NCBI GenBank assembly: GCA_017619835.1
Contig: JAFZRN010000039.1
Span: forward strand, 1-64,000
From: Eubacterium sp.
GTDB taxonomy: Bacteria > Bacillota > Clostridia > Lachnospirales > Lachnospiraceae
Direction: 5' to 3'
DNA: 64,000 nt
Part shown: in pieces, positions 1 through 64,000 of the stretch
How the letters are laid out: each line of letters opens with the position of its first letter
Position numbering within the stretch: the first letter of the stretch is position 1
Notes under the pieces: model-generated
The model's database searches: none
What the model was told of the DNA's origin: nothing
Seen by the model: only the letters and a program-made list of their open reading frames with translations
Position numbers and translations under genes: made by a program

Positions 1-118
1 GCCAACCTCAAGATGAGATATCTCTTAAGACCCCTTGAAGACTACAAGGTTGATAGGCACTGAGTGTAAGCATAGCAATATGTTCAGCTGAGGTGTACTA
101 ATAGGTCGTGAGCTTTTC
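1..118 (+). rRNA. 23S ribosomal RNA, 3' end (partial)
   Basis: The first ~118 bases match the conserved 3' terminus of bacterial 23S rRNA: the GATGAGATATCTC block, AAGACCCCTTGAAGACTAC, the GGTTGATAGGC block, GTGTAAG and the terminal GAGGTGTACTAATAGGTCG element. The gene enters from the left edge, so only its end is present. The mature 3' end is approximate. No 5S rRNA follows in the next 440 bases; tRNA genes come directly after. Confidence 0.93.
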
Positions 119-155
119 CTTGATAAGATACATTTTTCTGTATGAAGTAATCTAT

Positions 156-227
156 TCCTCGATAGCTCAATGGTAGAGCATCGCGGCGAGTTCCTAAGGC
201 TCGTTGCTGGTTCTTTGTTGAGCTACC
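156..227 (+). pseudogene. Broken tRNA copy (5' half of tRNA-Asn fused to unrelated sequence)
   Basis: The first ~27 bases are identical to the 5' half of the intact tRNA-Asn 74 bases downstream (acceptor strand and D arm). After the D arm the sequence diverges: there is no GTTCGA-type T loop and no 3' acceptor strand able to pair with TCCTCGA. The 3' part (GTTGAGCTACC, 217-227) is instead nearly complementary to the D-arm region (TAGCTCAA, 163-170), so the transcript would fold back. I read it as a partial duplication that is not a functional tRNA. A processed regulatory fragment cannot be excluded. Confidence 0.7.
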
Positions 228-229
228 AT

Positions 230-301
230 TCCTCGATAGCTCAATGGTAGAGCATCCGGCTGTTAACCGGAGGGTTGTTGGTTCGAGCCCAACTCGGGGA
301 G
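230..301 (+). tRNA. tRNA-Asn (GTT)
   Basis: Full cloverleaf. The acceptor TCCTCGA pairs with TCGGGGA. The anticodon stem is TCCGG/CCGGA with loop CTGTTAA, anticodon GTT at 262-264. The T arm has GGTTCGAGCC. CCA is not encoded. Confidence 0.95.
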
Positions 302-328
302 CTCCGATATCGATTTATATCGATATAT

Positions 329-400
329 GGCCCGGTGGTCAAGAGGTTAAGACATCGCCCTTTCACGGCGGTAACACGGGTTCAATTCCCGTCCGGGTCA
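329..400 (+). tRNA. tRNA-Glu (TTC)
   Basis: Acceptor GGCCCGG pairs with CCGGGTC (one G-T). The anticodon stem TCGCC/GGCGG encloses CTTTCAC, anticodon TTC at 362-364. The T loop GGTTCAATTCC is canonical. It lies 27 bases after tRNA-Asn in the same array. Confidence 0.95.
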
Positions 401-411
401 CACTATAATAA

Positions 412-485
412 GGACGCTTAGCTCAGTTGGTTAGAGCATCCGGCTCATAACCGGACGGTCCTGGGTTCGAGTCCCCGAGCGTCCA
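412..485 (+). tRNA. tRNA with CAT anticodon (Ile2/lysidine type or elongator Met)
   Basis: Acceptor GGACGCT pairs with AGCGTCC. The anticodon stem TCCGG/CCGGA holds loop CTCATAA, anticodon CAT at 446-448. The body (GCTCAGTTGGTTAGAGC, GGTTCGAGTCC) resembles the Firmicute tRNA-Ile2 that TilS converts to lysidine, but sequence alone does not separate this securely from elongator Met. It lacks initiator features (it has a paired first acceptor base). Confidence 0.9.
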
Positions 486-493
486 TAATATCC

Positions 494-525
494 AAAGTCA
501 TTACGATATCGTAGTGGCTTTTTAT
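494..525 (+). terminator. Intrinsic terminator of the rRNA/tRNA operon
   Basis: AAGTCATTACGAT is followed immediately by ATCGTAGTGGCTT and a T run. The arms pair over 13 positions with two G-T pairs. It ends the rRNA-tRNA transcription unit before the HAD gene. Confidence 0.85.
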
Positions 526-556
526 TTACCCGTTTAATGTATCAGAGGGCTATCAT

Positions 557-1213
557 ATGAATAAGGATATATGCGTAATATTTGATTTTAACGGAACAAT
601 GATCTTCGACGGAAGATTCCATGATGAGGCATGGAAGACCTATGTCGAGGAGCTTAGTCTTGTGGATGTTTCAGAGGAGGATGTCGAGAAGTGGATAAAA
701 GGTAAGACTCCTAAAGAGATTCTGGAACATTTTCTTGGATATGAGCTTACCGACAACATGATCGAACAGTTTTCAGAGGAGAAGGACAGGATATACAGAA
801 GTCTTATAGGAAGAGCAGATGTTCCGCTTGCTCCGGGGCTTGAAGATTATCTGAACTACCTTCTTCTGGCTCAGGTTAAGAGGAATATCGTCAGTACAGC
901 CGGCCCTGAAAACATGAGCTATTACTTTGAAAGATATAATCTCGAAAGATGGTTTAAGTGGGAGGATGTCATCATAGCAGCAGGCGATATCCCATTAAAA
1001 CCTCATCCTGATATGTATACCGCGGCAATCGCAAAGATGAATATGCCGGCTGAAAAGACACTCGTTTTTGAGGATAGTGAATCGGGCGTAAAGGCTGCAT
1101 ACAGCGCTGGCGTTACTCATATCGTCGCAGTGACCGGAGACAGTAAGAATAAGGATCTGGTTGTCCGTCCGGGCGTTTACAGGGTGATCGAAGACTTTAC
1201 CGAGTTGAGATAA
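557..1213 (+). CDS. HAD-superfamily hydrolase (beta-phosphoglucomutase/phosphatase-like)
   Basis: This 218-residue protein has the four HAD motifs in order: motif I DFNGTM near residue 10, motif II Ser/Thr in VSTAGP (~113-118), motif III Lys in KPHPD (~149) and motif IV FEDSESG (~171). The size and alpha-helical cap suit the class I HAD phosphatases acting on small phosphorylated metabolites in the cytosol. In motif I the usual second aspartate, the general acid/base, is Asn (D-x-N); this variant is seen in some HAD subfamilies and could lower phosphatase activity or favour another activity. An RBS-like AGAGGG precedes the ATG. mntP follows after 19 bases, so the two are probably co-transcribed. 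Substrate unknown. Confidence 0.85.
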   Translation: MNKDICVIFDFNGTMIFDGRFHDEAWKTYVEELSLVDVSEEDVEKWIKGKTPKEILEHFLGYELTDNMIEQFSEEKDRIYRSLIGRADVPLAPGLEDYLNYLLLAQVKRNIVSTAGPENMSYYFERYNLERWFKWEDVIIAAGDIPLKPHPDMYTAAIAKMNMPAEKTLVFEDSESGVKAAYSAGVTHIVAVTGDSKNKDLVVRPGVYRVIEDFTELR

Positions 1214-1232
1214 GTTACGGAGGATTTTGGAA

Positions 1233-1814
1233 ATGTTTTTCTTCAATTCAGCTTTGCTGGGAGCAGGACTCGCCATGGATGCGTTTTCGGTATCGCTGGC
1301 AAACGGACTACATGAACCGAATATGAAAAAGTACAGAATGAGTCTGATCGCAGCTGTTTATGCACTGTTTCAGTTTGCAATGCCGATGATCGGATGGGTT
1401 TTTGTACATACGATAGTAGAGATATTTTCGTTTTTCGAGAAGCTAACTCCGATTATCGCTTTGATCCTGCTTTTATATATTGGCGGAAAGATGCTTTATG
1501 AGGGTATAATGGAAAGGAATTCACGGGAGGAAGATTCCGAGCCGAAGCTTCTCACCGGAAAAGAGCTTATAATCCAGGGAATTGCAACTTCGATAGACGC
1601 GCTTTCGGTCGGATTTACCATTGCAGGCTACAGTCTTATAATGGCACTGGCTGCATCAAGTATCATCCTTGCCGTGACATTTATCATATGCTTTATAGGA
1701 CTTGTCATCGGAAAGAAGGCCGGAACAAGGCTTTCATGGAAGGCTTCGATCCTCGGAGGCTGTATCCTGATAGGGATCGGAATCGAGATATTTGTTAAGG
1801 GATTTTTCTTTTAA
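1233..1814 (+). CDS. mntP: MntP-family manganese efflux pump
   Basis: This is a roughly 193-residue, very hydrophobic protein with about six membrane segments in two homologous halves. Each half carries the MntP signature: GAGLAMDAFSVSLANG at the N terminus and GIATSIDALSVGFTIAG near residue 125. The aspartates in these motifs bind Mn2+ in the known family, which exports manganese across the cytoplasmic membrane. I chose ATG 1233 because GGAGG at 1219-1223 is 9 bases away. An in-frame TTG at 1227 would be too close to it. No Mn riboswitch is visible in the short upstream gap, so it is probably expressed with the HAD gene. Confidence 0.93.
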   Translation: MFFFNSALLGAGLAMDAFSVSLANGLHEPNMKKYRMSLIAAVYALFQFAMPMIGWVFVHTIVEIFSFFEKLTPIIALILLLYIGGKMLYEGIMERNSREEDSEPKLLTGKELIIQGIATSIDALSVGFTIAGYSLIMALAASSIILAVTFIICFIGLVIGKKAGTRLSWKASILGGCILIGIGIEIFVKGFFF

Positions 1815-1823
1815 GAGGTTAAA

Positions 1824-2792
1824 ATGTCTGATAATAAAAGTTATATAATGAATACCGAAAATGTGGCACCTATTATTCAGGTGCCTTCTTTTCTTGAAAT
1901 GAGGGGGATCCGTCACGGTTTCACCACCAGGATCGGCGGTGTGAGCTCCGGAATCTACAGGTCGCTCAATCTCGGAATCAATCTTGATGACGATAAAGAG
2001 AAGGTGCTCGAGAACTATAACCGCGTGGGTAAGGCCATGGGGATTGATGTAAACAGGATCTCCTGCCCGAATCAGGTTCATAAGACGAATATCCTGGTCG
2101 CAAAAGAGGAAGATGCAGGGGATGGAATTGCAAGAGAACTGAGTCATTTTGAGATAGATGCGCAGATCACAAATGTGCCGAACCTTCCGCTCATCGTATA
2201 TACGGCTGACTGCGTGCCGATCCTGCTCGCAGATCCCGTGAGCAGGGTAATAGGTACTGTTCATGCGGGCTGGAGAGGAACCGTTGCGGGTATTGCCGCT
2301 ATGACAGTTGAGAAGATGGTAGAGGTTTACGGCTGTCTTCCCGAGAATATTCAGGCTGCGATCGGACCATCCATCGGACCGGATAATTACGAGGTGGATG
2401 AAGAAGTCATTAAACAAGTAATGAGCTGCCCTTATGTAGACAGCTCACCGGATAACAGAGTTGATCAAGGGATAGGACAGGGTGACTTTCTGATCCAGAT
2501 CAGGGCCGGCAGCTACGTTGATGAAACGAGAGGCGTTCCGGACTTCTATAAGGGAAGTGTCCAGACCCACCCCGGCGCTGCCTACAGTATCTTCAGGACC
2601 GTTCATGTGAGAGACCGCTATATGCTGAATCTCTGGAACCTGAACGAGCTGATACTCCTTAATGCAGGACTCAAAATGTCGAATATCCATCAGACCCGGC
2701 TTTGTACAATGAAGAATCATGAACTCTTTTTCTCTCATCGTTATACGAATGGTAAGAGAGGGCTGAATGCCGGGATCATCTCTCTTGTTTGA
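1824..2792 (+). CDS. pgeF: Peptidoglycan editing factor PgeF (YfiH/laccase-domain family)
   Basis: This 322-residue protein of the YfiH/DUF152 family has the metal-site residues in their usual contexts: His in HGFTTRIGG, Cys in TADCVPILL and His in HAGWRGT. Family members bind Zn and were characterised as removing mis-incorporated L-Ser from muropeptide precursors; purine nucleoside activity is also reported for homologues. The N terminus is a little longer than usual (about 20 residues before the conserved core), so a later start is possible. It follows mntP by 9 bases with AGAGG before the ATG. It ends only 28 bases from the convergent hypE. Confidence 0.9.
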   Translation: MSDNKSYIMNTENVAPIIQVPSFLEMRGIRHGFTTRIGGVSSGIYRSLNLGINLDDDKEKVLENYNRVGKAMGIDVNRISCPNQVHKTNILVAKEEDAGDGIARELSHFEIDAQITNVPNLPLIVYTADCVPILLADPVSRVIGTVHAGWRGTVAGIAAMTVEKMVEVYGCLPENIQAAIGPSIGPDNYEVDEEVIKQVMSCPYVDSSPDNRVDQGIGQGDFLIQIRAGSYVDETRGVPDFYKGSVQTHPGAAYSIFRTVHVRDRYMLNLWNLNELILLNAGLKMSNIHQTRLCTMKNHELFFSHRYTNGKRGLNAGIISLV

Positions 2793-2820
2793 AAATGACG
2801 CCGCTTAAGGCAGCATATCT

Positions 2821-3825
2821 TTAGCAGATTCTCGGAAGAAGCTCTCCGCTTGGACGTGAAAGGAAGGTCTTGGCTCCTACTGCTGTAGTAAGGATGACTT
2901 TTCCTTTATTCTCCTCGGTAACTTCACCGATTACACATGCGCCCTCTGAATTAGGGCAGCTATGAAGTGCATCGAGAATCTTATCAGTCTCGGATGCGGG
3001 AGCGAAGATAACAAGTCTTCCTTCGCAGGCAAGATAAAGAGGCTCGAGTCCGAGCATGTTACATACGCCTCTTACTCCGTCCTGAACGGGGATGCTTGAT
3101 GCATCGAGATTTATTCCTACGCCGCTTTCTGCGGCAATTTCATACAGAACCGTACCGACGCCGCCTCGTGTGGCGTCTCTTATTACGTGCACATCCTTTG
3201 TGGCTTCGAAGATTTTCTCGACATTTTTGAAAAGAGGAGCGCAGTCACTTGTGATGTCAGCATCGATCTTGAAATCATTTCTGGCAAGAAGGATAGTGCA
3301 TCCGTGTCTTCCGATATCACCTGTAACGATTATCTTATCGCCCGGCTTTGCAAATGCGCCGGAAGTAGAAGCGCCTTCGATTATATGGCCGATTCCGGTC
3401 GTCGTGATGAAGATCTTATCAACCTGACCCCTGCCTGCAACCTTAGTATCGCCCGCAACGAGATTAACACCGGCTTCTCTTGCGGTCTTGCCCATAGCTT
3501 CGGCGATTTCTTCCAGCTTCGCAACAGGGAAGCCTTCTTCGATTACAAATGAGCAGGTCAGATATTCCGGCTTTGCACCCATACATGCGACGTCATTTAC
3601 AGTGCCGCAGATGGAGAGCTTTCCGATATTTCCGCCCGGGAACTCGTAGGGTGAAACGATGAAGCCGTCAGTCGACATTGCAATCTTTCCGGGCTCCATA
3701 TCGAGGACAGCAGCGTCATCGGCAGTAAGATACGGGTTATCAAAATGCTTCTTGAATATATTTCCTATAAGGTCGGAGGTCTGAACTCCTCCGGCTCCGT
3801 GTGCGAGTGTGATTACATCATTCAT
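2821..3825 (-). CDS. hypE: Hydrogenase maturation protein HypE (thiocyanate-forming dehydratase)
   Basis: This 334-residue PurM-fold protein has the ATP-binding start ITLAHGAGG, DDAAVLD, the STDGFIVSP segment, VAGDTKV, DATRGGVGT and the diagnostic C terminus PRIC. In known systems HypF carbamoylates that last cysteine and HypE dehydrates it to thiocyanate, the source of the CN ligands on iron. It is the last gene of the minus-strand operon, 5 bases after hypD. All key residues are present, so it should be functional. No [NiFe]-hydrogenase structural gene lies in the window. Confidence 0.96.
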   Translation of the reverse strand: MNDVITLAHGAGGVQTSDLIGNIFKKHFDNPYLTADDAAVLDMEPGKIAMSTDGFIVSPYEFPGGNIGKLSICGTVNDVACMGAKPEYLTCSFVIEEGFPVAKLEEIAEAMGKTAREAGVNLVAGDTKVAGRGQVDKIFITTTGIGHIIEGASTSGAFAKPGDKIIVTGDIGRHGCTILLARNDFKIDADITSDCAPLFKNVEKIFEATKDVHVIRDATRGGVGTVLYEIAAESGVGINLDASSIPVQDGVRGVCNMLGLEPLYLACEGRLVIFAPASETDKILDALHSCPNSEGACVIGEVTEENKGKVILTTAVGAKTFLSRPSGELLPRIC

Positions 3826-3830
3826 GGTAT

Positions 3831-4880
3831 TTACTCCTGATCATTATTGTAGGTATAGTAGGCTGCGCAGGCTCCTTCATCGGATACCATGCAGGCTCCG
3901 ACTGCGTGAAGCGGTGTGCAGACTTTGCCGAACATCGGACAGTCCGAAGGCTTGCATTTACCCTGGAGAACTTCTCCGCAGCGGCAGGCCGGATTGGGCT
4001 TTCCTTTGATTTCGGGAACTTCATGCTTGATCCTGGCGTCGAAATCCGCATATTCGGATCTTAGCTTCATTCCGGACATTTCGATCACTCCGAGACCGCG
4101 CCATTCGGTGTCGCAGAGCTCCATTACTTCATCCATAAGCTTCTGGGCCGGGATGTTTCCTTCGGGCTTTACGACTCTCGCATAACAGTTTTCAAAGAAG
4201 GGCTCGCCCTTCTGAAGGTTATCTATTGTTACGGCAAGTGCCGTCATGAGCTCATTTGCGGTAAAACCGGCTACAACGCCGGATACACCTTCTTCCTTAA
4301 GCTGTTCGCAGATCGCGGTCCCGGTTATCGCATTGACATGGCCTGGATAGAGAAATGCGTCCGCGCTGTTTTTAAGCTTTGCGTAGGCATTTGGCATGGT
4401 CTTGTTGGCAGTCAGGATCGAGAAGTTCGAAAGGCCGAGCTTCTTTGCTTTCTTGACGGCGAAACAGGATGACGGGGTAGTCGTCTCGAAACCGACCGAA
4501 AGAAAGACAACCTGAAGGTCGGGATTCTCCCTGGCAATCTCAACCGCATCGTCCGGTGAATAGACGGGACGGATGTCAGCACCCTCGGCTCTTGCTCCGG
4601 CGAGATTCATTTTCGTGCCGGGGACCTTGATAAGGTCGCCGAAGGTACATATGGTACATTTCTTTTCAAGGGCGAGGAAGATCGCTTCATCGATAAAGCC
4701 GATCGGCGTAACGCAGACCGGGCATCCGGGACCCGAGATAAGGTCGACGTCCTCGGGAAGGAGGCTCCTTATGCCGAGACGGAAGATCTCATGGGTATGG
4801 GTTCCGCAGACCTCCATGATGCGGAGCTTTCGGCCCTTGTAAGAACTTATTATATCTCTTGTATTTTCTATTATATTCAT
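3831..4880 (-). CDS. hypD: Hydrogenase maturation protein HypD (Fe(CN)2CO scaffold)
   Basis: This 349-residue protein carries the HypD signatures: CGTHTH near residue 25, GPGCPVCVTP (~51-60), and the C-terminal Cys cluster CRCGEVLQGKC, DCPMFGKVC and the GACMVSDEG segment, which holds a [4Fe-4S] cluster. HypD with HypC carries the iron that receives CO and two cyanides. It sits 23 bases downstream of hypC and 5 bases before hypE, in the order C-D-E found in Hyp operons. Nothing appears broken. Confidence 0.96.
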   Translation of the reverse strand: MNIIENTRDIISSYKGRKLRIMEVCGTHTHEIFRLGIRSLLPEDVDLISGPGCPVCVTPIGFIDEAIFLALEKKCTICTFGDLIKVPGTKMNLAGARAEGADIRPVYSPDDAVEIARENPDLQVVFLSVGFETTTPSSCFAVKKAKKLGLSNFSILTANKTMPNAYAKLKNSADAFLYPGHVNAITGTAICEQLKEEGVSGVVAGFTANELMTALAVTIDNLQKGEPFFENCYARVVKPEGNIPAQKLMDEVMELCDTEWRGLGVIEMSGMKLRSEYADFDARIKHEVPEIKGKPNPACRCGEVLQGKCKPSDCPMFGKVCTPLHAVGACMVSDEGACAAYYTYNNDQE

Positions 4881-4903
4881 GGTTTTTCTCCTGTGGTTAA
4901 GAG

Positions 4904-5116
4904 TTATCTGGCGTGACGGCTCATGACTGATTCGGATTCATCAACGTCGTCGCTTGTGATCTTTGCGATGGCAACACCTGCGTGGACCATTACATAGTCG
5001 CCGGGTTCAAGCTCTTCAAGAAGCTCTGCGCTGACGTCTCTTTTTGCTCCGCCGGCATCGATTATCGCCGTACCGTCCTTAACACTTACTACCTTTGCGG
5101 CAAGTCCTACACACAT
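4904..5116 (-). CDS. hypC: Hydrogenase maturation chaperone HypC
   Basis: This 70-residue protein begins MCVGLAAKV. The Cys2 right after the initiator Met is the iron/HypD ligand in HypC, so the ATG at 5116 is firmly set, with AGGAGGAAAT just upstream. VHAGVAIAKI contains the conserved His. The C terminus is acidic then basic (DDVDESESVMSRHAR). HypC normally escorts Fe(CN)2CO from HypD to the hydrogenase large subunit. With no large subunit here its client is unknown; a nitrogenase-like subunit of this operon is possible (inference). Confidence 0.94.
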   Translation of the reverse strand: MCVGLAAKVVSVKDGTAIIDAGGAKRDVSAELLEELEPGDYVMVHAGVAIAKITSDDVDESESVMSRHAR

Positions 5117-5129
5117 CTTTATTTCCTCC

Positions 5130-5927
5130 TTAAAACACACTTTTAAAAGTGGTGATATTATTTCCATCGGGTCTTCCGTAGATCGCAAAGCAGATCTCAT
5201 CGAAGAAGAAACCGTACTGTTCATCTATAATGACCTGTTTAAAGTAGTTTGCTACGTCCTCGGGGTCATTTCCGAAGGCACCGCAGCCCCATGCGCCGAG
5301 CACGAGATTCTTATAGCCGTACTTTGCGGCAGCTGCGAGCATGATCCTTATTCTTCTGACAAATGTTTCTCTTATAAGATCATTTCCGGCAAGAAGGGCA
5401 GCGCCGTACCTGTTGGGCGCGGGCACCGTTACAACTCCCATGACCTCGGGCTTTTCCAGAAGGTTGCAGGCTTCGTCCCTGAACACAGCTACGTTCGGGG
5501 AGATCAGCATGTAGTCGGATTCGACCCGGCTGGGATGGGTGTTGTTATATAAATACATTTTTGAAGCTTCCTTCGATGTGATGGAAGCGTAGAGGGTGCT
5601 GCAACTGCAGAGAGCCTCTTCCTGGGCATTTGCGCCGAGCCTGAAGCCGCCACCGGGGCTGTGGGCATTAGCGAAGTTCATGACCAGGGCATTTTCATAC
5701 TTACGGCCTGCCTGAAATGAGTCGGCATTGATGACCGATATATTGCAGAGCTTGTCCTGCTTTTTATCACTGAGGTCGGCATCGAGAAGAGCCTGTCCGT
5801 CCTCGGGACTGATGACGATGACCTCCTCAAGGTCGATATCGGGAAGGTCTACCTTTTCACCGTTATAGAGGTAGCTTCCTTCCTTTGTGATATTGATCGT
5901 TTCGTTAGCGATTGAGATATTATTCAT
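5130..5927 (-). CDS. Bacterial-type poly(ADP-ribose) glycohydrolase-like macrodomain protein (TIGR02452 family)
   Basis: About 265 residues from the ATG at 5927, which has CAGGAGAA upstream; a longer reading from 5972 would overlap hypF and lacks an RBS. It has the microbial PARG signatures: NFANAHSPGGGF (~84-95) followed by the catalytic-type QEE (~102-104), and GAWGCGAFGNDP further on. The N-terminal helical part is typical of TIGR02452. The family removes ADP-ribose from proteins. It sits between hypF (41 bases) and hypC (13 bases), inside a maturation operon, an unusual place for it. The two H proteins of the operon keep the Arg that is ADP-ribosylated in nitrogenase reductase, a plausible but unproven substrate. 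Confidence 0.87.
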   Translation of the reverse strand: MNNISIANETINITKEGSYLYNGEKVDLPDIDLEEVIVISPEDGQALLDADLSDKKQDKLCNISVINADSFQAGRKYENALVMNFANAHSPGGGFRLGANAQEEALCSCSTLYASITSKEASKMYLYNNTHPSRVESDYMLISPNVAVFRDEACNLLEKPEVMGVVTVPAPNRYGAALLAGNDLIRETFVRRIRIMLAAAAKYGYKNLVLGAWGCGAFGNDPEDVANYFKQVIIDEQYGFFFDEICFAIYGRPDGNNITTFKSVF

Positions 5928-5941
5928 ATTGTTCTCCTGAA

Positions 5942-5974
5942 ATGTGACAAATAGATCTGAACGGTTTGTCACAT
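5942..5974 (-). repeat. Inverted repeat at the hypF-PARG junction
   Basis: ATGTGACAAA (5942-5951) and TTTGTCACAT (5965-5974) are perfect 10-base inverted arms with a 13-base loop. They cover the hypF stop codon. There is no following T run on the minus strand, so it is not a classic terminator. It could be an mRNA processing or stabilising hairpin, or a regulator half-site pair. Confidence 0.6.
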
Positions 5975-8341
5975 GCTGAGTTTAGTGAGGCCGGCGAGGG
6001 CCTGGCCGACACAGATGCCGCCGTCATTTGGCGGGATCAGGCTGTGGCGCAGCACTTGAATGTTTTCCTTAACGAGAAGGTCTTCCGTAAGTCTTAGCAG
6101 AAGAGTGTTCTGGAAGACTCCGCCGCTTAAGGCGACGGTACGGATTCCGGTCTCGCTGCAGAGCCTCAGGCATGTCTCGTGGATGTATGCGGCAAGATCC
6201 GCGTGGAATCTATATGCAAGATATGCTCTGTCGGCTCCGTTTAAATATTCATCAGCGATGTTACGTACAAGGCTGTTTGTATCTTTTATAATTTCAAAGT
6301 CTGCATTCCCGGCTGAAGCGGGATCTTTCTTTGTTTCCCTGAGATATCTATCTGCTTCGAACATAAGTGAAGTTGCGGCTTCTCCTTCGAAAGTCGAGCT
6401 TCTTCTTATGCCGAGGATCGCACTGACTGAATCAAAGAGTCTTCCGGAACTGGTTGACATAATGCTGTTAACGCCGGTCCTGGCCATGTTTTTAAGCAGA
6501 CCATATTCCATGCTGTTACATATTCCGAGAGAGGTACAGATTTCTTCGGCACCACCATTCGATGTTGCAGCGGATTCACCTGCAGATTCGCCTGCAGATT
6601 CACCTGCGAAGTCACCGAGGATTGATGCTGCTATCCTCCAGCCTTCCCTTGATGAAAGGTCGCCTCCGCACTGGATGAACGGAGCTATATGGTCAATTCT
6701 CTCGAATCCGTCCAGCCTGCACTTTAGGAATTCTCCGCCCCAGATGGTCCCGTCGGTTCCGTAACCGGTTCCATCGAAGGAGACTCCGATCACTTCACTC
6801 AGATAATCATTTTCGGCCATGCAGGAAAGGATGTGTGCGTAGTGATGCTGAATCTTCATCACAGGCAGTCCAAGCGACTCTGCGACAGCAGTAGTATTAT
6901 ACTTCGGATGCAAGTCAGCGACAACCAGCGTGGGCCTTGCCTCCAAAAGGGTCTGCATTCTGTCGATCGACTGCTCGAGAGCATTTACGGTGCGGATGTC
7001 CTCCATGTCGCCGACGTAGGCGGATGGATAGATCAGCGAATCCTTCGCAACCGCAAATGTGTTCTTCAGCTCGCCGCCCACCGCAAGGACATGTCCCTTC
7101 GGGCTGAGCAGTTTCGCGGATGAACTGTCGGTACCGATCATGAACGGAAGAGGAGCGAAGCCTCTTGAACGGCGGATCATGTAGGGCTCACCCTGATAAT
7201 AGTCCATAACACTGTCGTCTGCACGGGTCCGGATGGTCCTGTTATTCGAGAGCACCAGGTCGGTGAAACCGGATATTTCTTCTATAGCATCTTCGTCGGT
7301 GCGGCAGATCGGGGCACCGGAAGCATTTGCGCTCGTCATTATCAGGCAGTCGGACACGGCCGTGTCGTCCTTATGATCAAAAAGCAGCATGTGGACCGGG
7401 GTGTACGGAAGCATGACGCCGACCTTGGGGTTGTCGGGCGCGACCGATTCGGCAAGCGTCGAGTCGGGATTCCTCCTGAGGAGGACGATGGGCTTCTGAT
7501 AGCCTGTCAGCTGCCGGTACATTTCCTGTGAATCTATATGACACTCCCTTTTAACAGTATCTATATCCTTCATCATGACAGCGAAGGGTTTCATGGGTCG
7601 GTTCTTGAGTGATCTCAGCCTTGCGACGGCATTTTCATTTGTCGCATCGCAGCAAAGGTGAAAGCCGCCGATTCCCTTGATCGCGCAGATTTTGCCCTCA
7701 TTTATCGCGTTTCTTGCTTTGGAAATGGCGTCGTGGCCGCGAACGTCCGTAGGAACAAGTCTGCCGCTCGCTTCATCTTTCTCAAGCAGATAAATCTCGG
7801 GGCCGCAGTCCGGACAGCAGACCGGCTGCGCATCGTAGCGCCGGGTCTCGGGGTGAGTATATTCATACTCGCACTCGGGGCACATCTTAAAATCCTTCAT
7901 GCTGGTGCGCTCCCTGTCGTAGGGCATGGAGTCGAGAATCGTAAGCCTCGGCCCGCAATTGGTGCAGTTTATGAAGGGATGAAGATAGCGCCTGTCCTTC
8001 GGATCATAGAGCTCCTTCTTGCATTTATCGCAAATGGCGATGTCGGGCGAAACGAAGATGTCGCCGATGTCCTTCTCGCTCTCGATTATCTCGAAGGAAT
8101 CAAACTCCGGAAGGTCGACAAGCTTAGTGATTATGTTCAGGATGTTCGATCTTTCGGGAGGATGGTACTTAAGCTCCGAAAGAAGGTTGCTGACATTCTC
8201 GCCCTGGGCAAATATCTCGACATAGGAACCCTTATTGGATACCGTGCCTTTTATGTTGTTTCTTAGACAAGTCCGGCTGACAAAGGGGCGGAAACCGACA
8301 CCCTGAACTATGCCGTAGACTCTGATGTTGGATGTAAGCAT
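5969..8341 (-). CDS. hypF: Carbamoyltransferase HypF
   Basis: 790 residues from ATG 8341 (AAAGGAG upstream). Domains in order: acylphosphatase (RVYGIVQGVGFRPF, residues ~7-20), two zinc-ribbon Cys pairs (CDKC...CTNC and CPEC...CPDC, ~105-185), a YrdC-like domain (KGIGGFHL..., RPMKPFAVM) and a Kae1/TobZ-like carbamoyltransferase domain (HHYAHILSCM, SFDGTGYGTDG, ALSGGVFQN). HypF uses carbamoyl phosphate and ATP to carbamoylate HypE. Near residues ~580-590 there is a Gly-Glu-Ser-Ala repeat encoded by a 12-base tandem repeat at ~6571-6616, an unusual insertion in the last domain. It starts 13 bases after the nitrogenase-like gene upstream. Confidence 0.95.
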   Translation of the reverse strand: MLTSNIRVYGIVQGVGFRPFVSRTCLRNNIKGTVSNKGSYVEIFAQGENVSNLLSELKYHPPERSNILNIITKLVDLPEFDSFEIIESEKDIGDIFVSPDIAICDKCKKELYDPKDRRYLHPFINCTNCGPRLTILDSMPYDRERTSMKDFKMCPECEYEYTHPETRRYDAQPVCCPDCGPEIYLLEKDEASGRLVPTDVRGHDAISKARNAINEGKICAIKGIGGFHLCCDATNENAVARLRSLKNRPMKPFAVMMKDIDTVKRECHIDSQEMYRQLTGYQKPIVLLRRNPDSTLAESVAPDNPKVGVMLPYTPVHMLLFDHKDDTAVSDCLIMTSANASGAPICRTDEDAIEEISGFTDLVLSNNRTIRTRADDSVMDYYQGEPYMIRRSRGFAPLPFMIGTDSSSAKLLSPKGHVLAVGGELKNTFAVAKDSLIYPSAYVGDMEDIRTVNALEQSIDRMQTLLEARPTLVVADLHPKYNTTAVAESLGLPVMKIQHHYAHILSCMAENDYLSEVIGVSFDGTGYGTDGTIWGGEFLKCRLDGFERIDHIAPFIQCGGDLSSREGWRIAASILGDFAGESAGESAGESAATSNGGAEEICTSLGICNSMEYGLLKNMARTGVNSIMSTSSGRLFDSVSAILGIRRSSTFEGEAATSLMFEADRYLRETKKDPASAGNADFEIIKDTNSLVRNIADEYLNGADRAYLAYRFHADLAAYIHETCLRLCSETGIRTVALSGGVFQNTLLLRLTEDLLVKENIQVLRHSLIPPNDGGICVGQALAGLTKLSM
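6571..6616. repeat. 12-base tandem repeat inside hypF
   Basis: About three to four copies of a unit like GATTCACCTGCA encode an (E-S-A-G)n tract in the HypF C-terminal domain. One of four such low-complexity expansions in this operon. Confidence 0.7.
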
Positions 8342-8354
8342 ACCCCGCTCCTTT

Positions 8355-9533
8355 CTAACGACCGGAGATTGCAAAGTGAGGGTAATCGACAAGAGTACCC
8401 TTATAGCCGGCGGCATTCAAGAGAAGCCTGATGTCTGCGTCGCCGATTATCATATCGTAGCTTCCGGAGGAAGCTAATTCGTAAAGGTCGTCTTCATCAT
8501 TTAGGTGGATGTCACCTGCCTCAACGTAGTCGGGGCTTTGCATAAAGAATGTAGCGCAGTCGATCTTAACGGAAATGTCTGACTCAGCTGCCACATTCTC
8601 AAGTTTCTGTCTCAGCTCATTTGCGGAGAACTGGGAGTGGAGGATGAGGATACTGCAAGTGTCGCCTGATCCGGCAGCATCGGATGAATTGCCGGCATCG
8701 GCTGCAAATCTTGTAAGTGCGGCTACGGACTCATCTACGACATTCTGAGGTATGAAGGGATAGCCGACTTCATACGGCACACCGAACTTACTCTTCAGGT
8801 ATTCGGCTGCCTTAAGAGCAGCAGGGCTTACCACGATATGCTTCTTCATGTCGGGTGCGTTTCTGATATCATCCAGGGTCGAGCCGAGAGAATATACGAC
8901 AACATTTTCCAGTGAACCCATAGCACTAAGCAGGGACTCCTTATCGATGTATCCTGTTTCGAGCGGAGTAGCACCGAGGATTCCTATCTTGTCGCCAGCC
9001 GCATCTTCAGCCGCATCTTCAGCCGCATCTTCAGTCGCATCTTCAGTCGCATCATTGTTGGAAGCTTTGTCGACTTCCTCTACAGATTTACCCGCAAACT
9101 CCTCGAAAAGCGAGAGCCATGCGGCTTCCTCACCCTCATCGTAGTAGGCGGTTCCGTCACAGTTTATTGTTATACATGGAATCCCGAGACTGTTCTCGCC
9201 CATCCTTTTAAGAGCCTTCATATCAGTCGCGATAACCGCGGGAACCGGAGTTCCGACGATCGCGCTGAAAGCACCGCCCAGCTGGTCGTGAGCAGTCTTC
9301 AGCTTAGCGATAAGCCTGTCATCACGTCCCATGATGGCGTCCATGTCTCTGAGTCCCGCACTGAATACGGCACTTTTTTTCGTGAACCATCGGGGCTCAT
9401 CGAAGCCGCAGATGTTACCGGCACAGCCGCCGGCGTCCGCAATGACGATCAGTCCGCCGAGTTCGTATAGTACTCCGCAGGCGCCTGACTGATCGGGCGC
9501 AAACGGAGAGAGATATCTGAGTAATTTTTTCAT
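8355..9533 (-). CDS. Nitrogenase component 1-like protein, K/N-type (trio B)
   Basis: 392 residues. The N terminus has the nitrogenase component-1 pattern: Cys19 in SGACGVLYELGG, Cys37 in DAGGCAGN, then EPRW, matching P-cluster-type ligand positions. It is clearly paralogous to the 395-residue product of 11575-12762: C19 and C37 align at identical spacing, both have G-x-(D/N)-E-P-R-W, and both end near P-H-x-A-x-S-G-R. The Cys93 of that paralogue is Val here, while an extra Cys42 is present. Residues ~160-180 contain an Asp/Ala/Glu repeat (12-base units, 8998-9051). Start ATG 9533 overlaps the upstream stop by one base. Presumed partner of the 423-residue protein in a heterotetramer. Substrate unknown. 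Confidence 0.8.
   Translation of the reverse strand: MKKLLRYLSPFAPDQSGACGVLYELGGLIVIADAGGCAGNICGFDEPRWFTKKSAVFSAGLRDMDAIMGRDDRLIAKLKTAHDQLGGAFSAIVGTPVPAVIATDMKALKRMGENSLGIPCITINCDGTAYYDEGEEAAWLSLFEEFAGKSVEEVDKASNNDATEDATEDAAEDAAEDAAGDKIGILGATPLETGYIDKESLLSAMGSLENVVVYSLGSTLDDIRNAPDMKKHIVVSPAALKAAEYLKSKFGVPYEVGYPFIPQNVVDESVAALTRFAADAGNSSDAAGSGDTCSILILHSQFSANELRQKLENVAAESDISVKIDCATFFMQSPDYVEAGDIHLNDEDDLYELASSGSYDMIIGDADIRLLLNAAGYKGTLVDYPHFAISGR
8998..9051. repeat. 12-base tandem repeat inside the trio B K-type gene
   Basis: About 4.5 copies of a unit GCATCTTCAGCC/GTC, encoding (E-D-A-A/T)n in the nitrogenase-like protein. Near-perfect copies suggest recent slippage expansion. Confidence 0.85.
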
Positions 9534-10804
9534 TATAATTCTTCCAAACGTTCAAAAAGTTTAATCACACCGTCGTAGCCGAATGGCTGCTCATCGTCGC
9601 ACCATTCGATGCCCGGCGTGGCGGGGTGGTAGTAGCTGCAGTCCGAGCCGATATACATGTCGACTGGCTCCTCCTCGTAGTACATCATCGTCGGCGAGAG
9701 GTTGGAGTAAACTAACGTGTCGGGGCTCAGCTCGGCCAGGCGTTTTAAAAATCTGAAATTCAGTTCGCCGATGGTGGCGAAAAGTTCCTTTACCTTAAAG
9801 CCTTCCTCGACAAGCATGAGAGCCATCTCAATCGGGTCGCCGTTCTGGATTTCTCCTACCGCAAATGTCACGGCCCCGCGACTCTCCTTAAACCCCTCTA
9901 TCGCCCGCCGCGCTTTCTCATAATACGGTCCGTCATCGAGCCCACTACCGAGCGCCTCCCCGAGAAGTCTGTACTGATTATGAATCTTATCAGTCCGGTA
10001 AAGTCTCAGCAGTTCAATGAAAGGTATCCCGAGCCTGTCCTGCAGACTCTGTGCAGCGGCCCTCGCCTCGGGGTTCAGGACAAGGTTGAAGTTTGCCCGT
10101 GACATTTCCTTATACTCATCAAAGGTCTTCAGCCGTCCGATCTCGCGGATGTTCTTGATTCCGATCGATTTCATCAGAGGATAGAGCTCGCAGCTATCAA
10201 AGAGCGGCGAAAAATATCCCATTATATTCATGTCCTGCGGAACCTTGTCGGCCTTCTCAAGCAGAGAATAAACGCTCGTCCTTACAGCGGCCATGGGCGG
10301 CAGCCTCTTCTCACGTGTCAGCGCATACATGTAGCATGCGACAGCCGGGATCCCGGTCCTCTCGGTCACCTTTTTGCAGACTCTCTCCATATCGGTCCCC
10401 AGCAGCGCATCGACGCAGGTGATACAGATCATGATCGCCGACGGCTTCTTATCAAGAACTTTAAGCATCTCCTCAGCTGCCTCGGGAATCTTCGTAAGGT
10501 GACGTCCGGTCACGATGTCCGTGTCATCCAGAAGCTGGAAGAAGAAGCGGTCCCTGTATTCGGGCATGCTCCTGAAAAGAGATGTGTTCCTTCCACAGCA
10601 TCCGGGCGATACGAGAAGCATCACGGATTCGGGCACTGCAAGGCCGGCTCTCTTAACACCGAAGCCCTTCGCACCGGGAGAGTTAAAGTAGAGAGTTGCC
10701 GGCGAGCTGTAGATCAGGTGGTCGGAGCTCTTCATTTCCGATGGGAGAGTGGCAGGCGTAAGCTCTGCCAGTTCTTTAGTTGTCATACAAAATGCTTTAT
10801 TCAT
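9533..10804 (-). CDS. Nitrogenase component 1-like protein, D/E-type (trio B)
   Basis: This 423-residue nitrogenase/oxidoreductase component-1 family protein has Cys69-Cys70 in VSPGCCGRN, equivalent to the Gly-Cys ligand. C127 and C130 lie in ICITCVDALLGTD, equivalent to the Thr-Cys...IG-D motif of NifD/K and BchN. The C-terminal PFGYDGVIKLFERLEEL resembles the NifD/NifE tail (GYDG-F-A-I-F). Two or three Cys here plus C19/C37 of its neighbour could ligate one interface [4Fe-4S] cluster as in BchNB or CfbD. The FeMo-cofactor Cys/His ligands are not recognisable. It starts 2 bases after the H gene's stop with a poor RBS, suggesting translational coupling. Enzyme substrate unknown. Confidence 0.82.
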   Translation of the reverse strand: MNKAFCMTTKELAELTPATLPSEMKSSDHLIYSSPATLYFNSPGAKGFGVKRAGLAVPESVMLLVSPGCCGRNTSLFRSMPEYRDRFFFQLLDDTDIVTGRHLTKIPEAAEEMLKVLDKKPSAIMICITCVDALLGTDMERVCKKVTERTGIPAVACYMYALTREKRLPPMAAVRTSVYSLLEKADKVPQDMNIMGYFSPLFDSCELYPLMKSIGIKNIREIGRLKTFDEYKEMSRANFNLVLNPEARAAAQSLQDRLGIPFIELLRLYRTDKIHNQYRLLGEALGSGLDDGPYYEKARRAIEGFKESRGAVTFAVGEIQNGDPIEMALMLVEEGFKVKELFATIGELNFRFLKRLAELSPDTLVYSNLSPTMMYYEEEPVDMYIGSDCSYYHPATPGIEWCDDEQPFGYDGVIKLFERLEEL

Positions 10805-10806
10805 AG

Positions 10807-11562
10807 TTATTTATCTTCATCAATCAGGAGCTGCGCGAGGTCGAGGAAACGGCGGCTTACTTCAAGCGTCGGGTCGCCCTCGATCACAGTCTTACCCATG
10901 TCTTCGTAGTGGATTATATCGTTTGTCCTCGGTATGTCGGCGATTATCTCAAGTCCGCTCTTCTCGGCGAAGGCGCGGACCTTTTCCTCCTCGCCCTCGA
11001 CATTTCGGCGGTTCATTACGATGCCGCGCACCTTGGCATAGCTTCTGTCTTCAAAATTCTTCACTGCGGTGTTAATGTTGTTTGCAGCGTAGAGCGCCAT
11101 TTTCTCACCTGACGTAACGATCAGGATCTTGTCGGCATAACCCTCTCGGATCGGCGCCGCAAATCCCCCGCACACAACATCTCCCAGCACGTCATACAGC
11201 ACGGCGTCGGGCTTATATTTCTTGTAAAGCTCGAGCTCCTCGAGAAGCGAGAACGTGGTGATGATCCCGCGGCCCGCGCATCCGAGTCCCGGCGTCGGTC
11301 CGCCCGTCTCGATGCAGACAACCCCGCCGAAGCCCTCCTTCGTGATCTGGTCGAGCGAGGTCGGCTCCTCATCGGTCTCGCGCATATAATTCATGACCGG
11401 CATGACCGGCTCCCCATTCAGAAGGTTCGCGGTCGAATCGGCCTTGGGGTCGCAGCCAATCTGAATAACCTTTTTCCCGAGCGAGGCAAGCGCAGCGGCA
11501 AGGTTCGAAGTAACGGTCGATTTGCCGATGCCGCCTTTCCCGTAAACAGCAACTTTTATCAT
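10807..11562 (-). CDS. Nitrogenase reductase-like Fe protein (NifH/CfbC/BchL family), trio B
   Basis: 251 residues. P-loop GKGGIGKST (8-16), CDPKADST (37-44), Cys95 in GLGCAGRG and Cys131 in DVVCGG: all residues required for an ATPase homodimer bridging a [4Fe-4S] cluster. Arg98 in CAGRG is the position modified by DraT in NifH. The protein is shorter than NifH (about 280-295) and lacks its C-terminal extension, like other nitrogenase-like reductases. RBS AAAGGAAA precedes the ATG at 11562. It should donate electrons to the 423/392 pair immediately downstream. Confidence 0.92.
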
Positions 11563-11574
11563 GATCTTTCCTTT

Positions 11575-12762
11575 CTATATCTCAAAAATCGAAGTATGTT
11601 CCCTGCTAAAGCATCTTCCGGAGAACGCATCGTGCGGCCTCCTCACAAAGCTTTTTCCATGGCAAATGGCTTCGAACAGCGGATCAGCCACAACCACTTC
11701 TGATTTACCGATTTCCTTCTCGAGCATGTCTTCATCGTCGCACGATATGTCCCACTCGGAACTGAGCTGGCTGAGGTCGCCTTCGCCTACACTTTCAAGA
11801 ACTCTTGAAGCGATGCCCTTATCAAGTGAAAGAGCAGCGGCGAGAGAAGTGGAGAGAACGCTTTCTCCAACGATCGCGGTTTCATTTCCGTAAAGCCTGC
11901 AGTCTGCGGCTGAATCAATAGAGCGTCTTTCTGCAGCGGCAGTCTTAAGGTCTTCGATAACTTTATCGGCGAATTTCTTCCCATAAGGAACTCCGACAAC
12001 AAATGGAATATCGAATCTTTCAAGAAGAGATTCGGCAAGCGGACGTCCGCTCGATGCAACGACAAGACTTACATCAGCTTCGGAAAGCCGGCGCACCTCA
12101 TCAAGCGAAGTGCCCATTCCGATGCAGGCATTAACTGTAAGCCCATTACTTTCGAGCCATGACTTGATCTCGTTTTCCGTTCCCAGTGGGAAGTCAAGCG
12201 GGGTCATGCCGAGGATGTTAACCTTGAGCGGCTTACCGGATTCATTAACTTCACCGGCTCCGGCTACTCCGTCCGGCCCGCTAGCTTCCGGCCCAACAGC
12301 TTCCGCCCCAACAGCTTCCTCCGTAAATCTCTCCGAAAGCTTCAGGAACGCGTCGGCAGCGCCCTGAATATAGCTCTGCATTCCGTTGGTCCTGACATTA
12401 AAGCTTGGGATACCTGTGCGGCTCTCAACCTCGTAAGCAATCGCCTCCATGTCGATCCCGATCATCGCCGGCATCGGGGATGCGCATATCGCGATGAAAG
12501 CAGGATGAAGCTGCTCTGCAGTCGTGACGAGGTCGCTTATAAACTTTTCATCGTTTCCCATTACGGCGTCATTTTCGGTAAGACCGGAAATGTACATCAT
12601 GCTTTCGTTCTCGTACCAGCGCGGCTCGTCGTGAGTCGTGTATGTCGAGTTGCAGCCGGATGCATCGTGGATCACGGTCATCCCGCCGTATTCATATAGC
12701 GCCGAGCAGAAACCCGAGGTGTCTGCGGCATATATTGAAATTCTTCTTGCAGTCTGATTCAT
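11575..12762 (-). CDS. Nitrogenase component 1-like protein, K/N-type (trio A)
   Basis: 395 residues from ATG 12762, which overlaps the upstream stop by ATGA; a longer reading from 12783 lies wholly inside the upstream gene. Cys19 (SGFCSALYEYGG), Cys37 (DASGCNSTY) and Cys93 (AICASPMPAMIGID) fall at nitrogenase component-1 ligand positions. EPRW follows, and the C terminus has R-P-H-D-A-F-S-G-R. Paralogue of the 392-residue product downstream. A Glu/Ala/Gly/Pro-rich stretch near residues 150-170 is coded by ~15-base repeats (12281-12318). Likely pairs with the 458-residue protein. Function unknown. Confidence 0.8.
   Translation of the reverse strand: MNQTARRISIYAADTSGFCSALYEYGGMTVIHDASGCNSTYTTHDEPRWYENESMMYISGLTENDAVMGNDEKFISDLVTTAEQLHPAFIAICASPMPAMIGIDMEAIAYEVESRTGIPSFNVRTNGMQSYIQGAADAFLKLSERFTEEAVGAEAVGPEASGPDGVAGAGEVNESGKPLKVNILGMTPLDFPLGTENEIKSWLESNGLTVNACIGMGTSLDEVRRLSEADVSLVVASSGRPLAESLLERFDIPFVVGVPYGKKFADKVIEDLKTAAAERRSIDSAADCRLYGNETAIVGESVLSTSLAAALSLDKGIASRVLESVGEGDLSQLSSEWDISCDDEDMLEKEIGKSEVVVADPLFEAICHGKSFVRRPHDAFSGRCFSREHTSIFEI
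12281..12318. repeat. 15-base tandem repeat inside the trio A K-type gene
   Basis: About 2.5 copies of a unit CTTCCG(G/C)CCCAACAG encode an E-A-V-G-A/P tract in the 395-residue nitrogenase-like protein. Confidence 0.7.
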
Positions 12763-14135
12763 AGGCAGCTTTCGCACCCCCATCCCTTGTGACTGATGGT
12801 CTTCTTTGTATCCTTCGGGTTCTCCCGGGCGTCGATCATGAGTTCGGCAAGACGGCTTATCGCCTGGTAGCCCCAGGTTCCGCCGCCCTCGACGATGTCG
12901 ACGAAGTGCGTGGTCGCCGTGAAGTAAGCTGCTTTCTGACCGATGGCAAGAAACTCGCCTTCGTCCGAATCGCTGCCCGTAGCAGAACCACCCGCAGCAC
13001 CCGCAGCGCCCGCTGCAAACCTCATCGCAGGGTCGATCGTCGGATAAACCTTGATATCCGGACGCACCTCCTTAAGCCTTTCGAAGCATTCGCCTTCGTC
13101 CTTTGGAAATGAGTCGCTGTATATACGTTCAACATGGAAATCATTTGCCGTAAGGAGCTCGGCGAGTTCGAGTATATAAGGATACGCAGTGTAATCTATT
13201 GCAATCGGAGTATCGCCTACTATCGCGCGCGCCTTCTTAAGGTCAGCATAGGCTTTGCTCCTTGACTCTTCTATAAACTTATCGACAGCCCCGCCGTCCA
13301 GCCCGAGCTTTGCGCCGAGCTCTTTAAGTGCGGAGTCGATCCTTGACTCATTAAAATAAATCGGAAGCTTCAGCCACTCGAGGTTAAGCCTCCTTGTAAG
13401 CTGCTTTGCGGAAGTATCTGCCACCGAGAGAGTGGAGATAGCAAGCGGTGCGGCGCCGAGCTTAAGATATTCGTCGTAGGTGTCGCAGTCGGCGATATCC
13501 CAGATACGTCTTCCGGACAGCCTGATAAGCTGCGCGATGTCGGAAGCTTTATCAAAGGGAAGGTTGCTTCCGATAAGAGCGACCAGGTCGTTTTTCTTGG
13601 GAAGCTCCTTCACGGGCTCGTAGAGACTTATCTTCATCATGCTGTCGGGCGACATGGTCTTACGCATGGTCGGGATCATGTAGCACTCGACAAAATCGAT
13701 GTCGGGGAACATCTCTGAAAGCTCGTCGGTTATCATCTTAAAGTCGCAGCCCTCGAACATATGCATGCAGCTGAGATAGATGAGTACGCAGCGAGGCTTT
13801 ACTTCGAGCTGCTCCACGATATGGCGCGTTCCTTCGATGACGCGGCTCTCCATCTCGCCGTTCCACATATCCTCTTCTCTGAGGGCAACCCATGACATTC
13901 GTTCCATCGCATTCATTTCCGCTGCGGTGAGCACTACGCCTCGAAGGCATCCCTGTGCGCAGACATAGACCTGGTTGGACTCCGGGATAAGCATTCCCGT
14001 GTGAACGATGTTCCAGACGCCCCTTGCGGCCGCATTATAGGTAAGCCCCTCGTAGAAAGGATTCTCAAAATCCATTTCGGCGAGTGTGATCGGCTCGGGT
14101 ATTCTGTTTTCGAAAGTATTTAATGCTTTGATCAT
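12759..14135 (-). CDS. Nitrogenase component 1-like protein, D/E-type (trio A)
   Basis: 458 residues. Cys59 and Cys63 in VYVCAQGCLRG and Cys123 in LIYLSCMHMFEGCD align with the Gly-Cys and Thr-Cys...G-D ligand motifs of nitrogenase component 1. C116 and C130 are additional. Residues ~364-380 are an Ala/Gly/Ser tract (9-base repeats). The end of the protein has GGTWGYQAISRLAELM, like the NifD GYDG tail, then a unique C-terminal extension finishing GWGCESCL, a C-x-x-C absent from the trio B counterpart. It begins 33 bases after the H gene and overlaps the next gene by 4 bases. Catalytic role unknown. Confidence 0.82.
   Translation of the reverse strand: MIKALNTFENRIPEPITLAEMDFENPFYEGLTYNAAARGVWNIVHTGMLIPESNQVYVCAQGCLRGVVLTAAEMNAMERMSWVALREEDMWNGEMESRVIEGTRHIVEQLEVKPRCVLIYLSCMHMFEGCDFKMITDELSEMFPDIDFVECYMIPTMRKTMSPDSMMKISLYEPVKELPKKNDLVALIGSNLPFDKASDIAQLIRLSGRRIWDIADCDTYDEYLKLGAAPLAISTLSVADTSAKQLTRRLNLEWLKLPIYFNESRIDSALKELGAKLGLDGGAVDKFIEESRSKAYADLKKARAIVGDTPIAIDYTAYPYILELAELLTANDFHVERIYSDSFPKDEGECFERLKEVRPDIKVYPTIDPAMRFAAGAAGAAGGSATGSDSDEGEFLAIGQKAAYFTATTHFVDIVEGGGTWGYQAISRLAELMIDARENPKDTKKTISHKGWGCESCL
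12991..13017. repeat. 9-base tandem repeat inside the trio A D-type gene
   Basis: Three copies of CCCGCAGCA/G (last CCCGCTGCA), encoding (G-A-A)n in the 458-residue protein. Confidence 0.65.
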
Positions 14136-14168
14136 AGGATTTATCCGTTTATTTTTCCTGGTTGCCGG

Positions 14169-14909
14169 TTACTCTGTCACCCTGTCAGCGAGTGCGAGAA
14201 GCTTTTCAGCGACATCGCTATCGGGGAAGAGGTCGACAACGGTCTTGCTTTCGGCCTCCGCTTTCTCGAAAAGGGAGCTTCTCGGTATCGTTGCAACGAC
14301 GTCTGTCTCGAAATCCTTCGCGAGCGCGAAAGCATTTTCCTCTTCATTATCAACTCCGCGGCAGTTAAGGATGATGCCGCCAAGCTTCGCATAGTCACGC
14401 TTGCGGAAGTTGTTAACGGCCATCGCGATATTTGCGGCAGCGTAGATCGACATCTTCTCGCCGGAGGTTACGATGTAGACCTCGTCGGCATAGCCCTTAC
14501 GCATCGGCATCGTGAAGCCGCCGCAGACAACGTCGCCGAGGACGTCGTAGATTATTACGTCGGGCTTGTAGAAGTCGTAAGCACCCTTGGTCTCGAGAGC
14601 CTCGAGCGCATTGATGATGCCGCGCCCCGCACAGCCGAGTCCCGGAACCGGGCCGCCGGCCTCGACGCAGAGAACGCCCGACTCACTTTCCTTAACCATG
14701 TCCTGCAGGGTAAATGGCTTCCCGCTTCTTACGAGCTCAAGCACCGTCGTGATCTTCTCCTTGGGGCAGAGCAGTGAAGTGGAGTCCGCTTTCGGGTCGC
14801 AGCCTATCTGCATAACCGTGAGTCCGCGCTTTGCGAGCGCTGAGCTTAAGTTGGAGGAAAGGGTGGATTTTCCGATTCCGCCTTTTCCGTAGATTGCTAT
14901 CTTTTTCAT
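14169..14909 (-). CDS. Nitrogenase reductase-like Fe protein (NifH/CfbC/BchL family), trio A
   Basis: 246 residues from ATG 14909. P-loop GKGGIGKST (8-16), CDPKADST (37-44), Cys93 in GLGCAGRG with Arg96, Cys129 in DVVCGG. This is the complete set for an ATP-driven [4Fe-4S] reductase. It is strongly similar to the trio B H protein, so the H-D-K set was probably duplicated as a block. The start is 1 base past the hydE stop and its RBS (AAAGGAAAATGA) lies inside hydE, so translation is coupled. Likely partner of the 458/395 pair. Confidence 0.92.
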   Translation of the reverse strand: MKKIAIYGKGGIGKSTLSSNLSSALAKRGLTVMQIGCDPKADSTSLLCPKEKITTVLELVRSGKPFTLQDMVKESESGVLCVEAGGPVPGLGCAGRGIINALEALETKGAYDFYKPDVIIYDVLGDVVCGGFTMPMRKGYADEVYIVTSGEKMSIYAAANIAMAVNNFRKRDYAKLGGIILNCRGVDNEEENAFALAKDFETDVVATIPRSSLFEKAEAESKTVVDLFPDSDVAEKLLALADRVTE

Positions 14910-14910
14910 A

Positions 14911-15963
14911 TCATTTTCCTTTATAGTCGCCGCGTGAAATGACGACGTTATATCCAATCGCTTCCATCCTCTTTTCGATGCAGCCTCTGCACTCCGAAGA
15001 AGATTCTCCGGTGCAGATCTTGTTATCGTAGAGCATGTACTTGTCTCTTGTCTTGACGGGAGAGAGGTTCGGCATGATGACATTTGCACCTGCCAGGACT
15101 CCCTGCTCACGGCCGTCGGGCTTGATGGTACCGAGTGCGGTGGTCGCCGGAAGAAGCACGTTTGGCAGCATGAGTCGGCACAGACTTATCAGAAAGAGTG
15201 TCAGCTCATAGGAACCCTTGGGCTCATCCTTAAACGGAGTATCGGAGTGCGGAAGGAAGGGGCCGAGCCCGATCATTTCCGGCTTAAAATCTCCCATAAA
15301 TATCATGTCGTCCACAATGCAGTCGGTGGTCTGGTAGGGCGAACCTATCATGATGCCGCAGCCGGTCTGGAAACCGAGGCTCTTAAGGTCATGCAGACAT
15401 CTGATGCGGTTGTCCCAGGACATTTCCTCGGGATGAAGCCTCTCGTAGTGAGGCTTGCTTGCGGTCTCGTGACGAAGGAGATATCTGTCGGCACCGGCCT
15501 CGCGGTACGCCTTATACTCCTCGTAGTTTTTCTCTCCGATGGAAAGAGTCACTGCCGTATCCGGATAAGCCTTCTTGATCCGGCGGACAATCCTGCATAT
15601 CGTGTCGGTGTCGTAGGTAAGATCCTCGCCGCTCTGCAGAACGAAGGTCCTGAAGCCGTAGCTGTAGCCGCTCTCGCAGCATTCGAAGATCTCGTCCTCG
15701 GTCAGTCTGTAACGCTCTAATCTATCATTTCCGGCGCGGAGCCCGCAGTAGTAGCAGTTGTTCCTGCATATGTTCGAGAACTCCACGATGCCGCGGATGA
15801 AGATATCCTTGCCGTACACCCTGTCCGTAACCTCACGCGCAAGAGACGCAGCATAAAGCCTGTCCTCCTCTGTGTAAGTATCCAGCAGTGTGTACCACTC
15901 ATCCCTTGTGAGCTCATGCGTCCCCGCCAGCTTATCAATTATCATTTTATTATTCTGATTCAT
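14911..15963 (-). CDS. hydE: [FeFe]-hydrogenase maturase HydE (radical SAM)
   Basis: 350 residues. The radical SAM motif CRNNCYYC (C66, C70, C73) is in HydE context (VEFSNICRNN). The C-terminal second-cluster cysteines C317, C325 and C328 lie in ICTGESSSECRGC, followed by the EAIGY segment typical of HydE. RHETASKPHYERLHP and IMIGSPYQT are also HydE-like. HydE acts on an Fe-CO-CN-cysteine synthon on the way to the H-cluster. Here it is directly followed by the nitrogenase-like genes. BioB and PylB belong to the same superfamily, but the C-terminal Cys motif and hydF linkage favour HydE. Confidence 0.92.
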   Translation of the reverse strand: MNQNNKMIIDKLAGTHELTRDEWYTLLDTYTEEDRLYAASLAREVTDRVYGKDIFIRGIVEFSNICRNNCYYCGLRAGNDRLERYRLTEDEIFECCESGYSYGFRTFVLQSGEDLTYDTDTICRIVRRIKKAYPDTAVTLSIGEKNYEEYKAYREAGADRYLLRHETASKPHYERLHPEEMSWDNRIRCLHDLKSLGFQTGCGIMIGSPYQTTDCIVDDMIFMGDFKPEMIGLGPFLPHSDTPFKDEPKGSYELTLFLISLCRLMLPNVLLPATTALGTIKPDGREQGVLAGANVIMPNLSPVKTRDKYMLYDNKICTGESSSECRGCIEKRMEAIGYNVVISRGDYKGK

Positions 15964-15971
15964 ATCAATTC

Positions 15972-16028
15972 CTCAAAATGTAACACTTTTGTAATGGGGC
16001 CTGGCCCCATTACGAAAGTGTTACATTT
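15972..16028. repeat. 27-bp near-perfect inverted repeat between hydF and hydE
   Basis: The left arm runs from AAAATGTAACAC to TAATGGGGCC and the right arm from GGCCCCATTACG to GTGTTACATTTT, around a single T. Only one pair is non-Watson-Crick (G-T). It covers the last codons of hydF and most of the gap to hydE. It resembles the GGGGCC...GGCCCC palindromic REP-like or MITE-like elements scattered in Clostridia. On RNA it would form a very stable hairpin without a T run, and might separate hydF expression from hydE and the genes after it. Confidence 0.85.
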
Positions 16029-17277
16029 TATATTTCTCCAGCAGATCGGGGAAGACTTCGATGCTTCGTTCGAGTATTCCCTTCATGTATGCGATGGCAA
16101 CGCCGTAGTTCGTGAACGGTACTCCTGCGTCCTCGGCGCATTTCATACGGTAAATGAGTTCGCGAGAGCTGAGCATGCATCCGCCACAGTGGATGATCAG
16201 ACTGTAATCCTCGGGATTATCCGGAAAGTCCGCGCCGGAGGTTGCTGTTATCTCAAGGTCTTTTCCGGTACGCTCTTTCAGCAATCTCGGAAGCTTTACG
16301 GTTCCGATATCCCCACACTGTCTGTGGTGCGTGCAGCCTTCACTGATAAGAACCTTGTCACCATCCTTAAGTTTATCTATTGCTTTGGCTCCCATGACCG
16401 CAGTCTCGAGAAAGCCTTTATATCTAGCCATAAGAATTGAGAAGGAAGTCAGCTTTATATCAGCCGGAGTATCCTTACTTACCTGACCGAAGGCCTGGCT
16501 GTCCGTGATGACAAGATCCGGCTTCGGAGCCATCTTATCCAGAAGCTCCTTAAGTTCGGTCTCTCTTGTGGTTACGGCATAGGCACCGCTTTCAAGGATA
16601 TCTCTTATAGCCTGCTGCTGAGGCAGGATAAGACGTCCCTTCGGAGCGGACTCATCTATGGGGATGACCAGAACGACAGTCTGCCCCGGACTTATCACAT
16701 CTCCCACAAGTCTTACTTCGGGTCCGTTTGAAGGATTAAGGCTTCCAATCTTTTCCTTAAGCTCGTGGACATGATAACCGGTCAGCGCACTTACGTAGAT
16801 AGTATTTGCGTCCGGAACGCTTCCGTCAGCGACGTCATTCCCTTCCGTCCCGTCACCAACATTCTTATCTGTTCCGACACCCAGAAGATCGCACTTATTC
16901 CTTACAACGATATAAGGAATATCCTTCGCTTTAAAAAGTCCGATCAGCTCCTGCTCATATTCGCTGTCTTCAGCTGTCGCATCAGTAACCAGCACCGCGA
17001 TATCTGTCTTATTAAGGATCTGGCGCGTCCTCTTAACGCGGAGCTCGCCGAGAGAGCCTTCGTCATCGAAGCCCGGAGTATCTGTGATAAGCACCGGCCC
17101 GAGCGGAAGAAGCTCCATGGCCTTTACCACGGGATCGGTTGTCGTTCCGAGAGTATCGGAGACTACGGATATCTCCTGATTGGTTATTACATTTACCAGG
17201 CTGGACTTGCCGGCATTTCGCCTTCCGAAGAAGCTGATGCGGAGTCTTTCGCCCGATGGGGTGTCATTTAAACTCAT
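16021..17277 (-). CDS. hydF: [FeFe]-hydrogenase maturation GTPase HydF
   Basis: 418 residues. G1 FFGRRNAGKSS (~17-25), switch/G3 DTPGF (~60), G4 NKCD, then a dimerisation domain and a C-terminal [4Fe-4S] domain with CTHHRQCGD and, about 45 residues later, HCGGC, the C-x-H...H-C-x-x-C pattern of HydF. HydF is the scaffold that carries the 2Fe subcluster to HydA. It is the first gene of the minus-strand run. GAGGAGAAT precedes the ATG and a regulatory leader lies upstream. No hydG or hydA is present. Confidence 0.94.
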   Translation of the reverse strand: MSLNDTPSGERLRISFFGRRNAGKSSLVNVITNQEISVVSDTLGTTTDPVVKAMELLPLGPVLITDTPGFDDEGSLGELRVKRTRQILNKTDIAVLVTDATAEDSEYEQELIGLFKAKDIPYIVVRNKCDLLGVGTDKNVGDGTEGNDVADGSVPDANTIYVSALTGYHVHELKEKIGSLNPSNGPEVRLVGDVISPGQTVVLVIPIDESAPKGRLILPQQQAIRDILESGAYAVTTRETELKELLDKMAPKPDLVITDSQAFGQVSKDTPADIKLTSFSILMARYKGFLETAVMGAKAIDKLKDGDKVLISEGCTHHRQCGDIGTVKLPRLLKERTGKDLEITATSGADFPDNPEDYSLIIHCGGCMLSSRELIYRMKCAEDAGVPFTNYGVAIAYMKGILERSIEVFPDLLEKYKM

Positions 17278-17289
17278 AACATTCTCCTC

Positions 17290-17321
17290 AAAAAAAGCGC
17301 CCCCTGACAGACAGAGAGCGC
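17290..17321 (-). terminator. Intrinsic terminator in the hydF leader (attenuator)
   Basis: On the minus strand GCGCTCTC pairs with GGGGGCGC (8 bp with two G-T) around a 9-base loop and is followed by seven T. It stands between the promoter and the hydF RBS, so it would stop transcription before hydF unless prevented. Confidence 0.88.
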
Positions 17322-17432
17322 ATAAAAAACAGTGGTCTTATGCTCCTCATGCTTTTATCTCAAACGACCCATTCAGGCCGGTTTTGATATCAGGATGAAA
17401 AATTACATTATTAAGGTAGAGATATTATAACA
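17314..17432 (-). promoter_or_regulatory. hydF leader: extended -10 promoter and candidate cis-regulatory RNA
   Basis: An extended -10 (TGTTATAAT, minus strand, TATAAT at 17424-17429) overlaps the TM1266 stop. The predicted ~125-nt leader can form a hairpin with CGGCC/GGTCG and outer TATC/GATA pairing (about 17355-17392). A second helix pairs GAGG-A-GCATAA (17338-17348) with TTATGC-GC-TCTC (17314-17325). This second helix uses the 5' strand of the terminator hairpin, so the two structures exclude each other, the hallmark of transcription attenuation. The sequence does not match a riboswitch class I recognise. No leader peptide is evident. Confidence 0.65.
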
Positions 17433-17681
17433 CTAATCTTCGGGAGAATAAACAGTTTTTGTTGTAACTCCTTCAATTCTTCCTATTTTTCCGGCAAGCG
17501 TATTGATAATATCCTGGGATGCATCGATCGCGATGCTGATTATGTTGATATTTTTCTTCTGATAAGGGATTCCCATTCTGCCGATGATATAGTCGCTATA
17601 TTCATGCAGAACCGTATTGATCTCATTTGCGGACTCGGTCCTCTTAACTATGATTGCGATGATCGCTGCACGTGTGTCCAT
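17433..17681 (-). CDS. Iron-only hydrogenase system regulator (TM1266 family)
   Basis: This is an 82-residue, single-domain protein with an ACT/NikR-like beta-alpha-beta pattern: RAAIIAIIVKR at the start, then a G-R-M-G-I-P-Y motif around residue 34 and NIISIAIDAS. These are typical of the putative regulator found next to hydE/F/G in Clostridia and Thermotoga. It probably senses a small ligand or metal; no DNA-binding motif is obvious. RBS GGAGGTT precedes the ATG at 17681. It is co-oriented with hydF but separated from it by its own terminator/leader region. Confidence 0.85.
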   Translation of the reverse strand: MDTRAAIIAIIVKRTESANEINTVLHEYSDYIIGRMGIPYQKKNINIISIAIDASQDIINTLAGKIGRIEGVTTKTVYSPED

Positions 17682-17783
17682 GATAACCTCCGTTTTTACT
17701 ACTTATTTTCATTCATGTATGGTACAATCAGTGTAATTCATGGCCTGACGGAAAGTCAAGCCCAAGCTTTTTGGAGGAAGATT

Positions 17784-18443
17784 ATGTATAAGTATTTGTT
17801 TTTTGATCTTGATGGGACCCTCACCCAGTCCGAGTTCGGAATAATCAATTCCATTACTTACGCGCTGGAACAGATGGGCATCAAGGTGGCTGACCGTGAG
17901 TCGGTGAAAAGGTTCATCGGCCCGCCTCTCATCAAGGCACTTAAGGAATTCTATCAGATGAATGACGAGGATGCCGATAAGGCGGCGAAGATATATAGGG
18001 AGCGCTACAGCGGCGGCGAGATGTTCAATGCACCGCTTTATCCCGGGATTGAGGATGTGGTTAAAACCCTGCATGAAAATGGTTTCAAACTCTATGTCGT
18101 AACATCAAAGCCAACTGTCTACGCAAAGAAGATAGTCGAGCATTTTAATATCCTGCAGTTTTTTGAAAATGTCATCGGCCCGGAACTCGGTGACAAGAGC
18201 TACTCGAAGGATGAGCTCGTTGCTGCTGCGATCAAAGAGGCGGCGGGAGATAACGAGATAAATCTTGCCGATTACGTTATGATTGGCGACAGATTCTATG
18301 ATATAGACGGAGCCAATGCAAACTCGATCGATTCCATAGGAGTTCTTTACGGATACGGAAAAAGAGACGAGCTTGAGAAGGCGGGCGCAACCCATATCGC
18401 CGAAACAGCAGAGGACATATTGAAAGTGAAAGGAATTATATAG
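17784..18443 (+). CDS. HAD-superfamily hydrolase, phosphoglycolate phosphatase-like (Gph/PpaX type)
   Basis: 219 residues from ATG 17784 (GGAGGA at 17773-17778). Motif I FFDLDGTLTQSE (canonical D-x-D), motif II VVTSKP, a Lys near residue 144 and motif IV MIGDRFYDIDGA. The four-helix cap between residues ~16 and 80 suits the phosphoglycolate/pyrophosphatase branch. It reads away from the TM1266 gene. A possible extended -10 (TGGTACAAT, 17720-17728) lies upstream. Substrate cannot be assigned. Confidence 0.88.
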   Translation: MYKYLFFDLDGTLTQSEFGIINSITYALEQMGIKVADRESVKRFIGPPLIKALKEFYQMNDEDADKAAKIYRERYSGGEMFNAPLYPGIEDVVKTLHENGFKLYVVTSKPTVYAKKIVEHFNILQFFENVIGPELGDKSYSKDELVAAAIKEAAGDNEINLADYVMIGDRFYDIDGANANSIDSIGVLYGYGKRDELEKAGATHIAETAEDILKVKGII

Positions 18444-18448
18444 GAACT

Positions 18449-18589
18449 ATGGAAAGAGAAATAAGCCGTGACCGCGTGATCGTCAGGACCAGCATAATAG
18501 GTATTATTGCAAATGTCTTCCTGGCTGCATTTAAAGCATTTCCGGAATATGACATTCATATAGCTGTGGATATCGACTTTAGTGAATAA
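18449..18589 (+). pseudogene. Internally deleted cation diffusion facilitator (CDF) remnant
   Basis: An open frame of 46 codons. Residues 1-30 look like the start of a CDF zinc/iron exporter (RVIVRTSIIGIIANVFLAAF, the first membrane helix). Residues 31-46 (FPEYDIHIAVDIDFSE) look like the C-terminal end of the same type of protein. The ~230-250 residues between are missing while the frame is kept. It begins 5 bases after the HAD stop with a tight AGGA. The intact CDF at 44202 is a different paralogue. Almost certainly non-functional as a transporter. Confidence 0.75.
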
Positions 18590-18592
18590 AAC

Positions 18593-19681
18593 ATGAGAAA
18601 GAATTTTATCGACAATTTAAGATGGATGGATGTTTTTCTGCTCATCCCATATCATGCCTCACAGGCATTCAATACATGGGGTGAGTTGAATTATATCTTT
18701 TTCGCACCCAACAGAGGCATCAGCAGTTTCATAGTATTCTTCAGTCCGTTCTTCATGCCGCTTCTTTTTATGCTTGCGGGAATGAGTACGAGATATGCGC
18801 TGAAGAAACGTTCTTACTCGCAGTATATTGCGGAAAGAATAAAGAGGCTGATGGTTCCTTTTCTGTTTGGAACTTTAGTATTCTGCCCGATCCTTGCTTA
18901 CATTGGTGATAAGACAAACTTTGGATATAACGGAAGCTTTTTCGGACACTATAAAGTGTTCTTCACCAAATGGACCGATCTTTCGGGCTTTGACGGAGGC
19001 TTCGGAGTCGGACAATTCTGGTTTCTGTATTTTCTATTTGTAATATCGCTGGTTTCAATCCTGATATTTAAGGTGGTGGATCACATCAGGAAAGGTACGT
19101 CCGGCAGGACACTCCCATTCTGGGCAATCTGCCTTCTGGTAATCCCGCTTCCTTTCCTATATGACCTGTTAGCGGTTGGCGGAAAAAGCTTCGCTGAGTA
19201 TATGTATATTTTTCTTATCGGTTATTATCTGATGTCGGATGATAAGGCTATAGAAAAAGCCGAAAGATACAGATTTATTTCTCTGGCAGTCGGGATTGTA
19301 GCTGCTGTTTTGAATGTATATATGTTCATCTGGTCGGGAAAAGATTTTGGTGTTATCAATGTTATAGCTAAAGCATTTGCCGAATGGTTTATGATACTTG
19401 CACTTATCGGAATCGGAAAGAATAAGCTTGATTTCAAAGGCAAGGTTTCAACCTATATGTCTCAGAGATCCTTCCCTTATTTCAGTATTCATTTCCTTTG
19501 GATCGTTCTGTTTCAATATTGGTTATCCAATGCTCTTGGGAATAATATCGCTTTATTATATTTTGTTCCTGTCATACTTGCATATATTGTAACGATGATA
19601 TGTTCAGAGCTTGTATTAAAGAGCAGGGTGCTTTGTTTCCTGATGGGAACCAAACAGGTTCAGAAATCCGAAAAGAATTAA
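18593..19681 (+). CDS. Acyltransferase 3 family membrane protein
   Basis: This 362-residue integral membrane protein has about ten hydrophobic segments. The N terminus NLRWMDVFLLIPYHASQAF matches the acyltransferase-3 start (NLRxLDxxRxxxVxxVVxxHA) with the conserved His. PLLFMLAGMSTRYALKKRS is the typical second motif. Such enzymes O-acylate surface polysaccharides or membrane glycans; substrate unknown. There is no good RBS, and it starts 3 bases after the CDF remnant, perhaps by coupling to that small frame. Confidence 0.85.
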   Translation: MRKNFIDNLRWMDVFLLIPYHASQAFNTWGELNYIFFAPNRGISSFIVFFSPFFMPLLFMLAGMSTRYALKKRSYSQYIAERIKRLMVPFLFGTLVFCPILAYIGDKTNFGYNGSFFGHYKVFFTKWTDLSGFDGGFGVGQFWFLYFLFVISLVSILIFKVVDHIRKGTSGRTLPFWAICLLVIPLPFLYDLLAVGGKSFAEYMYIFLIGYYLMSDDKAIEKAERYRFISLAVGIVAAVLNVYMFIWSGKDFGVINVIAKAFAEWFMILALIGIGKNKLDFKGKVSTYMSQRSFPYFSIHFLWIVLFQYWLSNALGNNIALLYFVPVILAYIVTMICSELVLKSRVLCFLMGTKQVQKSEKN

Positions 19682-19703
19682 TATAAAGAAGGAGAGGTAA
19701 GCT

Positions 19704-20342
19704 GTGGCAGCAAGATATGAAGAAGATAAGCTTGTAATAAAACCTTTATTTTCTCTCTTTAAGAGAAAGACAGAGATCCCATATGAAAAGATAGAGAGGA
19801 TTGAATTTCCCCAGGGAGAGGATGTCTTCTTCTATATGAAAAACGGTAAAGTGATAAAGGTCAACGACCCCGGAATAGTAATATTCTATACAGGCTTTGG
19901 TGAGATGCTGAGAAAATACAGGATTCCATATAAATGTTTGTTGGAAGGCACGGCAGATGCATCCATTCAAAAAGTGAGAGAGAAAGCTGATCAAGTAAAA
20001 GAAGCGGCGCTTACATATGCGAATCGATCCCTGAAAGAAAAGCTTGGATCGGAATATGAACTTGATGCAAAGATAGTTGAGCGAATAGTAAGTACTACTA
20101 TTGAGTTTCGTCTGCTTAAGAATGGATATGTACTGGAAGAAGCGAATCAGGATAATAGTATAGATAATGAGCCGTTGGTTGATGAAATGGATCTTGCATA
20201 TTTATGTGAGTGGAATCCTGAGTATGAAGAGGGTAAATATACTTTTTTAGAGGAAGCAGAAAATACGCAGGCATGCGAAGAATATATTGACAGAGTAGTG
20301 CTCGAGAATATTTATAAAGAAGAGGAAATAGAGTATGAGTAA
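19704..20342 (+). CDS. Hypothetical protein, charged, cytosolic
   Basis: 212 residues starting with GTG 19704 after GGAGAGG. The first ~70 residues (KPLFSLFKRKTEIPYEKI, VFFYMKNGKVIKVNDP) are a PH-like beta-rich segment. The middle is helical and charged, and the C terminus is very acidic (IYKEEEIEYE). No membrane helix or signal peptide. It overlaps the next gene by 8 bases, so the two are translationally coupled. No function recognised. Confidence 0.7.
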   Translation: MAARYEEDKLVIKPLFSLFKRKTEIPYEKIERIEFPQGEDVFFYMKNGKVIKVNDPGIVIFYTGFGEMLRKYRIPYKCLLEGTADASIQKVREKADQVKEAALTYANRSLKEKLGSEYELDAKIVERIVSTTIEFRLLKNGYVLEEANQDNSIDNEPLVDEMDLAYLCEWNPEYEEGKYTFLEEAENTQACEEYIDRVVLENIYKEEEIEYE

Positions 20343-20760
20343 GTTTAGGATGCCTAAAATTAATTCTATTCGTTTTGGTGCGGTATGGATAGTGATATCT
20401 TTAGTTATCGGGATATTATTGCCTGCTGTTATTTGGATTATCACAGGTTCTTTCTATTGGGGATTAAGTATTATCGGGGGAATCATTCTTTTAGGATTTA
20501 TAATAGTATTTAACATAGAAATGAAACAGGATTCTGATAAGAAACCATACTACGAGAGATATCTTAGCGAAGATATACCGTTTGACTCCGATAAGCAGAT
20601 AGCTGTAATTAAGTGTAGTATCTGTACCGGAGAACAGGTGGCAGGTTTTAAGAATAAAGAAGATGGTCATTTCACTGAAGTAATGTTAATAAGAGGGGCT
20701 AAGGATTTAGAAAAGTTTAAGGAAATATACAATATAGCAGAGATAAAAAAGGAATACTAA
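20335..20760 (+). CDS. Hypothetical protein with two membrane segments
   Basis: 141 residues. Residues ~14-37 and ~40-62 are hydrophobic helices (VWIVISLVIGILLPAVIWII; SIIGGIILLGFIIVF), followed by a soluble domain with a CSIC pair (~95-98) and EYP-like charged end. It is coupled by overlap to the preceding gene, suggesting a two-component membrane pair. Not recognised. Confidence 0.7.
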   Translation: MSKFRMPKINSIRFGAVWIVISLVIGILLPAVIWIITGSFYWGLSIIGGIILLGFIIVFNIEMKQDSDKKPYYERYLSEDIPFDSDKQIAVIKCSICTGEQVAGFKNKEDGHFTEVMLIRGAKDLEKFKEIYNIAEIKKEY

Positions 20761-20789
20761 AAATTCCGGTTTATGGAAGGCGTTTATAT

Positions 20790-21305
20790 ATGGCAAATAT
20801 TATAACCGGTACCAGAATAATATGTTCCATAGCTTTGTTGTTTTGTCCTGCTCTTTCAGTTGCATTTTATCTATTGTATATAATTGCAGGAATTTCAGAT
20901 ATGATTGATGGAACTATAGCAAGAAAAACGTGTACCGTTAGTGAGTTCGGCTCTACATTAGATACAGTTGCTGATTTTATCTTTGTTGTTATATGCATGA
21001 TCAAGTTATTACCAATATTAGATATTGCAATTTGGGTGTTTATCTGGATTGGGATCATTGCAATAATAAAGGTGATAAACATTGTGTCTGGGATTATAGT
21101 GCAGGGAAACTTTGTATCAGTTCATTCTGTGATGAATAAGATTACAGGTTGTTTGTTATTTCTATTACCTTTTACAGTGGGATTTGTTGAATTACGGTAC
21201 AGTGTAGTAGTTGTATGTGTAGCAGCTACCTTAGCCGCAATTCAAGAAGGTCATTACATCAAAACAGGAAGGTATGAGAAAAGTAATAGAATATACAAGG
21301 AATAA
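20790..21305 (+). CDS. CDP-alcohol phosphatidyltransferase family protein
   Basis: This 171-residue membrane protein has the CDP-alcohol phosphotransferase signature D-x2-D-G-x2-A-R-(x8)-G-x3-D-x3-D read as DMIDGTIARK...FGSTLDTVADF (~37-62). The family transfers a phosphatidyl group from CDP-diacylglycerol to an alcohol such as glycerol phosphate or inositol. At 171 residues it is about the length of PgsA, but its core is AT-rich and it sits in the accessory region, so it may be a second, specialised enzyme. The acceptor is unknown. Confidence 0.87.
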   Translation: MANIITGTRIICSIALLFCPALSVAFYLLYIIAGISDMIDGTIARKTCTVSEFGSTLDTVADFIFVVICMIKLLPILDIAIWVFIWIGIIAIIKVINIVSGIIVQGNFVSVHSVMNKITGCLLFLLPFTVGFVELRYSVVVVCVAATLAAIQEGHYIKTGRYEKSNRIYKE

Positions 21306-21343
21306 CATCGATGAATATTTTTAAGATTTAGAGGTAAAAATGT

Positions 21344-21709
21344 ATGGAGTTAAAAAAACTGGACTATGATCTGACCATCTGTAAAGTATCAGATGTTAAG
21401 AATATTGATTTGAGTAAGGATTTCTACTTTGTCGGAAAGACTGATGAAGAAATCTCTCTGGTATGTAAAACCGATGATGTGCCGGATAATACAACTATAC
21501 GTGATGATGGCTGGCGTGGTTTTCGTATTCAGGGAGTATTGGATTTTTCTCTTGTTGGAATTCTTTCAAAGATTTCCGGGATTCTTGCAGATAATAATAT
21601 AGGGATATTTGCAGTATCTACATATAATACGGATTATATTCTTGTGAAAAAAGAAAACTTTGGGCATGCTTTAGAGGTGCTCTCAGATGCGGGTTATGCC
21701 ATTGATTAA
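21344..21709 (+). CDS. ACT domain-containing protein (CASTOR-type)
   Basis: 121 residues. After an N-terminal ~60-residue beta-rich part (DYDLTICKVSD, DFYFVGKTDEEISLVC), the C-terminal half FSLVGILSKISGILADNNIGIFAVSTYNTDYILV is an ACT domain. The family binds amino acids and is usually regulatory. A GAGG lies 10 bases upstream. It is followed closely by an acetyltransferase gene. Confidence 0.85.
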   Translation: MELKKLDYDLTICKVSDVKNIDLSKDFYFVGKTDEEISLVCKTDDVPDNTTIRDDGWRGFRIQGVLDFSLVGILSKISGILADNNIGIFAVSTYNTDYILVKKENFGHALEVLSDAGYAID

Positions 21710-21738
21710 GGATTTGTTAGAAGGTAGAAGGAGTATGT

Positions 21739-22209
21739 ATGGATATTGTATATAAAAATCTAACGGAAGCAGAACTGGAAAACTTTATTGATATGAGGAT
21801 CAAACAGTTGACTGAAGAATATGAGTCAGAGGGAAGAACTGTCCCAAGTGATGTAGATCTCAAATCTGCACTCTTTGACTATTATCATAAGCATATGTCG
21901 GATGGTACATTTGTTTCATGGCTTGCTATGGATGGTGAGACGATTGTGGGAACTAGTGGAATGTCGTTTGTGGAAAAGCCGCCATATTTTTCTTGCCCAT
22001 CGGGAAAGCTCGGCCTTCTTTCAAGTATGTTTACTGATCCGAACTATAGGCGTATGGGGATTGCAAAAGAACTTCTTCATCGCGTTGTGGAAGAGGCAAG
22101 AGCATATGGGTGTGGATCGGTTCATATCACTGCTTCGGATATGGGTGTAAAGTTATATACGGCATATGGTTTTAAACATAATGGAAACTTTATGATGTAT
22201 AATTTTTGA
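21739..22209 (+). CDS. GNAT family N-acetyltransferase
   Basis: 156 residues. The GNAT acetyl-CoA loop is MGIAKELLHRVVEEARAYG (~110-128), preceded by GKLGLLSSMFTDPNYRR. The C-terminal TASDMGVKLYTAYGFKHN fits motif B. RBS GAAGGAG precedes the ATG at 21739. The N-terminal acceptor-binding part does not identify the substrate. One of several unrelated GNAT genes in this region. Confidence 0.88.
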   Translation: MDIVYKNLTEAELENFIDMRIKQLTEEYESEGRTVPSDVDLKSALFDYYHKHMSDGTFVSWLAMDGETIVGTSGMSFVEKPPYFSCPSGKLGLLSSMFTDPNYRRMGIAKELLHRVVEEARAYGCGSVHITASDMGVKLYTAYGFKHNGNFMMYNF

Positions 22210-22445
22210 TAAAAAACATGTCGTTCACACAGAATTTGTGTCGTTCACACAATGGCTATTGATTTTTTATGAAAAATAAGTAATTATAATGTTCTGTATA
22301 ATTAGATTGACAAGGGTTTCTATTTGTTACTCTCTCTCATGAAAGAACAGCTTGGGAAATTTGCTGTTCTTTCTTTTTTGTTAAGGGGGTTTATGATATA
22401 TTATATTGGATAACAAATCGCAGTTTGTCTGTGAAAGGATTTGAG
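22210..22445 (+). promoter_or_regulatory. Intergenic region with a 20-bp-spaced direct repeat, -10 box and terminator
   Basis: TGTCGTTCACACA occurs twice, at 22219-22231 and 22239-22251, exactly 20 bases apart (two helical turns). Between the copies lies an ACACA-N5-TGTGT palindrome (22227-22241). A TATAAT at 22285-22290 follows. A transcript from it would end at the terminator at 22341-22380, giving an RNA of about 80 nt, or would be attenuated before the next gene. The layout resembles an operator plus small RNA or attenuator; no known family is recognised. Confidence 0.5.
22341..22380 (+). terminator. Intrinsic terminator
   Basis: GAAAGAACAGC and GCTGTTCTTTC are perfect 11-bp arms around an 11-base loop, followed by TTTTTT. 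It stands 66 bases before the next coding start. Confidence 0.92.
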
Positions 22446-22946
22446 ATGAATAACAGTATTTTAGTGATTGGCGGTGCAGATGGTCCGACTGTTCTATTCC
22501 TTTCCGAAATAGGTTGGCTTAATATATTTGGTTTGATAATAGTGGTATTGTTGTTAATTCCAAATATCATATATGCTTTAAAGGAAAAGAACGGGGAAAA
22601 CAAATGTACAAATAAATTCATGAATATTCTGGAACAAATTGGTCGTTATGGGAGTATGTTTCTAATGGTATTCAACATTGGCTTAGCGGAATTTGGGTTT
22701 TGGTCTGTTGGAGCCTTTATTGTTTACTTGTTTGGAAACATATTATTAATGACTTCTTACTGGCTGATTTGGGTGCTATATTTTAGAAAGAAAACACGTT
22801 GGAAACAGATGGCATTGGCACTTATTCCGACGGGTATATTTTTGCTGAGCGGTATAACAATGCTTCACGTTTTATTGATTATATTTGCGGTGACTTTTGG
22901 AATAGGACACATATACGTTACGAGTAAGAATTATGATTACGAATAG
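22446..22946 (+). CDS. Hypothetical four-helix membrane protein with OadB-like N-terminal motif
   Basis: 166 residues from ATG 22446 (AAAGGA 6 bases upstream; an upstream TTG reading is less likely). The N terminus ILVIGGADGPTVLFL closely resembles the IGGADGPT(S/A)I motif of sodium-pumping decarboxylase beta subunits. The rest (about four membrane helices, 166 residues) is far too short for that enzyme. In Lachnospiraceae this short motif seems to recur at the start of otherwise different small membrane proteins. Function unknown. Confidence 0.7.
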   Translation: MNNSILVIGGADGPTVLFLSEIGWLNIFGLIIVVLLLIPNIIYALKEKNGENKCTNKFMNILEQIGRYGSMFLMVFNIGLAEFGFWSVGAFIVYLFGNILLMTSYWLIWVLYFRKKTRWKQMALALIPTGIFLLSGITMLHVLLIIFAVTFGIGHIYVTSKNYDYE

Positions 22947-22956
22947 GTATAAGAAA

Positions 22957-23484
22957 ATGAAAAATTATTATGATGACGGAGAATTGAAAATCCGAAGTAT
23001 GATACCGGAAGATGCAAAGGTATTGTATGATACATATCTTTCCTACGGATGGCATCCTCAGATCAAAACTTATGAAGATTATTATATAGAACAGGAAAAA
23101 GGCGAAAGACTTGTATTCGTTGCTGAATATAAAGGTGAAGTGAAAGGTCAGTGTACTCTTGTTCTTCATCCAACAGAAGGCCCTTGGGGTGGTAAGGATT
23201 ATCCTGAAATTGTCGATTTGACAGTGTTCTCTGATATTCATTGCAAGGGTATAGGAAACAAGTTGCTTGATGTGGCAGAAAGTGAAGCTGCGAAATTGTC
23301 TGATATGGTGTTTTTGGCTGTTGGATTACACTCCGGTTATGGCCCTGCACAGCGAATCTACAGTAAACGCGGATACATTCCGGATGGAAGTGGTGTCTGG
23401 TATCAAAACAAAGTTCTGGAGCCGTATACACCTTGTGTTAATGACGATGACCTGCTTTTGTTTTTATCAAAAAATCTAAACTGA
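22957..23484 (+). CDS. GNAT family N-acetyltransferase
   Basis: About 175 residues from ATG 22957; an ATG at 22933 overlapping the previous gene has no RBS. The GNAT core has VFVAEYKGEVKGQCTLVL (beta4-like), IVDLTVFSDIHCKGIGNKLLDVAE (acetyl-CoA loop Q/R-x-x-G-x-G/A, here CKGIGN) and YGPAQRIYSKRGYIPDG. Substrate unknown. The next gene starts 14 bases on, so these small enzymes probably share a transcript. Confidence 0.86.
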   Translation: MKNYYDDGELKIRSMIPEDAKVLYDTYLSYGWHPQIKTYEDYYIEQEKGERLVFVAEYKGEVKGQCTLVLHPTEGPWGGKDYPEIVDLTVFSDIHCKGIGNKLLDVAESEAAKLSDMVFLAVGLHSGYGPAQRIYSKRGYIPDGSGVWYQNKVLEPYTPCVNDDDLLLFLSKNLN

Positions 23485-23498
23485 CATAGGTGAAAAAC

Positions 23499-24002
23499 AT
23501 GGATAATAAATCGTTATATATTCTGGCAGGATATGACGACCTGACAGAAGAAAAACTATCAGCAATACAAAACAAACTATATGAAGCGGGATTCGAAGGA
23601 TTTCAGACAAAAAATATCCCTATGCATTTTACTCTGGGATCTTATGATTGCAATCGCGAAGAAGACCTTATAAACCGCTTAAAAAGTATAGGTGATACAA
23701 TCGAGACATTCGAGGTATCATTCAATCATACTGGCTTGTTCAGGCTTCCGGAAAATGATGTTTTATTCATTAAGCCGGAATTAAGCAGGGAAATGCTTTC
23801 GCTGAAAGACCATTTTCTGGATAGTAAAGATCAATTCGAGTGGTCTCCTCACAGTACCTTGCTGATTGATAAATCTGATGTTATTCAAAAAGCAATGCCG
23901 ATAGTATTAGATGAGTTTTCTCCTTTTGCCGGAAAGGTGAAAAAGCTTTATCTTTATGAATTTTGGCCGACAAGACATATTTTAACAGTTGAGATCATGT
24001 AA
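23499..24002 (+). CDS. 2H phosphoesterase / 2'-5' RNA ligase-like protein
   Basis: 167 residues from ATG 23499 (AGG 8 bases upstream). Two H-x-T/S motifs of the 2H superfamily are present: MHFTLGSYD (~43) and SPHSTLLID (~122), at the spacing usual for LigT/YjcG-like proteins. Members hydrolyse cyclic phosphodiesters in RNA or small molecules. Nothing in the neighbourhood defines the substrate. Confidence 0.85.
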   Translation: MDNKSLYILAGYDDLTEEKLSAIQNKLYEAGFEGFQTKNIPMHFTLGSYDCNREEDLINRLKSIGDTIETFEVSFNHTGLFRLPENDVLFIKPELSREMLSLKDHFLDSKDQFEWSPHSTLLIDKSDVIQKAMPIVLDEFSPFAGKVKKLYLYEFWPTRHILTVEIM

Positions 24003-24022
24003 GAGAATATAGGAGTAAAAGA

Positions 24023-24631
24023 ATGAAACACATTATCACGGTTCAACACACACAGTCAGTTCACCACACGAATGGAATGGTTGGTTCTTGGACTGATTGG
24101 GATTTAACGGAGCTTGGGAAAAATCAGGCTGATCATATTGGTAAAAAACTAAAAGAAGAACTGGCAGGAAAAAAAGTGATCATGTATTCTTCGGATCTAA
24201 AGCGTGCTAAACAGACTGCTGACGAGATTGCAAAATATCTGGAAGTAAATCCGATATTAAAGAAAGAATTGAGAGAAAGAAATCTTGGAAAATGTTGTGG
24301 AAAGTCAGTACAGTGGCTTCGCGAGAATATTGAATCACCTGAGAATACAGTTGATGACAGATTATTTTCAGATGGTGAGAGCAGACGTGATGCATGGAAT
24401 CGTCTTTTACCATTCTTTGAAGACGTGATGGCAAGCGAAGAAGAAAATATAATCATCGTATCCCATGGAGATCTTTTAAGTATCTGGAATGCTATGTATC
24501 TGGGACTGCCGGTTGAATCATATTATCAGGTAGATATACATGGCCCGGCGGGAGGAGTATCTCACATGATCACCGGTGATGACGGAAAACATAGAGTAAG
24601 ACATATCAATGATATGTCCTATATTGTGTAG
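24023..24631 (+). CDS. Histidine phosphatase family protein with atypical N-terminal motif
   Basis: 202 residues. Phosphoglycerate mutase-like fold: WTDWDLTELGKNQA, MYSSDLKRAKQTADEIA and VSHGDLLSIW with the C-terminal catalytic His. The usual R-H-G at the start is Q-H-T (VQHTQSVHH). The phosphorylated His is kept, but the first phosphate-binding Arg is replaced. This variant occurs in a clostridial subgroup, so it may still be active on an unusual substrate. Located between the 2H protein and a flavodoxin-like gene. Confidence 0.87.
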   Translation: MKHIITVQHTQSVHHTNGMVGSWTDWDLTELGKNQADHIGKKLKEELAGKKVIMYSSDLKRAKQTADEIAKYLEVNPILKKELRERNLGKCCGKSVQWLRENIESPENTVDDRLFSDGESRRDAWNRLLPFFEDVMASEEENIIIVSHGDLLSIWNAMYLGLPVESYYQVDIHGPAGGVSHMITGDDGKHRVRHINDMSYIV

Positions 24632-24649
24632 CGAAAAAAGGAGAATATG

Positions 24650-25189
24650 ATGAGAGCGTTGGTTATCAATTGTAGTCCTGTCAAAACTGGTGCTACTGCA
24701 GAAATCAGTAGAATTGTTTCAGAGGAACTGGCTGACAGATATGATGTTAAATCTGTTTGTATTGATGATTATGATTTTTCTTTTTGCAGGGGATGCAGGA
24801 GTTGTCATGCAACAGCAGAATGTGTTCAACAGGATGATGTAGATATTCTGATGAGCGAATTTGAACAGGCAGATGTGATCATATCGGTATCACCTTCCTA
24901 TTGGGCTGATGTTCCGGGCCAGTTTAAGGCTTTTATAGATAGATGCACACCCTGGTGCAATACACATGAGCCACACAAGAGTATTCCGTCTGGAAAAAAA
25001 GGTTATGCCATTGCTCTTCGTACCGGTCCCAATGTTGCTGAGTGTAACAGAATTATTGGAACTATCGAACATTTTTATGGACATCTTGAAGTGGATTGCT
25101 GCGGCGGATTAGGACTTACATCAATCGAATATAGGGAAGATGTTGAAACCAGAAAGCAGGAAATAATAGATTTTTGTAAGGCTATCTGA
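24650..25189 (+). CDS. Flavodoxin-family NAD(P)H-dependent oxidoreductase
   Basis: About 179 residues. N-terminal FMN phosphate loop NCSPVKTGATAEI, the CRGCRSCHATAECVQQDD segment typical of the iron-sulfur flavoprotein/NADPH-quinone reductase branch, and SPSYWADVPGQFKAFIDR. ATG 24650 is better spaced from AAGGAG than the adjoining ATG 24647. It likely reduces small electrophiles or quinones with FMN. A shorter relative lies at 36804. Confidence 0.87.
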   Translation: MRALVINCSPVKTGATAEISRIVSEELADRYDVKSVCIDDYDFSFCRGCRSCHATAECVQQDDVDILMSEFEQADVIISVSPSYWADVPGQFKAFIDRCTPWCNTHEPHKSIPSGKKGYAIALRTGPNVAECNRIIGTIEHFYGHLEVDCCGGLGLTSIEYREDVETRKQEIIDFCKAI

Positions 25190-25265
25190 CAAGTCAGAAT
25201 CGATAGCTGAGTTGAATAACGACTAAAAGGGTTATGAATAGAGAAGATACCGGTTTTCTTTCTTG

Positions 25266-25294
25266 TTGACATTTCCAACTTATCGGCGTATTAT
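25266..25294 (+). promoter_or_regulatory. Sigma-A-type promoter of the leader-peptide attenuator
   Basis: TTGACA (25266-25271), a 17-base spacer, then TATTAT (25289-25294). Transcription would begin near 25301, just before the leader peptide. Confidence 0.85.
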
Positions 25295-25320
25295 GGCATG
25301 CATATTAATTCAAAGAGGAA

Positions 25321-25386
25321 ATGAAACTGATGCTGATTAACAGTAATAAAAAACAGCATAAGCAGAGAAGACGTAGGTTTTTGTAG
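25321..25386 (+). CDS. Leader peptide (21 codons, Lys/Arg-rich)
   Basis: A frame starting with ATG 25321 (or ATG 25330) ends at TAG 25384-25386. The product begins MKLMLINS and ends KQRRRRFL, with a cluster of basic residues next to its C terminus. GAGG lies just upstream (25315-25318). It sits between a strong promoter and a three-hairpin attenuator. Arg/Lys-x-Arg/Lys motifs are the established macrolide-dependent ribosome stalling signal, so a drug-sensing or translation-sensing leader is likely, though not demonstrated. Peptide coding, rather than chance, is supported by the whole arrangement. Confidence 0.65.
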   Translation: MKLMLINSNKKQHKQRRRRFL

Positions 25387-25400
25387 CCACTACAGATTAT

Positions 25401-25514
25401 CCGTATGGCTGCTTGAACATATGTCTTGTTGCTGTACGGTGCTGTTAATAAGTAAAATATAAACAGAACCGTAAATGATCAGAAAGTGTATGAATATTTA
25501 CGATTCTGTTTTTT
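25401..25514 (+). terminator. Three-hairpin transcription attenuator
   Basis: Hairpin 1: CCGTATGGC (25401-25409) pairs with GCTGTACGG (25431-25439). Antiterminator: ACGGTGCTGTT (25436-25446) can pair with AACAGAACCGT (25462-25472) with one mismatch. Terminator: AACAGAACCGTAAAT (25462-25476) pairs with ATTTACGATTCTGTT (25496-25510), one mismatch, then a T run. Hairpin 1 blocks the antiterminator, and the antiterminator blocks the terminator. A ribosome stalled on the leader peptide would favour read-through into the next gene. Confidence 0.8.
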
Positions 25515-25537
25515 CTTTACTTGGAAAGGAGATTGAG

Positions 25538-25987
25538 ATGGAGAACAATCAAAAGGAAAAAGCACTTATTTACTTTAGTGAGAAATTTCACTGTTCACAA
25601 GCAGTACTTGCTTCATATGCTGAGGAATGCGGGATTACCGAGGAACAGGCATTGAAGCTTGGTTCATGCTTTGGAAGCGGAATGAGAAAGGGTGAAGTTT
25701 GCGGGGCGTGTTCAGGAGCTCTTATGGTTTTAGGCCTCCTGTATGGACAAAGTATAAAAGGTGATATGAATGAACGCCATCGTTCTGACGAGGTAAATGA
25801 TTATTTTCTAAAGCGTTTTAAGGAGATAAACGGCTCATATATATGCAATGATCTATTGGGTTATGACATTTCTACTTCGGAGGGACGGCAGGCTGTTTTA
25901 GAAAAAGGATTGTTTACGGATTTCTGCCCTAAGATGGTTGCGAGCGCAGTAGATATAATCGAAGAGATGAAGACAATTTATTCTTAA
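25538..25987 (+). CDS. C_GCAxxG_C_C family protein (putative redox protein)
   Basis: 149 residues from ATG 25538 (AAAGGAGA 5 bases upstream). It has the family pattern: FHCSQAVLASYAEECG (first Cys), GSCFGSGMRKGEVCGACSGALM (Cys-Gly-Ala-Cys) and DFCPKMV at the C terminus. Members are small proteins of unknown biochemical function thought to bind a metal or redox centre through these Cys. Expression seems governed by the upstream leader-peptide attenuator, a surprising control for such a gene. Confidence 0.88.
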   Translation: MENNQKEKALIYFSEKFHCSQAVLASYAEECGITEEQALKLGSCFGSGMRKGEVCGACSGALMVLGLLYGQSIKGDMNERHRSDEVNDYFLKRFKEINGSYICNDLLGYDISTSEGRQAVLEKGLFTDFCPKMVASAVDIIEEMKTIYS

Positions 25988-26005
25988 CATAGAGAGGATA
26001 AAGCT

Positions 26006-26521
26006 ATGGAAGATTACTTGATCAGAGAAGTGAAAATAGAAGATGCGGGAAGGCTGGCTGAGATATATTCATATTATGTTACAAATTCTGCTATTTCATT
26101 TGAATATGATGCTCCTTCAGTAAGTGAGTTTGAAGAGCGTATCAGAAAAACGAAAGAAAGGTATCCGTATCTTGTGTGCGAAAAAGATGGGCTTGTGATA
26201 GGATATATCTATGCAGGTCCTTATAGTACAAGAGATGCATACTTCCGTACGGCGTCATCATCGATATATATTGATAAGGACTATCATAGACGTGGGATTG
26301 GCCGTATGCTGTATAAGGAATTAGAGCCCCGACTCCGAAGCATGGGAATCGTAAATCTGCTTGCAGGTGCAGCTTACACGGAAGTGGAAGATGAATACCT
26401 GACAAATGACAGTTATAGATTTCATACAAGCATTGGATTTGACAAAGTGGCTCATATGAGATCAATAGGAATAAAGTTTGACAGATGGTACGATCTTTTA
26501 TGGATGCAGAAGAAATTATGA
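26006..26521 (+). CDS. GNAT acetyltransferase, phosphinothricin acetyltransferase (Pat)-like
   Basis: 171 residues. The N terminus LIREVKIEDAGRLAEIYSYYVTNSAISFEYDAPS follows the Pat/Bar pattern (I...Y..YV..S..SFE...P). YIDKDYHRRGIGRMLYKELE is the acetyl-CoA loop, and HTSIGFDKVAHMRSIGIKFDRWYDLLWMQK is the typical Pat end (W-x-D). Such enzymes often acetylate amino groups of toxic amino-acid analogues or methionine sulfoximine. It lies 18 bases after the previous gene and is probably read from the same attenuated promoter. Confidence 0.85.
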   Translation: MEDYLIREVKIEDAGRLAEIYSYYVTNSAISFEYDAPSVSEFEERIRKTKERYPYLVCEKDGLVIGYIYAGPYSTRDAYFRTASSSIYIDKDYHRRGIGRMLYKELEPRLRSMGIVNLLAGAAYTEVEDEYLTNDSYRFHTSIGFDKVAHMRSIGIKFDRWYDLLWMQKKL

Positions 26522-26570
26522 TATAATTAACCTCGATTGGTGTGGAGTATATATAAGCGGAGAGAAAAAT

Positions 26571-26705
26571 ATGATCGATTATGAAATAACAAACACTATG
26601 ACTCCCGAAGAGTACATGGAGATGAAGGTATCGATAGAAGAGGTGGCTTTTGTCGGTGATAAAAAGCCTGTTGGAGGTTTTGAATTATGCGGATTGAACA
26701 TATAG
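26571..26705 (+). pseudogene. N-terminal fragment of a GNAT acetyltransferase
   Basis: 44 codons starting MIDYEITNTMTPEEYMEMK, which looks like the first strand and helix of a GNAT protein. The rest of the domain, including the acetyl-CoA loop, is absent. The frame runs on into the RBS and start of the VOC gene (overlap of 19 bases). GGAGAGAAAAAT precedes the ATG, so it may still be translated and couple to the next gene. Confidence 0.6.
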
Positions 26706-27070
26706 CTATGTATGTAAATGATTTGGAAGCTGCAAGAGATTTCTTTGTAAGATATCTTGGCGGTGTATCTAATGATGGCTACCATAATAAAACAACAGAT
26801 TTCAGATCATATTTTATCTCGTTTGATGACGGCGCCAGGCTGGAGATCATGAATAAACCGGGGATGACAGATTCCGAAAAGGCAGTAAATCAAACAGGTT
26901 ATATTCATGTGGCATTCAGTGTTGGAAGCCGTGAGAAAGTAGATGAGATAACAAGCTTGTTAAAAGCAGATGGATATGAAGTATTAAGCGGCCCGAGAAC
27001 CACCGGCGACGGATATTATGAAAGCTGTGTTGTCGCAGTGGAGGGGAATCAGATAGAGATAACAGTTTGA
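26687..27070 (+). CDS. VOC family (glyoxalase/bleomycin resistance/dioxygenase) protein
   Basis: 127 residues, one complete vicinal-oxygen-chelate unit pair: [25 protein letters not shown] at the start, RLEIMNKPG in the middle, [19 protein letters not shown] and [13 protein letters not shown] at the end. The metal-binding His (HIA), His (HVA) and Glu (EGNQIE region) are present. TTGGAGG precedes the ATG. Likely a lactoylglutathione lyase-like or small-molecule resistance protein. Confidence 0.88.
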
Positions 27071-27095
27071 TAAAAAGAAAAGGAGAATCTGAAGT

Positions 27096-28133
27096 ATGAA
27101 AACAAGAATAGCTTTCTTCGATGCAAAAGATTATGACAAGGAATCATTTATCAGATCAAATAGTGATGAGAACTTCGATATCAGTTATTTCGAAACAAGA
27201 CTATCAAAAGATACCTGCCGCCTGGCAGAAGGCTTCGATGCGGTCTGCGTATTCGTTAATGATGACATCAATAAAGATGTGATCGATATGCTTGTAGACA
27301 TGGATGTAAAGCTGATAGCACTTCGCTGCGCCGGCTATAACAATGTCGATATTGATTATGCATATAAGAAGCTGCATGTTGTACGTGTGCCTGCATATTC
27401 TCCTTATGCAGTTGCAGAGCATGCGATGGCGCTTCTTCTTACATCGGTCAGAAGAATTCATAAAGCATACATCCGTACAAAAGATTTCAATTTCAGCCTG
27501 AATGGTCTGACGGGATTTGATCTTCACGGAAAAACTGTCGGCGTTGTAGGAACAGGTAAGATAGGAAGAATCTTTATAGATATCTGCCGTGGATTTGGAA
27601 TGAACATTATTGCCTATGATAAGTTCCCGGCTGAGGGAAGCGGAATTGAATACGTATCTCTTGATGAATTGTGGGAGAGAAGTGATATCATTTCCTTCCA
27701 CTGTCCTTTGACAGATGAGAATCATCATATGGTGAATGAAGAGACAATTGAAAAGATGAAGAAGGGTGTTATTCTGATCAATACATCCAGAGGCGCACTC
27801 ATCGATGCCGAAGCACTTGTTGAAGGGATAAAGCAGCGTAAAGTCGGAGCGGCATGCCTCGATGTATACGAAGAAGAATCAGATGTATTCTTCCATGATT
27901 ATTCTAATCATATAGTGAATGATGATGTTCTGGCGAGACTCATTTCCATGCCTAATGTAATCGTTACATCTCACCAGGCATTCCTTACTCAGGAAGCGCT
28001 TTCCAACATCGCAGACACAACACTCGAGAATGTGAAAGACTTCTTTGAAAACGGCTACAGTAAAAACGAAGTTTGCTATAAATGTGCATTAATCAACACT
28101 TGCAATCAAGACCATAACAAGAAGTGCTTCTAA
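27096..28133 (+). CDS. D-lactate dehydrogenase / D-2-hydroxyacid dehydrogenase
   Basis: 345 residues. The NAD-binding GTGKIGRIFIDICRGFG motif (~152), the catalytic Arg in NTSRGALIDAEAL (~236), Glu in DVYEEESDVFF and His in SHQAFLTQEAL (~296) are all present. RCAGYNNVDI and PAYSPYAVAEHAMAL are typical of the D-lactate branch (LdhA-like). It probably reduces pyruvate to D-lactate with NADH, a fermentation exit. The last ~20 residues carry several Cys (EVCYKC, CNQDHNKKCF), an unusual tail. AAAAGGAGA lies upstream. Confidence 0.92.
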   Translation: MKTRIAFFDAKDYDKESFIRSNSDENFDISYFETRLSKDTCRLAEGFDAVCVFVNDDINKDVIDMLVDMDVKLIALRCAGYNNVDIDYAYKKLHVVRVPAYSPYAVAEHAMALLLTSVRRIHKAYIRTKDFNFSLNGLTGFDLHGKTVGVVGTGKIGRIFIDICRGFGMNIIAYDKFPAEGSGIEYVSLDELWERSDIISFHCPLTDENHHMVNEETIEKMKKGVILINTSRGALIDAEALVEGIKQRKVGAACLDVYEEESDVFFHDYSNHIVNDDVLARLISMPNVIVTSHQAFLTQEALSNIADTTLENVKDFFENGYSKNEVCYKCALINTCNQDHNKKCF

Positions 28134-28186
28134 TGCATGAGCTGGAATATATAGTGTTAAGGAAATGATTGAAAGAATAAATTAAC

Positions 28187-28642
28187 ATGATCCGTTTAAA
28201 AACTATTACAAAAGACAACATAGATGCGGTATTAAACTTACGAGTATTTGACGAACAAAAGAAATTTGTATCTACAACGGCAGAATCATTAGCCGAGGCC
28301 TACGTCTATAAAGACACGGCCTTTCCGTTTGCCGTCTATGAAGATGACGAGATTGTCGGCTTCATTATGATGGGCTATTACGAGGCGAAAGAGTATTACA
28401 CCTTGTGGAAGCTGCTGATCGATAAGAATCACCAGAACAAAGGCTACGGACGAAAAGCGCTTGAGCTTGGCATTCAATTTCTCAAAGAAAAGTATAATGT
28501 CAAAGCAATCTATACAGGTGTGTCTCCCGGAAATGATGTCGCCAAACGCTTATACACTTCAATGGGATTCGTTGAGACGGGAGTATTTGAAAACAACATG
28601 GAAGAGCTGGTATATGATAACAATAACGAAACAACAGGCTAG
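28187..28642 (+). CDS. GNAT acetyltransferase, spermine/spermidine acetyltransferase-like
   Basis: 151 residues. FPFAVYEDDEIVGFIMMGY, then LWKLLIDKNHQNKGYGRKALELGI (acetyl-CoA loop QNKGYG) and YTGVSPGNDVAKRLYTSMGFVETG. The order and length match the BltD/PaiA-type diamine acetyltransferases. A polyamine synthesis cluster lies 4 kb downstream, giving some support to a polyamine substrate (inference). It overlaps the next gene by 29 bases. Confidence 0.83.
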   Translation: MIRLKTITKDNIDAVLNLRVFDEQKKFVSTTAESLAEAYVYKDTAFPFAVYEDDEIVGFIMMGYYEAKEYYTLWKLLIDKNHQNKGYGRKALELGIQFLKEKYNVKAIYTGVSPGNDVAKRLYTSMGFVETGVFENNMEELVYDNNNETTG

Positions 28643-29819
28643 ACAATTTATTCTCGCAAAACAAGGACTGATAGGTTCTTATCGGTTTAGTGGAAAAGAT
28701 GGGGCGCTGGAGTATGTGCGACAGGCGGGATGCATTCAGTTTGATCCGGTAGATGTTTGCGGAAAAAACGCCGAGCTGACATTACAATCTAGAGTAAAGG
28801 GCTTCAAGAAGTCAATGCTTAGTGATCTGCTTTATAAGGACAGATTGCTGGTTGACTATGCAGATAAAGAGCTGTCAATATGGCCAACAGAAGATTGGCC
28901 TTATTTTTCATCCTATAGAGATAGAAGCCGTGAGTTAGGCAAGACATTTGACGGCATAGAAGATTTGAGGAAACAGGCGGTTAAATATATTGATGAAAAT
29001 GGCCCGGTATGCAGCAGCTCTCTTCCGATCGAGGGAGAGATATTCTGGCATTCATCCATGCATTGGAGTGGAAACTGGCAGAAACCTTCTCCGGCAGCAA
29101 GATCAATTTTGGAACAGTTATATACGGATGGTGAACTGATCATTCATCATAAACAGGGAAGCCGTAAGTATTATGATCTTGCAGATAAATATATATCATC
29201 ATCTATTCTTGAATCGGAAAACCCATGTGATGATGAAGAGAGCTTTCTTTGCTGGAGAGTACTGCGTAGGATCGGGGCAGTAGGACTTTTATGGGATAAG
29301 AACAGCACAGCATTTCTGGGGATATATATTAATGCCGAAACAAGAAAGAAGATATACTCGATCCTGGAAGCAGAGGGTAAGATCCTTTCTGTGATGGTAG
29401 AAGGCATAAAGGTGCCATTTTACTATCGCTCTGAAGATGATGAGTTGATGAAGAAGATAATAGATGGCAGCGCAGATTTAAAACCCCGTATGTCATTTAT
29501 TGCTCCGCTTGATCCGATGATGTGGGATAAGGCTCTGATACTTTCGGTATTTGATTTCCGGTACTCGTGGGAGATATATACACCGGCTGTGAAAAGAAAG
29601 TATGGATATTATACACTTCCCATTGTTTATGGAGATCGGTTTGTAGGACGCATCGATACTGCTGCCGATCGAAAGAACGGTATCCTTCAGATGAAGGGAC
29701 TTTGGTGGGAAGAAGATGTTCGTAATACAAAAAAATTAGATAATGCTCTTGAGAGCACTATAAAAAGATTTGCAAGGTTTAATAACTGTTATGATTATAA
29801 GAAAAGCGACAACAACTGA
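28614..29819 (+). CDS. Winged-helix DNA-binding protein, AlkZ/YcaQ family (HTH_42)
   Basis: 401 residues from ATG 28614, inside the end of the GNAT gene. Features of the AlkZ-like family: QARQFILAKQGLIG at the start, VRQAGCIQFDPVDVCGKNAELTLQSRV (the family's Q-x-D motif region), LLWRVLRR-like helices and the C-terminal PLDPMMWDKALILSVFDFRYSWEIYTPAVKRKYGYYTLPI block. AlkZ and YcaQ are DNA glycosylases that unhook crosslinks or remove alkylated bases. This homologue probably acts on a DNA lesion. Confidence 0.85.
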   Translation: MITITKQQARQFILAKQGLIGSYRFSGKDGALEYVRQAGCIQFDPVDVCGKNAELTLQSRVKGFKKSMLSDLLYKDRLLVDYADKELSIWPTEDWPYFSSYRDRSRELGKTFDGIEDLRKQAVKYIDENGPVCSSSLPIEGEIFWHSSMHWSGNWQKPSPAARSILEQLYTDGELIIHHKQGSRKYYDLADKYISSSILESENPCDDEESFLCWRVLRRIGAVGLLWDKNSTAFLGIYINAETRKKIYSILEAEGKILSVMVEGIKVPFYYRSEDDELMKKIIDGSADLKPRMSFIAPLDPMMWDKALILSVFDFRYSWEIYTPAVKRKYGYYTLPIVYGDRFVGRIDTAADRKNGILQMKGLWWEEDVRNTKKLDNALESTIKRFARFNNCYDYKKSDNN

Positions 29820-29865
29820 TATAGAGAGCCTTCGTCCGTTATATCTGGAACTGGAAAAAGGATGA
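29791..29865 (+). pseudogene. N-terminal fragment of a second GNAT acetyltransferase
   Basis: 24 codons reading MIIRKATTTDIESLRPLYLE..., the typical GNAT start, then a stop. No further GNAT sequence follows before the next gene at 29923. It overlaps the end of the AlkZ-like gene by 29 bases. With the fragment at 26571 it suggests GNAT genes were cut by deletions here. Confidence 0.6.
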
Positions 29866-29922
29866 AAACTATTGAAGTTTATCTATAATTGAGAAAAGAT
29901 ACAGTAATGGAGGAAAAGACCG

Positions 29923-30468
29923 ATGGAGCTATATAAAGGCAGGCCGGAAAATGAAGAAGGAAGACTTCCGAGAGAGATCAGGACATATGACTGTCTTGAT
30001 AAACTTGGGATAGAATACTACCGTACCGATCATGAACCAGCAGATAACATGGAGGCCTGCAATATAATAGATAAGGTGCTTGGCGTCATTATATGTAAGA
30101 ACCTGTTTCTATGTAACAGACAGAAGACAAAGTTCTATCTTCTGATGATGCCCGGAGATAAGAAGTTCAAAACCAAAGAACTCTCATCCCAGATCAATTC
30201 TGCGAGACTGTCATTTGCGGATGCCGATGATATGCTGAAGTATCTCGACATCGAGCCGGGTGCAGTAAGTATTATGGGACTTATGAACGATAAGAACCAT
30301 GAAGTTCAGCTTCTTATCGATGAGGATGTGCTGGAAGGTGAAGACCTTGGATGTCATCCGTGTGTATGCACTTCAAGCTTAAAGATGAAAACAAAAGATG
30401 TAATTGAAAAGTTCCTTCCGGCGATAGGACATGACTTCATGAAAGTCCATCTAGTGGGAGAAGACTAG
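29923..30468 (+). CDS. Aminoacyl-tRNA deacylase, ProX/PrdX-type (YbaK domain)
   Basis: 181 residues. LDKLGIEYYRTDHEPADNMEACN, then CKNLFLCNRQKTKFYLLMMPGDKKFKTKEL, LDIEPGAVSIMGLMNDKNHEVQLLID and CHPCVCTSSLKMKTKDVIEKFL are the ProX (prolyl-tRNA deacylase) signatures including the catalytic Lys (CKNLF). It hydrolyses Ala-tRNA-Pro in trans in known homologues. GGAGGAAAAGACCG precedes the ATG. A terminator follows at 30493. Confidence 0.92.
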   Translation: MELYKGRPENEEGRLPREIRTYDCLDKLGIEYYRTDHEPADNMEACNIIDKVLGVIICKNLFLCNRQKTKFYLLMMPGDKKFKTKELSSQINSARLSFADADDMLKYLDIEPGAVSIMGLMNDKNHEVQLLIDEDVLEGEDLGCHPCVCTSSLKMKTKDVIEKFLPAIGHDFMKVHLVGED

Positions 30469-30492
30469 GTGCTTATGAAATAGAAGCAAGTC

Positions 30493-30527
30493 AACCAGAT
30501 CTGCAAATAGAGTGGATCTGGTTTTTA
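30493..30527 (+). terminator. Intrinsic terminator after the deacylase gene
   Basis: AACCAGATC pairs with GATCTGGTT (9 bp) around 13 bases, then a T run. It closes the unit before the next promoter. Confidence 0.88.
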
Positions 30528-30528
30528 A

Positions 30529-30557
30529 TTGACTATTTAGTTTGAAATTGATATTAT
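30529..30557 (+). promoter_or_regulatory. Sigma-A-type promoter for the HTH-ORF6N pair
   Basis: TTGACT (30529-30534), 17-base spacer, TATTAT (30552-30557), followed 44 bases later by the HTH gene. It abuts the terminator upstream. Confidence 0.8.
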
Positions 30558-30600
30558 AAAACTAACGCAGAGCGTCACTTGATTTGTAGAGGATATTTGT

Positions 30601-30801
30601 ATGGGTAGAGGTAAAAAGGTTAAAGAATTAAGAGAAAAAATGGGTATGAATCGTCGGGAATTCAGTGAATATTTTGGAATTCCATATCGTACTGTACAGG
30701 ATTGGGAAGCAGATAAAAGAGAACTGCCGGAGTATGTTTTAGGATTGATGTGGTATAGGGCAGGAATTGAGAAGAAGGTGGATCTTACAGATGATCAGTA
30801 A
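30601..30801 (+). CDS. Small helix-turn-helix regulator
   Basis: 66 residues. KKVKELREKMGMNRREFSEYFGIPYRTVQDWEADKRELPEYVL is a Cro/C1-like HTH covering nearly the whole protein. Such short HTH proteins often act as autoregulators or antitoxin-like partners. The start is the first ATG after the promoter; no strong RBS is visible. An imperfect palindrome follows its stop codon. Confidence 0.82.
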   Translation: MGRGKKVKELREKMGMNRREFSEYFGIPYRTVQDWEADKRELPEYVLGLMWYRAGIEKKVDLTDDQ

Positions 30802-30802
30802 T

Positions 30803-30829
30803 CGTGAAGTCACAAATTGTGATATCACG
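30803..30829 (+). promoter_or_regulatory. Operator-like imperfect palindrome before the ORF6N gene
   Basis: CGTGAAGTCACAA-A-TTGTGATATCACG: 13-base arms with two mismatches. It matches the core of the perfect palindrome inside the downstream gene (31065-31095). Placed between the HTH stop and the ORF6N RBS, it could be a protein binding site or an mRNA hairpin. Confidence 0.55.
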
Positions 30830-30842
30830 AAAAGGGGTGTAT

Positions 30843-31760
30843 ATGATGGTGAATAATGATACTAATGAAATCGTTCCGATAAGTGTTAAACAAGAAGAAA
30901 TAGTAAATATGATTTATACTATTAGAGGAAAGCAAGTTATGCTTGATTTTGATCTAGCTGTTTTGTATGGATATGAAGTAAAGACGTTAAATCAACAAGT
31001 AAAAAGAAACATTAATCGTTTTCCAGAAGATTTTATGTTTCAGCTTTCAAAGGATGAAGTTGAAAACTTGAAGTCACAAATTGTGACTTCAAGTTGGGGC
31101 GGTCGAAGAAAACCTCCTTATGCCTTTACTGAACAAGGAATTTATATGCTGGCAACAGTCTTGAAAGGTGAAGTTGCTGAACAGCAGAGTATTTTTATTA
31201 TGCGTGCATTTCGAGAAATGCGTAGATTTATTTCCAACAATGCGTTACTATTTGAAAAGGTTAGCCATATAGAATTAAAACAGCTAGAGTATCAAAAAAA
31301 CACTGACGAGAGATTTGATAAAGTTTTTCAGTATATCGAAGATCATGCTGAGTCTGAACAAAAAGTTTTCTTCGATGGCCAAATCTATGATGCATTCAGT
31401 TTTATTGTTTCGCTTGTTCAAAAAGCAAAGACAGAGATTGTCCTTATAGATAGTTACGTAGATGTAAAGACGCTTGATATTCTTTCAAAGAAGAGACAGG
31501 GCGTAGATGTTATAATCATAACTTATGCAAATGCAAGACTATCCAATAATGATATTTCAAATTTTAATATGCAATATCCTAATCTTGTGGTAAAGAGATC
31601 TCAGGTTTTTCATGATAGATTTATTGTTATTGACAGTTCTGTGGTTTATCATGTTGGAGCATCAATAAAAGATGCCGGAAAAAAGTGTTTTGGGATATCC
31701 CAAATTGAAGAAAGAGAAATAACTCAAGGAATTATAAACAGAATTCAATCGATAGTTTAG
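30843..31760 (+). CDS. ORF6N domain protein with C-terminal PLD-like domain
   Basis: About 305 residues from ATG 30843 (AGGGGTG upstream; a GTG at 30804 would read through the palindrome). Residues ~20-110 are ORF6N: IYTIRGKQVMLDFDLAVLYG, NRFPEDFMFQLSKDE, PYAFTEQGIYMLATVLK. The C-terminal ~130 residues (KTEIVLIDSYVDVKTL, VFHDRFIVIDSSVVYHVGASIKDAG) are phospholipase-D-like with a lone H-x-R-x4-D in place of H-x-K-x4-D, so nuclease activity is doubtful. ORF6N proteins come from phage and mobile DNA and are presumed regulators. Forms a pair with the HTH gene 41 bases upstream. Confidence 0.82.
   Translation: MMVNNDTNEIVPISVKQEEIVNMIYTIRGKQVMLDFDLAVLYGYEVKTLNQQVKRNINRFPEDFMFQLSKDEVENLKSQIVTSSWGGRRKPPYAFTEQGIYMLATVLKGEVAEQQSIFIMRAFREMRRFISNNALLFEKVSHIELKQLEYQKNTDERFDKVFQYIEDHAESEQKVFFDGQIYDAFSFIVSLVQKAKTEIVLIDSYVDVKTLDILSKKRQGVDVIIITYANARLSNNDISNFNMQYPNLVVKRSQVFHDRFIVIDSSVVYHVGASIKDAGKKCFGISQIEEREITQGIINRIQSIV
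31065..31095. repeat. Perfect 15-bp inverted repeat inside the ORF6N gene
   Basis: The arm AACTTGAAGTCACAA (31065-31079), one base, and TTGTGACTTCAAGTT (31081-31095) are exact inverted copies. They encode the segment around N-L-K-S-Q-I-V-T-S-S. The core AAGTCACAAATTGTGA is shared with the palindrome at 30803-30829. A 31-base perfect palindrome in coding sequence is unlikely by chance and suggests an autoregulatory site. Confidence 0.85.
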
Positions 31761-31777
31761 GAAATGACTAGGAACGT

Positions 31778-32182
31778 ATGAAAAAGATACTTGGATACAT
31801 CATAATAATAGCGACGGTTTTGATCGCAATCACAGGTACTATTTTTGTGAGTATGAAAACCGGCTCTGGCATGCTTGCAACCATGGCTCTCACTGCAGGG
31901 CTTTCAGATGCTGCTATCGGCTATTGGATTTCAAATCACATTACAGGGTTTAAGAAGGAAGGCTTCGAAAAGAAGGTCCCGATGATCTTAAGCCTCGCCT
32001 TTGCACTGGTAACGTTTTTGCTAGGACTGCTGAGTCTTCAGATCCATAGCGGCGAACTACTGGGGCATTTGGGTGCGTTGGTTCTGTGGAGCGGCCTTAC
32101 GATCCCGTTTCTTATTTCATTTGTTGTAGAATTAATTATATATTTTGTTATGAAAAAACTTATTAGAAAAGATGATGAATAA
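31778..32182 (+). CDS. Hypothetical four-helix membrane protein
   Basis: 134 residues. Hydrophobic helices at ~5-25, ~33-52, ~68-90 and ~103-125; short positively charged C terminus (KKLIRKDDE). No motif recognised. It overlaps the next gene by up to 11 bases, so the two are coupled. Confidence 0.7.
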   Translation: MKKILGYIIIIATVLIAITGTIFVSMKTGSGMLATMALTAGLSDAAIGYWISNHITGFKKEGFEKKVPMILSLAFALVTFLLGLLSLQIHSGELLGHLGALVLWSGLTIPFLISFVVELIIYFVMKKLIRKDDE

Positions 32183-32840
32183 AGAAAGTATATTAGCAAA
32201 GTGTCCCACTGACATTCATAAAGCATTTCTTGAATATGCAATCGGTTTCTTTGAGGAAAAATCCTGCAAGGCATTGCTGAAGGGCTCCATATGTAAAGGG
32301 ACCGCGCACAGGTTTTCCGATATAGATCTTGTGCTGAAAAGGATGGATAAGGAAACTGCGGATTCATTTATCTACGGCTTCGGCGATGTTGCTCTTATCA
32401 GCAGGACCGAGAGACCGGCAGGCATTATCATAGTGATCTACACTAATGGCCTGAGTCTCGATCTTGATTTCAGAGATAAGATCACTCGTGAAGAATTCGA
32501 GAATTCCGATATTATTGGAAATGAATTCGAAAGCGAAGATATAGGTGAAGAACTATCCCGATGCGAAAACATCCTAGAGTCGGAAAAAACAGATGAATGG
32601 GAAAGTATGAAGAGGCTCTTTCACCGCTCTCTTATAAAGTGGCTTGGGGGTAAGACAGAGTCCGGATACAGCATTCTCAAAGAGATAACAGATTTCATGA
32701 AAAACGAGAAGATAGATATCCCCGATTTTTCCGGAGACTATAAGCATGATTTCAGAGTGACCTTAGAATCATATAATGCAGTCTCTCAGCTTGAACAAAA
32801 GTATTACAGCGTGATCGAGAATCTATACGCACTTCTCTAA
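32172..32840 (+). CDS. Nucleotidyltransferase-fold protein
   Basis: 222 residues. LLKGSICKGTAHRFSDIDLVLK contains the G-S...D-x-D active-site pattern of the pol-beta/nucleotidyltransferase superfamily, and LSLDLDF provides the third acidic strand. The helical C-terminal half (KRLFHRSLIKWLGGKTESGYS) resembles that of aminoglycoside or lincosamide nucleotidyltransferases. The target could be an antibiotic, protein or tRNA. Start is ATG 32172 or the adjacent 32175. Confidence 0.75.
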   Translation: MMNKESILAKCPTDIHKAFLEYAIGFFEEKSCKALLKGSICKGTAHRFSDIDLVLKRMDKETADSFIYGFGDVALISRTERPAGIIIVIYTNGLSLDLDFRDKITREEFENSDIIGNEFESEDIGEELSRCENILESEKTDEWESMKRLFHRSLIKWLGGKTESGYSILKEITDFMKNEKIDIPDFSGDYKHDFRVTLESYNAVSQLEQKYYSVIENLYALL

Positions 32841-32948
32841 AACGGAGAAATAGACCTGTTTATTTTTCTATAGAATTAATGTATAAATATATTAGATTAT
32901 GATATATTAATTCTGTTTTTGGTTATCATATACAGGGTGGAGAATAAA

Positions 32949-33302
32949 ATGGCTAATCAACTTTTCGTAGACTTATATGGCTGCGATGAAATTCTACTTA
33001 ATAGTGAAAAAGATATATGTGAGATTGCAAGAAAAGTGGTTTCAGATATAGGTGCGGAGATCGTGGAAGAATGTGTCCACACTTTCGAGCCTATCGGAAT
33101 CACTTATTTTGCTGTTATTACGACCTCACATTTTTCTATACATACCTGGCCGGAATATGGTTATGCGGCGGTGGATGTTTTCTCATGTGGTGAGGCGGTT
33201 GCCGACAGGATAGCCGATTCACTGAAGGAGACATTTAAAGCAACAGAGATCAATGTTGGCAGGTGTGAACGAGTAATAGGAAGGACACCGGAAAGGTCAT
33301 AG
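32949..33302 (+). CDS. speD: S-adenosylmethionine decarboxylase proenzyme (SpeD, class 1b)
   Basis: 117 residues from ATG 32949 (GGTGGAG upstream). TTSHFSIHTWPEYGYAAVDVFSCG carries the self-cleavage Ser-His that yields the pyruvoyl group and the catalytic Cys. Length matches the short bacterial/archaeal homodimer type. The residue before the cleavage Ser is Thr rather than the usual Glu. It makes decarboxylated SAM, the aminopropyl donor for the aminopropyltransferase encoded at 34883. First gene of a four-gene cluster; the 108-base upstream gap is AT-rich and holds a 9-bp inverted repeat (32872-32914). Confidence 0.93.
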   Translation: MANQLFVDLYGCDEILLNSEKDICEIARKVVSDIGAEIVEECVHTFEPIGITYFAVITTSHFSIHTWPEYGYAAVDVFSCGEAVADRIADSLKETFKATEINVGRCERVIGRTPERS

Positions 33303-33307
33303 GGGAA

Positions 33308-34432
33308 ATGGCACATAAAGAGTATTTTATTAATGAAAGAATCAAAGCCGACGGTGATTACTATCTGGTGATCGGCAGGATCACATTTCTGAATCTAGCA
33401 GATGGTAAATCCTGGGATGAGTACAGGCTGAGGGCGGAAAACTTCAATAATGCCGAGAGGTGGCTTTCAGTCGATAATGCCTATAATGAATATTCGCTTT
33501 CGAAGATCAATCCTACGGCAAGTACCCTTGGATATCACATCGTGGATCAGGGAAGAGCCAGGGTTACCTCGGTAATGGGTGACGTAGGTGATGTCGTTGT
33601 AGGCGATGAGGTTACCTTTGAGGAATATGAGGATCGTGAAGAAGAGAAGATCGTCTCGATAGAACATTGGGAAGATGAAACGGAGTATTCTTCGGGATAT
33701 TATCTGGATCCATGGGAATTCGGCAAAGACGGAGAAGTCACTCAAAGAATATCATCCGGTGGCGGCGGCATGTTCGCCAAGGTAATGATGGTCATTTTAA
33801 TAATGGCGGGGCTTGGTTCCGGATATTTAGGAGATTTATTCGATACTATTTCGGTCGGTTCAAAAAAGATAAGCACATATGTGAAGAAATCTACGCTTTA
33901 TGAATATACTACTTCGATAACCGGTGAAGAAAAGCAAAGTGCAGATGTGTATGAGTATCTGAGCGGCTCGTCCCTGCTTCAGAATTATTCGGAAGAAGAA
34001 GCTCTGATGATGGTGGCTCATGATATCATCGATGGAATAAACGGAAACTCCGAATCAATTCAGCAGAATGATGAGAAGGATGATAAGACAGTAGCCATTC
34101 TGACCAAGAAGGAGTACTGCATTATTTATCGGAGTGAGGATGATAAGATACTTGTTCAGGTATCATCAAGAAAATATGCTTATACTACGGATAAGGAACC
34201 GTATCGTTCAAGGAATAGGACGCGGCGATATTACAGAAGGTTCTATCGTTCGAGGGGATATTATAATGACGAATCGTCGTTCTCGAGATCCCGTTCGGCT
34301 TATACGGATTACTCGGACGATCCATTAGATTATAATTCAAGTAATGAGTTGAATACTTATTCAGACAGTGTAAGACAAAGCAGCATAGGTTCACGAAGCT
34401 CTGACGGCGGCGGACTCAGCAGTGGTAAATAG
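33308..34432 (+). CDS. DUF4178 domain-containing membrane protein
   Basis: 374 residues. The N-terminal ~140 residues form a beta-rich domain (YYLVIGRITFLNLADGKSWDEYRL; E-H-W-E-D-E-T-E-Y-S-S-G-Y-Y-L) fitting DUF4178. One membrane helix at ~157-175 (AKVMMVILIMAGLGSGYLG) follows. The C-terminal half ends in a basic Arg/Tyr/Ser-rich tail (RTRRYYRRFYRSRGYY). It is located 5 bases after speD. DUF4178 recurs with DUF350 and polyamine genes; its biochemical role is unknown. The basic tail might contact anionic lipid or nucleic acid (inference). Confidence 0.75.
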   Translation: MAHKEYFINERIKADGDYYLVIGRITFLNLADGKSWDEYRLRAENFNNAERWLSVDNAYNEYSLSKINPTASTLGYHIVDQGRARVTSVMGDVGDVVVGDEVTFEEYEDREEEKIVSIEHWEDETEYSSGYYLDPWEFGKDGEVTQRISSGGGGMFAKVMMVILIMAGLGSGYLGDLFDTISVGSKKISTYVKKSTLYEYTTSITGEEKQSADVYEYLSGSSLLQNYSEEEALMMVAHDIIDGINGNSESIQQNDEKDDKTVAILTKKEYCIIYRSEDDKILVQVSSRKYAYTTDKEPYRSRNRTRRYYRRFYRSRGYYNDESSFSRSRSAYTDYSDDPLDYNSSNELNTYSDSVRQSSIGSRSSDGGGLSSGK

Positions 34433-34444
34433 GAGGGTATAGAA

Positions 34445-34882
34445 ATGAGTATGTTTTTAAGTGAATTAGTAAGTGTAGCAATATATTCGGTATTGGGAAT
34501 AATCCTTATGCTTTTAGGTAGTTTCATCATAGATCTTGCGATTCCCTGTTCATTTCCGGAGGAGATCAAGAAGGGCAATAAAGCAATCGGATGGATCTCA
34601 GCCGGTGCTTATATAGCTATCGGTCTTATAATCAGAGTTGCAATAGCTTCCGGCGAAGTAGCAGAAGCTGTTGAGGCAACCCTTTTATCAGGAATTCTGA
34701 GCACTGTTTTCTACTATGCTATCGGAGTTGTATTCCTTGTGATAGGATACCTTGTTCTTAAGTTCCTGAACAAAAAGTACGATCTTAATGCTGAGGTTGG
34801 AAATGGAAATGCTGCCGCAGGTATCATGGTATTCGGCATATTCGTAGGATTAGGTTTAGTTATAAGCGGAGTTATAGCATAA
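34445..34882 (+). CDS. DUF350 family four-helix membrane protein
   Basis: 145 residues with four membrane helices in two repeats: AIYSVLGIILMLLGSFIIDLAIP..., then EEIKKGNKAIGWISAGAYIAIGLIIR, and in the second half VFYYAIGVVFLVIGYLVL...NGNAAAGIMVFGIFVGLGL. The conserved G-N-x-A-x-G/A in each repeat is the DUF350 hallmark. It sits between DUF4178 and the aminopropyltransferase, and its stop abuts the next ATG. Possibly a transporter or channel for a polyamine product (inference). Confidence 0.85.
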   Translation: MSMFLSELVSVAIYSVLGIILMLLGSFIIDLAIPCSFPEEIKKGNKAIGWISAGAYIAIGLIIRVAIASGEVAEAVEATLLSGILSTVFYYAIGVVFLVIGYLVLKFLNKKYDLNAEVGNGNAAAGIMVFGIFVGLGLVISGVIA

Positions 34883-36412
34883 ATGAAAAAATACAGATTG
34901 TTACTGCTTACCACGCTGATAATCTCAGGCTGTTCGATGGTCTACGAGCTTATTATCAGTGCGGTAAGTTCGTATCTTGTAGGTGACAGTACACTACATT
35001 ATTCTATAACTATAGGACTATATATGTTTGCTATGGGCGTTGGCTCATATCTTTCAAAGTTTATAAAGAAAGATCTGTTTAACTGGTTCGCAAATATCGA
35101 GATTGGAGTGGGCGTGATAGGTGGACTCAGCTCGCTCCTCCTTTTTTTAGCAAACCTTTATCTCGAGTCATATGAGATAGTAATGTATGTAGAGATAATC
35201 CTGATAGGTACGATAGTAGGTGCAGAGATCCCGGTACTTACAAGGATCATTGAAGAAGATAATAAGGATCTTCGTATAACTTTATCCAGTCTCTTCAGCT
35301 TTGACTATATCGGCGGACTTATCGGCTCGGTAGCATTTCCGCTGCTGCTAATGCCAAAGCTCGGTTTCTTTGCGACGTCATTTATGGCGGGAACATTTAA
35401 TCTGATATGTGCAACCCTTATAGTCTATAAATATCAGAGCAGGATACGCGGCGCGAAGTATTATAAGGTGATCACGCCCGTTCTTATGGTCACAATGATA
35501 GCCGGAATGATCGTTTCGGAGAATATCGGACACTTCATAGAAAACGGACTTTACAGAGATACAGTCATAATGTCCGAGCAGACGCCTTACCAGAATATAG
35601 TTGTCACAAGACATAAAGATGACGTCAGACTCTATATAGACGGAAATGTGCAGTTTTCGTCTATGGATGAATACAGATATCATGAGGCACTCGTGCATAT
35701 ACCGATGAGCGTTACCGATGACAGATCGGAGGTCCTCATCCTCGGCGGCGGTGACGGAATGGCAGCAAGAGAGCTGCTCAAGTATCCTGAGACCAATATA
35801 ACCATGGTCGATCTGGATAGCGAGATGACCAGGATATGCAGTGAGAATAAGATAATAGCCGGGCTTAATCAGGGTGCTCTTGATTCAGACAGATTAACGA
35901 TCATAAATACGGATGCATATGAGTATCTTGAGAAATGCGATAAGAAATACGGAGTTGTGATAGTTGACCTGCCCGATCCGAATAACGAGGCACTGGCAAA
36001 GCTTTACTCCAATGTTTTCTATCGTATGTGTGGAAATGTTTTGGAAAGCGGTGGTGTTCTGAATGTGCAGTCCACCAGTCCGTATTATGCTACGAAGTCA
36101 TTTTGGAGCGTAACAAAAACTCTCGAAAGCGAAGGATTCAGCGTTGCGCCATATCATCTTCAGGTGCCGGCATTTGGTGACTGGGGCTTTAATATGGCGG
36201 TAAAAGATGAAAATGATCTGGTAACGGATCCGTCCAAGATACAGATAGATCCGTCTATAGAAACTAAGTTTCTGACAGAGGAAAATGTGGCTATGCTCTT
36301 TAAGTTCGGTAAGGACGAGATGCCGGCTGAAGGCGAAATGATTGAGGTCAATCAGCTTACAAAGCCAGTAATGATCCAGTATTATAATGAGGCTGTTAGA
36401 AACTGGGAATGA
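34883..36412 (+). CDS. Membrane-anchored polyamine aminopropyltransferase (SpeE-type)
   Basis: 509 residues. About 200 N-terminal residues form six to seven membrane helices (YRLLLLTTLIISGCSMVYELIIS, GLYMFAMGVGSYLS...). The cytosolic spermidine synthase domain follows: QTPYQNIVVTRHKDDVRLYIDGNVQFSSMDEYRYHE, LILGGGDGMAARELLKYP, MVDLD and VIVDLPDPNNEALAKLYS. These bind decarboxylated SAM and the amine. Membrane-fused SpeE proteins often sit beside DUF350. Together with SpeD this provides aminopropylation at the membrane; the acceptor is unknown. Confidence 0.9.
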   Translation: MKKYRLLLLTTLIISGCSMVYELIISAVSSYLVGDSTLHYSITIGLYMFAMGVGSYLSKFIKKDLFNWFANIEIGVGVIGGLSSLLLFLANLYLESYEIVMYVEIILIGTIVGAEIPVLTRIIEEDNKDLRITLSSLFSFDYIGGLIGSVAFPLLLMPKLGFFATSFMAGTFNLICATLIVYKYQSRIRGAKYYKVITPVLMVTMIAGMIVSENIGHFIENGLYRDTVIMSEQTPYQNIVVTRHKDDVRLYIDGNVQFSSMDEYRYHEALVHIPMSVTDDRSEVLILGGGDGMAARELLKYPETNITMVDLDSEMTRICSENKIIAGLNQGALDSDRLTIINTDAYEYLEKCDKKYGVVIVDLPDPNNEALAKLYSNVFYRMCGNVLESGGVLNVQSTSPYYATKSFWSVTKTLESEGFSVAPYHLQVPAFGDWGFNMAVKDENDLVTDPSKIQIDPSIETKFLTEENVAMLFKFGKDEMPAEGEMIEVNQLTKPVMIQYYNEAVRNWE

Positions 36413-36429
36413 TGATATAATAAAGGACG

Positions 36430-36756
36430 ATGAGTATGAATTTGGATAGTATTTCACAGGAACTTGACAGATTATATGAATTTGAAATAAGCGAATATAT
36501 AGCCAGATGTGATGAATTAAAAAAATCCGGTTATAAGATTTATCGTAACGACAAAGGTTTACATAAAGTTGCTTTGGGCGGACAGCGCAGCACCTCTCAG
36601 TCAGGTCAAACAGAGCAGTATGTAAATGAAAGAAATGAAGTAAAGAAAGAAAACATATTTGTAAGAGCCAAGAACAGGATCAAGCGAGGCGTCAGAAACA
36701 TCAGATCCTTCATTGGATTCATTAAATACCTGCATAGGATTTATAAGAATAGATGA
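36430..36756 (+). CDS. Small hypothetical basic protein
   Basis: 108 residues (start ATG 36430, or ATG 36436, better spaced from AAGGA). N-terminal coiled-coil-like helix (ISQELDRLYEFEISEYIARCDELKKSGY), a short disordered Gln/Ser/Thr stretch, and a strongly basic C terminus (RAKNRIKRGVRNIRSFIGFIKYLHRIYKNR). Placed 17 bases after the SpeE-like gene, so possibly a fifth member of that cluster. No family recognised. Confidence 0.65.
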   Translation: MSMNLDSISQELDRLYEFEISEYIARCDELKKSGYKIYRNDKGLHKVALGGQRSTSQSGQTEQYVNERNEVKKENIFVRAKNRIKRGVRNIRSFIGFIKYLHRIYKNR

Positions 36757-36803
36757 TCGAAAGATAGTGTATTCGTAAGTTAAGAAAAAAGGAGACATTG
36801 TCA

Positions 36804-37337
36804 GTGAGCAATATATTGGTATTATCCGGAAGTCCTAGGAAGAACGGGAATACAGAAAAGCTGGTGGAGTCATTTGTAAAAGGCGCCGAGAAAAATCATA
36901 CCGTTGAAGTGGTGTCCGTCTCGGATTATAAGGTTAATCCGTGTGTGGGATGTAATTCATGTTTTACCAGAGAAAACAATGAATGCTTTCAGCAAGACGA
37001 CATGACTGTAATATATGATAAGCTGAGTAAAGCAGATGTAGTTATCATTGCTTCTCCGGTATATTTCTATGGGATCAGCGCTCAGCTTAAAGCAATCGTT
37101 GACAGACTCCATACTCCGATGAGAAATAAATTCCACATTAAGAAGCTTGGACTTATTCTTGTAGGAGCGGCAGAACTGCCCGATCTGTTTGACTCGATTA
37201 TTACTCAATACAACCTGACCCTGAGATTCTTTGATTTAGAAGATGCAGGAACAGTACTTGTCAGAGGCGCAAAAAATATAGGCGATGTAAAGGAAAATGA
37301 TTTGGAAATAGCATATGCTTTAGGAGAAGCTATATAA
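36804..37337 (+). CDS. Flavodoxin-family NAD(P)H-dependent oxidoreductase
   Basis: About 177 residues from GTG 36804 (AGGAGA 9 bases upstream; TTG 36798 is too close). LSGSPRKNGNTEKLVESF is the FMN phosphate loop, CVGCNSCFTRENNECFQQDDM the family's Cys motif, and SPVYFYGISAQLKAIVDRLH the flavin-isoalloxazine segment. Likely an FMN-dependent quinone or azo reductase. The linker to the following helicase gene is 20 bases. Confidence 0.88.
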   Translation: MSNILVLSGSPRKNGNTEKLVESFVKGAEKNHTVEVVSVSDYKVNPCVGCNSCFTRENNECFQQDDMTVIYDKLSKADVVIIASPVYFYGISAQLKAIVDRLHTPMRNKFHIKKLGLILVGAAELPDLFDSIITQYNLTLRFFDLEDAGTVLVRGAKNIGDVKENDLEIAYALGEAI

Positions 37338-37357
37338 GGTAAAGCAATGGGGGTAAG

Positions 37358-40300
37358 ATGAATAATCATATTGAACAAATCAGATCTGGTGCAGAAACTG
37401 CATTTATAGATTCATCAATTAAATCTAATCTTGCATATAAACCGACTTTTATTTCAAATGACCATACAAATGGTGTGAAGGTAATGACTACAATAGAGGA
37501 TGAACTTAGAAAGTGTGAATCCTTTGTTTTTAGTGTTGCCTTTATTACTCTTGGTGGAATTACGCCTTTATTACAAACCCTTCAAGAACTTGAAAAAAGA
37601 GGTGTGCCCGGAAAAGTTTTAACGACTGATTACAATATGTTTACAGATCCCAAGGCGTTAGACAAATTGGCTGAATTATCGAATATAGAACTTCGTATGT
37701 ATAGAGAGGAAGCATTACTTCATCCAATGAATGAAACAGCTGATGAAGAGAATCCATCTGTAGATACGGAAAATATAGGTTTTCATACAAAGGGATATAT
37801 ATTCAAAAATGATGGTACATTTACAATTCTAATAGGATCTTCAAATATGACACAGAAAGCTCTTTCTGTGAATAAAGAATGGAACACTAAAGTTGTTTCG
37901 ACTGCTGAAGGAGAGATATATCAGACAGTAGGTGATGCTTTTGAGAAGTTGTGGAATGATGAGAATCATACACAGAAGTATTCTGATTTTATTGATGAAT
38001 ACCGAACACGTTATGAGACTATTAAGAAGCAGAGAAAGATAGCATTAGAAGCGGCTAAAAAATCACCGGTTTCAATTATTCAATATACCTTGCAACCTAA
38101 TTCGATGCAGGTGGATTTTATTAGCAATCTCAGTAAGTTAGTTGATAATGGTGAAGATAAAGCTTTGCTTATCAGTGCAACCGGTACGGGTAAAACGTAT
38201 GCATCTGCATTTGGTCTTCGTGATGCGCTTAATAGAATCGGAGCTAATGAAAAAGTTCTTTTTCTTGTACATAGAGAGCAGATAGCAAAGCAGGCTATGA
38301 AGTCATACAAAATGGTATTTGGTAATTCAAGACGTTTTGGGCTTTTGTCCGGAAACAGTAAAAATACTGATGCGGATTTTCTCTTTGCCACAATGCAGAT
38401 GATGGCAAAAGATGAAGTGAGACAGCAGTTTGAAAAAGATCATTTTCAGACCATAATTATAGATGAAGCACATCGCACTGGTGCTGGTAGTTATCAAAAG
38501 ATTATGGAATACTTTAAGCCTATGTTTTGGTTGGGGATGACAGCATCTCCTGAAAGAACAGATGCTTTTGATGTATTTGCAGCGTTCAATCATAATATCG
38601 CACTTGAGATAAGACTTCAGCAAGCGATGGAAGAGGATCTTCTATGTCCATTCCATTATTTTGGAATTACAGATCTTGAGATAGAAGGTGAAGTGATTGA
38701 TGAGGAAACTGGTTTAAGGAATTTTAATAGATTGGTTTCCGATACGAGAGTAGATTATATCATAAAGCAGATAGAGTATTATGGTTATTCTGGAGATAGG
38801 GTCAAAGGACTTATTTTCTGTAGCTCAAGAAAAGAAGCCATAAAGCTTAGTGAAATATTTAACACGAGAGGCTATAAAACTACTGCGCTTACCGGAAGCG
38901 ATAGTCAGGAAGATAGGGAGAGAGCCATAGAACTCCTTACTAAAGATGGTGGAGAAGATTATCTTGATTATATATTCACAGTAGATATATTTAATGAGGG
39001 CGTTGATATTCCTGAGATTAATCAGGTTATCATGCTCCGCCCGACGGAGTCTCCAATTGTATTTGTACAGCAGCTTGGCCGAGGACTCAGAAATGCTGCT
39101 GACAAAGAGTTTGTAGTTATTCTTGATTTCATTGGAAATTATAAGAATAACTTTATGATTCCTATTGCACTTTCCGGCGACCGTACATATAACAAAGATA
39201 ATATTCGTCGTTATGTAGCTGAAGGTGAGAAAGTGATCCCCGGGGCATCAACAATTCATTTTGATGAGATATCCAGGAAAAGAATTTATGCTGCTATCGA
39301 TACAGCCAACTTCAGCGAACTCAAACTGATAAGAGAAAACTATAAGAATTTGAAGTACAAGCTTGGACGCATTCCCAGCCTTATGGATTTTGATAAGCAT
39401 GGCGAAATGGATGTACTTCGAATTTTCGATAACAATAATCTCGGATCATATTATAAGTTCTTGGTTAAGTACGAAAATGACTATAAAATTCGACTTACGG
39501 AAGATCAAGAAAAGGTTGTGGAATTCATTTCCAAAAAGCTAGCTAGTGGAAAGAGAATCCATGAACTTGAACTATTGGCAGGAATGCTTATGTATAATCA
39601 TTCTTTGATTAGCGGTTTAAAAGCAGATTTAAAGAATAAATACAATAAGGACTGCAGTGAAAAAGAGATTAATAGTGTTATAAACGTTATGACAAATGAA
39701 TTCCCTTCGGGTTCTGGGAAGAAGACATATGAAAAATGTGTATTTATTGAAAAAGAATCTGATGGTGATTATCAGTCTAGTCAAGCATATAAGTCAATGA
39801 TGGAGAATAAGGATTTCTATAATATCATCAAAGAGCTTGTTGAGTTTGGCAGATATAGATATGAAAGAGATTACAGTAAGAATTATAAGGATACAGAATT
39901 GGTGCTATACCAGAAGTATACTTATGAAGATGCATGCAGACTCCTCAATTGGGAGCACAATGAAGTGCCTTTGAATATCGGTGGATATAAATACGATAGG
40001 ACTACTAATACACTTCCTGTTTTTATCAATTATGATAAAGCGGATGATATTCAAGATACCATAAAATATGAAGATCATTTTATTTCAAGAGACTCACTGA
40101 TTGCTATATCAAAACAGAGTAGGACTGTTGAGTCGGAAGATGTTCAGAATTTCTTATATGCAAAAGAAAGAGGAATATCTGTCGAGCTTTTTGTGAGAAA
40201 AAATAAAGACGATAATGGATCAAAGGAATTTTATTATCTTGGTAGGATGACAGCAACAGGTTATAAAAAACCATTTATCATGCCTAATACAGATAAAACT

Positions 40301-40372
40301 GCTGTAGAAATTGGGTGGCAACTGGATACTCCTGTTAGAGAAGATATATATGAGTATATTGTGAATGGGTAG
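37358..40372 (+). CDS. PLD-nuclease/SF2 helicase protein with DUF3427
   Basis: 1004 residues in three parts. First, an N-terminal PLD-type nuclease domain (FHTKGYIFKNDG...GSSNMTQKAL, ~140-175). Second, an SF2 helicase core with motif I ATGTGKT (~275), motif II IIIDEAHRTGAG (~370), motif III MTASPERTD and motif VI QQLGRGLR (~565). Third, a C-terminal DUF3427-like region (FISRDSLIAISKQSRTVES, FYYLGRMTATGYKKP). Such single-gene PLD-helicases are common in accessory DNA and are thought to act in DNA restriction or repair; a phage-defence role is likely but not shown here. AGGGGGTAAG precedes the ATG. Terminator follows. Confidence 0.88.
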   Translation: MNNHIEQIRSGAETAFIDSSIKSNLAYKPTFISNDHTNGVKVMTTIEDELRKCESFVFSVAFITLGGITPLLQTLQELEKRGVPGKVLTTDYNMFTDPKALDKLAELSNIELRMYREEALLHPMNETADEENPSVDTENIGFHTKGYIFKNDGTFTILIGSSNMTQKALSVNKEWNTKVVSTAEGEIYQTVGDAFEKLWNDENHTQKYSDFIDEYRTRYETIKKQRKIALEAAKKSPVSIIQYTLQPNSMQVDFISNLSKLVDNGEDKALLISATGTGKTYASAFGLRDALNRIGANEKVLFLVHREQIAKQAMKSYKMVFGNSRRFGLLSGNSKNTDADFLFATMQMMAKDEVRQQFEKDHFQTIIIDEAHRTGAGSYQKIMEYFKPMFWLGMTASPERTDAFDVFAAFNHNIALEIRLQQAMEEDLLCPFHYFGITDLEIEGEVIDEETGLRNFNRLVSDTRVDYIIKQIEYYGYSGDRVKGLIFCSSRKEAIKLSEIFNTRGYKTTALTGSDSQEDRERAIELLTKDGGEDYLDYIFTVDIFNEGVDIPEINQVIMLRPTESPIVFVQQLGRGLRNAADKEFVVILDFIGNYKNNFMIPIALSGDRTYNKDNIRRYVAEGEKVIPGASTIHFDEISRKRIYAAIDTANFSELKLIRENYKNLKYKLGRIPSLMDFDKHGEMDVLRIFDNNNLGSYYKFLVKYENDYKIRLTEDQEKVVEFISKKLASGKRIHELELLAGMLMYNHSLISGLKADLKNKYNKDCSEKEINSVINVMTNEFPSGSGKKTYEKCVFIEKESDGDYQSSQAYKSMMENKDFYNIIKELVEFGRYRYERDYSKNYKDTELVLYQKYTYEDACRLLNWEHNEVPLNIGGYKYDRTTNTLPVFINYDKADDIQDTIKYEDHFISRDSLIAISKQSRTVESEDVQNFLYAKERGISVELFVRKNKDDNGSKEFYYLGRMTATGYKKPFIMPNTDKTAVEIGWQLDTPVREDIYEYIVNG

Positions 40373-40384
40373 AATATTGGCCCA

Positions 40385-40418
40385 CGGCATTCTTAATCTT
40401 TAAGAATGCCGTTTTTTT
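40385..40418 (+). terminator. Intrinsic terminator after the PLD-helicase gene
   Basis: CGGCATTCTTAA and TTAAGAATGCCG (12 bp, 3-base loop) followed by seven T. Confidence 0.93.
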
Positions 40419-40574
40419 ATTTCGTGAAATGACTTCATTTTTCCATTTGCGACATTATTTATCCCATTCACAACAGATTTTATCCTATATGAGTATTGAT
40501 GATGTAATATCCAATCATCAAATAAATGTGAGCGAATATATCGCTGAAAATATAGGAAAGATGAGGATAATAAA

Positions 40575-40826
40575 ATGGATAATACAATGAATACTAGCAA
40601 GATGGAAATACTTAAGGGTGCAGCTGTTGGATTTGCAGTAGGAGTTATGTGGGAGCTTATGATTATAACACCGATCATGAGTGATTGGTCACTTAGAAGT
40701 ATTATAGTTGCAATGACAGTTTCCGGACTTGGATGCAGTGTGGCAGGTGGAATATTTGCTGTAGCTAAGAAGAACAGAACTGATAAGTCGGCAGATAAAG
40801 TTGAAGTAAGTGTTTTGGAGGGATAA
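40575..40826 (+). CDS. Small membrane protein, element-type hypothetical
   Basis: 83 residues: two hydrophobic segments (~12-33 and ~41-62), charged ends. AGGAAAGATGAGG lies upstream. It forms a tight pair with the next gene (5-base gap). The pair resembles small membrane genes carried on phages or conjugative elements. Function unknown. Confidence 0.65.
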   Translation: MDNTMNTSKMEILKGAAVGFAVGVMWELMIITPIMSDWSLRSIIVAMTVSGLGCSVAGGIFAVAKKNRTDKSADKVEVSVLEG

Positions 40827-40831
40827 GCATT

Positions 40832-41224
40832 ATGACGGTAGGAGCAATTATTGGATTATCATTTCTAACAATAGTAGTTGCGGTCGTTGTTGGAGCAGTA
40901 TGTGTCTATTACAAAAAAGCCAGGATTGTCAGTGTGATTTCCGGTATTATATTATTGGCAGCTGCATGGTCGATAGGTGTCTGGTATTACAACGGAACTG
41001 AGGCTGGTAAGCGTGCAATCAAAACACAGCAGAGCAACTTTGGTGGTGGTATAGAAAGAAGGATAACTGTGTTTGATGTTGAGGGTGACATTATAGCAAC
41101 ATATGAAGGAAGATTTGACATTGAATATGACGATGACAGAATCCTGTTTGATGATGAAGAAGGTCTGAGACATATCATTTATTATCCGACAGGAAATGTA
41201 ATAGTAGATGAATTAGCTAAATAA
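40832..41224 (+). CDS. Small membrane-anchored protein of mobile-element type
   Basis: 130 residues. Two N-terminal hydrophobic segments, then NGTEAGKRAIKTQQSNFGGGIERRITVFDVEGDIIATYEGRFDI and a C-terminal RHIIYYPTGNVIVDEL. This K-x-Q-x-S-N-x-G-G-G-I-E-R block recurs in small proteins of phages and integrative elements in Firmicutes. TTGGAGGG precedes the ATG. It suggests the pair is what remains of a mobile element here. Confidence 0.7.
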   Translation: MTVGAIIGLSFLTIVVAVVVGAVCVYYKKARIVSVISGIILLAAAWSIGVWYYNGTEAGKRAIKTQQSNFGGGIERRITVFDVEGDIIATYEGRFDIEYDDDRILFDDEEGLRHIIYYPTGNVIVDELAK

Positions 41225-41245
41225 ATTAATGGATACATCGACAGG

Positions 41246-41284
41246 GCGTCTATGAGCAGAAATACTTGTAGGCGCTTTCTTTTA
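41246..41284 (+). terminator. Probable intrinsic terminator
   Basis: GCGTCTA pairs with TAGGCGC (7 bp, one G-T) around a 16-base loop, then TTTCTTTTAT. Separates the element pair from the Nudix gene. Confidence 0.65.
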
Positions 41285-41328
41285 TATGGTATTATTGTAA
41301 TGTTTAATAATCATTTGGAGGAATTAAA

Positions 41329-42042
41329 GTGAAACACATAGAAGTAGTTGCTGCAGTGATCAGACATGGAAACAAAATATTTGCAACGCAGCGCGGTTAC
41401 GGTGAGTTTAAAGACAGGTGGGAATTTCCCGGTGGGAAGATGGAACCGGGCGAGGAACCTGAGGCAGCTCTTGTAAGAGAGATAAAGGAAGAGTTGGATA
41501 CGGATATAGAGGTTGGTGAACATATAATCACAGTCGATACGGATTATCCGAATTTCCATATTACAATGCATGTATATTGGTGCTCCATACTCAGTGGAGA
41601 ACTGACACTTCTGGAACATGAGGCAGCTAAGTGGCTTGAACTTGATTCTAAGTTACCGACAGCAGTTGACTGGCTACCGGCGGATCTGGAAGTGGTAGAA
41701 AAACTATATAATAAAAGTGATAACAACAGGAGGACAAAAATGGTTAAGCACGTTATTTTATGGCAGTTGAAGGATGAATTATCAGCTGAGGAAAAGGTAA
41801 AGGTTAAGGCAGATATCAAGGCCGGGCTGGAGGGTCTTGCGGGACAGATTCCGGGACTTATCGAGATTAAGGTTAATACCGAAGGTCTTGAATCTTCCAA
41901 TGCTGATCTGATGCTGGACTCATCATTTGAGGATGAGGAGTCACTCAAAGGATATGCAGTACATCCGGCTCATGTTGCCGTTGCCAATGGAGTTGTCAGA
42001 CCAAATGCTAAGCTGAGGGTATGCATGGATTATGAGGTATAG
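41329..42042 (+). CDS. Nudix hydrolase (MutT-like) fused to a Dabb domain
   Basis: 237 residues starting at GTG 41329 after GGAGGAATTAAA. Residues ~5-125 are a MutT/8-oxo-dGTP diphosphatase-like Nudix domain (WEFPGGKMEPGEEPEAALVREIKEEL, the Nudix box). Residues ~138-237 are a stress-response A/B barrel Dabb domain (MVKHVILWQLKDE...). The join contains ACAGGAGGACAAAA followed by ATG 41740 in frame, i.e. a complete RBS and start for a separate 100-residue Dabb protein. Shifted-frame TGA/TAA codons lie just before it, so the fusion may have come from a small indel. Nudix removes oxidised nucleotides; the Dabb role is unknown. Confidence 0.85.
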   Translation: MKHIEVVAAVIRHGNKIFATQRGYGEFKDRWEFPGGKMEPGEEPEAALVREIKEELDTDIEVGEHIITVDTDYPNFHITMHVYWCSILSGELTLLEHEAAKWLELDSKLPTAVDWLPADLEVVEKLYNKSDNNRRTKMVKHVILWQLKDELSAEEKVKVKADIKAGLEGLAGQIPGLIEIKVNTEGLESSNADLMLDSSFEDEESLKGYAVHPAHVAVANGVVRPNAKLRVCMDYEV

Positions 42043-42044
42043 CC

Positions 42045-42467
42045 ATGGATGAGTTTAATCTCGAACGATTTATTAAGCAGCATGAACAGACATATAAGAC
42101 TGCTTATGAAGAGCTTTCTCAGGGCAGGAAGCGGACTCACTGGATGTGGTGGATCTTTCCGCAGATCGCAGGCCTTGGCATGACTGAGACATCGAAGTTT
42201 TATTCTATTCAAAGTGCTGAGGAGGCGAAGGCATTTCTTGAGCATCCGTATCTTGGAAAGAATCTGAGAGAGATATCGGAGGTTCTTCTTGGTTTGTCCG
42301 AAAATGACCCGGCTGTGATACTGGGTTACCCGGATGACCTGAAACTATGTTCGTCGATGACGCTTTTCTCGGAGATTGCACCGGAGGAAGACATTTTCCA
42401 AAAAGTGCTTGATAAGTTCTATGATGGGAAGAAGGACGAGAGGACTGTAAGACTGATCGGTAGGTAA
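42045..42467 (+). CDS. DUF1810 domain-containing protein
   Basis: 140 residues spanning the whole DUF1810 family: LERFIKQHEQTYKTAYEELSQGRKRTHWMWWIFPQ, then SIQSAEEAKAFLEHPYLG, KLCSSMTLFSEIAP and a C-terminal VLDKFYDGKKDERTVRLI. Conserved but uncharacterised. It starts 2 bases after the Nudix-Dabb stop, so they are co-transcribed. Confidence 0.87.
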   Translation: MDEFNLERFIKQHEQTYKTAYEELSQGRKRTHWMWWIFPQIAGLGMTETSKFYSIQSAEEAKAFLEHPYLGKNLREISEVLLGLSENDPAVILGYPDDLKLCSSMTLFSEIAPEEDIFQKVLDKFYDGKKDERTVRLIGR

Positions 42468-42488
42468 TGGAAAGGATCATGTGTTGGA

Positions 42489-43622
42489 ATGAAGCCGAAT
42501 AAGACCAATAAAAAATTCATGCTGTTATCTGCTATCGGTATTTTTATGGTCGTGGATCATCATACTTTCACGGCCATAAATCTTTTTGGGGATTATATAC
42601 CATATAATTCTTTCTTTATGCCCATGTTCGTATTTATTTCCGGATATTTCAACAATGTGGATTCGGATACGAAAATGGGTTCTTACACGTTAAAGAAAGT
42701 TAAGTCACTTCTGATCCCGTATCTGGGTATCGCGTTCGCGGTATTTATATTCCAACAACTGATCAACTGGTTTAAGCTCGGGGAGATCGAACCGCTTCCC
42801 TCCGGGTATCTTCTTTATATGCTTGAGCGTGTCGTTACGTCGGGCTCGCCGTTTGCGCTTGTAACGCCTATGTGGTTTGTCATCACATTGTTTGCGACAC
42901 TGATGATATATGCGCTTCTTAAAAAATTCCTGTATAAAATCTGGAACAGCTATGTGATGTTTGGAGTGTTTACGGTGCTCCAGCTGCTTGCCGTATATCT
43001 AGCGAAGAATGTCTCGGCTGAAGCTCTGCACTGGTTCCTGCTTTTGATGAAGGTCATGTTTTTCCTTCCGTTTCTTGAGCTGGGGAAAATATATAGAGAC
43101 CATCTGGAGAAGAGGCATGCCGGACTGTCGGGTGGATGGAAGGTCGGCCTGATGGCGGCTTTGTTTTTCATAAATATGATCCGCACAATGTATCTGCCTG
43201 CAGCCTACGATGTTGCCTTTGATACCATTGATGAACTCTCAGGGTTTACGAGCCCATTTATCGTGACACCGATGGTTTCATCAATAGTCGGAATCTTTTT
43301 CTGGCTTACGTTTGTGGATATCATCGGAAATGCGCTCTATGAGAGCCGCTTCATCAATTTCATGTCGAACAATACGTTCTGGATAATGGGATTTCATATC
43401 CTGTTTTTCAATATACTTAACTGTATTCTTTTGCTGGTCGACAGACTTCTCGGATTACCGTACTTTGACGCAGAAGCCTTCCGGGAGTCGGAATGGTATA
43501 TGTGGGAGATCAGCCCCAATATAAAGCTTGCATATGTGCTGATCGGCATCCTTGGCCCGCTGGGGTTTAGGTGGCTGTTCGGTAAAGTTCAATCTGGAAT
43601 TGATAGAATACGGAAGGGATGA
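42489..43622 (+). CDS. Acyltransferase 3 family membrane protein
   Basis: 377 residues with ten or so membrane helices. FMVVDHHTFTAINLFGDYIPYNSFFMPMFVFISGYF holds the conserved His and the motif after it; PMWFVITLFATLMIYALL and NNTFWIMGFHILFFNILN complete the pattern. Likely O-acetylates an extracellular glycan. Its 3' end overlaps the convergent membrane gene by 56 bases. Confidence 0.85.
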   Translation: MKPNKTNKKFMLLSAIGIFMVVDHHTFTAINLFGDYIPYNSFFMPMFVFISGYFNNVDSDTKMGSYTLKKVKSLLIPYLGIAFAVFIFQQLINWFKLGEIEPLPSGYLLYMLERVVTSGSPFALVTPMWFVITLFATLMIYALLKKFLYKIWNSYVMFGVFTVLQLLAVYLAKNVSAEALHWFLLLMKVMFFLPFLELGKIYRDHLEKRHAGLSGGWKVGLMAALFFINMIRTMYLPAAYDVAFDTIDELSGFTSPFIVTPMVSSIVGIFFWLTFVDIIGNALYESRFINFMSNNTFWIMGFHILFFNILNCILLLVDRLLGLPYFDAEAFRESEWYMWEISPNIKLAYVLIGILGPLGFRWLFGKVQSGIDRIRKG

Positions 43623-44115
43623 TCATCACTATCCATTTAAGATTTAGAAATGTGTTCGCTATATCCGGTCTCTTTGTTTCGGAAAGTGATATATAGAAGT
43701 TGTTGAAAATGTCGTCGCCAAAGTTTTTCAGCATCGCATCATAATATAGCCCTGTTGCTCTTGTGATGAGGTAGATATTGGCGATTAGGGCGATGACGAA
43801 GACGATGATCGTCCACATATTGGGAGTGGGGCAGGCCATGAGACGCCCGAGAATGATAAGACCGGCAAAATAAAATATGGAATAAAGACCGCTCCCGATA
43901 GCTGAGAAAGCTATATAGCCTTCGTGGCTGTGAATGTGATTGAGAAGAATATATACGAGAAGCTTCTCATATAGTACGGTGAGCATGAATATATAGATGG
44001 CGCCGAAAATTATCGGAACACGCAGCTCGACCCCGGAGTTATTCCTGAACTTCGGGTCACATGCAATCCCGATAAAAAGTAGATATGTAAGAAAAATAAG
44101 AATATAATGTAGCAT
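43567..44115 (-). CDS. Hypothetical five- to six-helix membrane protein
   Basis: 182 residues from ATG 44115 (GGGAGA 9 bases upstream). Hydrophobic throughout (LIFLTYLLFIGIA, VPIIFGAIYIFMLTVLYEKLLVYILL, FYFAGLIILGRLM, IIVFVIALIANIYLI). The coding strand overlaps the 3' end of the acyltransferase gene by 56 bases, convergent. Base composition and codon use look like a real gene but I recognise no family. Confidence 0.6.
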   Translation of the reverse strand: MLHYILIFLTYLLFIGIACDPKFRNNSGVELRVPIIFGAIYIFMLTVLYEKLLVYILLNHIHSHEGYIAFSAIGSGLYSIFYFAGLIILGRLMACPTPNMWTIIVFVIALIANIYLITRATGLYYDAMLKNFGDDIFNNFYISLSETKRPDIANTFLNLKWIVMIIPSVFYQFQIELYRTAT

Positions 44116-44143
44116 ATAATTTATCTCCCGCCACCAGTATAAC

Positions 44144-44195
44144 ATGAAACTCGGGGACGGGGGAAGAGTTGCAAAATGAAACTTAGGGACGGAGG
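44144..44195. repeat. Two-copy ~32-bp GGGGACGG repeat (locus 1)
   Basis: ATGAAACTCGGGGACGGGGG at 44144-44163 and ATGAAACTTAGGGACGGAGG at 44176-44195, joined by AAGAGTTGCAAA. The same two-unit arrangement occurs at 58502-58564. The second unit here ends in GGAGG, which serves as the RBS of the CDF gene. Resembles REP-type palindromic-repeat debris of gut Clostridia. Confidence 0.75.
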
Positions 44196-44201
44196 TCCGC
44201 T

Positions 44202-45098
44202 TTGGAAAAGTACAGCAAAGAAGAACAGAATATAATTAATAAAGTTTCCGCTGTCGGCATCTTTGGAAATGTCGTCCTGGCGGCTTTCAAACTGGTATCC
44301 GGACTTGTCGGAAAATCCGGTGCGATGGTCTCGGATGCTGTGCATTCACTTTCCGATGTCTTCGCGACACTGATCGCATATTTCGGTGTGACTATCTCGA
44401 AGCGTCCGGAAGATAAGGAGCATCCTTACGGGCATGAAAGACTCGAATGCGTAGCCTCCCTGATCTTAGGACTTATCCTTGCGGGAACCGGAATCGGAAT
44501 CGGTTACTCGGGTATTCAGAAGATCCTTTCGCCCGAAGATCTGGAGATTCCTACCATGCTTCCGCTCATTGCGGCGATAGTTTCGATCCTTGTTAAAGAA
44601 GGAATGTTCTGGTACACGATGTACTATGCGAAGAAGCTTGATTCATCGGCTTTTAAAGCAGATGCCTGGCACCATCGTTCGGATGCCATATCTTCGGTAG
44701 GCTCCTTCGTCGGTATCGGGCTTGCAAAGCTCGGCTTTCCTGTAATGGATCCGATCGCGAGTATCATCATCTGCGCCTTCATCCTGAAGGTTGCTTTCGA
44801 CATAGCGAAGGATGCGATAATCAAGATGCTCGACACCTCCTGCGATAAGGACCTGGAAGAAAACTTCCGAGGTTTCATCCTGGACCAGCCGGGTGTTAAG
44901 GGGATAGATCTTCTGCAGACGAGGCAGTTCGGCAACAAGGTTTATATCGACCTCGAGATAGCGGTCGACCGGAACATATCCCTTATCGATGCACATAGCA
45001 TTGCAGAGGATGTTCACGATAGCGTAGAGAGGGAATTTCCGAACGTAAAACATATCATGATACATGTTAATCCCGAAGAGGAAAAAAATAACGGGTGA
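44202..45098 (+). CDS. Cation diffusion facilitator (CDF) family transporter
   Basis: 298 residues beginning at TTG 44202, six bases after GGAGG contributed by the upstream repeat. Six membrane helices; KSGAMVSDAVHSLSDV has the CDF metal-site Asp/His pair, and KADAWHHRSDAISS the second (His/Asp). The C-terminal cytosolic domain (KVYIDLEIAVDRNISLIDAHSIAEDVHDSVEREFPNVKHIMIHVNP) is complete. CDF proteins export Zn, Fe or Mn by proton antiport. Specificity not determined; the pattern HxxxD in helix 5 fits zinc or iron. Confidence 0.93.
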   Translation: MEKYSKEEQNIINKVSAVGIFGNVVLAAFKLVSGLVGKSGAMVSDAVHSLSDVFATLIAYFGVTISKRPEDKEHPYGHERLECVASLILGLILAGTGIGIGYSGIQKILSPEDLEIPTMLPLIAAIVSILVKEGMFWYTMYYAKKLDSSAFKADAWHHRSDAISSVGSFVGIGLAKLGFPVMDPIASIIICAFILKVAFDIAKDAIIKMLDTSCDKDLEENFRGFILDQPGVKGIDLLQTRQFGNKVYIDLEIAVDRNISLIDAHSIAEDVHDSVEREFPNVKHIMIHVNPEEEKNNG

Positions 45099-45120
45099 GT
45101 CAATCGACTCACCCATTTTA
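45093..45120. terminator. Bidirectional intrinsic terminator
   Basis: GGGTGAGTC-AATC-GACTCACCC, a perfect 9-bp stem that includes the CDF stop codon, followed by ATTTTAAT. It lies between convergent genes and could end transcription from both sides. Confidence 0.85.
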
Positions 45121-45148
45121 ATGCTCATAATATTATTGCTCATATTAT

Positions 45149-46192
45149 CTATTTCAGCGATTCAGTGAATTCAAGTATCAGCGCATTCGTGTCAACCTTA
45201 TTGATATCAGCGCTCGGCCATGAGTGGCGGCCGTCCTTTACGAAGAGATCCCAAACCTGATTCTTCTTTCCGTCTGCTGAATACTTCTTCAGCTCGCCCT
45301 TTTCAAGCACGACAATTTCGGAAGATGATAGCCCGGATGAGGTTGCCCAGTAATCCATAACGTCCTCGATCGCCGGATCCTTGGAATGCTCGACACTTCC
45401 GTCGGTGTATTTTGGAACAATGTCGTCCTTCTCGCCCGTGATCTGGAAGAAGCTCACGTCATTAGTCTCATTCCTGTTCTCCCATACGGACTCGGCCATC
45501 TTTCCCGCAACACTGATGAAGCCCGAATAGGTTCCATCATTTTCCATTGCAAGGCGGTGGATCATGAATGCTCCGTTACTGAAGCCGCCTGCATATATCC
45601 TGTCCTCCGCAAATGAGTACTCCTGCTTCATATAATTAGCAAGTGCAATGAGGAATCCTACATCGTCATTACCCTCAGCGCCGATTCCGGAATTCCATCC
45701 TATAGAGGAGGTTGCATCGTTCGGATTGGATGAGCCGGTCACATAGAGGACTCCGTAACCTGCCGCATTTGCATCAACATCCATATTGGTCTTTGACTTC
45801 ATCGTCTCCGCCGATTCGCCGTAGCCGTGAAGGAGTACAATGAGTGGTGCGCCGGCAGTTTCTTCCGGGGCACAAAGTATAAAGTCGTGCTCAACACCGT
45901 CATAGGTGCAGGTATATTTTCCGTCGCCGGCATCCGTCACACTTGCGATATCGTAGATGACTCTTTCCACCTTCTCAGGAGCTGCCTCAGCAGAATCTTC
46001 GGCTGCATCATCAGCGCCCTCGTCAGCAGCATCGGCATCCGGAACTTCCTCAGCCGCCTCTTCACTCACTGCCTCGGTCACTACCTCAGTATCCTTCTCG
46101 GAAGCAGTATCGGTGGCGGCGTCATTTCCACCACACGCACACATGGAAAAAACTAACCCTAGTGATAATAAAACCGCTAATCTCTTTTTCAT
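45149..46192 (-). CDS. Secreted lipoprotein esterase (PHB depolymerase/feruloyl esterase-like)
   Basis: 347 residues. Lipoprotein signal peptide with Cys near residue 18-20 (VFSMCACGG), then an Asp/Glu/Ala-rich linker of ~50 residues (EEAAEEVPDADAADEGADD...) and an alpha/beta hydrolase domain. This has HGYGESAETM as oxyanion region, AGGFSNGAF as the nucleophile Ser elbow, an Asp in ITGEKDDIVP and His in KDGRHSWPS. These are the signatures of the LpqC/polyhydroxybutyrate depolymerase group, which in gut bacteria often acts on esterified xylans. It is exported and membrane-anchored. Confidence 0.9.
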   Translation of the reverse strand: MKKRLAVLLSLGLVFSMCACGGNDAATDTASEKDTEVVTEAVSEEAAEEVPDADAADEGADDAAEDSAEAAPEKVERVIYDIASVTDAGDGKYTCTYDGVEHDFILCAPEETAGAPLIVLLHGYGESAETMKSKTNMDVDANAAGYGVLYVTGSSNPNDATSSIGWNSGIGAEGNDDVGFLIALANYMKQEYSFAEDRIYAGGFSNGAFMIHRLAMENDGTYSGFISVAGKMAESVWENRNETNDVSFFQITGEKDDIVPKYTDGSVEHSKDPAIEDVMDYWATSSGLSSSEIVVLEKGELKKYSADGKKNQVWDLFVKDGRHSWPSADINKVDTNALILEFTESLK

Positions 46193-46211
46193 ACTTTCAA
46201 CCTCATAAAAC

Positions 46212-46913
46212 CTAATCTAATACTATCCCCTTCAGCAGATCTCCCAGCGATGTTGACAGCTCCTCTGATTCAGGAATCACCACATCTTCATTGGCTACCT
46301 CCTCCTCGGGATTATCGATGAGAGCCTTTATGGAAAGCGAGATCTTGCCTTCCTTTATATCGATGACCTTGACATCAACATCCTGGCCGACCTTCAGCAC
46401 AACCTTCGGATGCTTGATCCTCTGGTGTGAGATCTGCGATATATGAACCAGTCCGGATATGCCGTCACCGAGATCTATAAATGCGCCGTAATCCTTGATG
46501 GTAGCAACAGTACCGTGAAGCACCTGTCCGATCTTAACATCGGAAAGCTTCTTCTGTCTGCTTAACTCCTGCCTCTCCCTCAGTATCTCCTTGGCGGAAA
46601 GGATAAGCTTGTCCTCATCCATATTTGCCTCGAAGACCCTGACCTCCAGCTCCTTTTCAAGGAACGGATTACAGTCGTCTATTCTTTCAAGTGTTAATTT
46701 GGAAATGGGTATGAAGGCTCTTATGCCCTCAAAGTCGGCAACCACGCCGCCCTTCACTATACCGTTAACGGTAACAGTGATATTTTCCTGTGACTCCTTA
46801 AGCTCTTCGGCTTTCTTCCATGCGAGAAGAGTATCTGTGTCATGAACTCCGTCGCCCATCAGGCTGTAAGAGTCTTCCAGCATCTTCTCATAGTCTTTCA
46901 TTGATTCTTCCAT
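46212..46913 (-). CDS. S1 RNA-binding domain protein (ribosomal protein S1-like)
   Basis: 233 residues with two S1 domains: residues ~45-110 (VTVNGIVKGGVVADFEGIRAFIPISKL) and ~128-200 (GQVLHGTVATIKDYGAFIDLGDGISGLVHISQIS...LKVGQDVDVKVIDI). The second is canonical, the first diverged. Probably a short S1-like translation or RNA-binding factor. AAAGGAGG precedes the ATG at 46913. It lies 19 bases upstream of the esterase gene on the same strand, so the two may be co-transcribed. Confidence 0.87.
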   Translation of the reverse strand: MEESMKDYEKMLEDSYSLMGDGVHDTDTLLAWKKAEELKESQENITVTVNGIVKGGVVADFEGIRAFIPISKLTLERIDDCNPFLEKELEVRVFEANMDEDKLILSAKEILRERQELSRQKKLSDVKIGQVLHGTVATIKDYGAFIDLGDGISGLVHISQISHQRIKHPKVVLKVGQDVDVKVIDIKEGKISLSIKALIDNPEEEVANEDVVIPESEELSTSLGDLLKGIVLD

Positions 46914-47105
46914 TTTTTCGGCCTCCTTTAAAACCTAAGCCCTTTTGCTTTTGTAATTCTATCAGACGAAGTCGTCTTATGCAATTGAAGTTTTTTTGAA
47001 GTGTCACAAAGAAAATTTTTAAAAGTGATACATTCATGATACAACCTCATATTACAATGCGAGTATGATCAGAAAAATATAGGTATTTTTCGATGAGGTG
47101 AAACT

Positions 47106-48704
47106 ATGAAGAGATTATATAGAAAAAGCAGAAAAGTACTGGCTGTGATCCTGGCCGTTGGCCTCGTCATTTCCATGACCTCATGCGGACAGAAAGAAGC
47201 GGAAAGTATTGACGAATATGGCGGAAAAGAAGTGTCGCCCACCGCTGCTTCAGATACTGATGATAACGGCTTTGATGTAAGTGATGCTGTCACATCCAAC
47301 GGTAAGACCCTGAGGGAATTCTTTGGTCAATTTATCTATTGGGATGATCTTTTCACTTATCAGAATAAGGAAATAAAAGTCCATATCGCTTCTGAAATTC
47401 CCGATGAGGACGGACTTGGTGTTTATAGTATCAATAATACTGTGGACGACTCACAGGAAGCTGCTCTTCTTGACAGACTGTTTGATGATGAACCAGAGAA
47501 GATAGAAGAGCTGGGTTACACAAATGAGACGGACTATATCATGCATCTTTACAGGCTGAGAAGGTTAACCGGAGAGCTTTCGGGTAATTTCTCATACTCC
47601 TATAAGGTTATCGATTCATCTTTTGAGGATAAGTTTCAATGGACTGATAATGCTAATTATTCTATCCACATGTATAAAGGAAAGTACCAGGGAATCGATT
47701 ATGGTCTTATTCTGGCATATGACTATTTTGCAGGAGTAAGATATATAACTTTTCTTCCCGTAAGCATAAAAGATTATTATCCTGAGTTTAACTTTAAAAC
47801 CCTGATGATAGAAGGAACAGAGGACGTCATGGGTAATACCTTTGATATTAAGAATAAATGCCCGCTGTCTCCGGATGGAGTGAAGGATCAGGCCTTAGAA
47901 TTTATGGAGTCAGAGCTGGGCATTACAGGATATACATGTAAGGTTTCAAATAATCATGAGGGTTATGTCACTAATATGAGTGAAATGACACCTTCGTTAT
48001 ATTATGGCATTCCGAATACCGATTGCATATCTATGCTTAGATTTTCGGATAGTGATTATATCAGTACAGATAAGGCTGCTCAGGACAGCTCAAGTTTAAG
48101 ACATAATTTTATCCTTGCCGAGCAGGAAGATATCGCTGCAGAATATGCTGCGGATCATCAGGGGACGGATGAAATCCAGGCTGTATGGTTGGCTGCCGAA
48201 TCTGACAGGGTTAATGAGGATGTAGAGCTATATACAGATGGCTATGCAGTATATCTTGAGAATCCATTCCAGATAGATTATGACGTTGATGATCTTTTTA
48301 TCAATATTGAAGGCGGCCAGATATTAATGTCGCAGACTGTTGGGTGTGATAACTTGGGTTGCATAATGGTCACTTCAAAGGGATTATTCGGAGCTGATAT
48401 CAGACTGGGCGCAGATGTATATGATGTCACTGATAATGTTGAACTTCTCAGCTTTGAAAAGATGAAAGAAGCTCTTAAAAATGCGCTTGAAAATGAGGTC
48501 GATCTGAGAAAAATTGCTGCAGATAAAATTGATATACCACAGGTACTGCTAAACTACGCCATGGTAGTTGATGAAGATGATAGCAGCCTGATCTCCATGG
48601 TTCCGGTCTGGGAGTTCAGACTCGTTTACGGTGAAAGAGTAGATAATATCCAGATAAATGCAATGGATGGATCGGTAGTTGATGCATCTTTGTTCGAGGG
48701 GTGA
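47106..48704 (+). CDS. Large lipoprotein of unknown function (paralogue 1)
   Basis: 532 residues. Lipoprotein signal with lipobox Cys27 (VISMTSCG); mature N terminus ESIDEYGGKEVSP, low in structure. The body is mixed alpha/beta (IHMYKGKYQGIDYGLILAYDYFAG, FLPVSIKDYYP, GCIMVTSKGLFGADI, VPVWEFRL) with no recognised domain. It is clearly paralogous to the next protein: matching order of EYGG, NETDYIM, IHMY-x-G-K-Y, FLPVSIKDY, GFFGAD/GLFGAD and VPVW segments. A GAGG RBS precedes the ATG. Probably extracellular, membrane-anchored. Confidence 0.75.
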   Translation: MKRLYRKSRKVLAVILAVGLVISMTSCGQKEAESIDEYGGKEVSPTAASDTDDNGFDVSDAVTSNGKTLREFFGQFIYWDDLFTYQNKEIKVHIASEIPDEDGLGVYSINNTVDDSQEAALLDRLFDDEPEKIEELGYTNETDYIMHLYRLRRLTGELSGNFSYSYKVIDSSFEDKFQWTDNANYSIHMYKGKYQGIDYGLILAYDYFAGVRYITFLPVSIKDYYPEFNFKTLMIEGTEDVMGNTFDIKNKCPLSPDGVKDQALEFMESELGITGYTCKVSNNHEGYVTNMSEMTPSLYYGIPNTDCISMLRFSDSDYISTDKAAQDSSSLRHNFILAEQEDIAAEYAADHQGTDEIQAVWLAAESDRVNEDVELYTDGYAVYLENPFQIDYDVDDLFINIEGGQILMSQTVGCDNLGCIMVTSKGLFGADIRLGADVYDVTDNVELLSFEKMKEALKNALENEVDLRKIAADKIDIPQVLLNYAMVVDEDDSSLISMVPVWEFRLVYGERVDNIQINAMDGSVVDASLFEG

Positions 48705-48709
48705 TATGT

Positions 48710-50293
48710 ATGGTTAAAAGGATTTATAAGAGGGGACTCGCTGCAGCAATGGCAGCATGCATGATATTTGCAATGCCTTCCTGTGGCAATAAAGAGATAG
48801 AATCCGTAAATGAATATGGCGGAGAAACAGTTGCCGATGTTCCTGTGACTGATCTCGAAACAGACGGAACTCAGGAAAAAGAGAAAAAGTATTCCGGAGA
48901 AAACTTAAAAGAATTTTTCGGAGAAACCGTATCCTGGCAGGAAGTGATAAATGTTCAGGACAGAGAGGTTGATGTTGATATAACAAGCAATATTCCGGAT
49001 GCTGAAGGTCTTGGCGTATATGAAGTTGAAGATTTTGAGCTCGATGCTGATTCCGAAGAGGCTATAGTGAAGAACCTTTTCGGCGACACCGCCGAGAGAC
49101 TTGAGCAGCTCTCATATGTAAATGAGACCGATTATATAATGCAGCTTTATAAGCTGAGACAGATCTCGGCTTATCTTACCAATGATCCGAATGAATTCAA
49201 TTATATGTATAATGTGATAGATGCATCATATGATAAAACCTTTAAGTGGGATGATGTAGGAGGTACATTCATTCACATGTATCAGGGGAAATATAATGAT
49301 ATAGACTATGTTCTTATTCTTGCGGGAAGTGATTTCTTTGAAGAAACATACATCAATTTTCTTCCTGTCAGCATAAAAGATTATTTTCCCGATAAAAACT
49401 ATAAAACCGTATTGTTCGGAGCTTCTAAAGATAATCAGGGACAAAGCTTGTCAGCTGATAATCAGTGCGGCATGTCCGAGGATGGCGTTAAGGAAAATGC
49501 GATAACATTTCTTAAGGATGATATTGGCATAAACATGTTTGATAATATGCTTACGGAAAACCCGGAATCATATCAGATATTTCTCTCCACTATGACACTT
49601 GCATTAAAAGATGGAGAGTCGGACCCGAACAGCATGTCTACAATGATCTTCTCGGATGACGATTATATCACTGCATATGCAGGACTTAATGGAAATGATG
49701 CCTACAGGCACAGTATGATCCTCGGTGAACAAAATGATCTTGCGCAGGAATATATGGATGGAAATTCGGATACAGACGATCCGGCAATTGCTGCCATTAA
49801 ATCTTCGGAAGTAGCGACTTCGAGTGGCAAAGGTCTTGAGCATGACGGATATGCCATATATCTGACGGCACCTTTTAGTCTGCCGGCACCCCAGGAGGAA
49901 CCTGTGGAAGGAGTCGTATACTATTCAGGCCCGATTTCCAGAGGCACCGGATGTATAATGTTCACGCATAAAGGCTTTTTCGGAGCTGATCTGTTGTTAT
50001 CGGACAAAGTAACCAACGTTACGGAAAATGTTGAGCTTCTCGGATTTGAAAAGATCAAAGAATCATTTCGCTATGTACTTGAGAATAGTGTCGATTTAAG
50101 GAATTTCGGAATTCATGATTCCTATAAGATAACAAGGGCATACTTATCTTATGGTGCGGTATATGATAACACGGAGGATATCGGTGGTGCGGTAACCATG
50201 GTACCTGTATGGAACTTCAGTGTCAGATCGGGAGAGAATAACGGAGAGATCATGATCAATGCGATCGATGGCTCATACGTTAGAGGATATTAA
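48710..50293 (+). CDS. Large lipoprotein of unknown function (paralogue 2)
   Basis: 527 residues from ATG 48710 (GAGGGG 7 bases upstream). Lipobox Cys25 (FAMPSCG). Shares the full layout of the preceding protein at roughly half identity by eye. The reading frame starts a few bases after the first gene's stop, so this is a tandem duplication within one operon. The downstream protease starts 21 bases later, suggesting that both lipoproteins and the protease work together at the cell surface. Confidence 0.75.
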   Translation: MVKRIYKRGLAAAMAACMIFAMPSCGNKEIESVNEYGGETVADVPVTDLETDGTQEKEKKYSGENLKEFFGETVSWQEVINVQDREVDVDITSNIPDAEGLGVYEVEDFELDADSEEAIVKNLFGDTAERLEQLSYVNETDYIMQLYKLRQISAYLTNDPNEFNYMYNVIDASYDKTFKWDDVGGTFIHMYQGKYNDIDYVLILAGSDFFEETYINFLPVSIKDYFPDKNYKTVLFGASKDNQGQSLSADNQCGMSEDGVKENAITFLKDDIGINMFDNMLTENPESYQIFLSTMTLALKDGESDPNSMSTMIFSDDDYITAYAGLNGNDAYRHSMILGEQNDLAQEYMDGNSDTDDPAIAAIKSSEVATSSGKGLEHDGYAIYLTAPFSLPAPQEEPVEGVVYYSGPISRGTGCIMFTHKGFFGADLLLSDKVTNVTENVELLGFEKIKESFRYVLENSVDLRNFGIHDSYKITRAYLSYGAVYDNTEDIGGAVTMVPVWNFSVRSGENNGEIMINAIDGSYVRGY

Positions 50294-50314
50294 AAAAATG
50301 AAAGGAGTATTATT

Positions 50315-53300
50315 ATGAGAAAAGGGGGACTGTTGCTTGGACTCAAGGCCGGTGTATTGGCACTCTGTCTGGCTGCATCAATACCATTTAGTGTAAATGC
50401 GGCTACAGTAGTTAAACCGGATGGAACAGGTCTTGATGAAAGCAAGATGACACAGGAAGAAAAGGAGGGGTATGAGCTTACTAAGAAATACTCAAAGACT
50501 CTTCCGAAGATCAATCCAAATTCACACATTCCGTCAAGGTACTTTTCCAGCAGGAAAAATAAACTAAACAGAGTACCGGATTTGGAGTCAAAGTATATTA
50601 GCAAAATAAGCTTACCGGTAAAGGATCAGAATATAACCGGTACATGCTGGTGCTTTTCTATGCTCGAGGCTTCTGAGCAAAGCATCTTAAGCAAGTCGGG
50701 AGCCAAATCAGTTGATCTTTCCGAATATCAGGAATCATACTTTATCTATAACCAGAACGGTGACAAGCTTGGTCTTTCAAATGACTCGGTAGAGGCACCT
50801 ATGACTGAAGTGGGCGGAATCGAATACTATAGTTTAGGAGCTACAGTTCTGAGTGGACTGTTCTCCTCTACAAAGGGAGTCGGATTAATAGATGAAAACG
50901 ACGCAAAGTTTACCGATCTTATCGACAGGCTTCATGATGAAGATAAGGCAGTACTATCTGAAGACTATTACTATAACCATAATAAGTATACTGTATCGGG
51001 AATAAAGATTCTTGATACCGTTAAACAAAGAAATGAAGTGAAGCAATATATCAAAGAATATGGTGCTGCTCAGACTTCATACATGCACTATGATGAGTGC
51101 TTTGATTACAGCACATATGGATATTATCATGCTGAGGAGATTCCCGTATTCTGGGGCGGCGGTCATGCTGTAGCAATCGTAGGCTGGGATGACAACTATT
51201 CAAAGGATAACTTTGCATATTCTCCCGAACATGATGGCGCTTGGCTTATAAAGAATTCATGGGGAGATATCTGGGGTCTGGATGGTTATTTCTGGATGTC
51301 ATATGATGAGCCATCAATCGGTTCGGCAATCTTCTTTGATCTTGAAGAGGCAGACAGCTACGATAACATTTATCAATATGATGGTACATTATCGGAGAAT
51401 ATCATCTCAGGCTATCTTACAGGTGCAAATGTTTTCGAGGCTCAGAATGATGAGATACTTGGTTATGTTTCATTCTTCACAGTACAGGACAAAACTAATT
51501 ACGAAGTAAGCATCTATAAGAATCCTGCAAATGGTAAGCCAAACGGTGGAACCCTTCTTGAAAAGCTGGAAGGATCCATCGATCATATGGGTTATACAAA
51601 ACTTAAACTGAAATCTGAATACAAGATCAATAAGGGAGAAAAGTTCTCGGTTGTTGTTAAACAGACAGTAGATGGAAAAGCAGCAGATATATATTGTGAT
51701 GAATCCGGCGATCTGATCTATGTCAAAAATAACAGTGTATCAAAGCCGGGAGAATCATATGCTTCTAAGGATGGAAATACCTGGGAAGATTTATCTGCAA
51801 GCGGAAACAAGAATCTCAGGATCAAAGCATTTACCAGGATTAATGAATCAGTAAGCGGTTCGAATCTTTCTTTTGAAAAAGATATATATGAATTGAAGAT
51901 CGATGAAACTGTAGCAACGAAAGTTAAGCTTGATGGAAATATCGCTAACGGAAAAGCGAAGTTTGAATATTCCATAGATGATGACGAGATTGCATCAGTT
52001 GATTCGAGAGGCCTTATAACAGGTAAGATTGCAGGTGAGACAACGCTTACGGTTAAGTATAAAGACAACCAGGTTGCGACTACAACGATCAAGGTGGATT
52101 TTGAAGGCTCTGTAAAAACCATAAAGATCAGTAAAAAGAGTGGTTATGCAACCAAAGAAAATCCTCTGGCAGTAAGCGTTGGCAGTATGAATCCGCTTGA
52201 GTTCACTGTAACTCCGAAAACATATAAGAATAAAGTTCATTTCGAAGTAGAGGCATTAAGTGAAGGCATAGATCCTCTGGAGGTTGTCAACTCATATAAT
52301 GCATGCAATCATATATTCTACAAAGAAGGACTTTATAAGGTTATTGTAAGTATAGAAGATCAGGGTGATATTAAGGGCTCTTCAGAGGAGTTCTATATAA
52401 ATGCAAAACTTGATTCGATAAACTGCGGCAGCGACATTTCAAAGATAGCTGAAGAACCTTATGAACCAAGTATGAGCAGAATCTACAGATTCAGCGATCC
52501 CGATTGTGAAGGATATAGGTTTACGATTGAGGGCAAGATAGAAGAAGGTTACGATTTCCTTCTTGTAGCAGGTCTTGATGATCCTGAACGCACAGATCAG
52601 GAGATCTTTGACGGACTGATGACATGGGATGGCGTAGAAGGAGTTGATCTTGTGGCAGAAGTGACAGGAGATCTGGGAGAAGATTATACTGTTACGGCAC
52701 CATATAAGTATGTTGCATTTTTATTCATCAGTGATGAAACGATTAATGGTAATTTCAAGGTAACAAAGGTTGAACCGCTTATACTGCCTTATCAGATATC
52801 AATGAATAAAGCTGATCTGACTATCGAAGCAAAAGCTGGTGAAAACATTGAAAAACAGATATCTATTCTTCCTGAAGGGGCTTCTTTAGATGATATATAT
52901 ATAGATGTTTCTGATAGTAATATTGCCGATGCATCATTTGATGATGGCAAGCTGGTGATAACACCCAATAAGGTTGGTTCCACTACTATTATTCTTGGAG
53001 TAGATACCGGTTATGATGATGAGACAGATTTTGAATCAGAGTATGAAGAGGATGGAAGTACTATATCAGGAGCGCATATCAAGATAACTGTGAATGTAAC
53101 ATCAGGTAAGGATCTTCCTGATCATCTCGCATTTGTTGATGAAGATAATGATGAGATTACAAATATTACCGTTGAAAGAAATGCTGTTACCAAGCTTGGA
53201 TTAAACAGTGATGCATGGGAAGATTATCAGGTTGCATTCTACAGTGATGATCTTACTACCGCATATATTGATGGATTTGGAGAGCTGATACCTGTTTCTG

Positions 53301-55405
53301 CAGGTACTACCAAGATTAGGGCTGAAGTAAGCATACCGGGTGAATCTGAAGATGAAGCTGAAGTTTATTCAACAGAGCTCAAAGTCAGAGTTACACTGCC
53401 TGATGAAAATGATATCAACAATCTTCAGACATTACATGAATATGTCAGAGGAACCGATGAAGTATATACTTACACTGACACGAATGCAGATACCGAGTGT
53501 ATGAACATCTACTTCGATGCAAGATCATCTCTGGATATGGAAGACTATATAACTATCCAGGATGGAAAGGGATACTTCTATGGTTTCGAAGACGGACATA
53601 TTATCACCAAATGGTCCCAGAGTGAAACCAAACTCAGTGACTCATTCAGATTTGGCAGTGATGAGAATCCTATACCGAGCGTACTTACGATCTATGATAA
53701 GACCATAAAAGTGCATCTTGTATCCAAGGAAGGTGAAAGATTATCAGATGATCCTGATTATATGGGTGATGACGTCTTCATAATATTCATGGGTTCAAAT
53801 AAACAGGGTATAAATGGTGTGGATGATCCTTACAGAACCAGTTATGGCTTCAGTGTCAAGAGAATTGAGACAGGTGCTGCTACTAAAGAGATATCTGTAG
53901 AGGATATGGAACTCGACTTCTCAACATACAGAACATTTGATAAGCGTCTTAAGGTGACGGTGGATGATGGCGCTATCGATAAGCTTTATTATGTGATTGA
54001 TGATCCTGATATAGCATATGTAAGTAGCGAAGGCGTTGTAACCGGAATGCTTGAAGGTGAGACGACCTGCAGAGTATTTACCGCAAATCCCGATAAAAAT
54101 GTAGAAGCAATAGCAACGATCAACATAGGTTCTAAACCACTTGTCGGTGCTAAATTCTACAAGCTGGGATTCTGGGGAGAAATCGTAGAGGAAATCACGG
54201 ATAATCCTGCTGAACTTGAGATAGAGCTGGGATATAGTACATCACTCTTATACAGAAGGAATCCCTGGAATGCTTCACAGAATATAAGACTGGAAGTGTC
54301 TGATGAAGATGGTTTATATGCAAAGACATATCTGGATTATTATGGCGATAATACGATTGCAATCTGGGGTGGAGAAGTGGGTGAATATACATTGGATGTA
54401 TTTATCCCCAATCAGGAGGAACCTATTCAGACATTTAATGTAAAGATAGTTGAACCTAAGGGTCCTGAAGTTCCCGAACAATATACTACATTTGATCCCG
54501 AGAACTTTGCAACAGACGGTAATGATGGTATCGATCCTACAGAGATCACAGAAGCTGAAATAAAGCATATGGATTATGATAATGATGAATCAATCTACTG
54601 GACATATAAGAGAGAAGGCGCAGAATATGTAGATATCACATTTGCAAAGAGCTGTGAGCTTGAAAGGAATTGGGACTGGATCTACATCTATGACCTGGAA
54701 GGAAATCTGATTGGACATTATACCGGAGATAAGGATAATCCGGTTGAAGAAACATGTTTTGCAGGCAAGACCATAAGAGTTCCCGGAGAAGGATTCATTC
54801 TGGCCCTTGTATCTGATGATTATAATTATGATTCATTCTATGGATTTAAGATCCTGGATATTACTCCTCATTTCAAGAAAGATGAACCTAAAAAAGAGGA
54901 ACCTAAGGGCGACGAGAAGAAGGATGACAAGAAGGATCCGACTGCTACACCGACTCCTACAACCGAAGACAAGACACCTCAGATCGGACAGAGTGTTGTA
55001 GTAGGAAAGGCTACATATAAGATCCTTACAAAGGATACCGTAGCTTATGTGAAGTCTAATGTTAAGAATCCTAAGTCGGCATCTGTTCCCGCAACAGTTA
55101 AGATCAGCGGTAAGACCTATAAGGTTACCGAGATTTCAGCGAACGCATTTAAGAATAAGAAGAAGCTGAAGAAGGTTACCGTTGGTAAGAATGTTAAGAA
55201 GATCGGCAAGAATGCATTCTACGGCTGTAAGAAGCTTAAGAAGATCACCATTAAGGGTAAGAATCTTAAGTCAGTAGGTGCAAATGCCATCAAGGGAATC
55301 AATAAGAAAGCAGTGATCAAGGTTCCTAAGGCTAAGCTTAAAGTATATAAGAAACTCTTCAAAAAGAAGACTGGTTACAAGAAGACAATGAAGATAAAAA
55401 AATAG
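50315..55405 (+). CDS. Secreted papain-like cysteine protease with Ig-like domains and BspA-like tail
   Basis: 1696 residues. Signal peptide 1-~28. C1A peptidase at ~85-350 with catalytic Cys111 (GTCWCF), His284 (GGHAVAIVGWDD) and Asn314 (KNSWGDIWG). A lectin-like or beta domain follows (~350-510), then BIG2-type repeats (SVDSRGLITGKIAGETTLTVKY; SSEGVVTGMLEGETTCRVF). A Lys/Thr/Pro linker (~1540) and a Lys-rich BspA/LRR_5-type C terminus (AFKNKKKLKKVTVGKNVKKIG) complete it. Exported and likely bound to the wall or glycans by its basic end. GAAAGGAG precedes the ATG. A terminator follows. Substrate proteins unknown. Confidence 0.9.
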   Translation: MRKGGLLLGLKAGVLALCLAASIPFSVNAATVVKPDGTGLDESKMTQEEKEGYELTKKYSKTLPKINPNSHIPSRYFSSRKNKLNRVPDLESKYISKISLPVKDQNITGTCWCFSMLEASEQSILSKSGAKSVDLSEYQESYFIYNQNGDKLGLSNDSVEAPMTEVGGIEYYSLGATVLSGLFSSTKGVGLIDENDAKFTDLIDRLHDEDKAVLSEDYYYNHNKYTVSGIKILDTVKQRNEVKQYIKEYGAAQTSYMHYDECFDYSTYGYYHAEEIPVFWGGGHAVAIVGWDDNYSKDNFAYSPEHDGAWLIKNSWGDIWGLDGYFWMSYDEPSIGSAIFFDLEEADSYDNIYQYDGTLSENIISGYLTGANVFEAQNDEILGYVSFFTVQDKTNYEVSIYKNPANGKPNGGTLLEKLEGSIDHMGYTKLKLKSEYKINKGEKFSVVVKQTVDGKAADIYCDESGDLIYVKNNSVSKPGESYASKDGNTWEDLSASGNKNLRIKAFTRINESVSGSNLSFEKDIYELKIDETVATKVKLDGNIANGKAKFEYSIDDDEIASVDSRGLITGKIAGETTLTVKYKDNQVATTTIKVDFEGSVKTIKISKKSGYATKENPLAVSVGSMNPLEFTVTPKTYKNKVHFEVEALSEGIDPLEVVNSYNACNHIFYKEGLYKVIVSIEDQGDIKGSSEEFYINAKLDSINCGSDISKIAEEPYEPSMSRIYRFSDPDCEGYRFTIEGKIEEGYDFLLVAGLDDPERTDQEIFDGLMTWDGVEGVDLVAEVTGDLGEDYTVTAPYKYVAFLFISDETINGNFKVTKVEPLILPYQISMNKADLTIEAKAGENIEKQISILPEGASLDDIYIDVSDSNIADASFDDGKLVITPNKVGSTTIILGVDTGYDDETDFESEYEEDGSTISGAHIKITVNVTSGKDLPDHLAFVDEDNDEITNITVERNAVTKLGLNSDAWEDYQVAFYSDDLTTAYIDGFGELIPVSAGTTKIRAEVSIPGESEDEAEVYSTELKVRVTLPDENDINNLQTLHEYVRGTDEVYTYTDTNADTECMNIYFDARSSLDMEDYITIQDGKGYFYGFEDGHIITKWSQSETKLSDSFRFGSDENPIPSVLTIYDKTIKVHLVSKEGERLSDDPDYMGDDVFIIFMGSNKQGINGVDDPYRTSYGFSVKRIETGAATKEISVEDMELDFSTYRTFDKRLKVTVDDGAIDKLYYVIDDPDIAYVSSEGVVTGMLEGETTCRVFTANPDKNVEAIATINIGSKPLVGAKFYKLGFWGEIVEEITDNPAELEIELGYSTSLLYRRNPWNASQNIRLEVSDEDGLYAKTYLDYYGDNTIAIWGGEVGEYTLDVFIPNQEEPIQTFNVKIVEPKGPEVPEQYTTFDPENFATDGNDGIDPTEITEAEIKHMDYDNDESIYWTYKREGAEYVDITFAKSCELERNWDWIYIYDLEGNLIGHYTGDKDNPVEETCFAGKTIRVPGEGFILALVSDDYNYDSFYGFKILDITPHFKKDEPKKEEPKGDEKKDDKKDPTATPTPTTEDKTPQIGQSVVVGKATYKILTKDTVAYVKSNVKNPKSASVPATVKISGKTYKVTEISANAFKNKKKLKKVTVGKNVKKIGKNAFYGCKKLKKITIKGKNLKSVGANAIKGINKKAVIKVPKAKLKVYKKLFKKKTGYKKTMKIKK

Positions 55406-55429
55406 CCGAAAACAGTGATTGATCACTAT

Positions 55430-55461
55430 GTCGGGCCGGGAGAAATCCCGGCTCGATTTTT
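55430..55461 (+). terminator. Intrinsic terminator after the protease gene
   Basis: TCGGGCCGGGA-GAAA-TCCCGGCTCGA, stem of about 11 bp with one mismatched/wobble position, then five T. Confidence 0.9.
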
Positions 55462-55462
55462 A

Positions 55463-55492
55463 TCGACATATTTCCGGTTCTCGTGGTATAAT
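55463..55492 (+). promoter_or_regulatory. Likely murJ promoter
   Basis: TCGACA (55463-55468), 18-base spacer, TATAAT (55487-55492) with a TGG extended -10. Starts 44 bases before murJ. Confidence 0.7.
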
Positions 55493-55535
55493 ACTAGATT
55501 GAGTTATTATGTACTTTTGACTAAAGAGGTTATCC

Positions 55536-57119
55536 ATGAGCGGGAAAAGAAATCAGACTCAGACCGGTGTCATGAAGGCTGCCGGGATTCTGGTAATAGC
55601 GAATCTTCTTTCGAGTATTCTGGGATATGCCAGGGACATTATTCTCCTATCCGTTTTTGACGTAAGTCCTGCTACGGATGCTTATAATGCAGCCTTTGTT
55701 ATTCCGGATCTCATATATACCATACTTGTAGGTGGTGGCCTTTCAGCCGCCTTTATTCCGGTATTCAGCGGATACATCGCGGAGAAGAAGTATGATGACG
55801 GTTTCAAGATGGCAAGTACCGTTCTTAATATAGTTGCCATAGTCGCAGCCGTTATCTGTGTCATCGGCGAGATATTTGCACCCCAGATACTTCCTTTTGT
55901 AATAAGGGGAATGGTAACATGGGAGCCGGAGACCATCCAGCTCACGGTAACCCTGACGAGGATCATGTTCTTCCAGTGCTTCTTTATGTGCCTTACCGGT
56001 ATCTGCATGGGAATCCTTCAGTCATATAAGGATTTTACGCCGCCATCGATTGGTGCGGTTTTATATAACATTACGATAATCGGTGTGGGAGTGCTTCTCC
56101 TTACACTCGGTACCGGAATCGCCGGATTCTCCATCGGTGTCGTGACCGGTTCCATCGTGAACCTTCTGGTACAGATATTCCCTATCCAGAAGCATGGTTT
56201 TAAGTATAGAAGAGTAGTGGATCTTGATCACGAGGGCGTGAAGCAGTTCTTCAAGCTTTTTGCCCCGGTGCTTATCGGCATCTCGGTAACCCAGCTGAAT
56301 CTTGTGGTCAACAAATCATTTGCATCTGCCCAGGGAAAGGGAATCCTGACCAGTATCACTCAGGCGCAGAGGCTTATGCAGCTTCCGATAAATATCTTCG
56401 CGCTGGCAATCGCAATGTCGATCTTCCCCACTATGGTGGAGCATTTTACAACGGATAATATGGACGAATATAAGAAGGACCTTTCGCTTGGCGTAAGGAA
56501 CGTATCCTTTATCATCCTTCCCTGTGCAGTAGGTATGATAGCAGTAAGAGTCCCGCTCGTAAGAGCCATCTATCTTCAGGGTAATTTTTCGCCCGAAAAT
56601 GTCCCGGTTGTAGCTACGCTTCTTGCATTATACTGTATAGGAATGATCGGTTACTCCGTAAGACAGGTCATCCTTCAGGGCTTTTATGCAGTAAAGGAGA
56701 CCAGGGTTCCGGTGAGGATAAATATATTTATTCTCTGCCTCAATATGCTGCTTACGGTTTTATTCGTAAGGATATGGAGCGCAAACGGTATCGCGTTTGC
56801 TTATTCCGTAGCAGGTCTCGCAAGTATGTTTATCCAGACCTACTACCTGAGGAAAAAGATCGGATCGATAAGAGGACATGAGATCAAGGATTCCATTATT
56901 AAATGCCTTATATGCTGTGCGGTAATGTTCGTAGTGACGACCGCCTCCATGATCATATTCGAACACTATATATCAGTTGAACTTAAGAGAAATATGCTTC
57001 TCGAGCTGATAGTACTTGCCGCCATCGGCGCCGGCACCTATGTGGTGATGGCTCTCGCACTTAAGATGCAGGAGCTGACCTCCATCCTCGCCGTGATAAA
57101 AAGAAGGCTGAGAGGATAG
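55536..57119 (+). CDS. murJ: Lipid II flippase MurJ
   Basis: 527 residues, about 14 membrane helices. N-terminal ANLLSSILGYARDIILLSVFDVSPATDAYNAAFVIPDL and GGGLSAAFIPVFSGYIAE, RVMFFQCFFMCLTG and AFASAQGKGILTSITQAQRLMQLPINIFALAIAMSIFPTM are the MviN/MurJ signatures with the Arg and Asp/Gln residues lining the lipid II site. It moves lipid-linked peptidoglycan precursor to the outer face of the membrane. AAAGAGG precedes the ATG. First gene of the next cluster (DUF815, nth). Confidence 0.94.
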   Translation: MSGKRNQTQTGVMKAAGILVIANLLSSILGYARDIILLSVFDVSPATDAYNAAFVIPDLIYTILVGGGLSAAFIPVFSGYIAEKKYDDGFKMASTVLNIVAIVAAVICVIGEIFAPQILPFVIRGMVTWEPETIQLTVTLTRIMFFQCFFMCLTGICMGILQSYKDFTPPSIGAVLYNITIIGVGVLLLTLGTGIAGFSIGVVTGSIVNLLVQIFPIQKHGFKYRRVVDLDHEGVKQFFKLFAPVLIGISVTQLNLVVNKSFASAQGKGILTSITQAQRLMQLPINIFALAIAMSIFPTMVEHFTTDNMDEYKKDLSLGVRNVSFIILPCAVGMIAVRVPLVRAIYLQGNFSPENVPVVATLLALYCIGMIGYSVRQVILQGFYAVKETRVPVRINIFILCLNMLLTVLFVRIWSANGIAFAYSVAGLASMFIQTYYLRKKIGSIRGHEIKDSIIKCLICCAVMFVVTTASMIIFEHYISVELKRNMLLELIVLAAIGAGTYVVMALALKMQELTSILAVIKRRLRG

Positions 57120-57159
57120 CCTAAGCCTGATGACATTTGGATTTTAGAAAGGGTATCAT

Positions 57160-58503
57160 ATGTATAGAGAACTGCCGAAACTGATAATGTTTCGCGAGCT
57201 GGGCGAGGACAGCATCCTCGGCAACCTGGCTGAGATAATCCGCGAGCAGGAGAGCGAGGTCTATGACAAGCTCGAGCTGACGGGGCGCATCTACCGCGAG
57301 ATCAGAAGGATACTTAGTCTCGGGACTGACTACGGTTTTGATAAGAATCTGTGGCACGACTATATTGCCTATGTGCTTGTAACGAACGAGAACCCATTTT
57401 CCCTTACATTGGAAAGGCTGGGCTCGGGTGAAGGCAGCGTGAATTCGATCGTGCTTGGCGATATGAAGGTTTTCAACAAGCTTTTTAACTATGATTTTTC
57501 CGGGCTTGAGGAGGCACTTGGGATAGACTGCTTCTCCACCATCACAAACTATACGTCGATCCAGAAGCGTACACAGCTTTACAATAGAAATGTCTCCGAA
57601 AAGGTCAGAAGCTTAAGCGATACTATCGCCGAAGAGCTCGGCAAAGCCGGGAAGGTAAGGCTGGATGAAGGCATGACTGCCGCAGTCACGCTCAAGGTGG
57701 TATCGGATTTCTATAAGAAGTTCGGTGTCGGAATGTTCGGGCTGAATACCGCATTCCGTGTGGCGCCGGGAGTTAAGTTTACTCCTATCAACAATACCGA
57801 CAGCTTCATGCTGGATGACCTCATCGGATATGAGATACAGAAGAATAAGCTTCGTGAGAATACAGAGGCCTTCCTTGACGGAAAGCCTGCGAATAACGTG
57901 CTTCTCTTCGGAGATGCGGGAACGGGTAAATCCACCAGCATCAAGGCCCTGATAAATGAGTATCAGGACAGAGGACTTCGTATGATCGAGCTTTATAAGC
58001 ATCAGATGCACATGCTGTCTTCGGTTATCTCGGCAGTTAAGAACAGAAATTACCGCTTTATCATATATATGGATGATCTTTCGTTTGAAGAGGACGAGAC
58101 CGAGTACAAATACCTGAAAGCCGTTATCGAAGGCGGCCTCGAAACGAGACCGGATAATGTACTCATATATGCGACGTCAAACAGAAGAAATCTCATCAGA
58201 GAGACCTGGAATGATATAAGCGATATCGAGCTGGATAAACACCGTTCGGATACACTGCAGGAGAAGCTTTCACTCGTAAGCAGATTCGGTATCACGATCC
58301 CTTACATGAAGCCGAACAAGAAGCAGTATGAAGAGATAGTAAAAGGGCTCGCCGAGAAATCAGGCATCATGGGTGAGGAAGCTTCGGAGACTTCCGGATA
58401 TACCTATGAGCAGCTCCTCGCCGAAGCCAATAAATGGAGCGTCGAACATGGTGGAATGTCAGGACGCGCTGCGCGCCAGCTGATCGATTCCCTCACCCGA
58501 TAA
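57160..58503 (+). CDS. DUF815-family AAA+ ATPase
   Basis: 447 residues. N-terminal helical region (~1-215), then a AAA domain with Walker A NNVLLFGDAGTGKSTSIKAL (~252), Walker B FIIYMDDLSFEED (~304), sensor YATSNRRNLIRE and an arginine-finger-like RFG. DUF815 ATPases are common in Clostridia; function unknown, perhaps protein remodelling. GAAAGGG precedes the ATG. Confidence 0.87.
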   Translation: MYRELPKLIMFRELGEDSILGNLAEIIREQESEVYDKLELTGRIYREIRRILSLGTDYGFDKNLWHDYIAYVLVTNENPFSLTLERLGSGEGSVNSIVLGDMKVFNKLFNYDFSGLEEALGIDCFSTITNYTSIQKRTQLYNRNVSEKVRSLSDTIAEELGKAGKVRLDEGMTAAVTLKVVSDFYKKFGVGMFGLNTAFRVAPGVKFTPINNTDSFMLDDLIGYEIQKNKLRENTEAFLDGKPANNVLLFGDAGTGKSTSIKALINEYQDRGLRMIELYKHQMHMLSSVISAVKNRNYRFIIYMDDLSFEEDETEYKYLKAVIEGGLETRPDNVLIYATSNRRNLIRETWNDISDIELDKHRSDTLQEKLSLVSRFGITIPYMKPNKKQYEEIVKGLAEKSGIMGEEASETSGYTYEQLLAEANKWSVEHGGMSGRAARQLIDSLTR

Positions 58504-58564
58504 TGCAACTCGGGGACGGGAGATCAGTTGCAAAATGAAACTCGGGGACGGGGAAGAGTTACAA
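58502..58564. repeat. Two-copy ~32-bp GGGGACGG repeat (locus 2)
   Basis: Two imperfect tandem units, 58502-58533 (GCAACTCGGGGACGGG...) and 58534-58564 (ATGAAACTCGGGGACGGGGA...), joined by AGTTGCAAA. Nearly the same as locus 1 at 44144-44195. It lies between the DUF815 stop and the nth start. Confidence 0.75.
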
Positions 58565-58568
58565 AATC

Positions 58569-59219
58569 ATGACGAAAAAAGAACGGGCGTTAGCCGTATG
58601 TGAGAAACTGAATAAAGAGTACGGCACCGATCTCAGATGTTACCTCAACTATGAGCCGGATAAGCCCTGGCAGCTCCTCTTCGCGACGATAATGTCAGCC
58701 CAGTGCACCGACGAAAGAGTAAATATGGTAACAAAGGAGCTATATAAAAAGTACCCGACCCTCGAAGCAATCGCGTCAGCCGACTTAAAGGAATTCGAGC
58801 AGGATATCTTTTCTACGGGCTTTTATCGTAACAAGGCAAAAAATATAATCGCCTGTGCAAATGTGCTCCTTAATGAATATGATGGAAATGTCCCATCTGA
58901 CATCGACATACTTACATCCCTTCCCGGCGTGGGCAGGAAGACTGCAAATGTCATCCGCGGGAATGTATATAACATCCAGTCGATAGTCGTGGACACCCAT
59001 GTAAAACGTGTATCAAAGCTCCTTGGACTTACCGCTTCTGATGATCCGGTCAAGATCGAGATGGAGCTTATGAAGATACTTCCTAAAGAACAGTGGATAC
59101 TGTATAATTTTCAAGTTATAGCACACGGAAGAAAGGTGTGTGTATCAGGACGACCCGCCTGTGGCGAGTGCGTACTTAAAGATGTGTGTAAAGGAGGATA
59201 CCATGGTAGATTTCAGTAA
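58569..59219 (+). CDS. nth: Endonuclease III (DNA glycosylase/AP lyase)
   Basis: 216 residues. HhH motif LPGVGRKTANVIRGN (~117-131) with the catalytic Lys, catalytic Asp in VVDTHVKRVSK (~142), and the [4Fe-4S] loop C-x6-C-x2-C-x5-C (CVSGRPACGECVLKDVC) near the C terminus. Removes oxidised pyrimidines. The RBS is weak; the purine-rich repeat upstream may serve. The last 17 bases overlap the next small gene. Confidence 0.95.
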   Translation: MTKKERALAVCEKLNKEYGTDLRCYLNYEPDKPWQLLFATIMSAQCTDERVNMVTKELYKKYPTLEAIASADLKEFEQDIFSTGFYRNKAKNIIACANVLLNEYDGNVPSDIDILTSLPGVGRKTANVIRGNVYNIQSIVVDTHVKRVSKLLGLTASDDPVKIEMELMKILPKEQWILYNFQVIAHGRKVCVSGRPACGECVLKDVCKGGYHGRFQ

Positions 59220-59313
59220 AAAGGCTACAAAGAGAACAAGAATTATCGCTGCTATAATCAGCATTCTTCTCGTAGTTGGAATGGTAATCGGATTACTTGT
59301 TTCAATTCTGTAG
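59203..59313 (+). CDS. Small single-helix membrane protein (36 residues)
   Basis: A 36-codon frame begins at ATG 59203, with AAAGGAGG six bases before it, both inside the end of nth in another frame. Product: basic N terminus (MVDFSKKATKRTR) and one membrane helix (IIAAIISILLVVGMVIGLLVSIL). Such small DUF4044-like proteins are common in Firmicutes. Followed 27 bases later by the VanW-family gene. Confidence 0.72.
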   Translation: MVDFSKKATKRTRIIAAIISILLVVGMVIGLLVSIL

Positions 59314-59340
59314 ATTAAAAAACCAGTGAGGAAAATCAAA

Positions 59341-60909
59341 ATGATAAGTTTGAAAAAAGTAACTAAATCGGCATTTGCAATCCTGCTTGCTGCCGTAATG
59401 GTAGTCGAGGCTTCGCCCCTTGCGGTAAAGGCCAAGGCCACCAAAGAGGTCACCATCAAGGATAATATATCCATCAACGGGATCGACCTCGGCGGTATGA
59501 GCTATGACGAGGCCGTCGCAAAGCTCGGAGGCGCAAATGATTTCTCGGAGACAGCTGTAACACTTACAAGCGAATACGGCGATGTCGTTACCACTCTCGG
59601 AGACATCGGCCTCAGCGATAATACTGCAGAGGTAGTCGAGGAAGCTCTCGAATATGCTAATTCCGGAAATATTCTCGAAAGATACAGAGACACCAAGCTC
59701 CTTGAAAAAGAACCCCTCGAGCTTACCGTCAAAAAGACTGTCAGCAGCAGCATAATCGGCCAGATGATCGAGAATAATCTCGGTGAAGCCATGATGGGAG
59801 ACGGAAGCTACAGCCTCTCAAAGGATGGCGGCGAGATCAAGGTAACAGTCGAAGGTAATTCCGTAAGTGCCGATGCAAATGCGATAGAGGAAGCGGTTGA
59901 GGACATCATCAATAAGGAAGGTTACTCCGGATCGGATGTGAATACTAAGATCATCCTTGCCGATAATTCCGAAAATGAGCGCGTTAAGCAGCTTTCAAGA
60001 ATCAAGGACCTGCTGGGAACCTATACGACCAGCTATTCATCCAGCGGACCTGCCAGAAAGACAAATGTCCAGAGAGCGGCATCTCTTGTTAACGGACACG
60101 TTCTCTACCCCGGAGAACAGATATCCGTTTATAACTGTATATCCCCTATCGAGATGAGCAATGGTTACGAGCTTGCACATGCATATGTGGGAACAGAGGT
60201 TGTCGACAGCCCCGGCGGCGGTGTATGCCAGGTTGCAACAACACTTTATAACGCAGTACTTCGTGCCGAGCTTGAGGTTATCCAGAGAAACTGCCACTCC
60301 ATGAGAGTTACATACGTTCCCATATCGGCAGATGCTGCCATCGCAGGCGGCGTATTCGACCTTAAGTTCAGGAATAACCTCGATGCCCCGATCTATATCG
60401 AATCGGGCTGGGACGGTGCAAACCTTACCTTCAGCATCTATGGTGAGGAATACAGACCTGCAAACAGAAAGATTGAATTCGAATCAGTCCAGACCGGTGT
60501 CATCAATCCTCCTGCAGAGCCTATCTATACAGAGGACAAATCCCTTCCTCCCGGAACGGAGATGGTAGTTGCCCAGGCAGTTACCGGATATACCGGTGAG
60601 CTCTGGAAGCATGTTTATATAGACGGAGTCCTGACTGAATCCATCCTTATCAATTCCAGCAAATATCAGAATTCACCTGCCAAGATCGCAGTGAATACTG
60701 ATGAAGAGGAAGAAGACGAGGATAAGGATAAGGAAAAGAAGAAAATGAAGAAGAAAAAGAAAGAAAAGTCCGAGGATAATACGGAGGCTACCACAGAGAA
60801 GAAGAAGGAAGAGAAGACGGAAGCTCCTACCGAGAAACCGACCGAAGAGCCTACCGAAGCACCGACCGAAGCTCCTGTTGATCCACCTGAGGACGGAAAC
60901 GAAGAATAA
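59341..60909 (+). CDS. VanW-family protein with YoaR/peptidoglycan-binding-like domain
   Basis: 522 residues from ATG 59341 (GAGG nine bases upstream; an in-frame GTG at 59326 is less likely). Signal peptide ~1-30, a duplicated putative peptidoglycan-binding 4 (YoaR) region (~40-215), then the VanW domain: TNVQRAASLVNGHVLYPGEQISVYNCISP, GGGVCQVATTLYNAVLRAELEV, HSMRVTYVP. The C terminus is a long Lys/Glu then Thr/Pro/Glu repeat (TEEPTEAPTEAP). Exported and likely cell-wall-associated; VanW's reaction is unknown. Ends 1 base before the next ATG. Confidence 0.9.
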   Translation: MISLKKVTKSAFAILLAAVMVVEASPLAVKAKATKEVTIKDNISINGIDLGGMSYDEAVAKLGGANDFSETAVTLTSEYGDVVTTLGDIGLSDNTAEVVEEALEYANSGNILERYRDTKLLEKEPLELTVKKTVSSSIIGQMIENNLGEAMMGDGSYSLSKDGGEIKVTVEGNSVSADANAIEEAVEDIINKEGYSGSDVNTKIILADNSENERVKQLSRIKDLLGTYTTSYSSSGPARKTNVQRAASLVNGHVLYPGEQISVYNCISPIEMSNGYELAHAYVGTEVVDSPGGGVCQVATTLYNAVLRAELEVIQRNCHSMRVTYVPISADAAIAGGVFDLKFRNNLDAPIYIESGWDGANLTFSIYGEEYRPANRKIEFESVQTGVINPPAEPIYTEDKSLPPGTEMVVAQAVTGYTGELWKHVYIDGVLTESILINSSKYQNSPAKIAVNTDEEEEDEDKDKEKKKMKKKKKEKSEDNTEATTEKKKEEKTEAPTEKPTEEPTEAPTEAPVDPPEDGNEE

Positions 60910-60910
60910 T

Positions 60911-61894
60911 ATGAAGGGAACAGCTCCGGGAAGAATCCTGAATAGAAGTATAGTTAAGCATATTCCCGCATACGGTGCGGGGAGAGCCTGTGCCGGCCGC
61001 GATTACTCGATCCTCGAAGAGGATAACGGGTCAGGTCAGGCAGTGGTTCTTGCCGAGGGCTATTCCGTGGATTCCGTAGTCGCATATCTTCGCGCGGCCA
61101 ATAATCTTGCCACTTCAGGCGCCGCCGCAGATAAGATTACGGTTAATATAGTTGCGGGAAAGGATACTCCCGAAAATGTCTTCAGAAGCGAAATGCTTAA
61201 GCTTACAGACTATGCCCGCAGCAAGAATATCAGGATAATAGGTGGCAATACCGTTTATTCGGGTCAGGGTTCGGAGGCTGCCTTTACGGTCACAGCCTAC
61301 GGAAAGACCCCGGCCGAAACCTTAAAAAAGCTTACCCGGATGCCGGAAGAATGCGATAAGCTGGTTATCTTCGGCAATGTGGGTGAGTATGGCGCGAGCG
61401 TTATCGCGGCCGAAAAAAGAGAAGAATTAAAGAAAAGATTTCCGGAGAGCTATATGGAGTGCTATAACTTTCCGGCAGAAAAACTTGATATAACTCACGC
61501 TGCAAAGTGCCTCATAGAAGCGGGCGCAGTCATGCTTCATGACATTTCCTTCGGCGGAGTCTTCAGGGCACTCCATGATATAGCAGAATATTCGGGCCTC
61601 GGCCTCGAGATCCTGCATGAGAATGTTCCGATAAAACAGAGTACCATCGAGCTTACGGAATACTTTAACATCAATCCTTACATGCTTCTCGGAACCGGAG
61701 GGCTTATCGCAGTCGTTAAGCCTGATCTTCCCGAAAATGTTTTGGAAGAGATTGAACAGAAAACAAAGACTCCCTGTCGCATGGCGGGAAGGCTTACCAA
61801 AGAAAGACAAGTGACTATAACTTCCGAAGTTTATCAGATGAGAAGATCCATCGGACTATATGAGGAGGACGAGATATATAAGGTCTTAAAGTAA
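60911..61894 (+). CDS. AIR synthase/HypE-like (PurM-fold) protein
   Basis: 327 residues from ATG 60911. C-terminal AIR-synthase-like domain with AKCLIEAGAVMLHDISFGGVFRALHDIAEYSGLGLEI and YMLLGTGGLIAVV; the N-terminal half has a PurM-like beta strand set (VVLAEGYSVDSVVAYLRAANNLA, RIIGGNTVYSGQGS). It lacks the HypE C-terminal PRIC and the N-terminal glycine loop, so it is not a HypE. Common neighbour of mutS2-type genes in Lachnospiraceae; function unknown. Confidence 0.82.
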   Translation: MKGTAPGRILNRSIVKHIPAYGAGRACAGRDYSILEEDNGSGQAVVLAEGYSVDSVVAYLRAANNLATSGAAADKITVNIVAGKDTPENVFRSEMLKLTDYARSKNIRIIGGNTVYSGQGSEAAFTVTAYGKTPAETLKKLTRMPEECDKLVIFGNVGEYGASVIAAEKREELKKRFPESYMECYNFPAEKLDITHAAKCLIEAGAVMLHDISFGGVFRALHDIAEYSGLGLEILHENVPIKQSTIELTEYFNINPYMLLGTGGLIAVVKPDLPENVLEEIEQKTKTPCRMAGRLTKERQVTITSEVYQMRRSIGLYEEDEIYKVLK

Positions 61895-61911
61895 GACCGC
61901 TGACTAAAGTT

Positions 61912-64000
61912 ATGAACGTAAGATCAATCCGCGTACTTGAATTTAATAAGATACTTGATATGCTCTCGGGCTATGCCGTGACCGAAGGCGCGAAGAAGAA
62001 GGCTCTTAACATTAAGCCACTTAAGGACAGAACTAAGATAGAGCTTCTTCAGCAGAATACAAGAGATGCTTTCCTAAGGCTGGAAAGACACGGTTCGGTC
62101 TCATTTTCGGGCGTAAGAAGTGTGGCTGAGCCATTAAGGCTGCTGGAGATAGGTTCATCCCTGAATGCCTCCGAGCTTCTCGATGTTGCAAGCCTTCTCG
62201 AGGCTGCTTCAGAGGTTAAGAGCTACGGTGAAAAGGGTAAGGATGAGGCTGCGGCCTTTGACAGCATCACATATCTTTTTAACGAACTGACACCCCTTGA
62301 GGATATATCGGGCGAGATAAGACGCTGCATAATCTCCGCCGATGAGATCGCTGATGATGCGTCGGGAAATCTTAAGTCGATAAGACGCAAGATCGTAGAG
62401 GCTGAGGCGAGCGTGCATCAGACTCTGAATAAGATAATCAAGAGTGAGTCGACCAGGGATCTTCTGATGGATTCGTTGATAACCTCCAGGAACGGGCGCT
62501 ACTGTATCCCGGTAAAGATTGAGCATAAGAACTCATTTCCGGGAATGGTACATGACAGATCCTCGACGGGTGCAACGGTATTCATCGAGCCTATGCAGGT
62601 TGTGGAGCTGAATAATAAGATCCAGGACCTTCATACCGACGAGCTTCTCGAGATAGAAAAGATACTTGCCGGCTTAAGTGCGATGGCCGAGCCGGTGAGG
62701 GAAGAGATAAAGATAGATTATGATACTCTGGTGGAGCTTGATTTTATCTTCGCAAAGGCAAAGTTCGCAAGGGCGACCGACGCGAACGAGCCCACCTTTA
62801 ATGAAGACGGAGTGATCGAGCTGAAGCGTGCGATCCATCCGCTCCTCGATCCGAAGACGGCGGTGCCGATCGATGTGTCCCTTGGTGAGAATTATAATCT
62901 CCTCATAATAACCGGTCCCAACACGGGCGGTAAGACGGTGTCCCTCAAAACTCTGGGACTCCTCACGTTGATGGGGCAGGCCGGACTGCATATCCCTGCG
63001 ATGGCAGGCAGCAGGCTGAGTGTTTTCGAGGATGTATTTGCGGATATCGGTGACGAGCAGAGCATTGAGCTGAGTCTCTCGACCTTCTCGTCACATATGA
63101 GCAATATCGTTTATATAGTTAAGCATGTAAATGAGAAGTCGCTGGTTCTCTTCGATGAACCGGGTGGCGGAACGGATCCTGCGGAGGGTGCATCCCTTGC
63201 GATTGCGATCCTTGAGTTTTTAAGAAATACCGGTGCCCGCGTGATGGCAACTACGCATTATACCGAGCTTAAGACCTATGCCATAGGAACCGAGGGAGTC
63301 GAGAATGCTTCATGCGAATTCGATATGAAGTCGCTCCGCCCGACCTACAGGCTGATGACGGGGATCCCGGGGTCTTCGAACGCATTTGCAATCGCAAAAA
63401 GACTCGGAATGCCGGATGATATCACCGAGGCGGCGAGAGCCGGAATGGATGAAAATCAGCTCAGCATGGAGCGGATAATCAGTGAGCTCGAGGAAAATGA
63501 GAAGGAAACGAAGAGACTTAGAGAAGAGCTCGAGATAGAGACCGCGTCGGCGAAGAAGCTTCGCGAGAGGCTTGCCGAAAAGGAAAAGACTCTGACCGAA
63601 AAGCGCGGCGAACTGATAGAACAGGCCAAGCTCGAGGCAAGAGAGATAGTCGAAGAGGCAAAAAGCTTTGCCGATGATGCTATAAAAGATTATAATAAAT
63701 GGTTGAAAAACCCCGAAAAGATTGACGCCCGTACTCTTGAGATGAAGAGGAGTGATCTTCGTGAAAAGACCAGGTCCTACGGCGAAAAGAAGGAGAAGAA
63801 GGATACTAAGTATTCCGGACATAAGCTGACTGATTTTCATATCGGTGACAAGGTGCTCGTTCTCAGCCTTGATACCGAGGGACATGTGATCGAGCTTCCG
63901 GATAAGAACGGAATGCTGCTTGTCGAGATGGGAATTCTTACATCAAGATTTCCGACTACGGATCTTCTCATAATTGATGAGGATAAGCTGGAGACGAAGA
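61912..64000 (+). CDS. mutS2: Endonuclease MutS2 (5' part, truncated at window edge)
   Basis: The frame stays open from ATG 61912 to the end of the window (~696 codons). N-terminal FNKILDMLSGYAVTEGAKKKAL and clamp region, then the ATPase with Walker A ITGPNTGGKTVSLKTLGLL, Walker B LVLFDEPGGGTDPAEGAS and TTHYTELKTYA, and the MutS2 coiled coil (ENEKETKRLREELEIETASAKKLRERLAEKEKTL). The C-terminal Smr nuclease domain should lie beyond the window. MutS2 acts in ribosome rescue and recombination control. Confidence 0.93.
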   Translation, partial: MNVRSIRVLEFNKILDMLSGYAVTEGAKKKALNIKPLKDRTKIELLQQNTRDAFLRLERHGSVSFSGVRSVAEPLRLLEIGSSLNASELLDVASLLEAASEVKSYGEKGKDEAAAFDSITYLFNELTPLEDISGEIRRCIISADEIADDASGNLKSIRRKIVEAEASVHQTLNKIIKSESTRDLLMDSLITSRNGRYCIPVKIEHKNSFPGMVHDRSSTGATVFIEPMQVVELNNKIQDLHTDELLEIEKILAGLSAMAEPVREEIKIDYDTLVELDFIFAKAKFARATDANEPTFNEDGVIELKRAIHPLLDPKTAVPIDVSLGENYNLLIITGPNTGGKTVSLKTLGLLTLMGQAGLHIPAMAGSRLSVFEDVFADIGDEQSIELSLSTFSSHMSNIVYIVKHVNEKSLVLFDEPGGGTDPAEGASLAIAILEFLRNTGARVMATTHYTELKTYAIGTEGVENASCEFDMKSLRPTYRLMTGIPGSSNAFAIAKRLGMPDDITEAARAGMDENQLSMERIISELEENEKETKRLREELEIETASAKKLRERLAEKEKTLTEKRGELIEQAKLEAREIVEEAKSFADDAIKDYNKWLKNPEKIDARTLEMKRSDLREKTRSYGEKKEKKDTKYSGHKLTDFHIGDKVLVLSLDTEGHVIELPDKNGMLLVEMGILTSRFPTTDLLIIDEDKLETK

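Follow-up and report, generated by a model that had tools for sequence, protein, structure and literature searches.

A gene cluster combining HydE/HydF, Hyp and nitrogenase-like genes

The window, a 64,000-nucleotide stretch of a Eubacterium sp. genome, contains a cluster of 14 minus-strand genes (TM1266, hydF, hydE, H1-D1-K1, H2-D2-K2, hypF, PARG, hypC, hypD and hypE) that probably encodes a way of making the two-iron part of the [FeFe]-hydrogenase H-cluster without HydG. The known road to this cofactor requires HydE, HydF and HydG, with CO and CN supplied from tyrosine; judging from gene content and distribution, we consider it quite likely that HydG is bypassed here.

A preliminary description of this DNA had listed thirteen same-strand genes with gaps of about -4 to 57 bases. 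Profile searches bore this out, in that 13/13 minus-strand genes from HydF (17277) to HypE (2821) were matched by their own families, with intergenic gaps of -4 to 57 bases when likely start codons are used (those of K1, HypF and HypC being our choice). The list of thirteen stands but the count does not, as a fourteenth gene, 155 bases upstream of hydF, was overlooked. This first gene of the cluster (17433..17681; all coordinates refer to the minus strand) encodes a TM1266-family protein, a putative regulator of the 'iron-only hydrogenase system' (TIGR03959, 110 bits against a cut-off of 60.8; PF21699), and is present at 59/80 related loci. It is followed by the H-cluster scaffold GTPase HydF (16021..17277; TIGR03918, 547 bits), with C315-x-H317 and H363-C364-x2-C367 invariant across 41 rows, and by the radical SAM H-cluster maturase HydE (14911..15963; TIGR03956, 553 bits), whose C66, C70 and C73 are invariant across 58 rows and whose top PDB matches are HydE structures (315 bits). 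HydE, HydF and TM1266 all score over their family cut-offs and a HydA client is encoded in the genome, as in HydEFG maturation.

Two nitrogenase-like enzymes (NFLs) come next, NFL-1 (H1-D1-K1) and NFL-2 (H2-D2-K2). Their NifH-like ATP-dependent reductases, H1 (14169..14909; Fer4_NifH PF00142, 289 bits) and H2 (10807..11562; PF00142, 299 bits), retain invariant cysteines at C93 and C129 (77 rows) and at C95 and C131 (73 rows), respectively. The catalytic subunits of NFL-1 are D1 (12759..14135; Oxidored_nitro PF00148, 50 bits), used below as the marker of the HydG-less system and carrying C59, C63 and C123 in 86/86 rows, and K1 (11575..12783, the actual start probably lying some codons further downstream; PF00148, 115.5 bits), in which C44 is invariant (84 rows). 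Those of NFL-2 are D2 (9533..10804; PF00148, 96 bits) and K2 (8355..9533; PF00148, 64 bits), the latter with an invariant C37 and with C42 in 98% of 56 rows.

HypC, HypD, HypE and HypF were all found. The carbamoyltransferase HypF, which serves to derive cyanide from carbamoyl phosphate, occupies 5969..8416, with the start probably at ~8341 (TIGR00143, 737 bits, and HypF Pfam domains). The chaperone HypC (4904..5116; PF01455, 77 bits; TIGR00074, 57 bits) starts with MCVG at residue 37 of the mechanical ORF, and its C2 is invariant (70 rows). HypD (3831..4880; TIGR00075, 410 bits), which we take to be the scaffold for the Fe-CN-CO fragment, keeps C25, C53 and C56 throughout 72 rows, and HypE (2821..3825; TIGR02124, 425 bits), presumably the dehydratase giving cyanide, ends in PRIC, the C-terminal Cys being present in 97% of 64 rows. 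The PARG/TIGR02452 macrodomain protein encoded between hypF and hypC (5130..5972; TIGR02452, 182 bits) was rejected as a pathway component on account of its presence at only 3/80 loci, and we regard it as a passenger. The window contains neither a PF02906 nor a PF00374 gene, in agreement with the initial observation that a hydrogenase structural gene is missing from it.

Conserved gene order and the client of the Hyp proteins

The gene order is common to Bacillota, Lentisphaerota and Spirochaetota, relatives belonging to other families and phyla having it too; thus, the cluster is not a chance neighbourhood. NFL-2 genes adjoin hypF, while NFL-1 genes often stand with hydE/hydF. At two loci, L049 and L152, NFL-1 lies between hydE and hydF, the position held by hydG in 8/20 HydG-containing regions. 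In HydEFG maturation HydG is the source of the Fe, CO and CN of the H-cluster, with CO and CN coming from tyrosine, according to the available text of PMC3105041; in contrast, HydG was not found in the strong-D1 genomes searched for it, where its place is taken by Hyp proteins with two NFLs or by NFL-1 with an importer. The recurrence of the order upholds the proposal of a single conserved pathway, made up of HydE/HydF, Hyp and both nitrogenase-like sets and suited to an Fe/CN/CO cofactor, and the opposing case, in which its parts would always sit beside ordinary hydrogenases, was not seen.

It is extremely improbable that the Hyp genes serve an ordinary [NiFe] hydrogenase and have come to lie here by accident. 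The complete HypCDEF set with its conserved cysteines resembles HypABCDEF maturation, but no HypA or HypB is encoded among the 14 cluster genes of the window, the Hyp genes are linked to H2-D2-K2, and a [NiFe] large subunit was not found in the window's own genome or in 53/62 D1 genomes, being present in only 9/62. This also agrees with the initial view that a [NiFe] client is mostly not at hand. Moreover, six genomes with such enzymes have two distinct sets, the operon-type one and a separate HypD or HypE set of [NiFe] type. We therefore reject the assignment as an ordinary [NiFe] maturation locus.

D1 accompanies [FeFe]-hydrogenase in genomes without HydG

The window's genome, a 93% complete draft (most of the other genomes are also drafts), encodes one [FeFe]-hydrogenase on another contig; a search of this draft for HydG returned only HydE itself, at 70 bits. 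Among the 80 D1-locus genomes, 50 were hand-picked for long flanks and variety and searched for HydG, which exceeded its cut-off in none of them (0/12 and 0/38), whereas HydA was present in 50/50. Sub-threshold 'HydG' matches reached 175-228 bits; two of the stronger ones were tested and both proved to be ThiH over its cut-off, so these matches were rejected as HydG.

A phylum sample of 398 genomes, with HydG in 226 and HydA in 307, gave the same picture. Strong D1 occurs in 11/398, all 11 of which carry HydA and HydE while HydG is absent from 11/11; among HydA-containing genomes the association of strong D1 with HydG absence has a Fisher value of 5e-7. Seven weaker genomes, six of them HydG-positive, are also matched by the D1 profile at E <= 1e-40; they were set apart post hoc, once the drop in score from 413 to 283 bits was known; five of these seven matches fall outside the D1 clade and two were not placed. 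HydE was found in only 15 of the 80 genomes that have HydA and lack HydG, and 11 of those 15 are the D1 genomes. The other 65 are also without HydE, which implies that a PF02906 gene alone is no proof of a live enzyme.

All strong-D1 genomes tested (50 and 11) thus have HydA and lack HydG, which makes the H-cluster the likely product. The hydG co-occurrence check suggested at the outset turned out to be the key point, with HydG in 0/50 D1-locus and 0/11 strong-D1 phylum genomes. Instead of an unknown cofactor, as first proposed, the pathway probably yields the familiar H-cluster of [FeFe]-hydrogenase by a new route, and the same distribution lends no support to the suggested delivery to a nitrogenase-like enzyme.

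HydE is found together with HydA, but without strong D1, in four of the 80 genomes (G443, G444, G227 and G315). Since G443 and G444, which are 99-100% complete, have HydA and HydE and lack both HydG and strong D1, some further route or a data gap exists. These two genomes favor an explanation in which HydG is replaced by some unrecognised enzyme encoded elsewhere, the Hyp and nitrogenase-like genes being only co-regulated with hydE/hydF. We judge this quite unlikely, however, given that in both samples D1 occurs where HydG is absent, that in several phyla it lies close to hydE, hydF or both, and that at L049 and L152 it belongs to an NFL-1 that occupies hydG's place.

The cysteines of the three HydA H-cluster motifs are intact in 31/31 loci, eight of which have IPC for MPC. 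For HydE, no position consistently separates the 54 rows taken from D1 loci and genomes from the 15 of HydG-containing genomes, in a comparison made without the HydE of G443, G444, G227 and G315, and its substrate is therefore probably the same in both.

Two nitrogenase-like clades

D1 (42 rows) and D2 (33 rows) each form a clade of their own with support of 100/100, in a D/K tree built without Mar, Isr, Nfa and Cfb sequences. Both NFLs share with the Group IV enzymes CfbCD, MarHDK, IsrHDK and NfaHDK the H-D-K architecture, the NifH cluster cysteines and the component 1 fold, but D1 and D2 form two separate clades among the rows used in the tree, the comparison with named Group IV enzymes being one of folds. 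No NifD or NifK equivalog of Groups I-III scored over its cut-off, D2, K2 and K1 being far below, and D1 has no NCBIfam match of any kind. The best NCBIfam model for D2 is NifE, far below cut-off, and in the PDB its best match is a nitrogenase alpha chain, with NifE second. In AF2 models D1 has the nitrogenase component 1 fold and D2 matches nitrogenase, NifEN and MarDK chains; TM values of ~0.5-0.7 to NifEN, NifDK and MarDK alike, and likewise to DPOR for D1 only among the matches listed, indicate the general fold without a choice among these proteins. Solved relatives of D1 and D2 are 10-20% identical among the matches listed.

The lack of a PDB match to D1 by sequence, together with the possibility that two complete H-D-K sets include one client and one maturase, would suit a cyanide/CO-iron cofactor that is distinct from the H-cluster and destined for a nitrogenase-like or other enzyme. 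Such a cofactor is nevertheless unlikely: HydE and HydF are H-cluster enzymes, HydE here looks ordinary, and the presence of HydA without HydG in every strong-D1 genome tested would be left unexplained. NifEN, the scaffold of FeMo-cofactor, offers a precedent for a nitrogenase-like protein used in building a metal cofactor, but here no nifB was found among the 14 genes and the predicted client is the H-cluster.

A putative HydG-independent route

For the H-cluster pathway favored here, we propose that HypF and HypE would make cyanide from carbamoyl phosphate and that HypCD would hold an Fe-CN fragment, while NFL-2 might add or generate CO in an ATP-driven reduction, for which CO2 as the starting compound is a guess. 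NFL-1 would then turn the iron-cyanide-carbonyl synthon into an Fe(CN)(CO)2 unit, HydG's usual product, which HydE and HydF would receive and complete in the usual manner. Against this scheme, the unit for which HypCD is known is Fe(CN)2(CO) and not Fe(CN)(CO)2. We offer the order of steps tentatively, and the chemistry assigned to each NFL is doubtful. The broader notion of a second natural H-cluster route, with cyanide from carbamoyl phosphate by way of HypCDEF, carbonyls from the two NFLs and delivery to HydE/HydF, some species having given up the synthetic half and importing their neighbours' synthon instead, is likewise conceivable rather than probable.

Among the matches listed in a search of titles and abstract beginnings in open-licence PMC, none joined HydE/HydF with nitrogenase-like or Hyp genes, and none reported HydG-free H-cluster synthesis, although a report may be in print elsewhere; the available text of PMC12578642 has nothing on maturases. 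Two Ruminococcus albus strains are among the HydG-less D1 genomes, and R. albus is an H2 producer from which HydABC has been isolated, albeit from a strain outside the present genome set (PMC6288185, available text). H2-producing gut and rumen bacteria, these two strains included, appear to manage without HydG, and the HydG-less route is open to direct testing in cultured species. If the proposal is true, it would unite two hydrogenase maturation systems and show nitrogenase-like enzymes at work in organometallic synthesis. In gut data hydG would then be a poor guide to active [FeFe]-hydrogenase, and those who wish to produce hydrogenases would have a new set of parts to draw on.

An importer variant

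Eight loci have, where Hyp and NFL-2 would otherwise be, a metal-complex importer of FecCD type, and operon-type HypD was found in none of the eight genomes. In this variant the importer may bring an iron complex from outside; if so, members of gut communities would be sharing an organometallic hydrogenase intermediate. The 'importer' label does not define one clade and requires five changes in the tree. One locus, L066, bears this label in the tree because its genome is without HypD, and is not counted among the eight since the SBP and permease were not found on its 9-kb contig.

These loci also bear on the idea that NFL-1 is an importer-fed substrate reductase unrelated to hydrogenase, akin to the methylthio-alkane and isethionate reductases. 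Both of those reductases, Mar and Isr, belong to the Group IV NFLs (PMC11423573, available text), and related H-D-K sets stand with an SBP, a permease and an ATPase in the HydG-containing genomes of L155, L156 and L159, the L155 ATPase being without a TM1266 domain. The NFLs of these three loci fall outside the D1 clade, however, and we hold a substrate reductase to be very unlikely for D1 itself: inside its clade 4/5 of the importer ATPases (ABC) tested have the hydrogenase TM1266 domain fused to them, and HydE or HydF adjoins the importer-type NFL-1 at several loci.

Gene content of the cluster

Family scans place 14 minus-strand genes in the cluster, and the thirteen of the preliminary description (17277 down to 2821) are borne out by these scans; to be added is a fourteenth (17433-17681, minus), encoding a member of the TM1266 family, which carries the NCBIfam name "iron-only hydrogenase system putative regulator". 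Transcription runs TM1266, hydF, hydE, H1, D1, K1, H2, D2, K2, hypF, PARG-like, hypC, hypD, hypE, where H1-D1-K1 (NFL-1) and H2-D2-K2 (NFL-2) are nitrogenase-like sets; neither HypA nor HypB is among the 14 genes. The two NifH cluster cysteines are kept in H1 and in H2, as are the radical-SAM cysteine triplet of HydE, the CxH..HCxxC site of HydF, the second-position Cys of HypC, the CGTH and GPGCPVC cysteines of HypD and the C-terminal Cys of HypE. The PARG-like gene between hypF and hypC, a microbial PARG-type macrodomain gene (5130-5972), occurs at 3 of the best 80 of at least 512 loci related by D1.

D1 occurs with HydA in genomes in which HydG was not found

In the known pathway the Fe(CO)2(CN) unit is made by HydG. 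Neither HydG nor a [NiFe] large subunit was found in the window's genome, a 93% complete draft of 2.75 Mb in 44 contigs, and its sole match to the HydG model is HydE itself (70 bits versus a cut-off of 312). The genome encodes a single [FeFe]-hydrogenase (HydA) of 603-607 aa with all three H-cluster motifs and, by eye, a NuoF-like ORF upstream. A profile built from 25 D1 proteins and scanned over GTDB species genomes returned at least 512 stretches coding for relatives, and the best 80, which we used, come from Lachnospiraceae, Ruminococcus (R. albus AR67, R. albus KH2T6, R. bicirculans 80/3), Clostridiaceae, Lentisphaeria/Victivallales and one Spirochaetaceae. The preliminary description had proposed checking co-occurrence with hydG; among 50 genomes chosen from these best 80 loci for long flanks and variety, HydG exceeded its cut-off in 0/50 and HydA in 50/50. 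Sub-cut-off matches to the HydG model occur in all 50, and two of the strongest, when tested, were both ThiH. The cysteines of the three HydA motifs are intact in 31/31 loci (the window's genome and 30 others), with IPC instead of MPC in the second motif at eight of them.

A second sample, which may overlap with the first, comprised 398 same-phylum genomes, each at least 90% complete and the window's own included (thresholds: D1 profile E <= 1e-40, HydG E <= 1e-80, HydA E <= 1e-60). Matches were found in 18 genomes for D1, 226 for HydG (225 over cut-off) and 307 for HydA. D1 scores are bimodal, with 11 genomes at 413-745 bits (strong D1, the window's own included) and seven at <=283 bits, the split being set after the gap was seen. 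All 11 strong-D1 genomes are HydA+ and HydG-, and the HydA+ genomes divide into 0 HydG+/11 HydG- with strong D1 versus 221/75 without it (Fisher 5e-7); the seven weak-D1 genomes comprise six HydG+ and one HydG-. The 75 HydA+ genomes with neither HydG nor strong D1, one of which (G366) has a weak D1 match, are a result against the simple story. We searched 69 of them and the 11 strong-D1 genomes for HydE, which was found in 15/80, namely all 11 strong-D1 genomes and G443, G444, G227 and G315, and was absent over cut-off from the other 65. Most HydG-less HydA genes thus sit in genomes without detected HydE, and D1 accompanies HydE; with the 226 HydG+ genomes assumed to be HydE+, D1 versus HydG gives Fisher 4e-16. 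A maturation system seems to be lacking for many PF02906 proteins, and hydA without hydEFG has been described in heliobacteria (PMC9147875). G227 (360 contigs) and G315 (290 contigs) are each 93% complete; G443 and G444 are 99-100% complete and represent either a third route or a gap. G443 has HydE, TM1266 and HydF (L144, 8044-10541) with HydA, and G444 has HydE (L145, 9357-10403) with HydA; HydG, HypD and strong D1 were not found in either genome.

An importer variant and the possible origin of NFL-1

At eight loci (L049, L058, L061, L067, L076, L146, L151, L152) NFL-1 stands with a periplasmic-binding-protein/FecCD/ABC importer, and neither Hyp genes nor NFL-2 are present at these loci. Hyp and importer occur together at none of the best 80 of at least 512 loci. 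HypD was not found in seven of the eight importer-locus genomes, and the eighth (G338) has the [NiFe]-type alone; HydA is present in 8/8 and HydG in 0/8. Four of five importer ATPases tested end in a fused TM1266 domain (L152, 12225-13292; L058, 1203-2258; L146, 12269-13321; L151, 13768-14907; absent from L049), which ties the importer to the hydrogenase. Known substrates of FecCD-type importers are iron complexes, haem and cobalamin, and the nearest NCBIfam models include importers of these kinds, so that a metal complex is a natural guess for the cargo.

Phylogenetic analysis of 80 D proteins groups the D1 sequences of both variants in a single clade (42 rows, 100/100) with a long stem and those of D2 in another (33 rows, 100/100), with fine placement unsure owing to several long branches. 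Five other nitrogenase-like sets (L155-L159) fall outside both, four in HydG+ genomes and one in a HydG- genome (G366, of L157). FecCD-type importers accompany those of L155 (7393-14674), L156 (8357-14561) and L159 (3834-10340), in HydG+ genomes, and of L157 (6827-13629), in the HydG- genome; the ATPase at L155 lacks the TM1266 domain. L155, L156 and L157, the closest outsiders to the D1 clade, likewise have an importer, pointing to recruitment of NFL-1 from a set fed by an importer. The order TM1266-hydE-hydG-hydF is found in 8/20 HydG+ regions, and at L152 (TM1266-permease-ATPase-hydE-H1-D1-K1-SBP-hydF) NFL-1 occupies the place of hydG. An alignment of D1-type (54 rows) and HydG+-type HydE (15 rows) has 77 columns conserved in both and no fixed difference between them, as expected if HydE receives the same unit in D1 and HydG+ genomes. 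Aspartase-like ORFs (AspA, named by eye) lie near hydG in L185, L187 and L191, in line with a reported role for ammonia-lyases in H-cluster synthesis (PMC11736057).

The Hyp set and a putative route to the H-cluster

Large subunits of [NiFe] hydrogenase were found in just 9/62 D1 genomes, and six of these nine (G341, G183, G256, G034, G043, G045) have a second HypD or HypE set elsewhere, near Ech or [NiFe] genes, which argues against a role of the operon Hyp set in [NiFe] maturation. These second sets are 39-50% identical to the window's, versus 61-90% for operon-type HypD, and most of them have HypA- or HypB-like ORFs (by eye) nearby. In G338 and G426 the only Hyp set found is [NiFe]-type, and G050 has a weak [NiFe]-family match and a single HypD.

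The observation in the preliminary description is confirmed, and comparative genomics favors reading its unknown cofactor as a known one reached by a new route. The product of the cluster would be the H-cluster: Hyp proteins would make cyanide, NFL-2 may contribute to building an Fe-CN-CO synthon, and NFL-1 would transform this synthon for HydE. Nitrogenases are able to reduce CO2 to CO. At the level of the overall fold, monomer models predict a nitrogenase component 1 structure for D1 and D2, and the conserved cysteines could accommodate a cluster at the interface. Ruminococcus albus is an H2 producer, and its electron-bifurcating HydABC was isolated and characterized in a strain other than AR67 and KH2T6 (PMC6288185, PMC5626996). 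In the genomes of these two strains (G002, G003) D1 is present without HydG, and each has four matches to PF02906.

Across loci the genes behave as modules, NFL-1 often adjoining HydE and/or HydF and NFL-2 adjoining HypF-C-D-E, and the two are separate in G341 (L150, L176) and G449 (L072, L177). Among the best 80 of at least 512 loci, many truncated at the end of a contig, 53 show Hyp genes, 65 NFL-2 genes, 53 HydE, 36 HydF and 59 TM1266. D2 and K2 resemble one long ORF at L149 (15190-17817), L153 (1481-3988) and L176 (4536-6908), open frames of ~790-875 codons that are likely D2-K2 fusions. At L149 and L153 a single H gene is visible in the stretch despite two nitrogenase-like sets.
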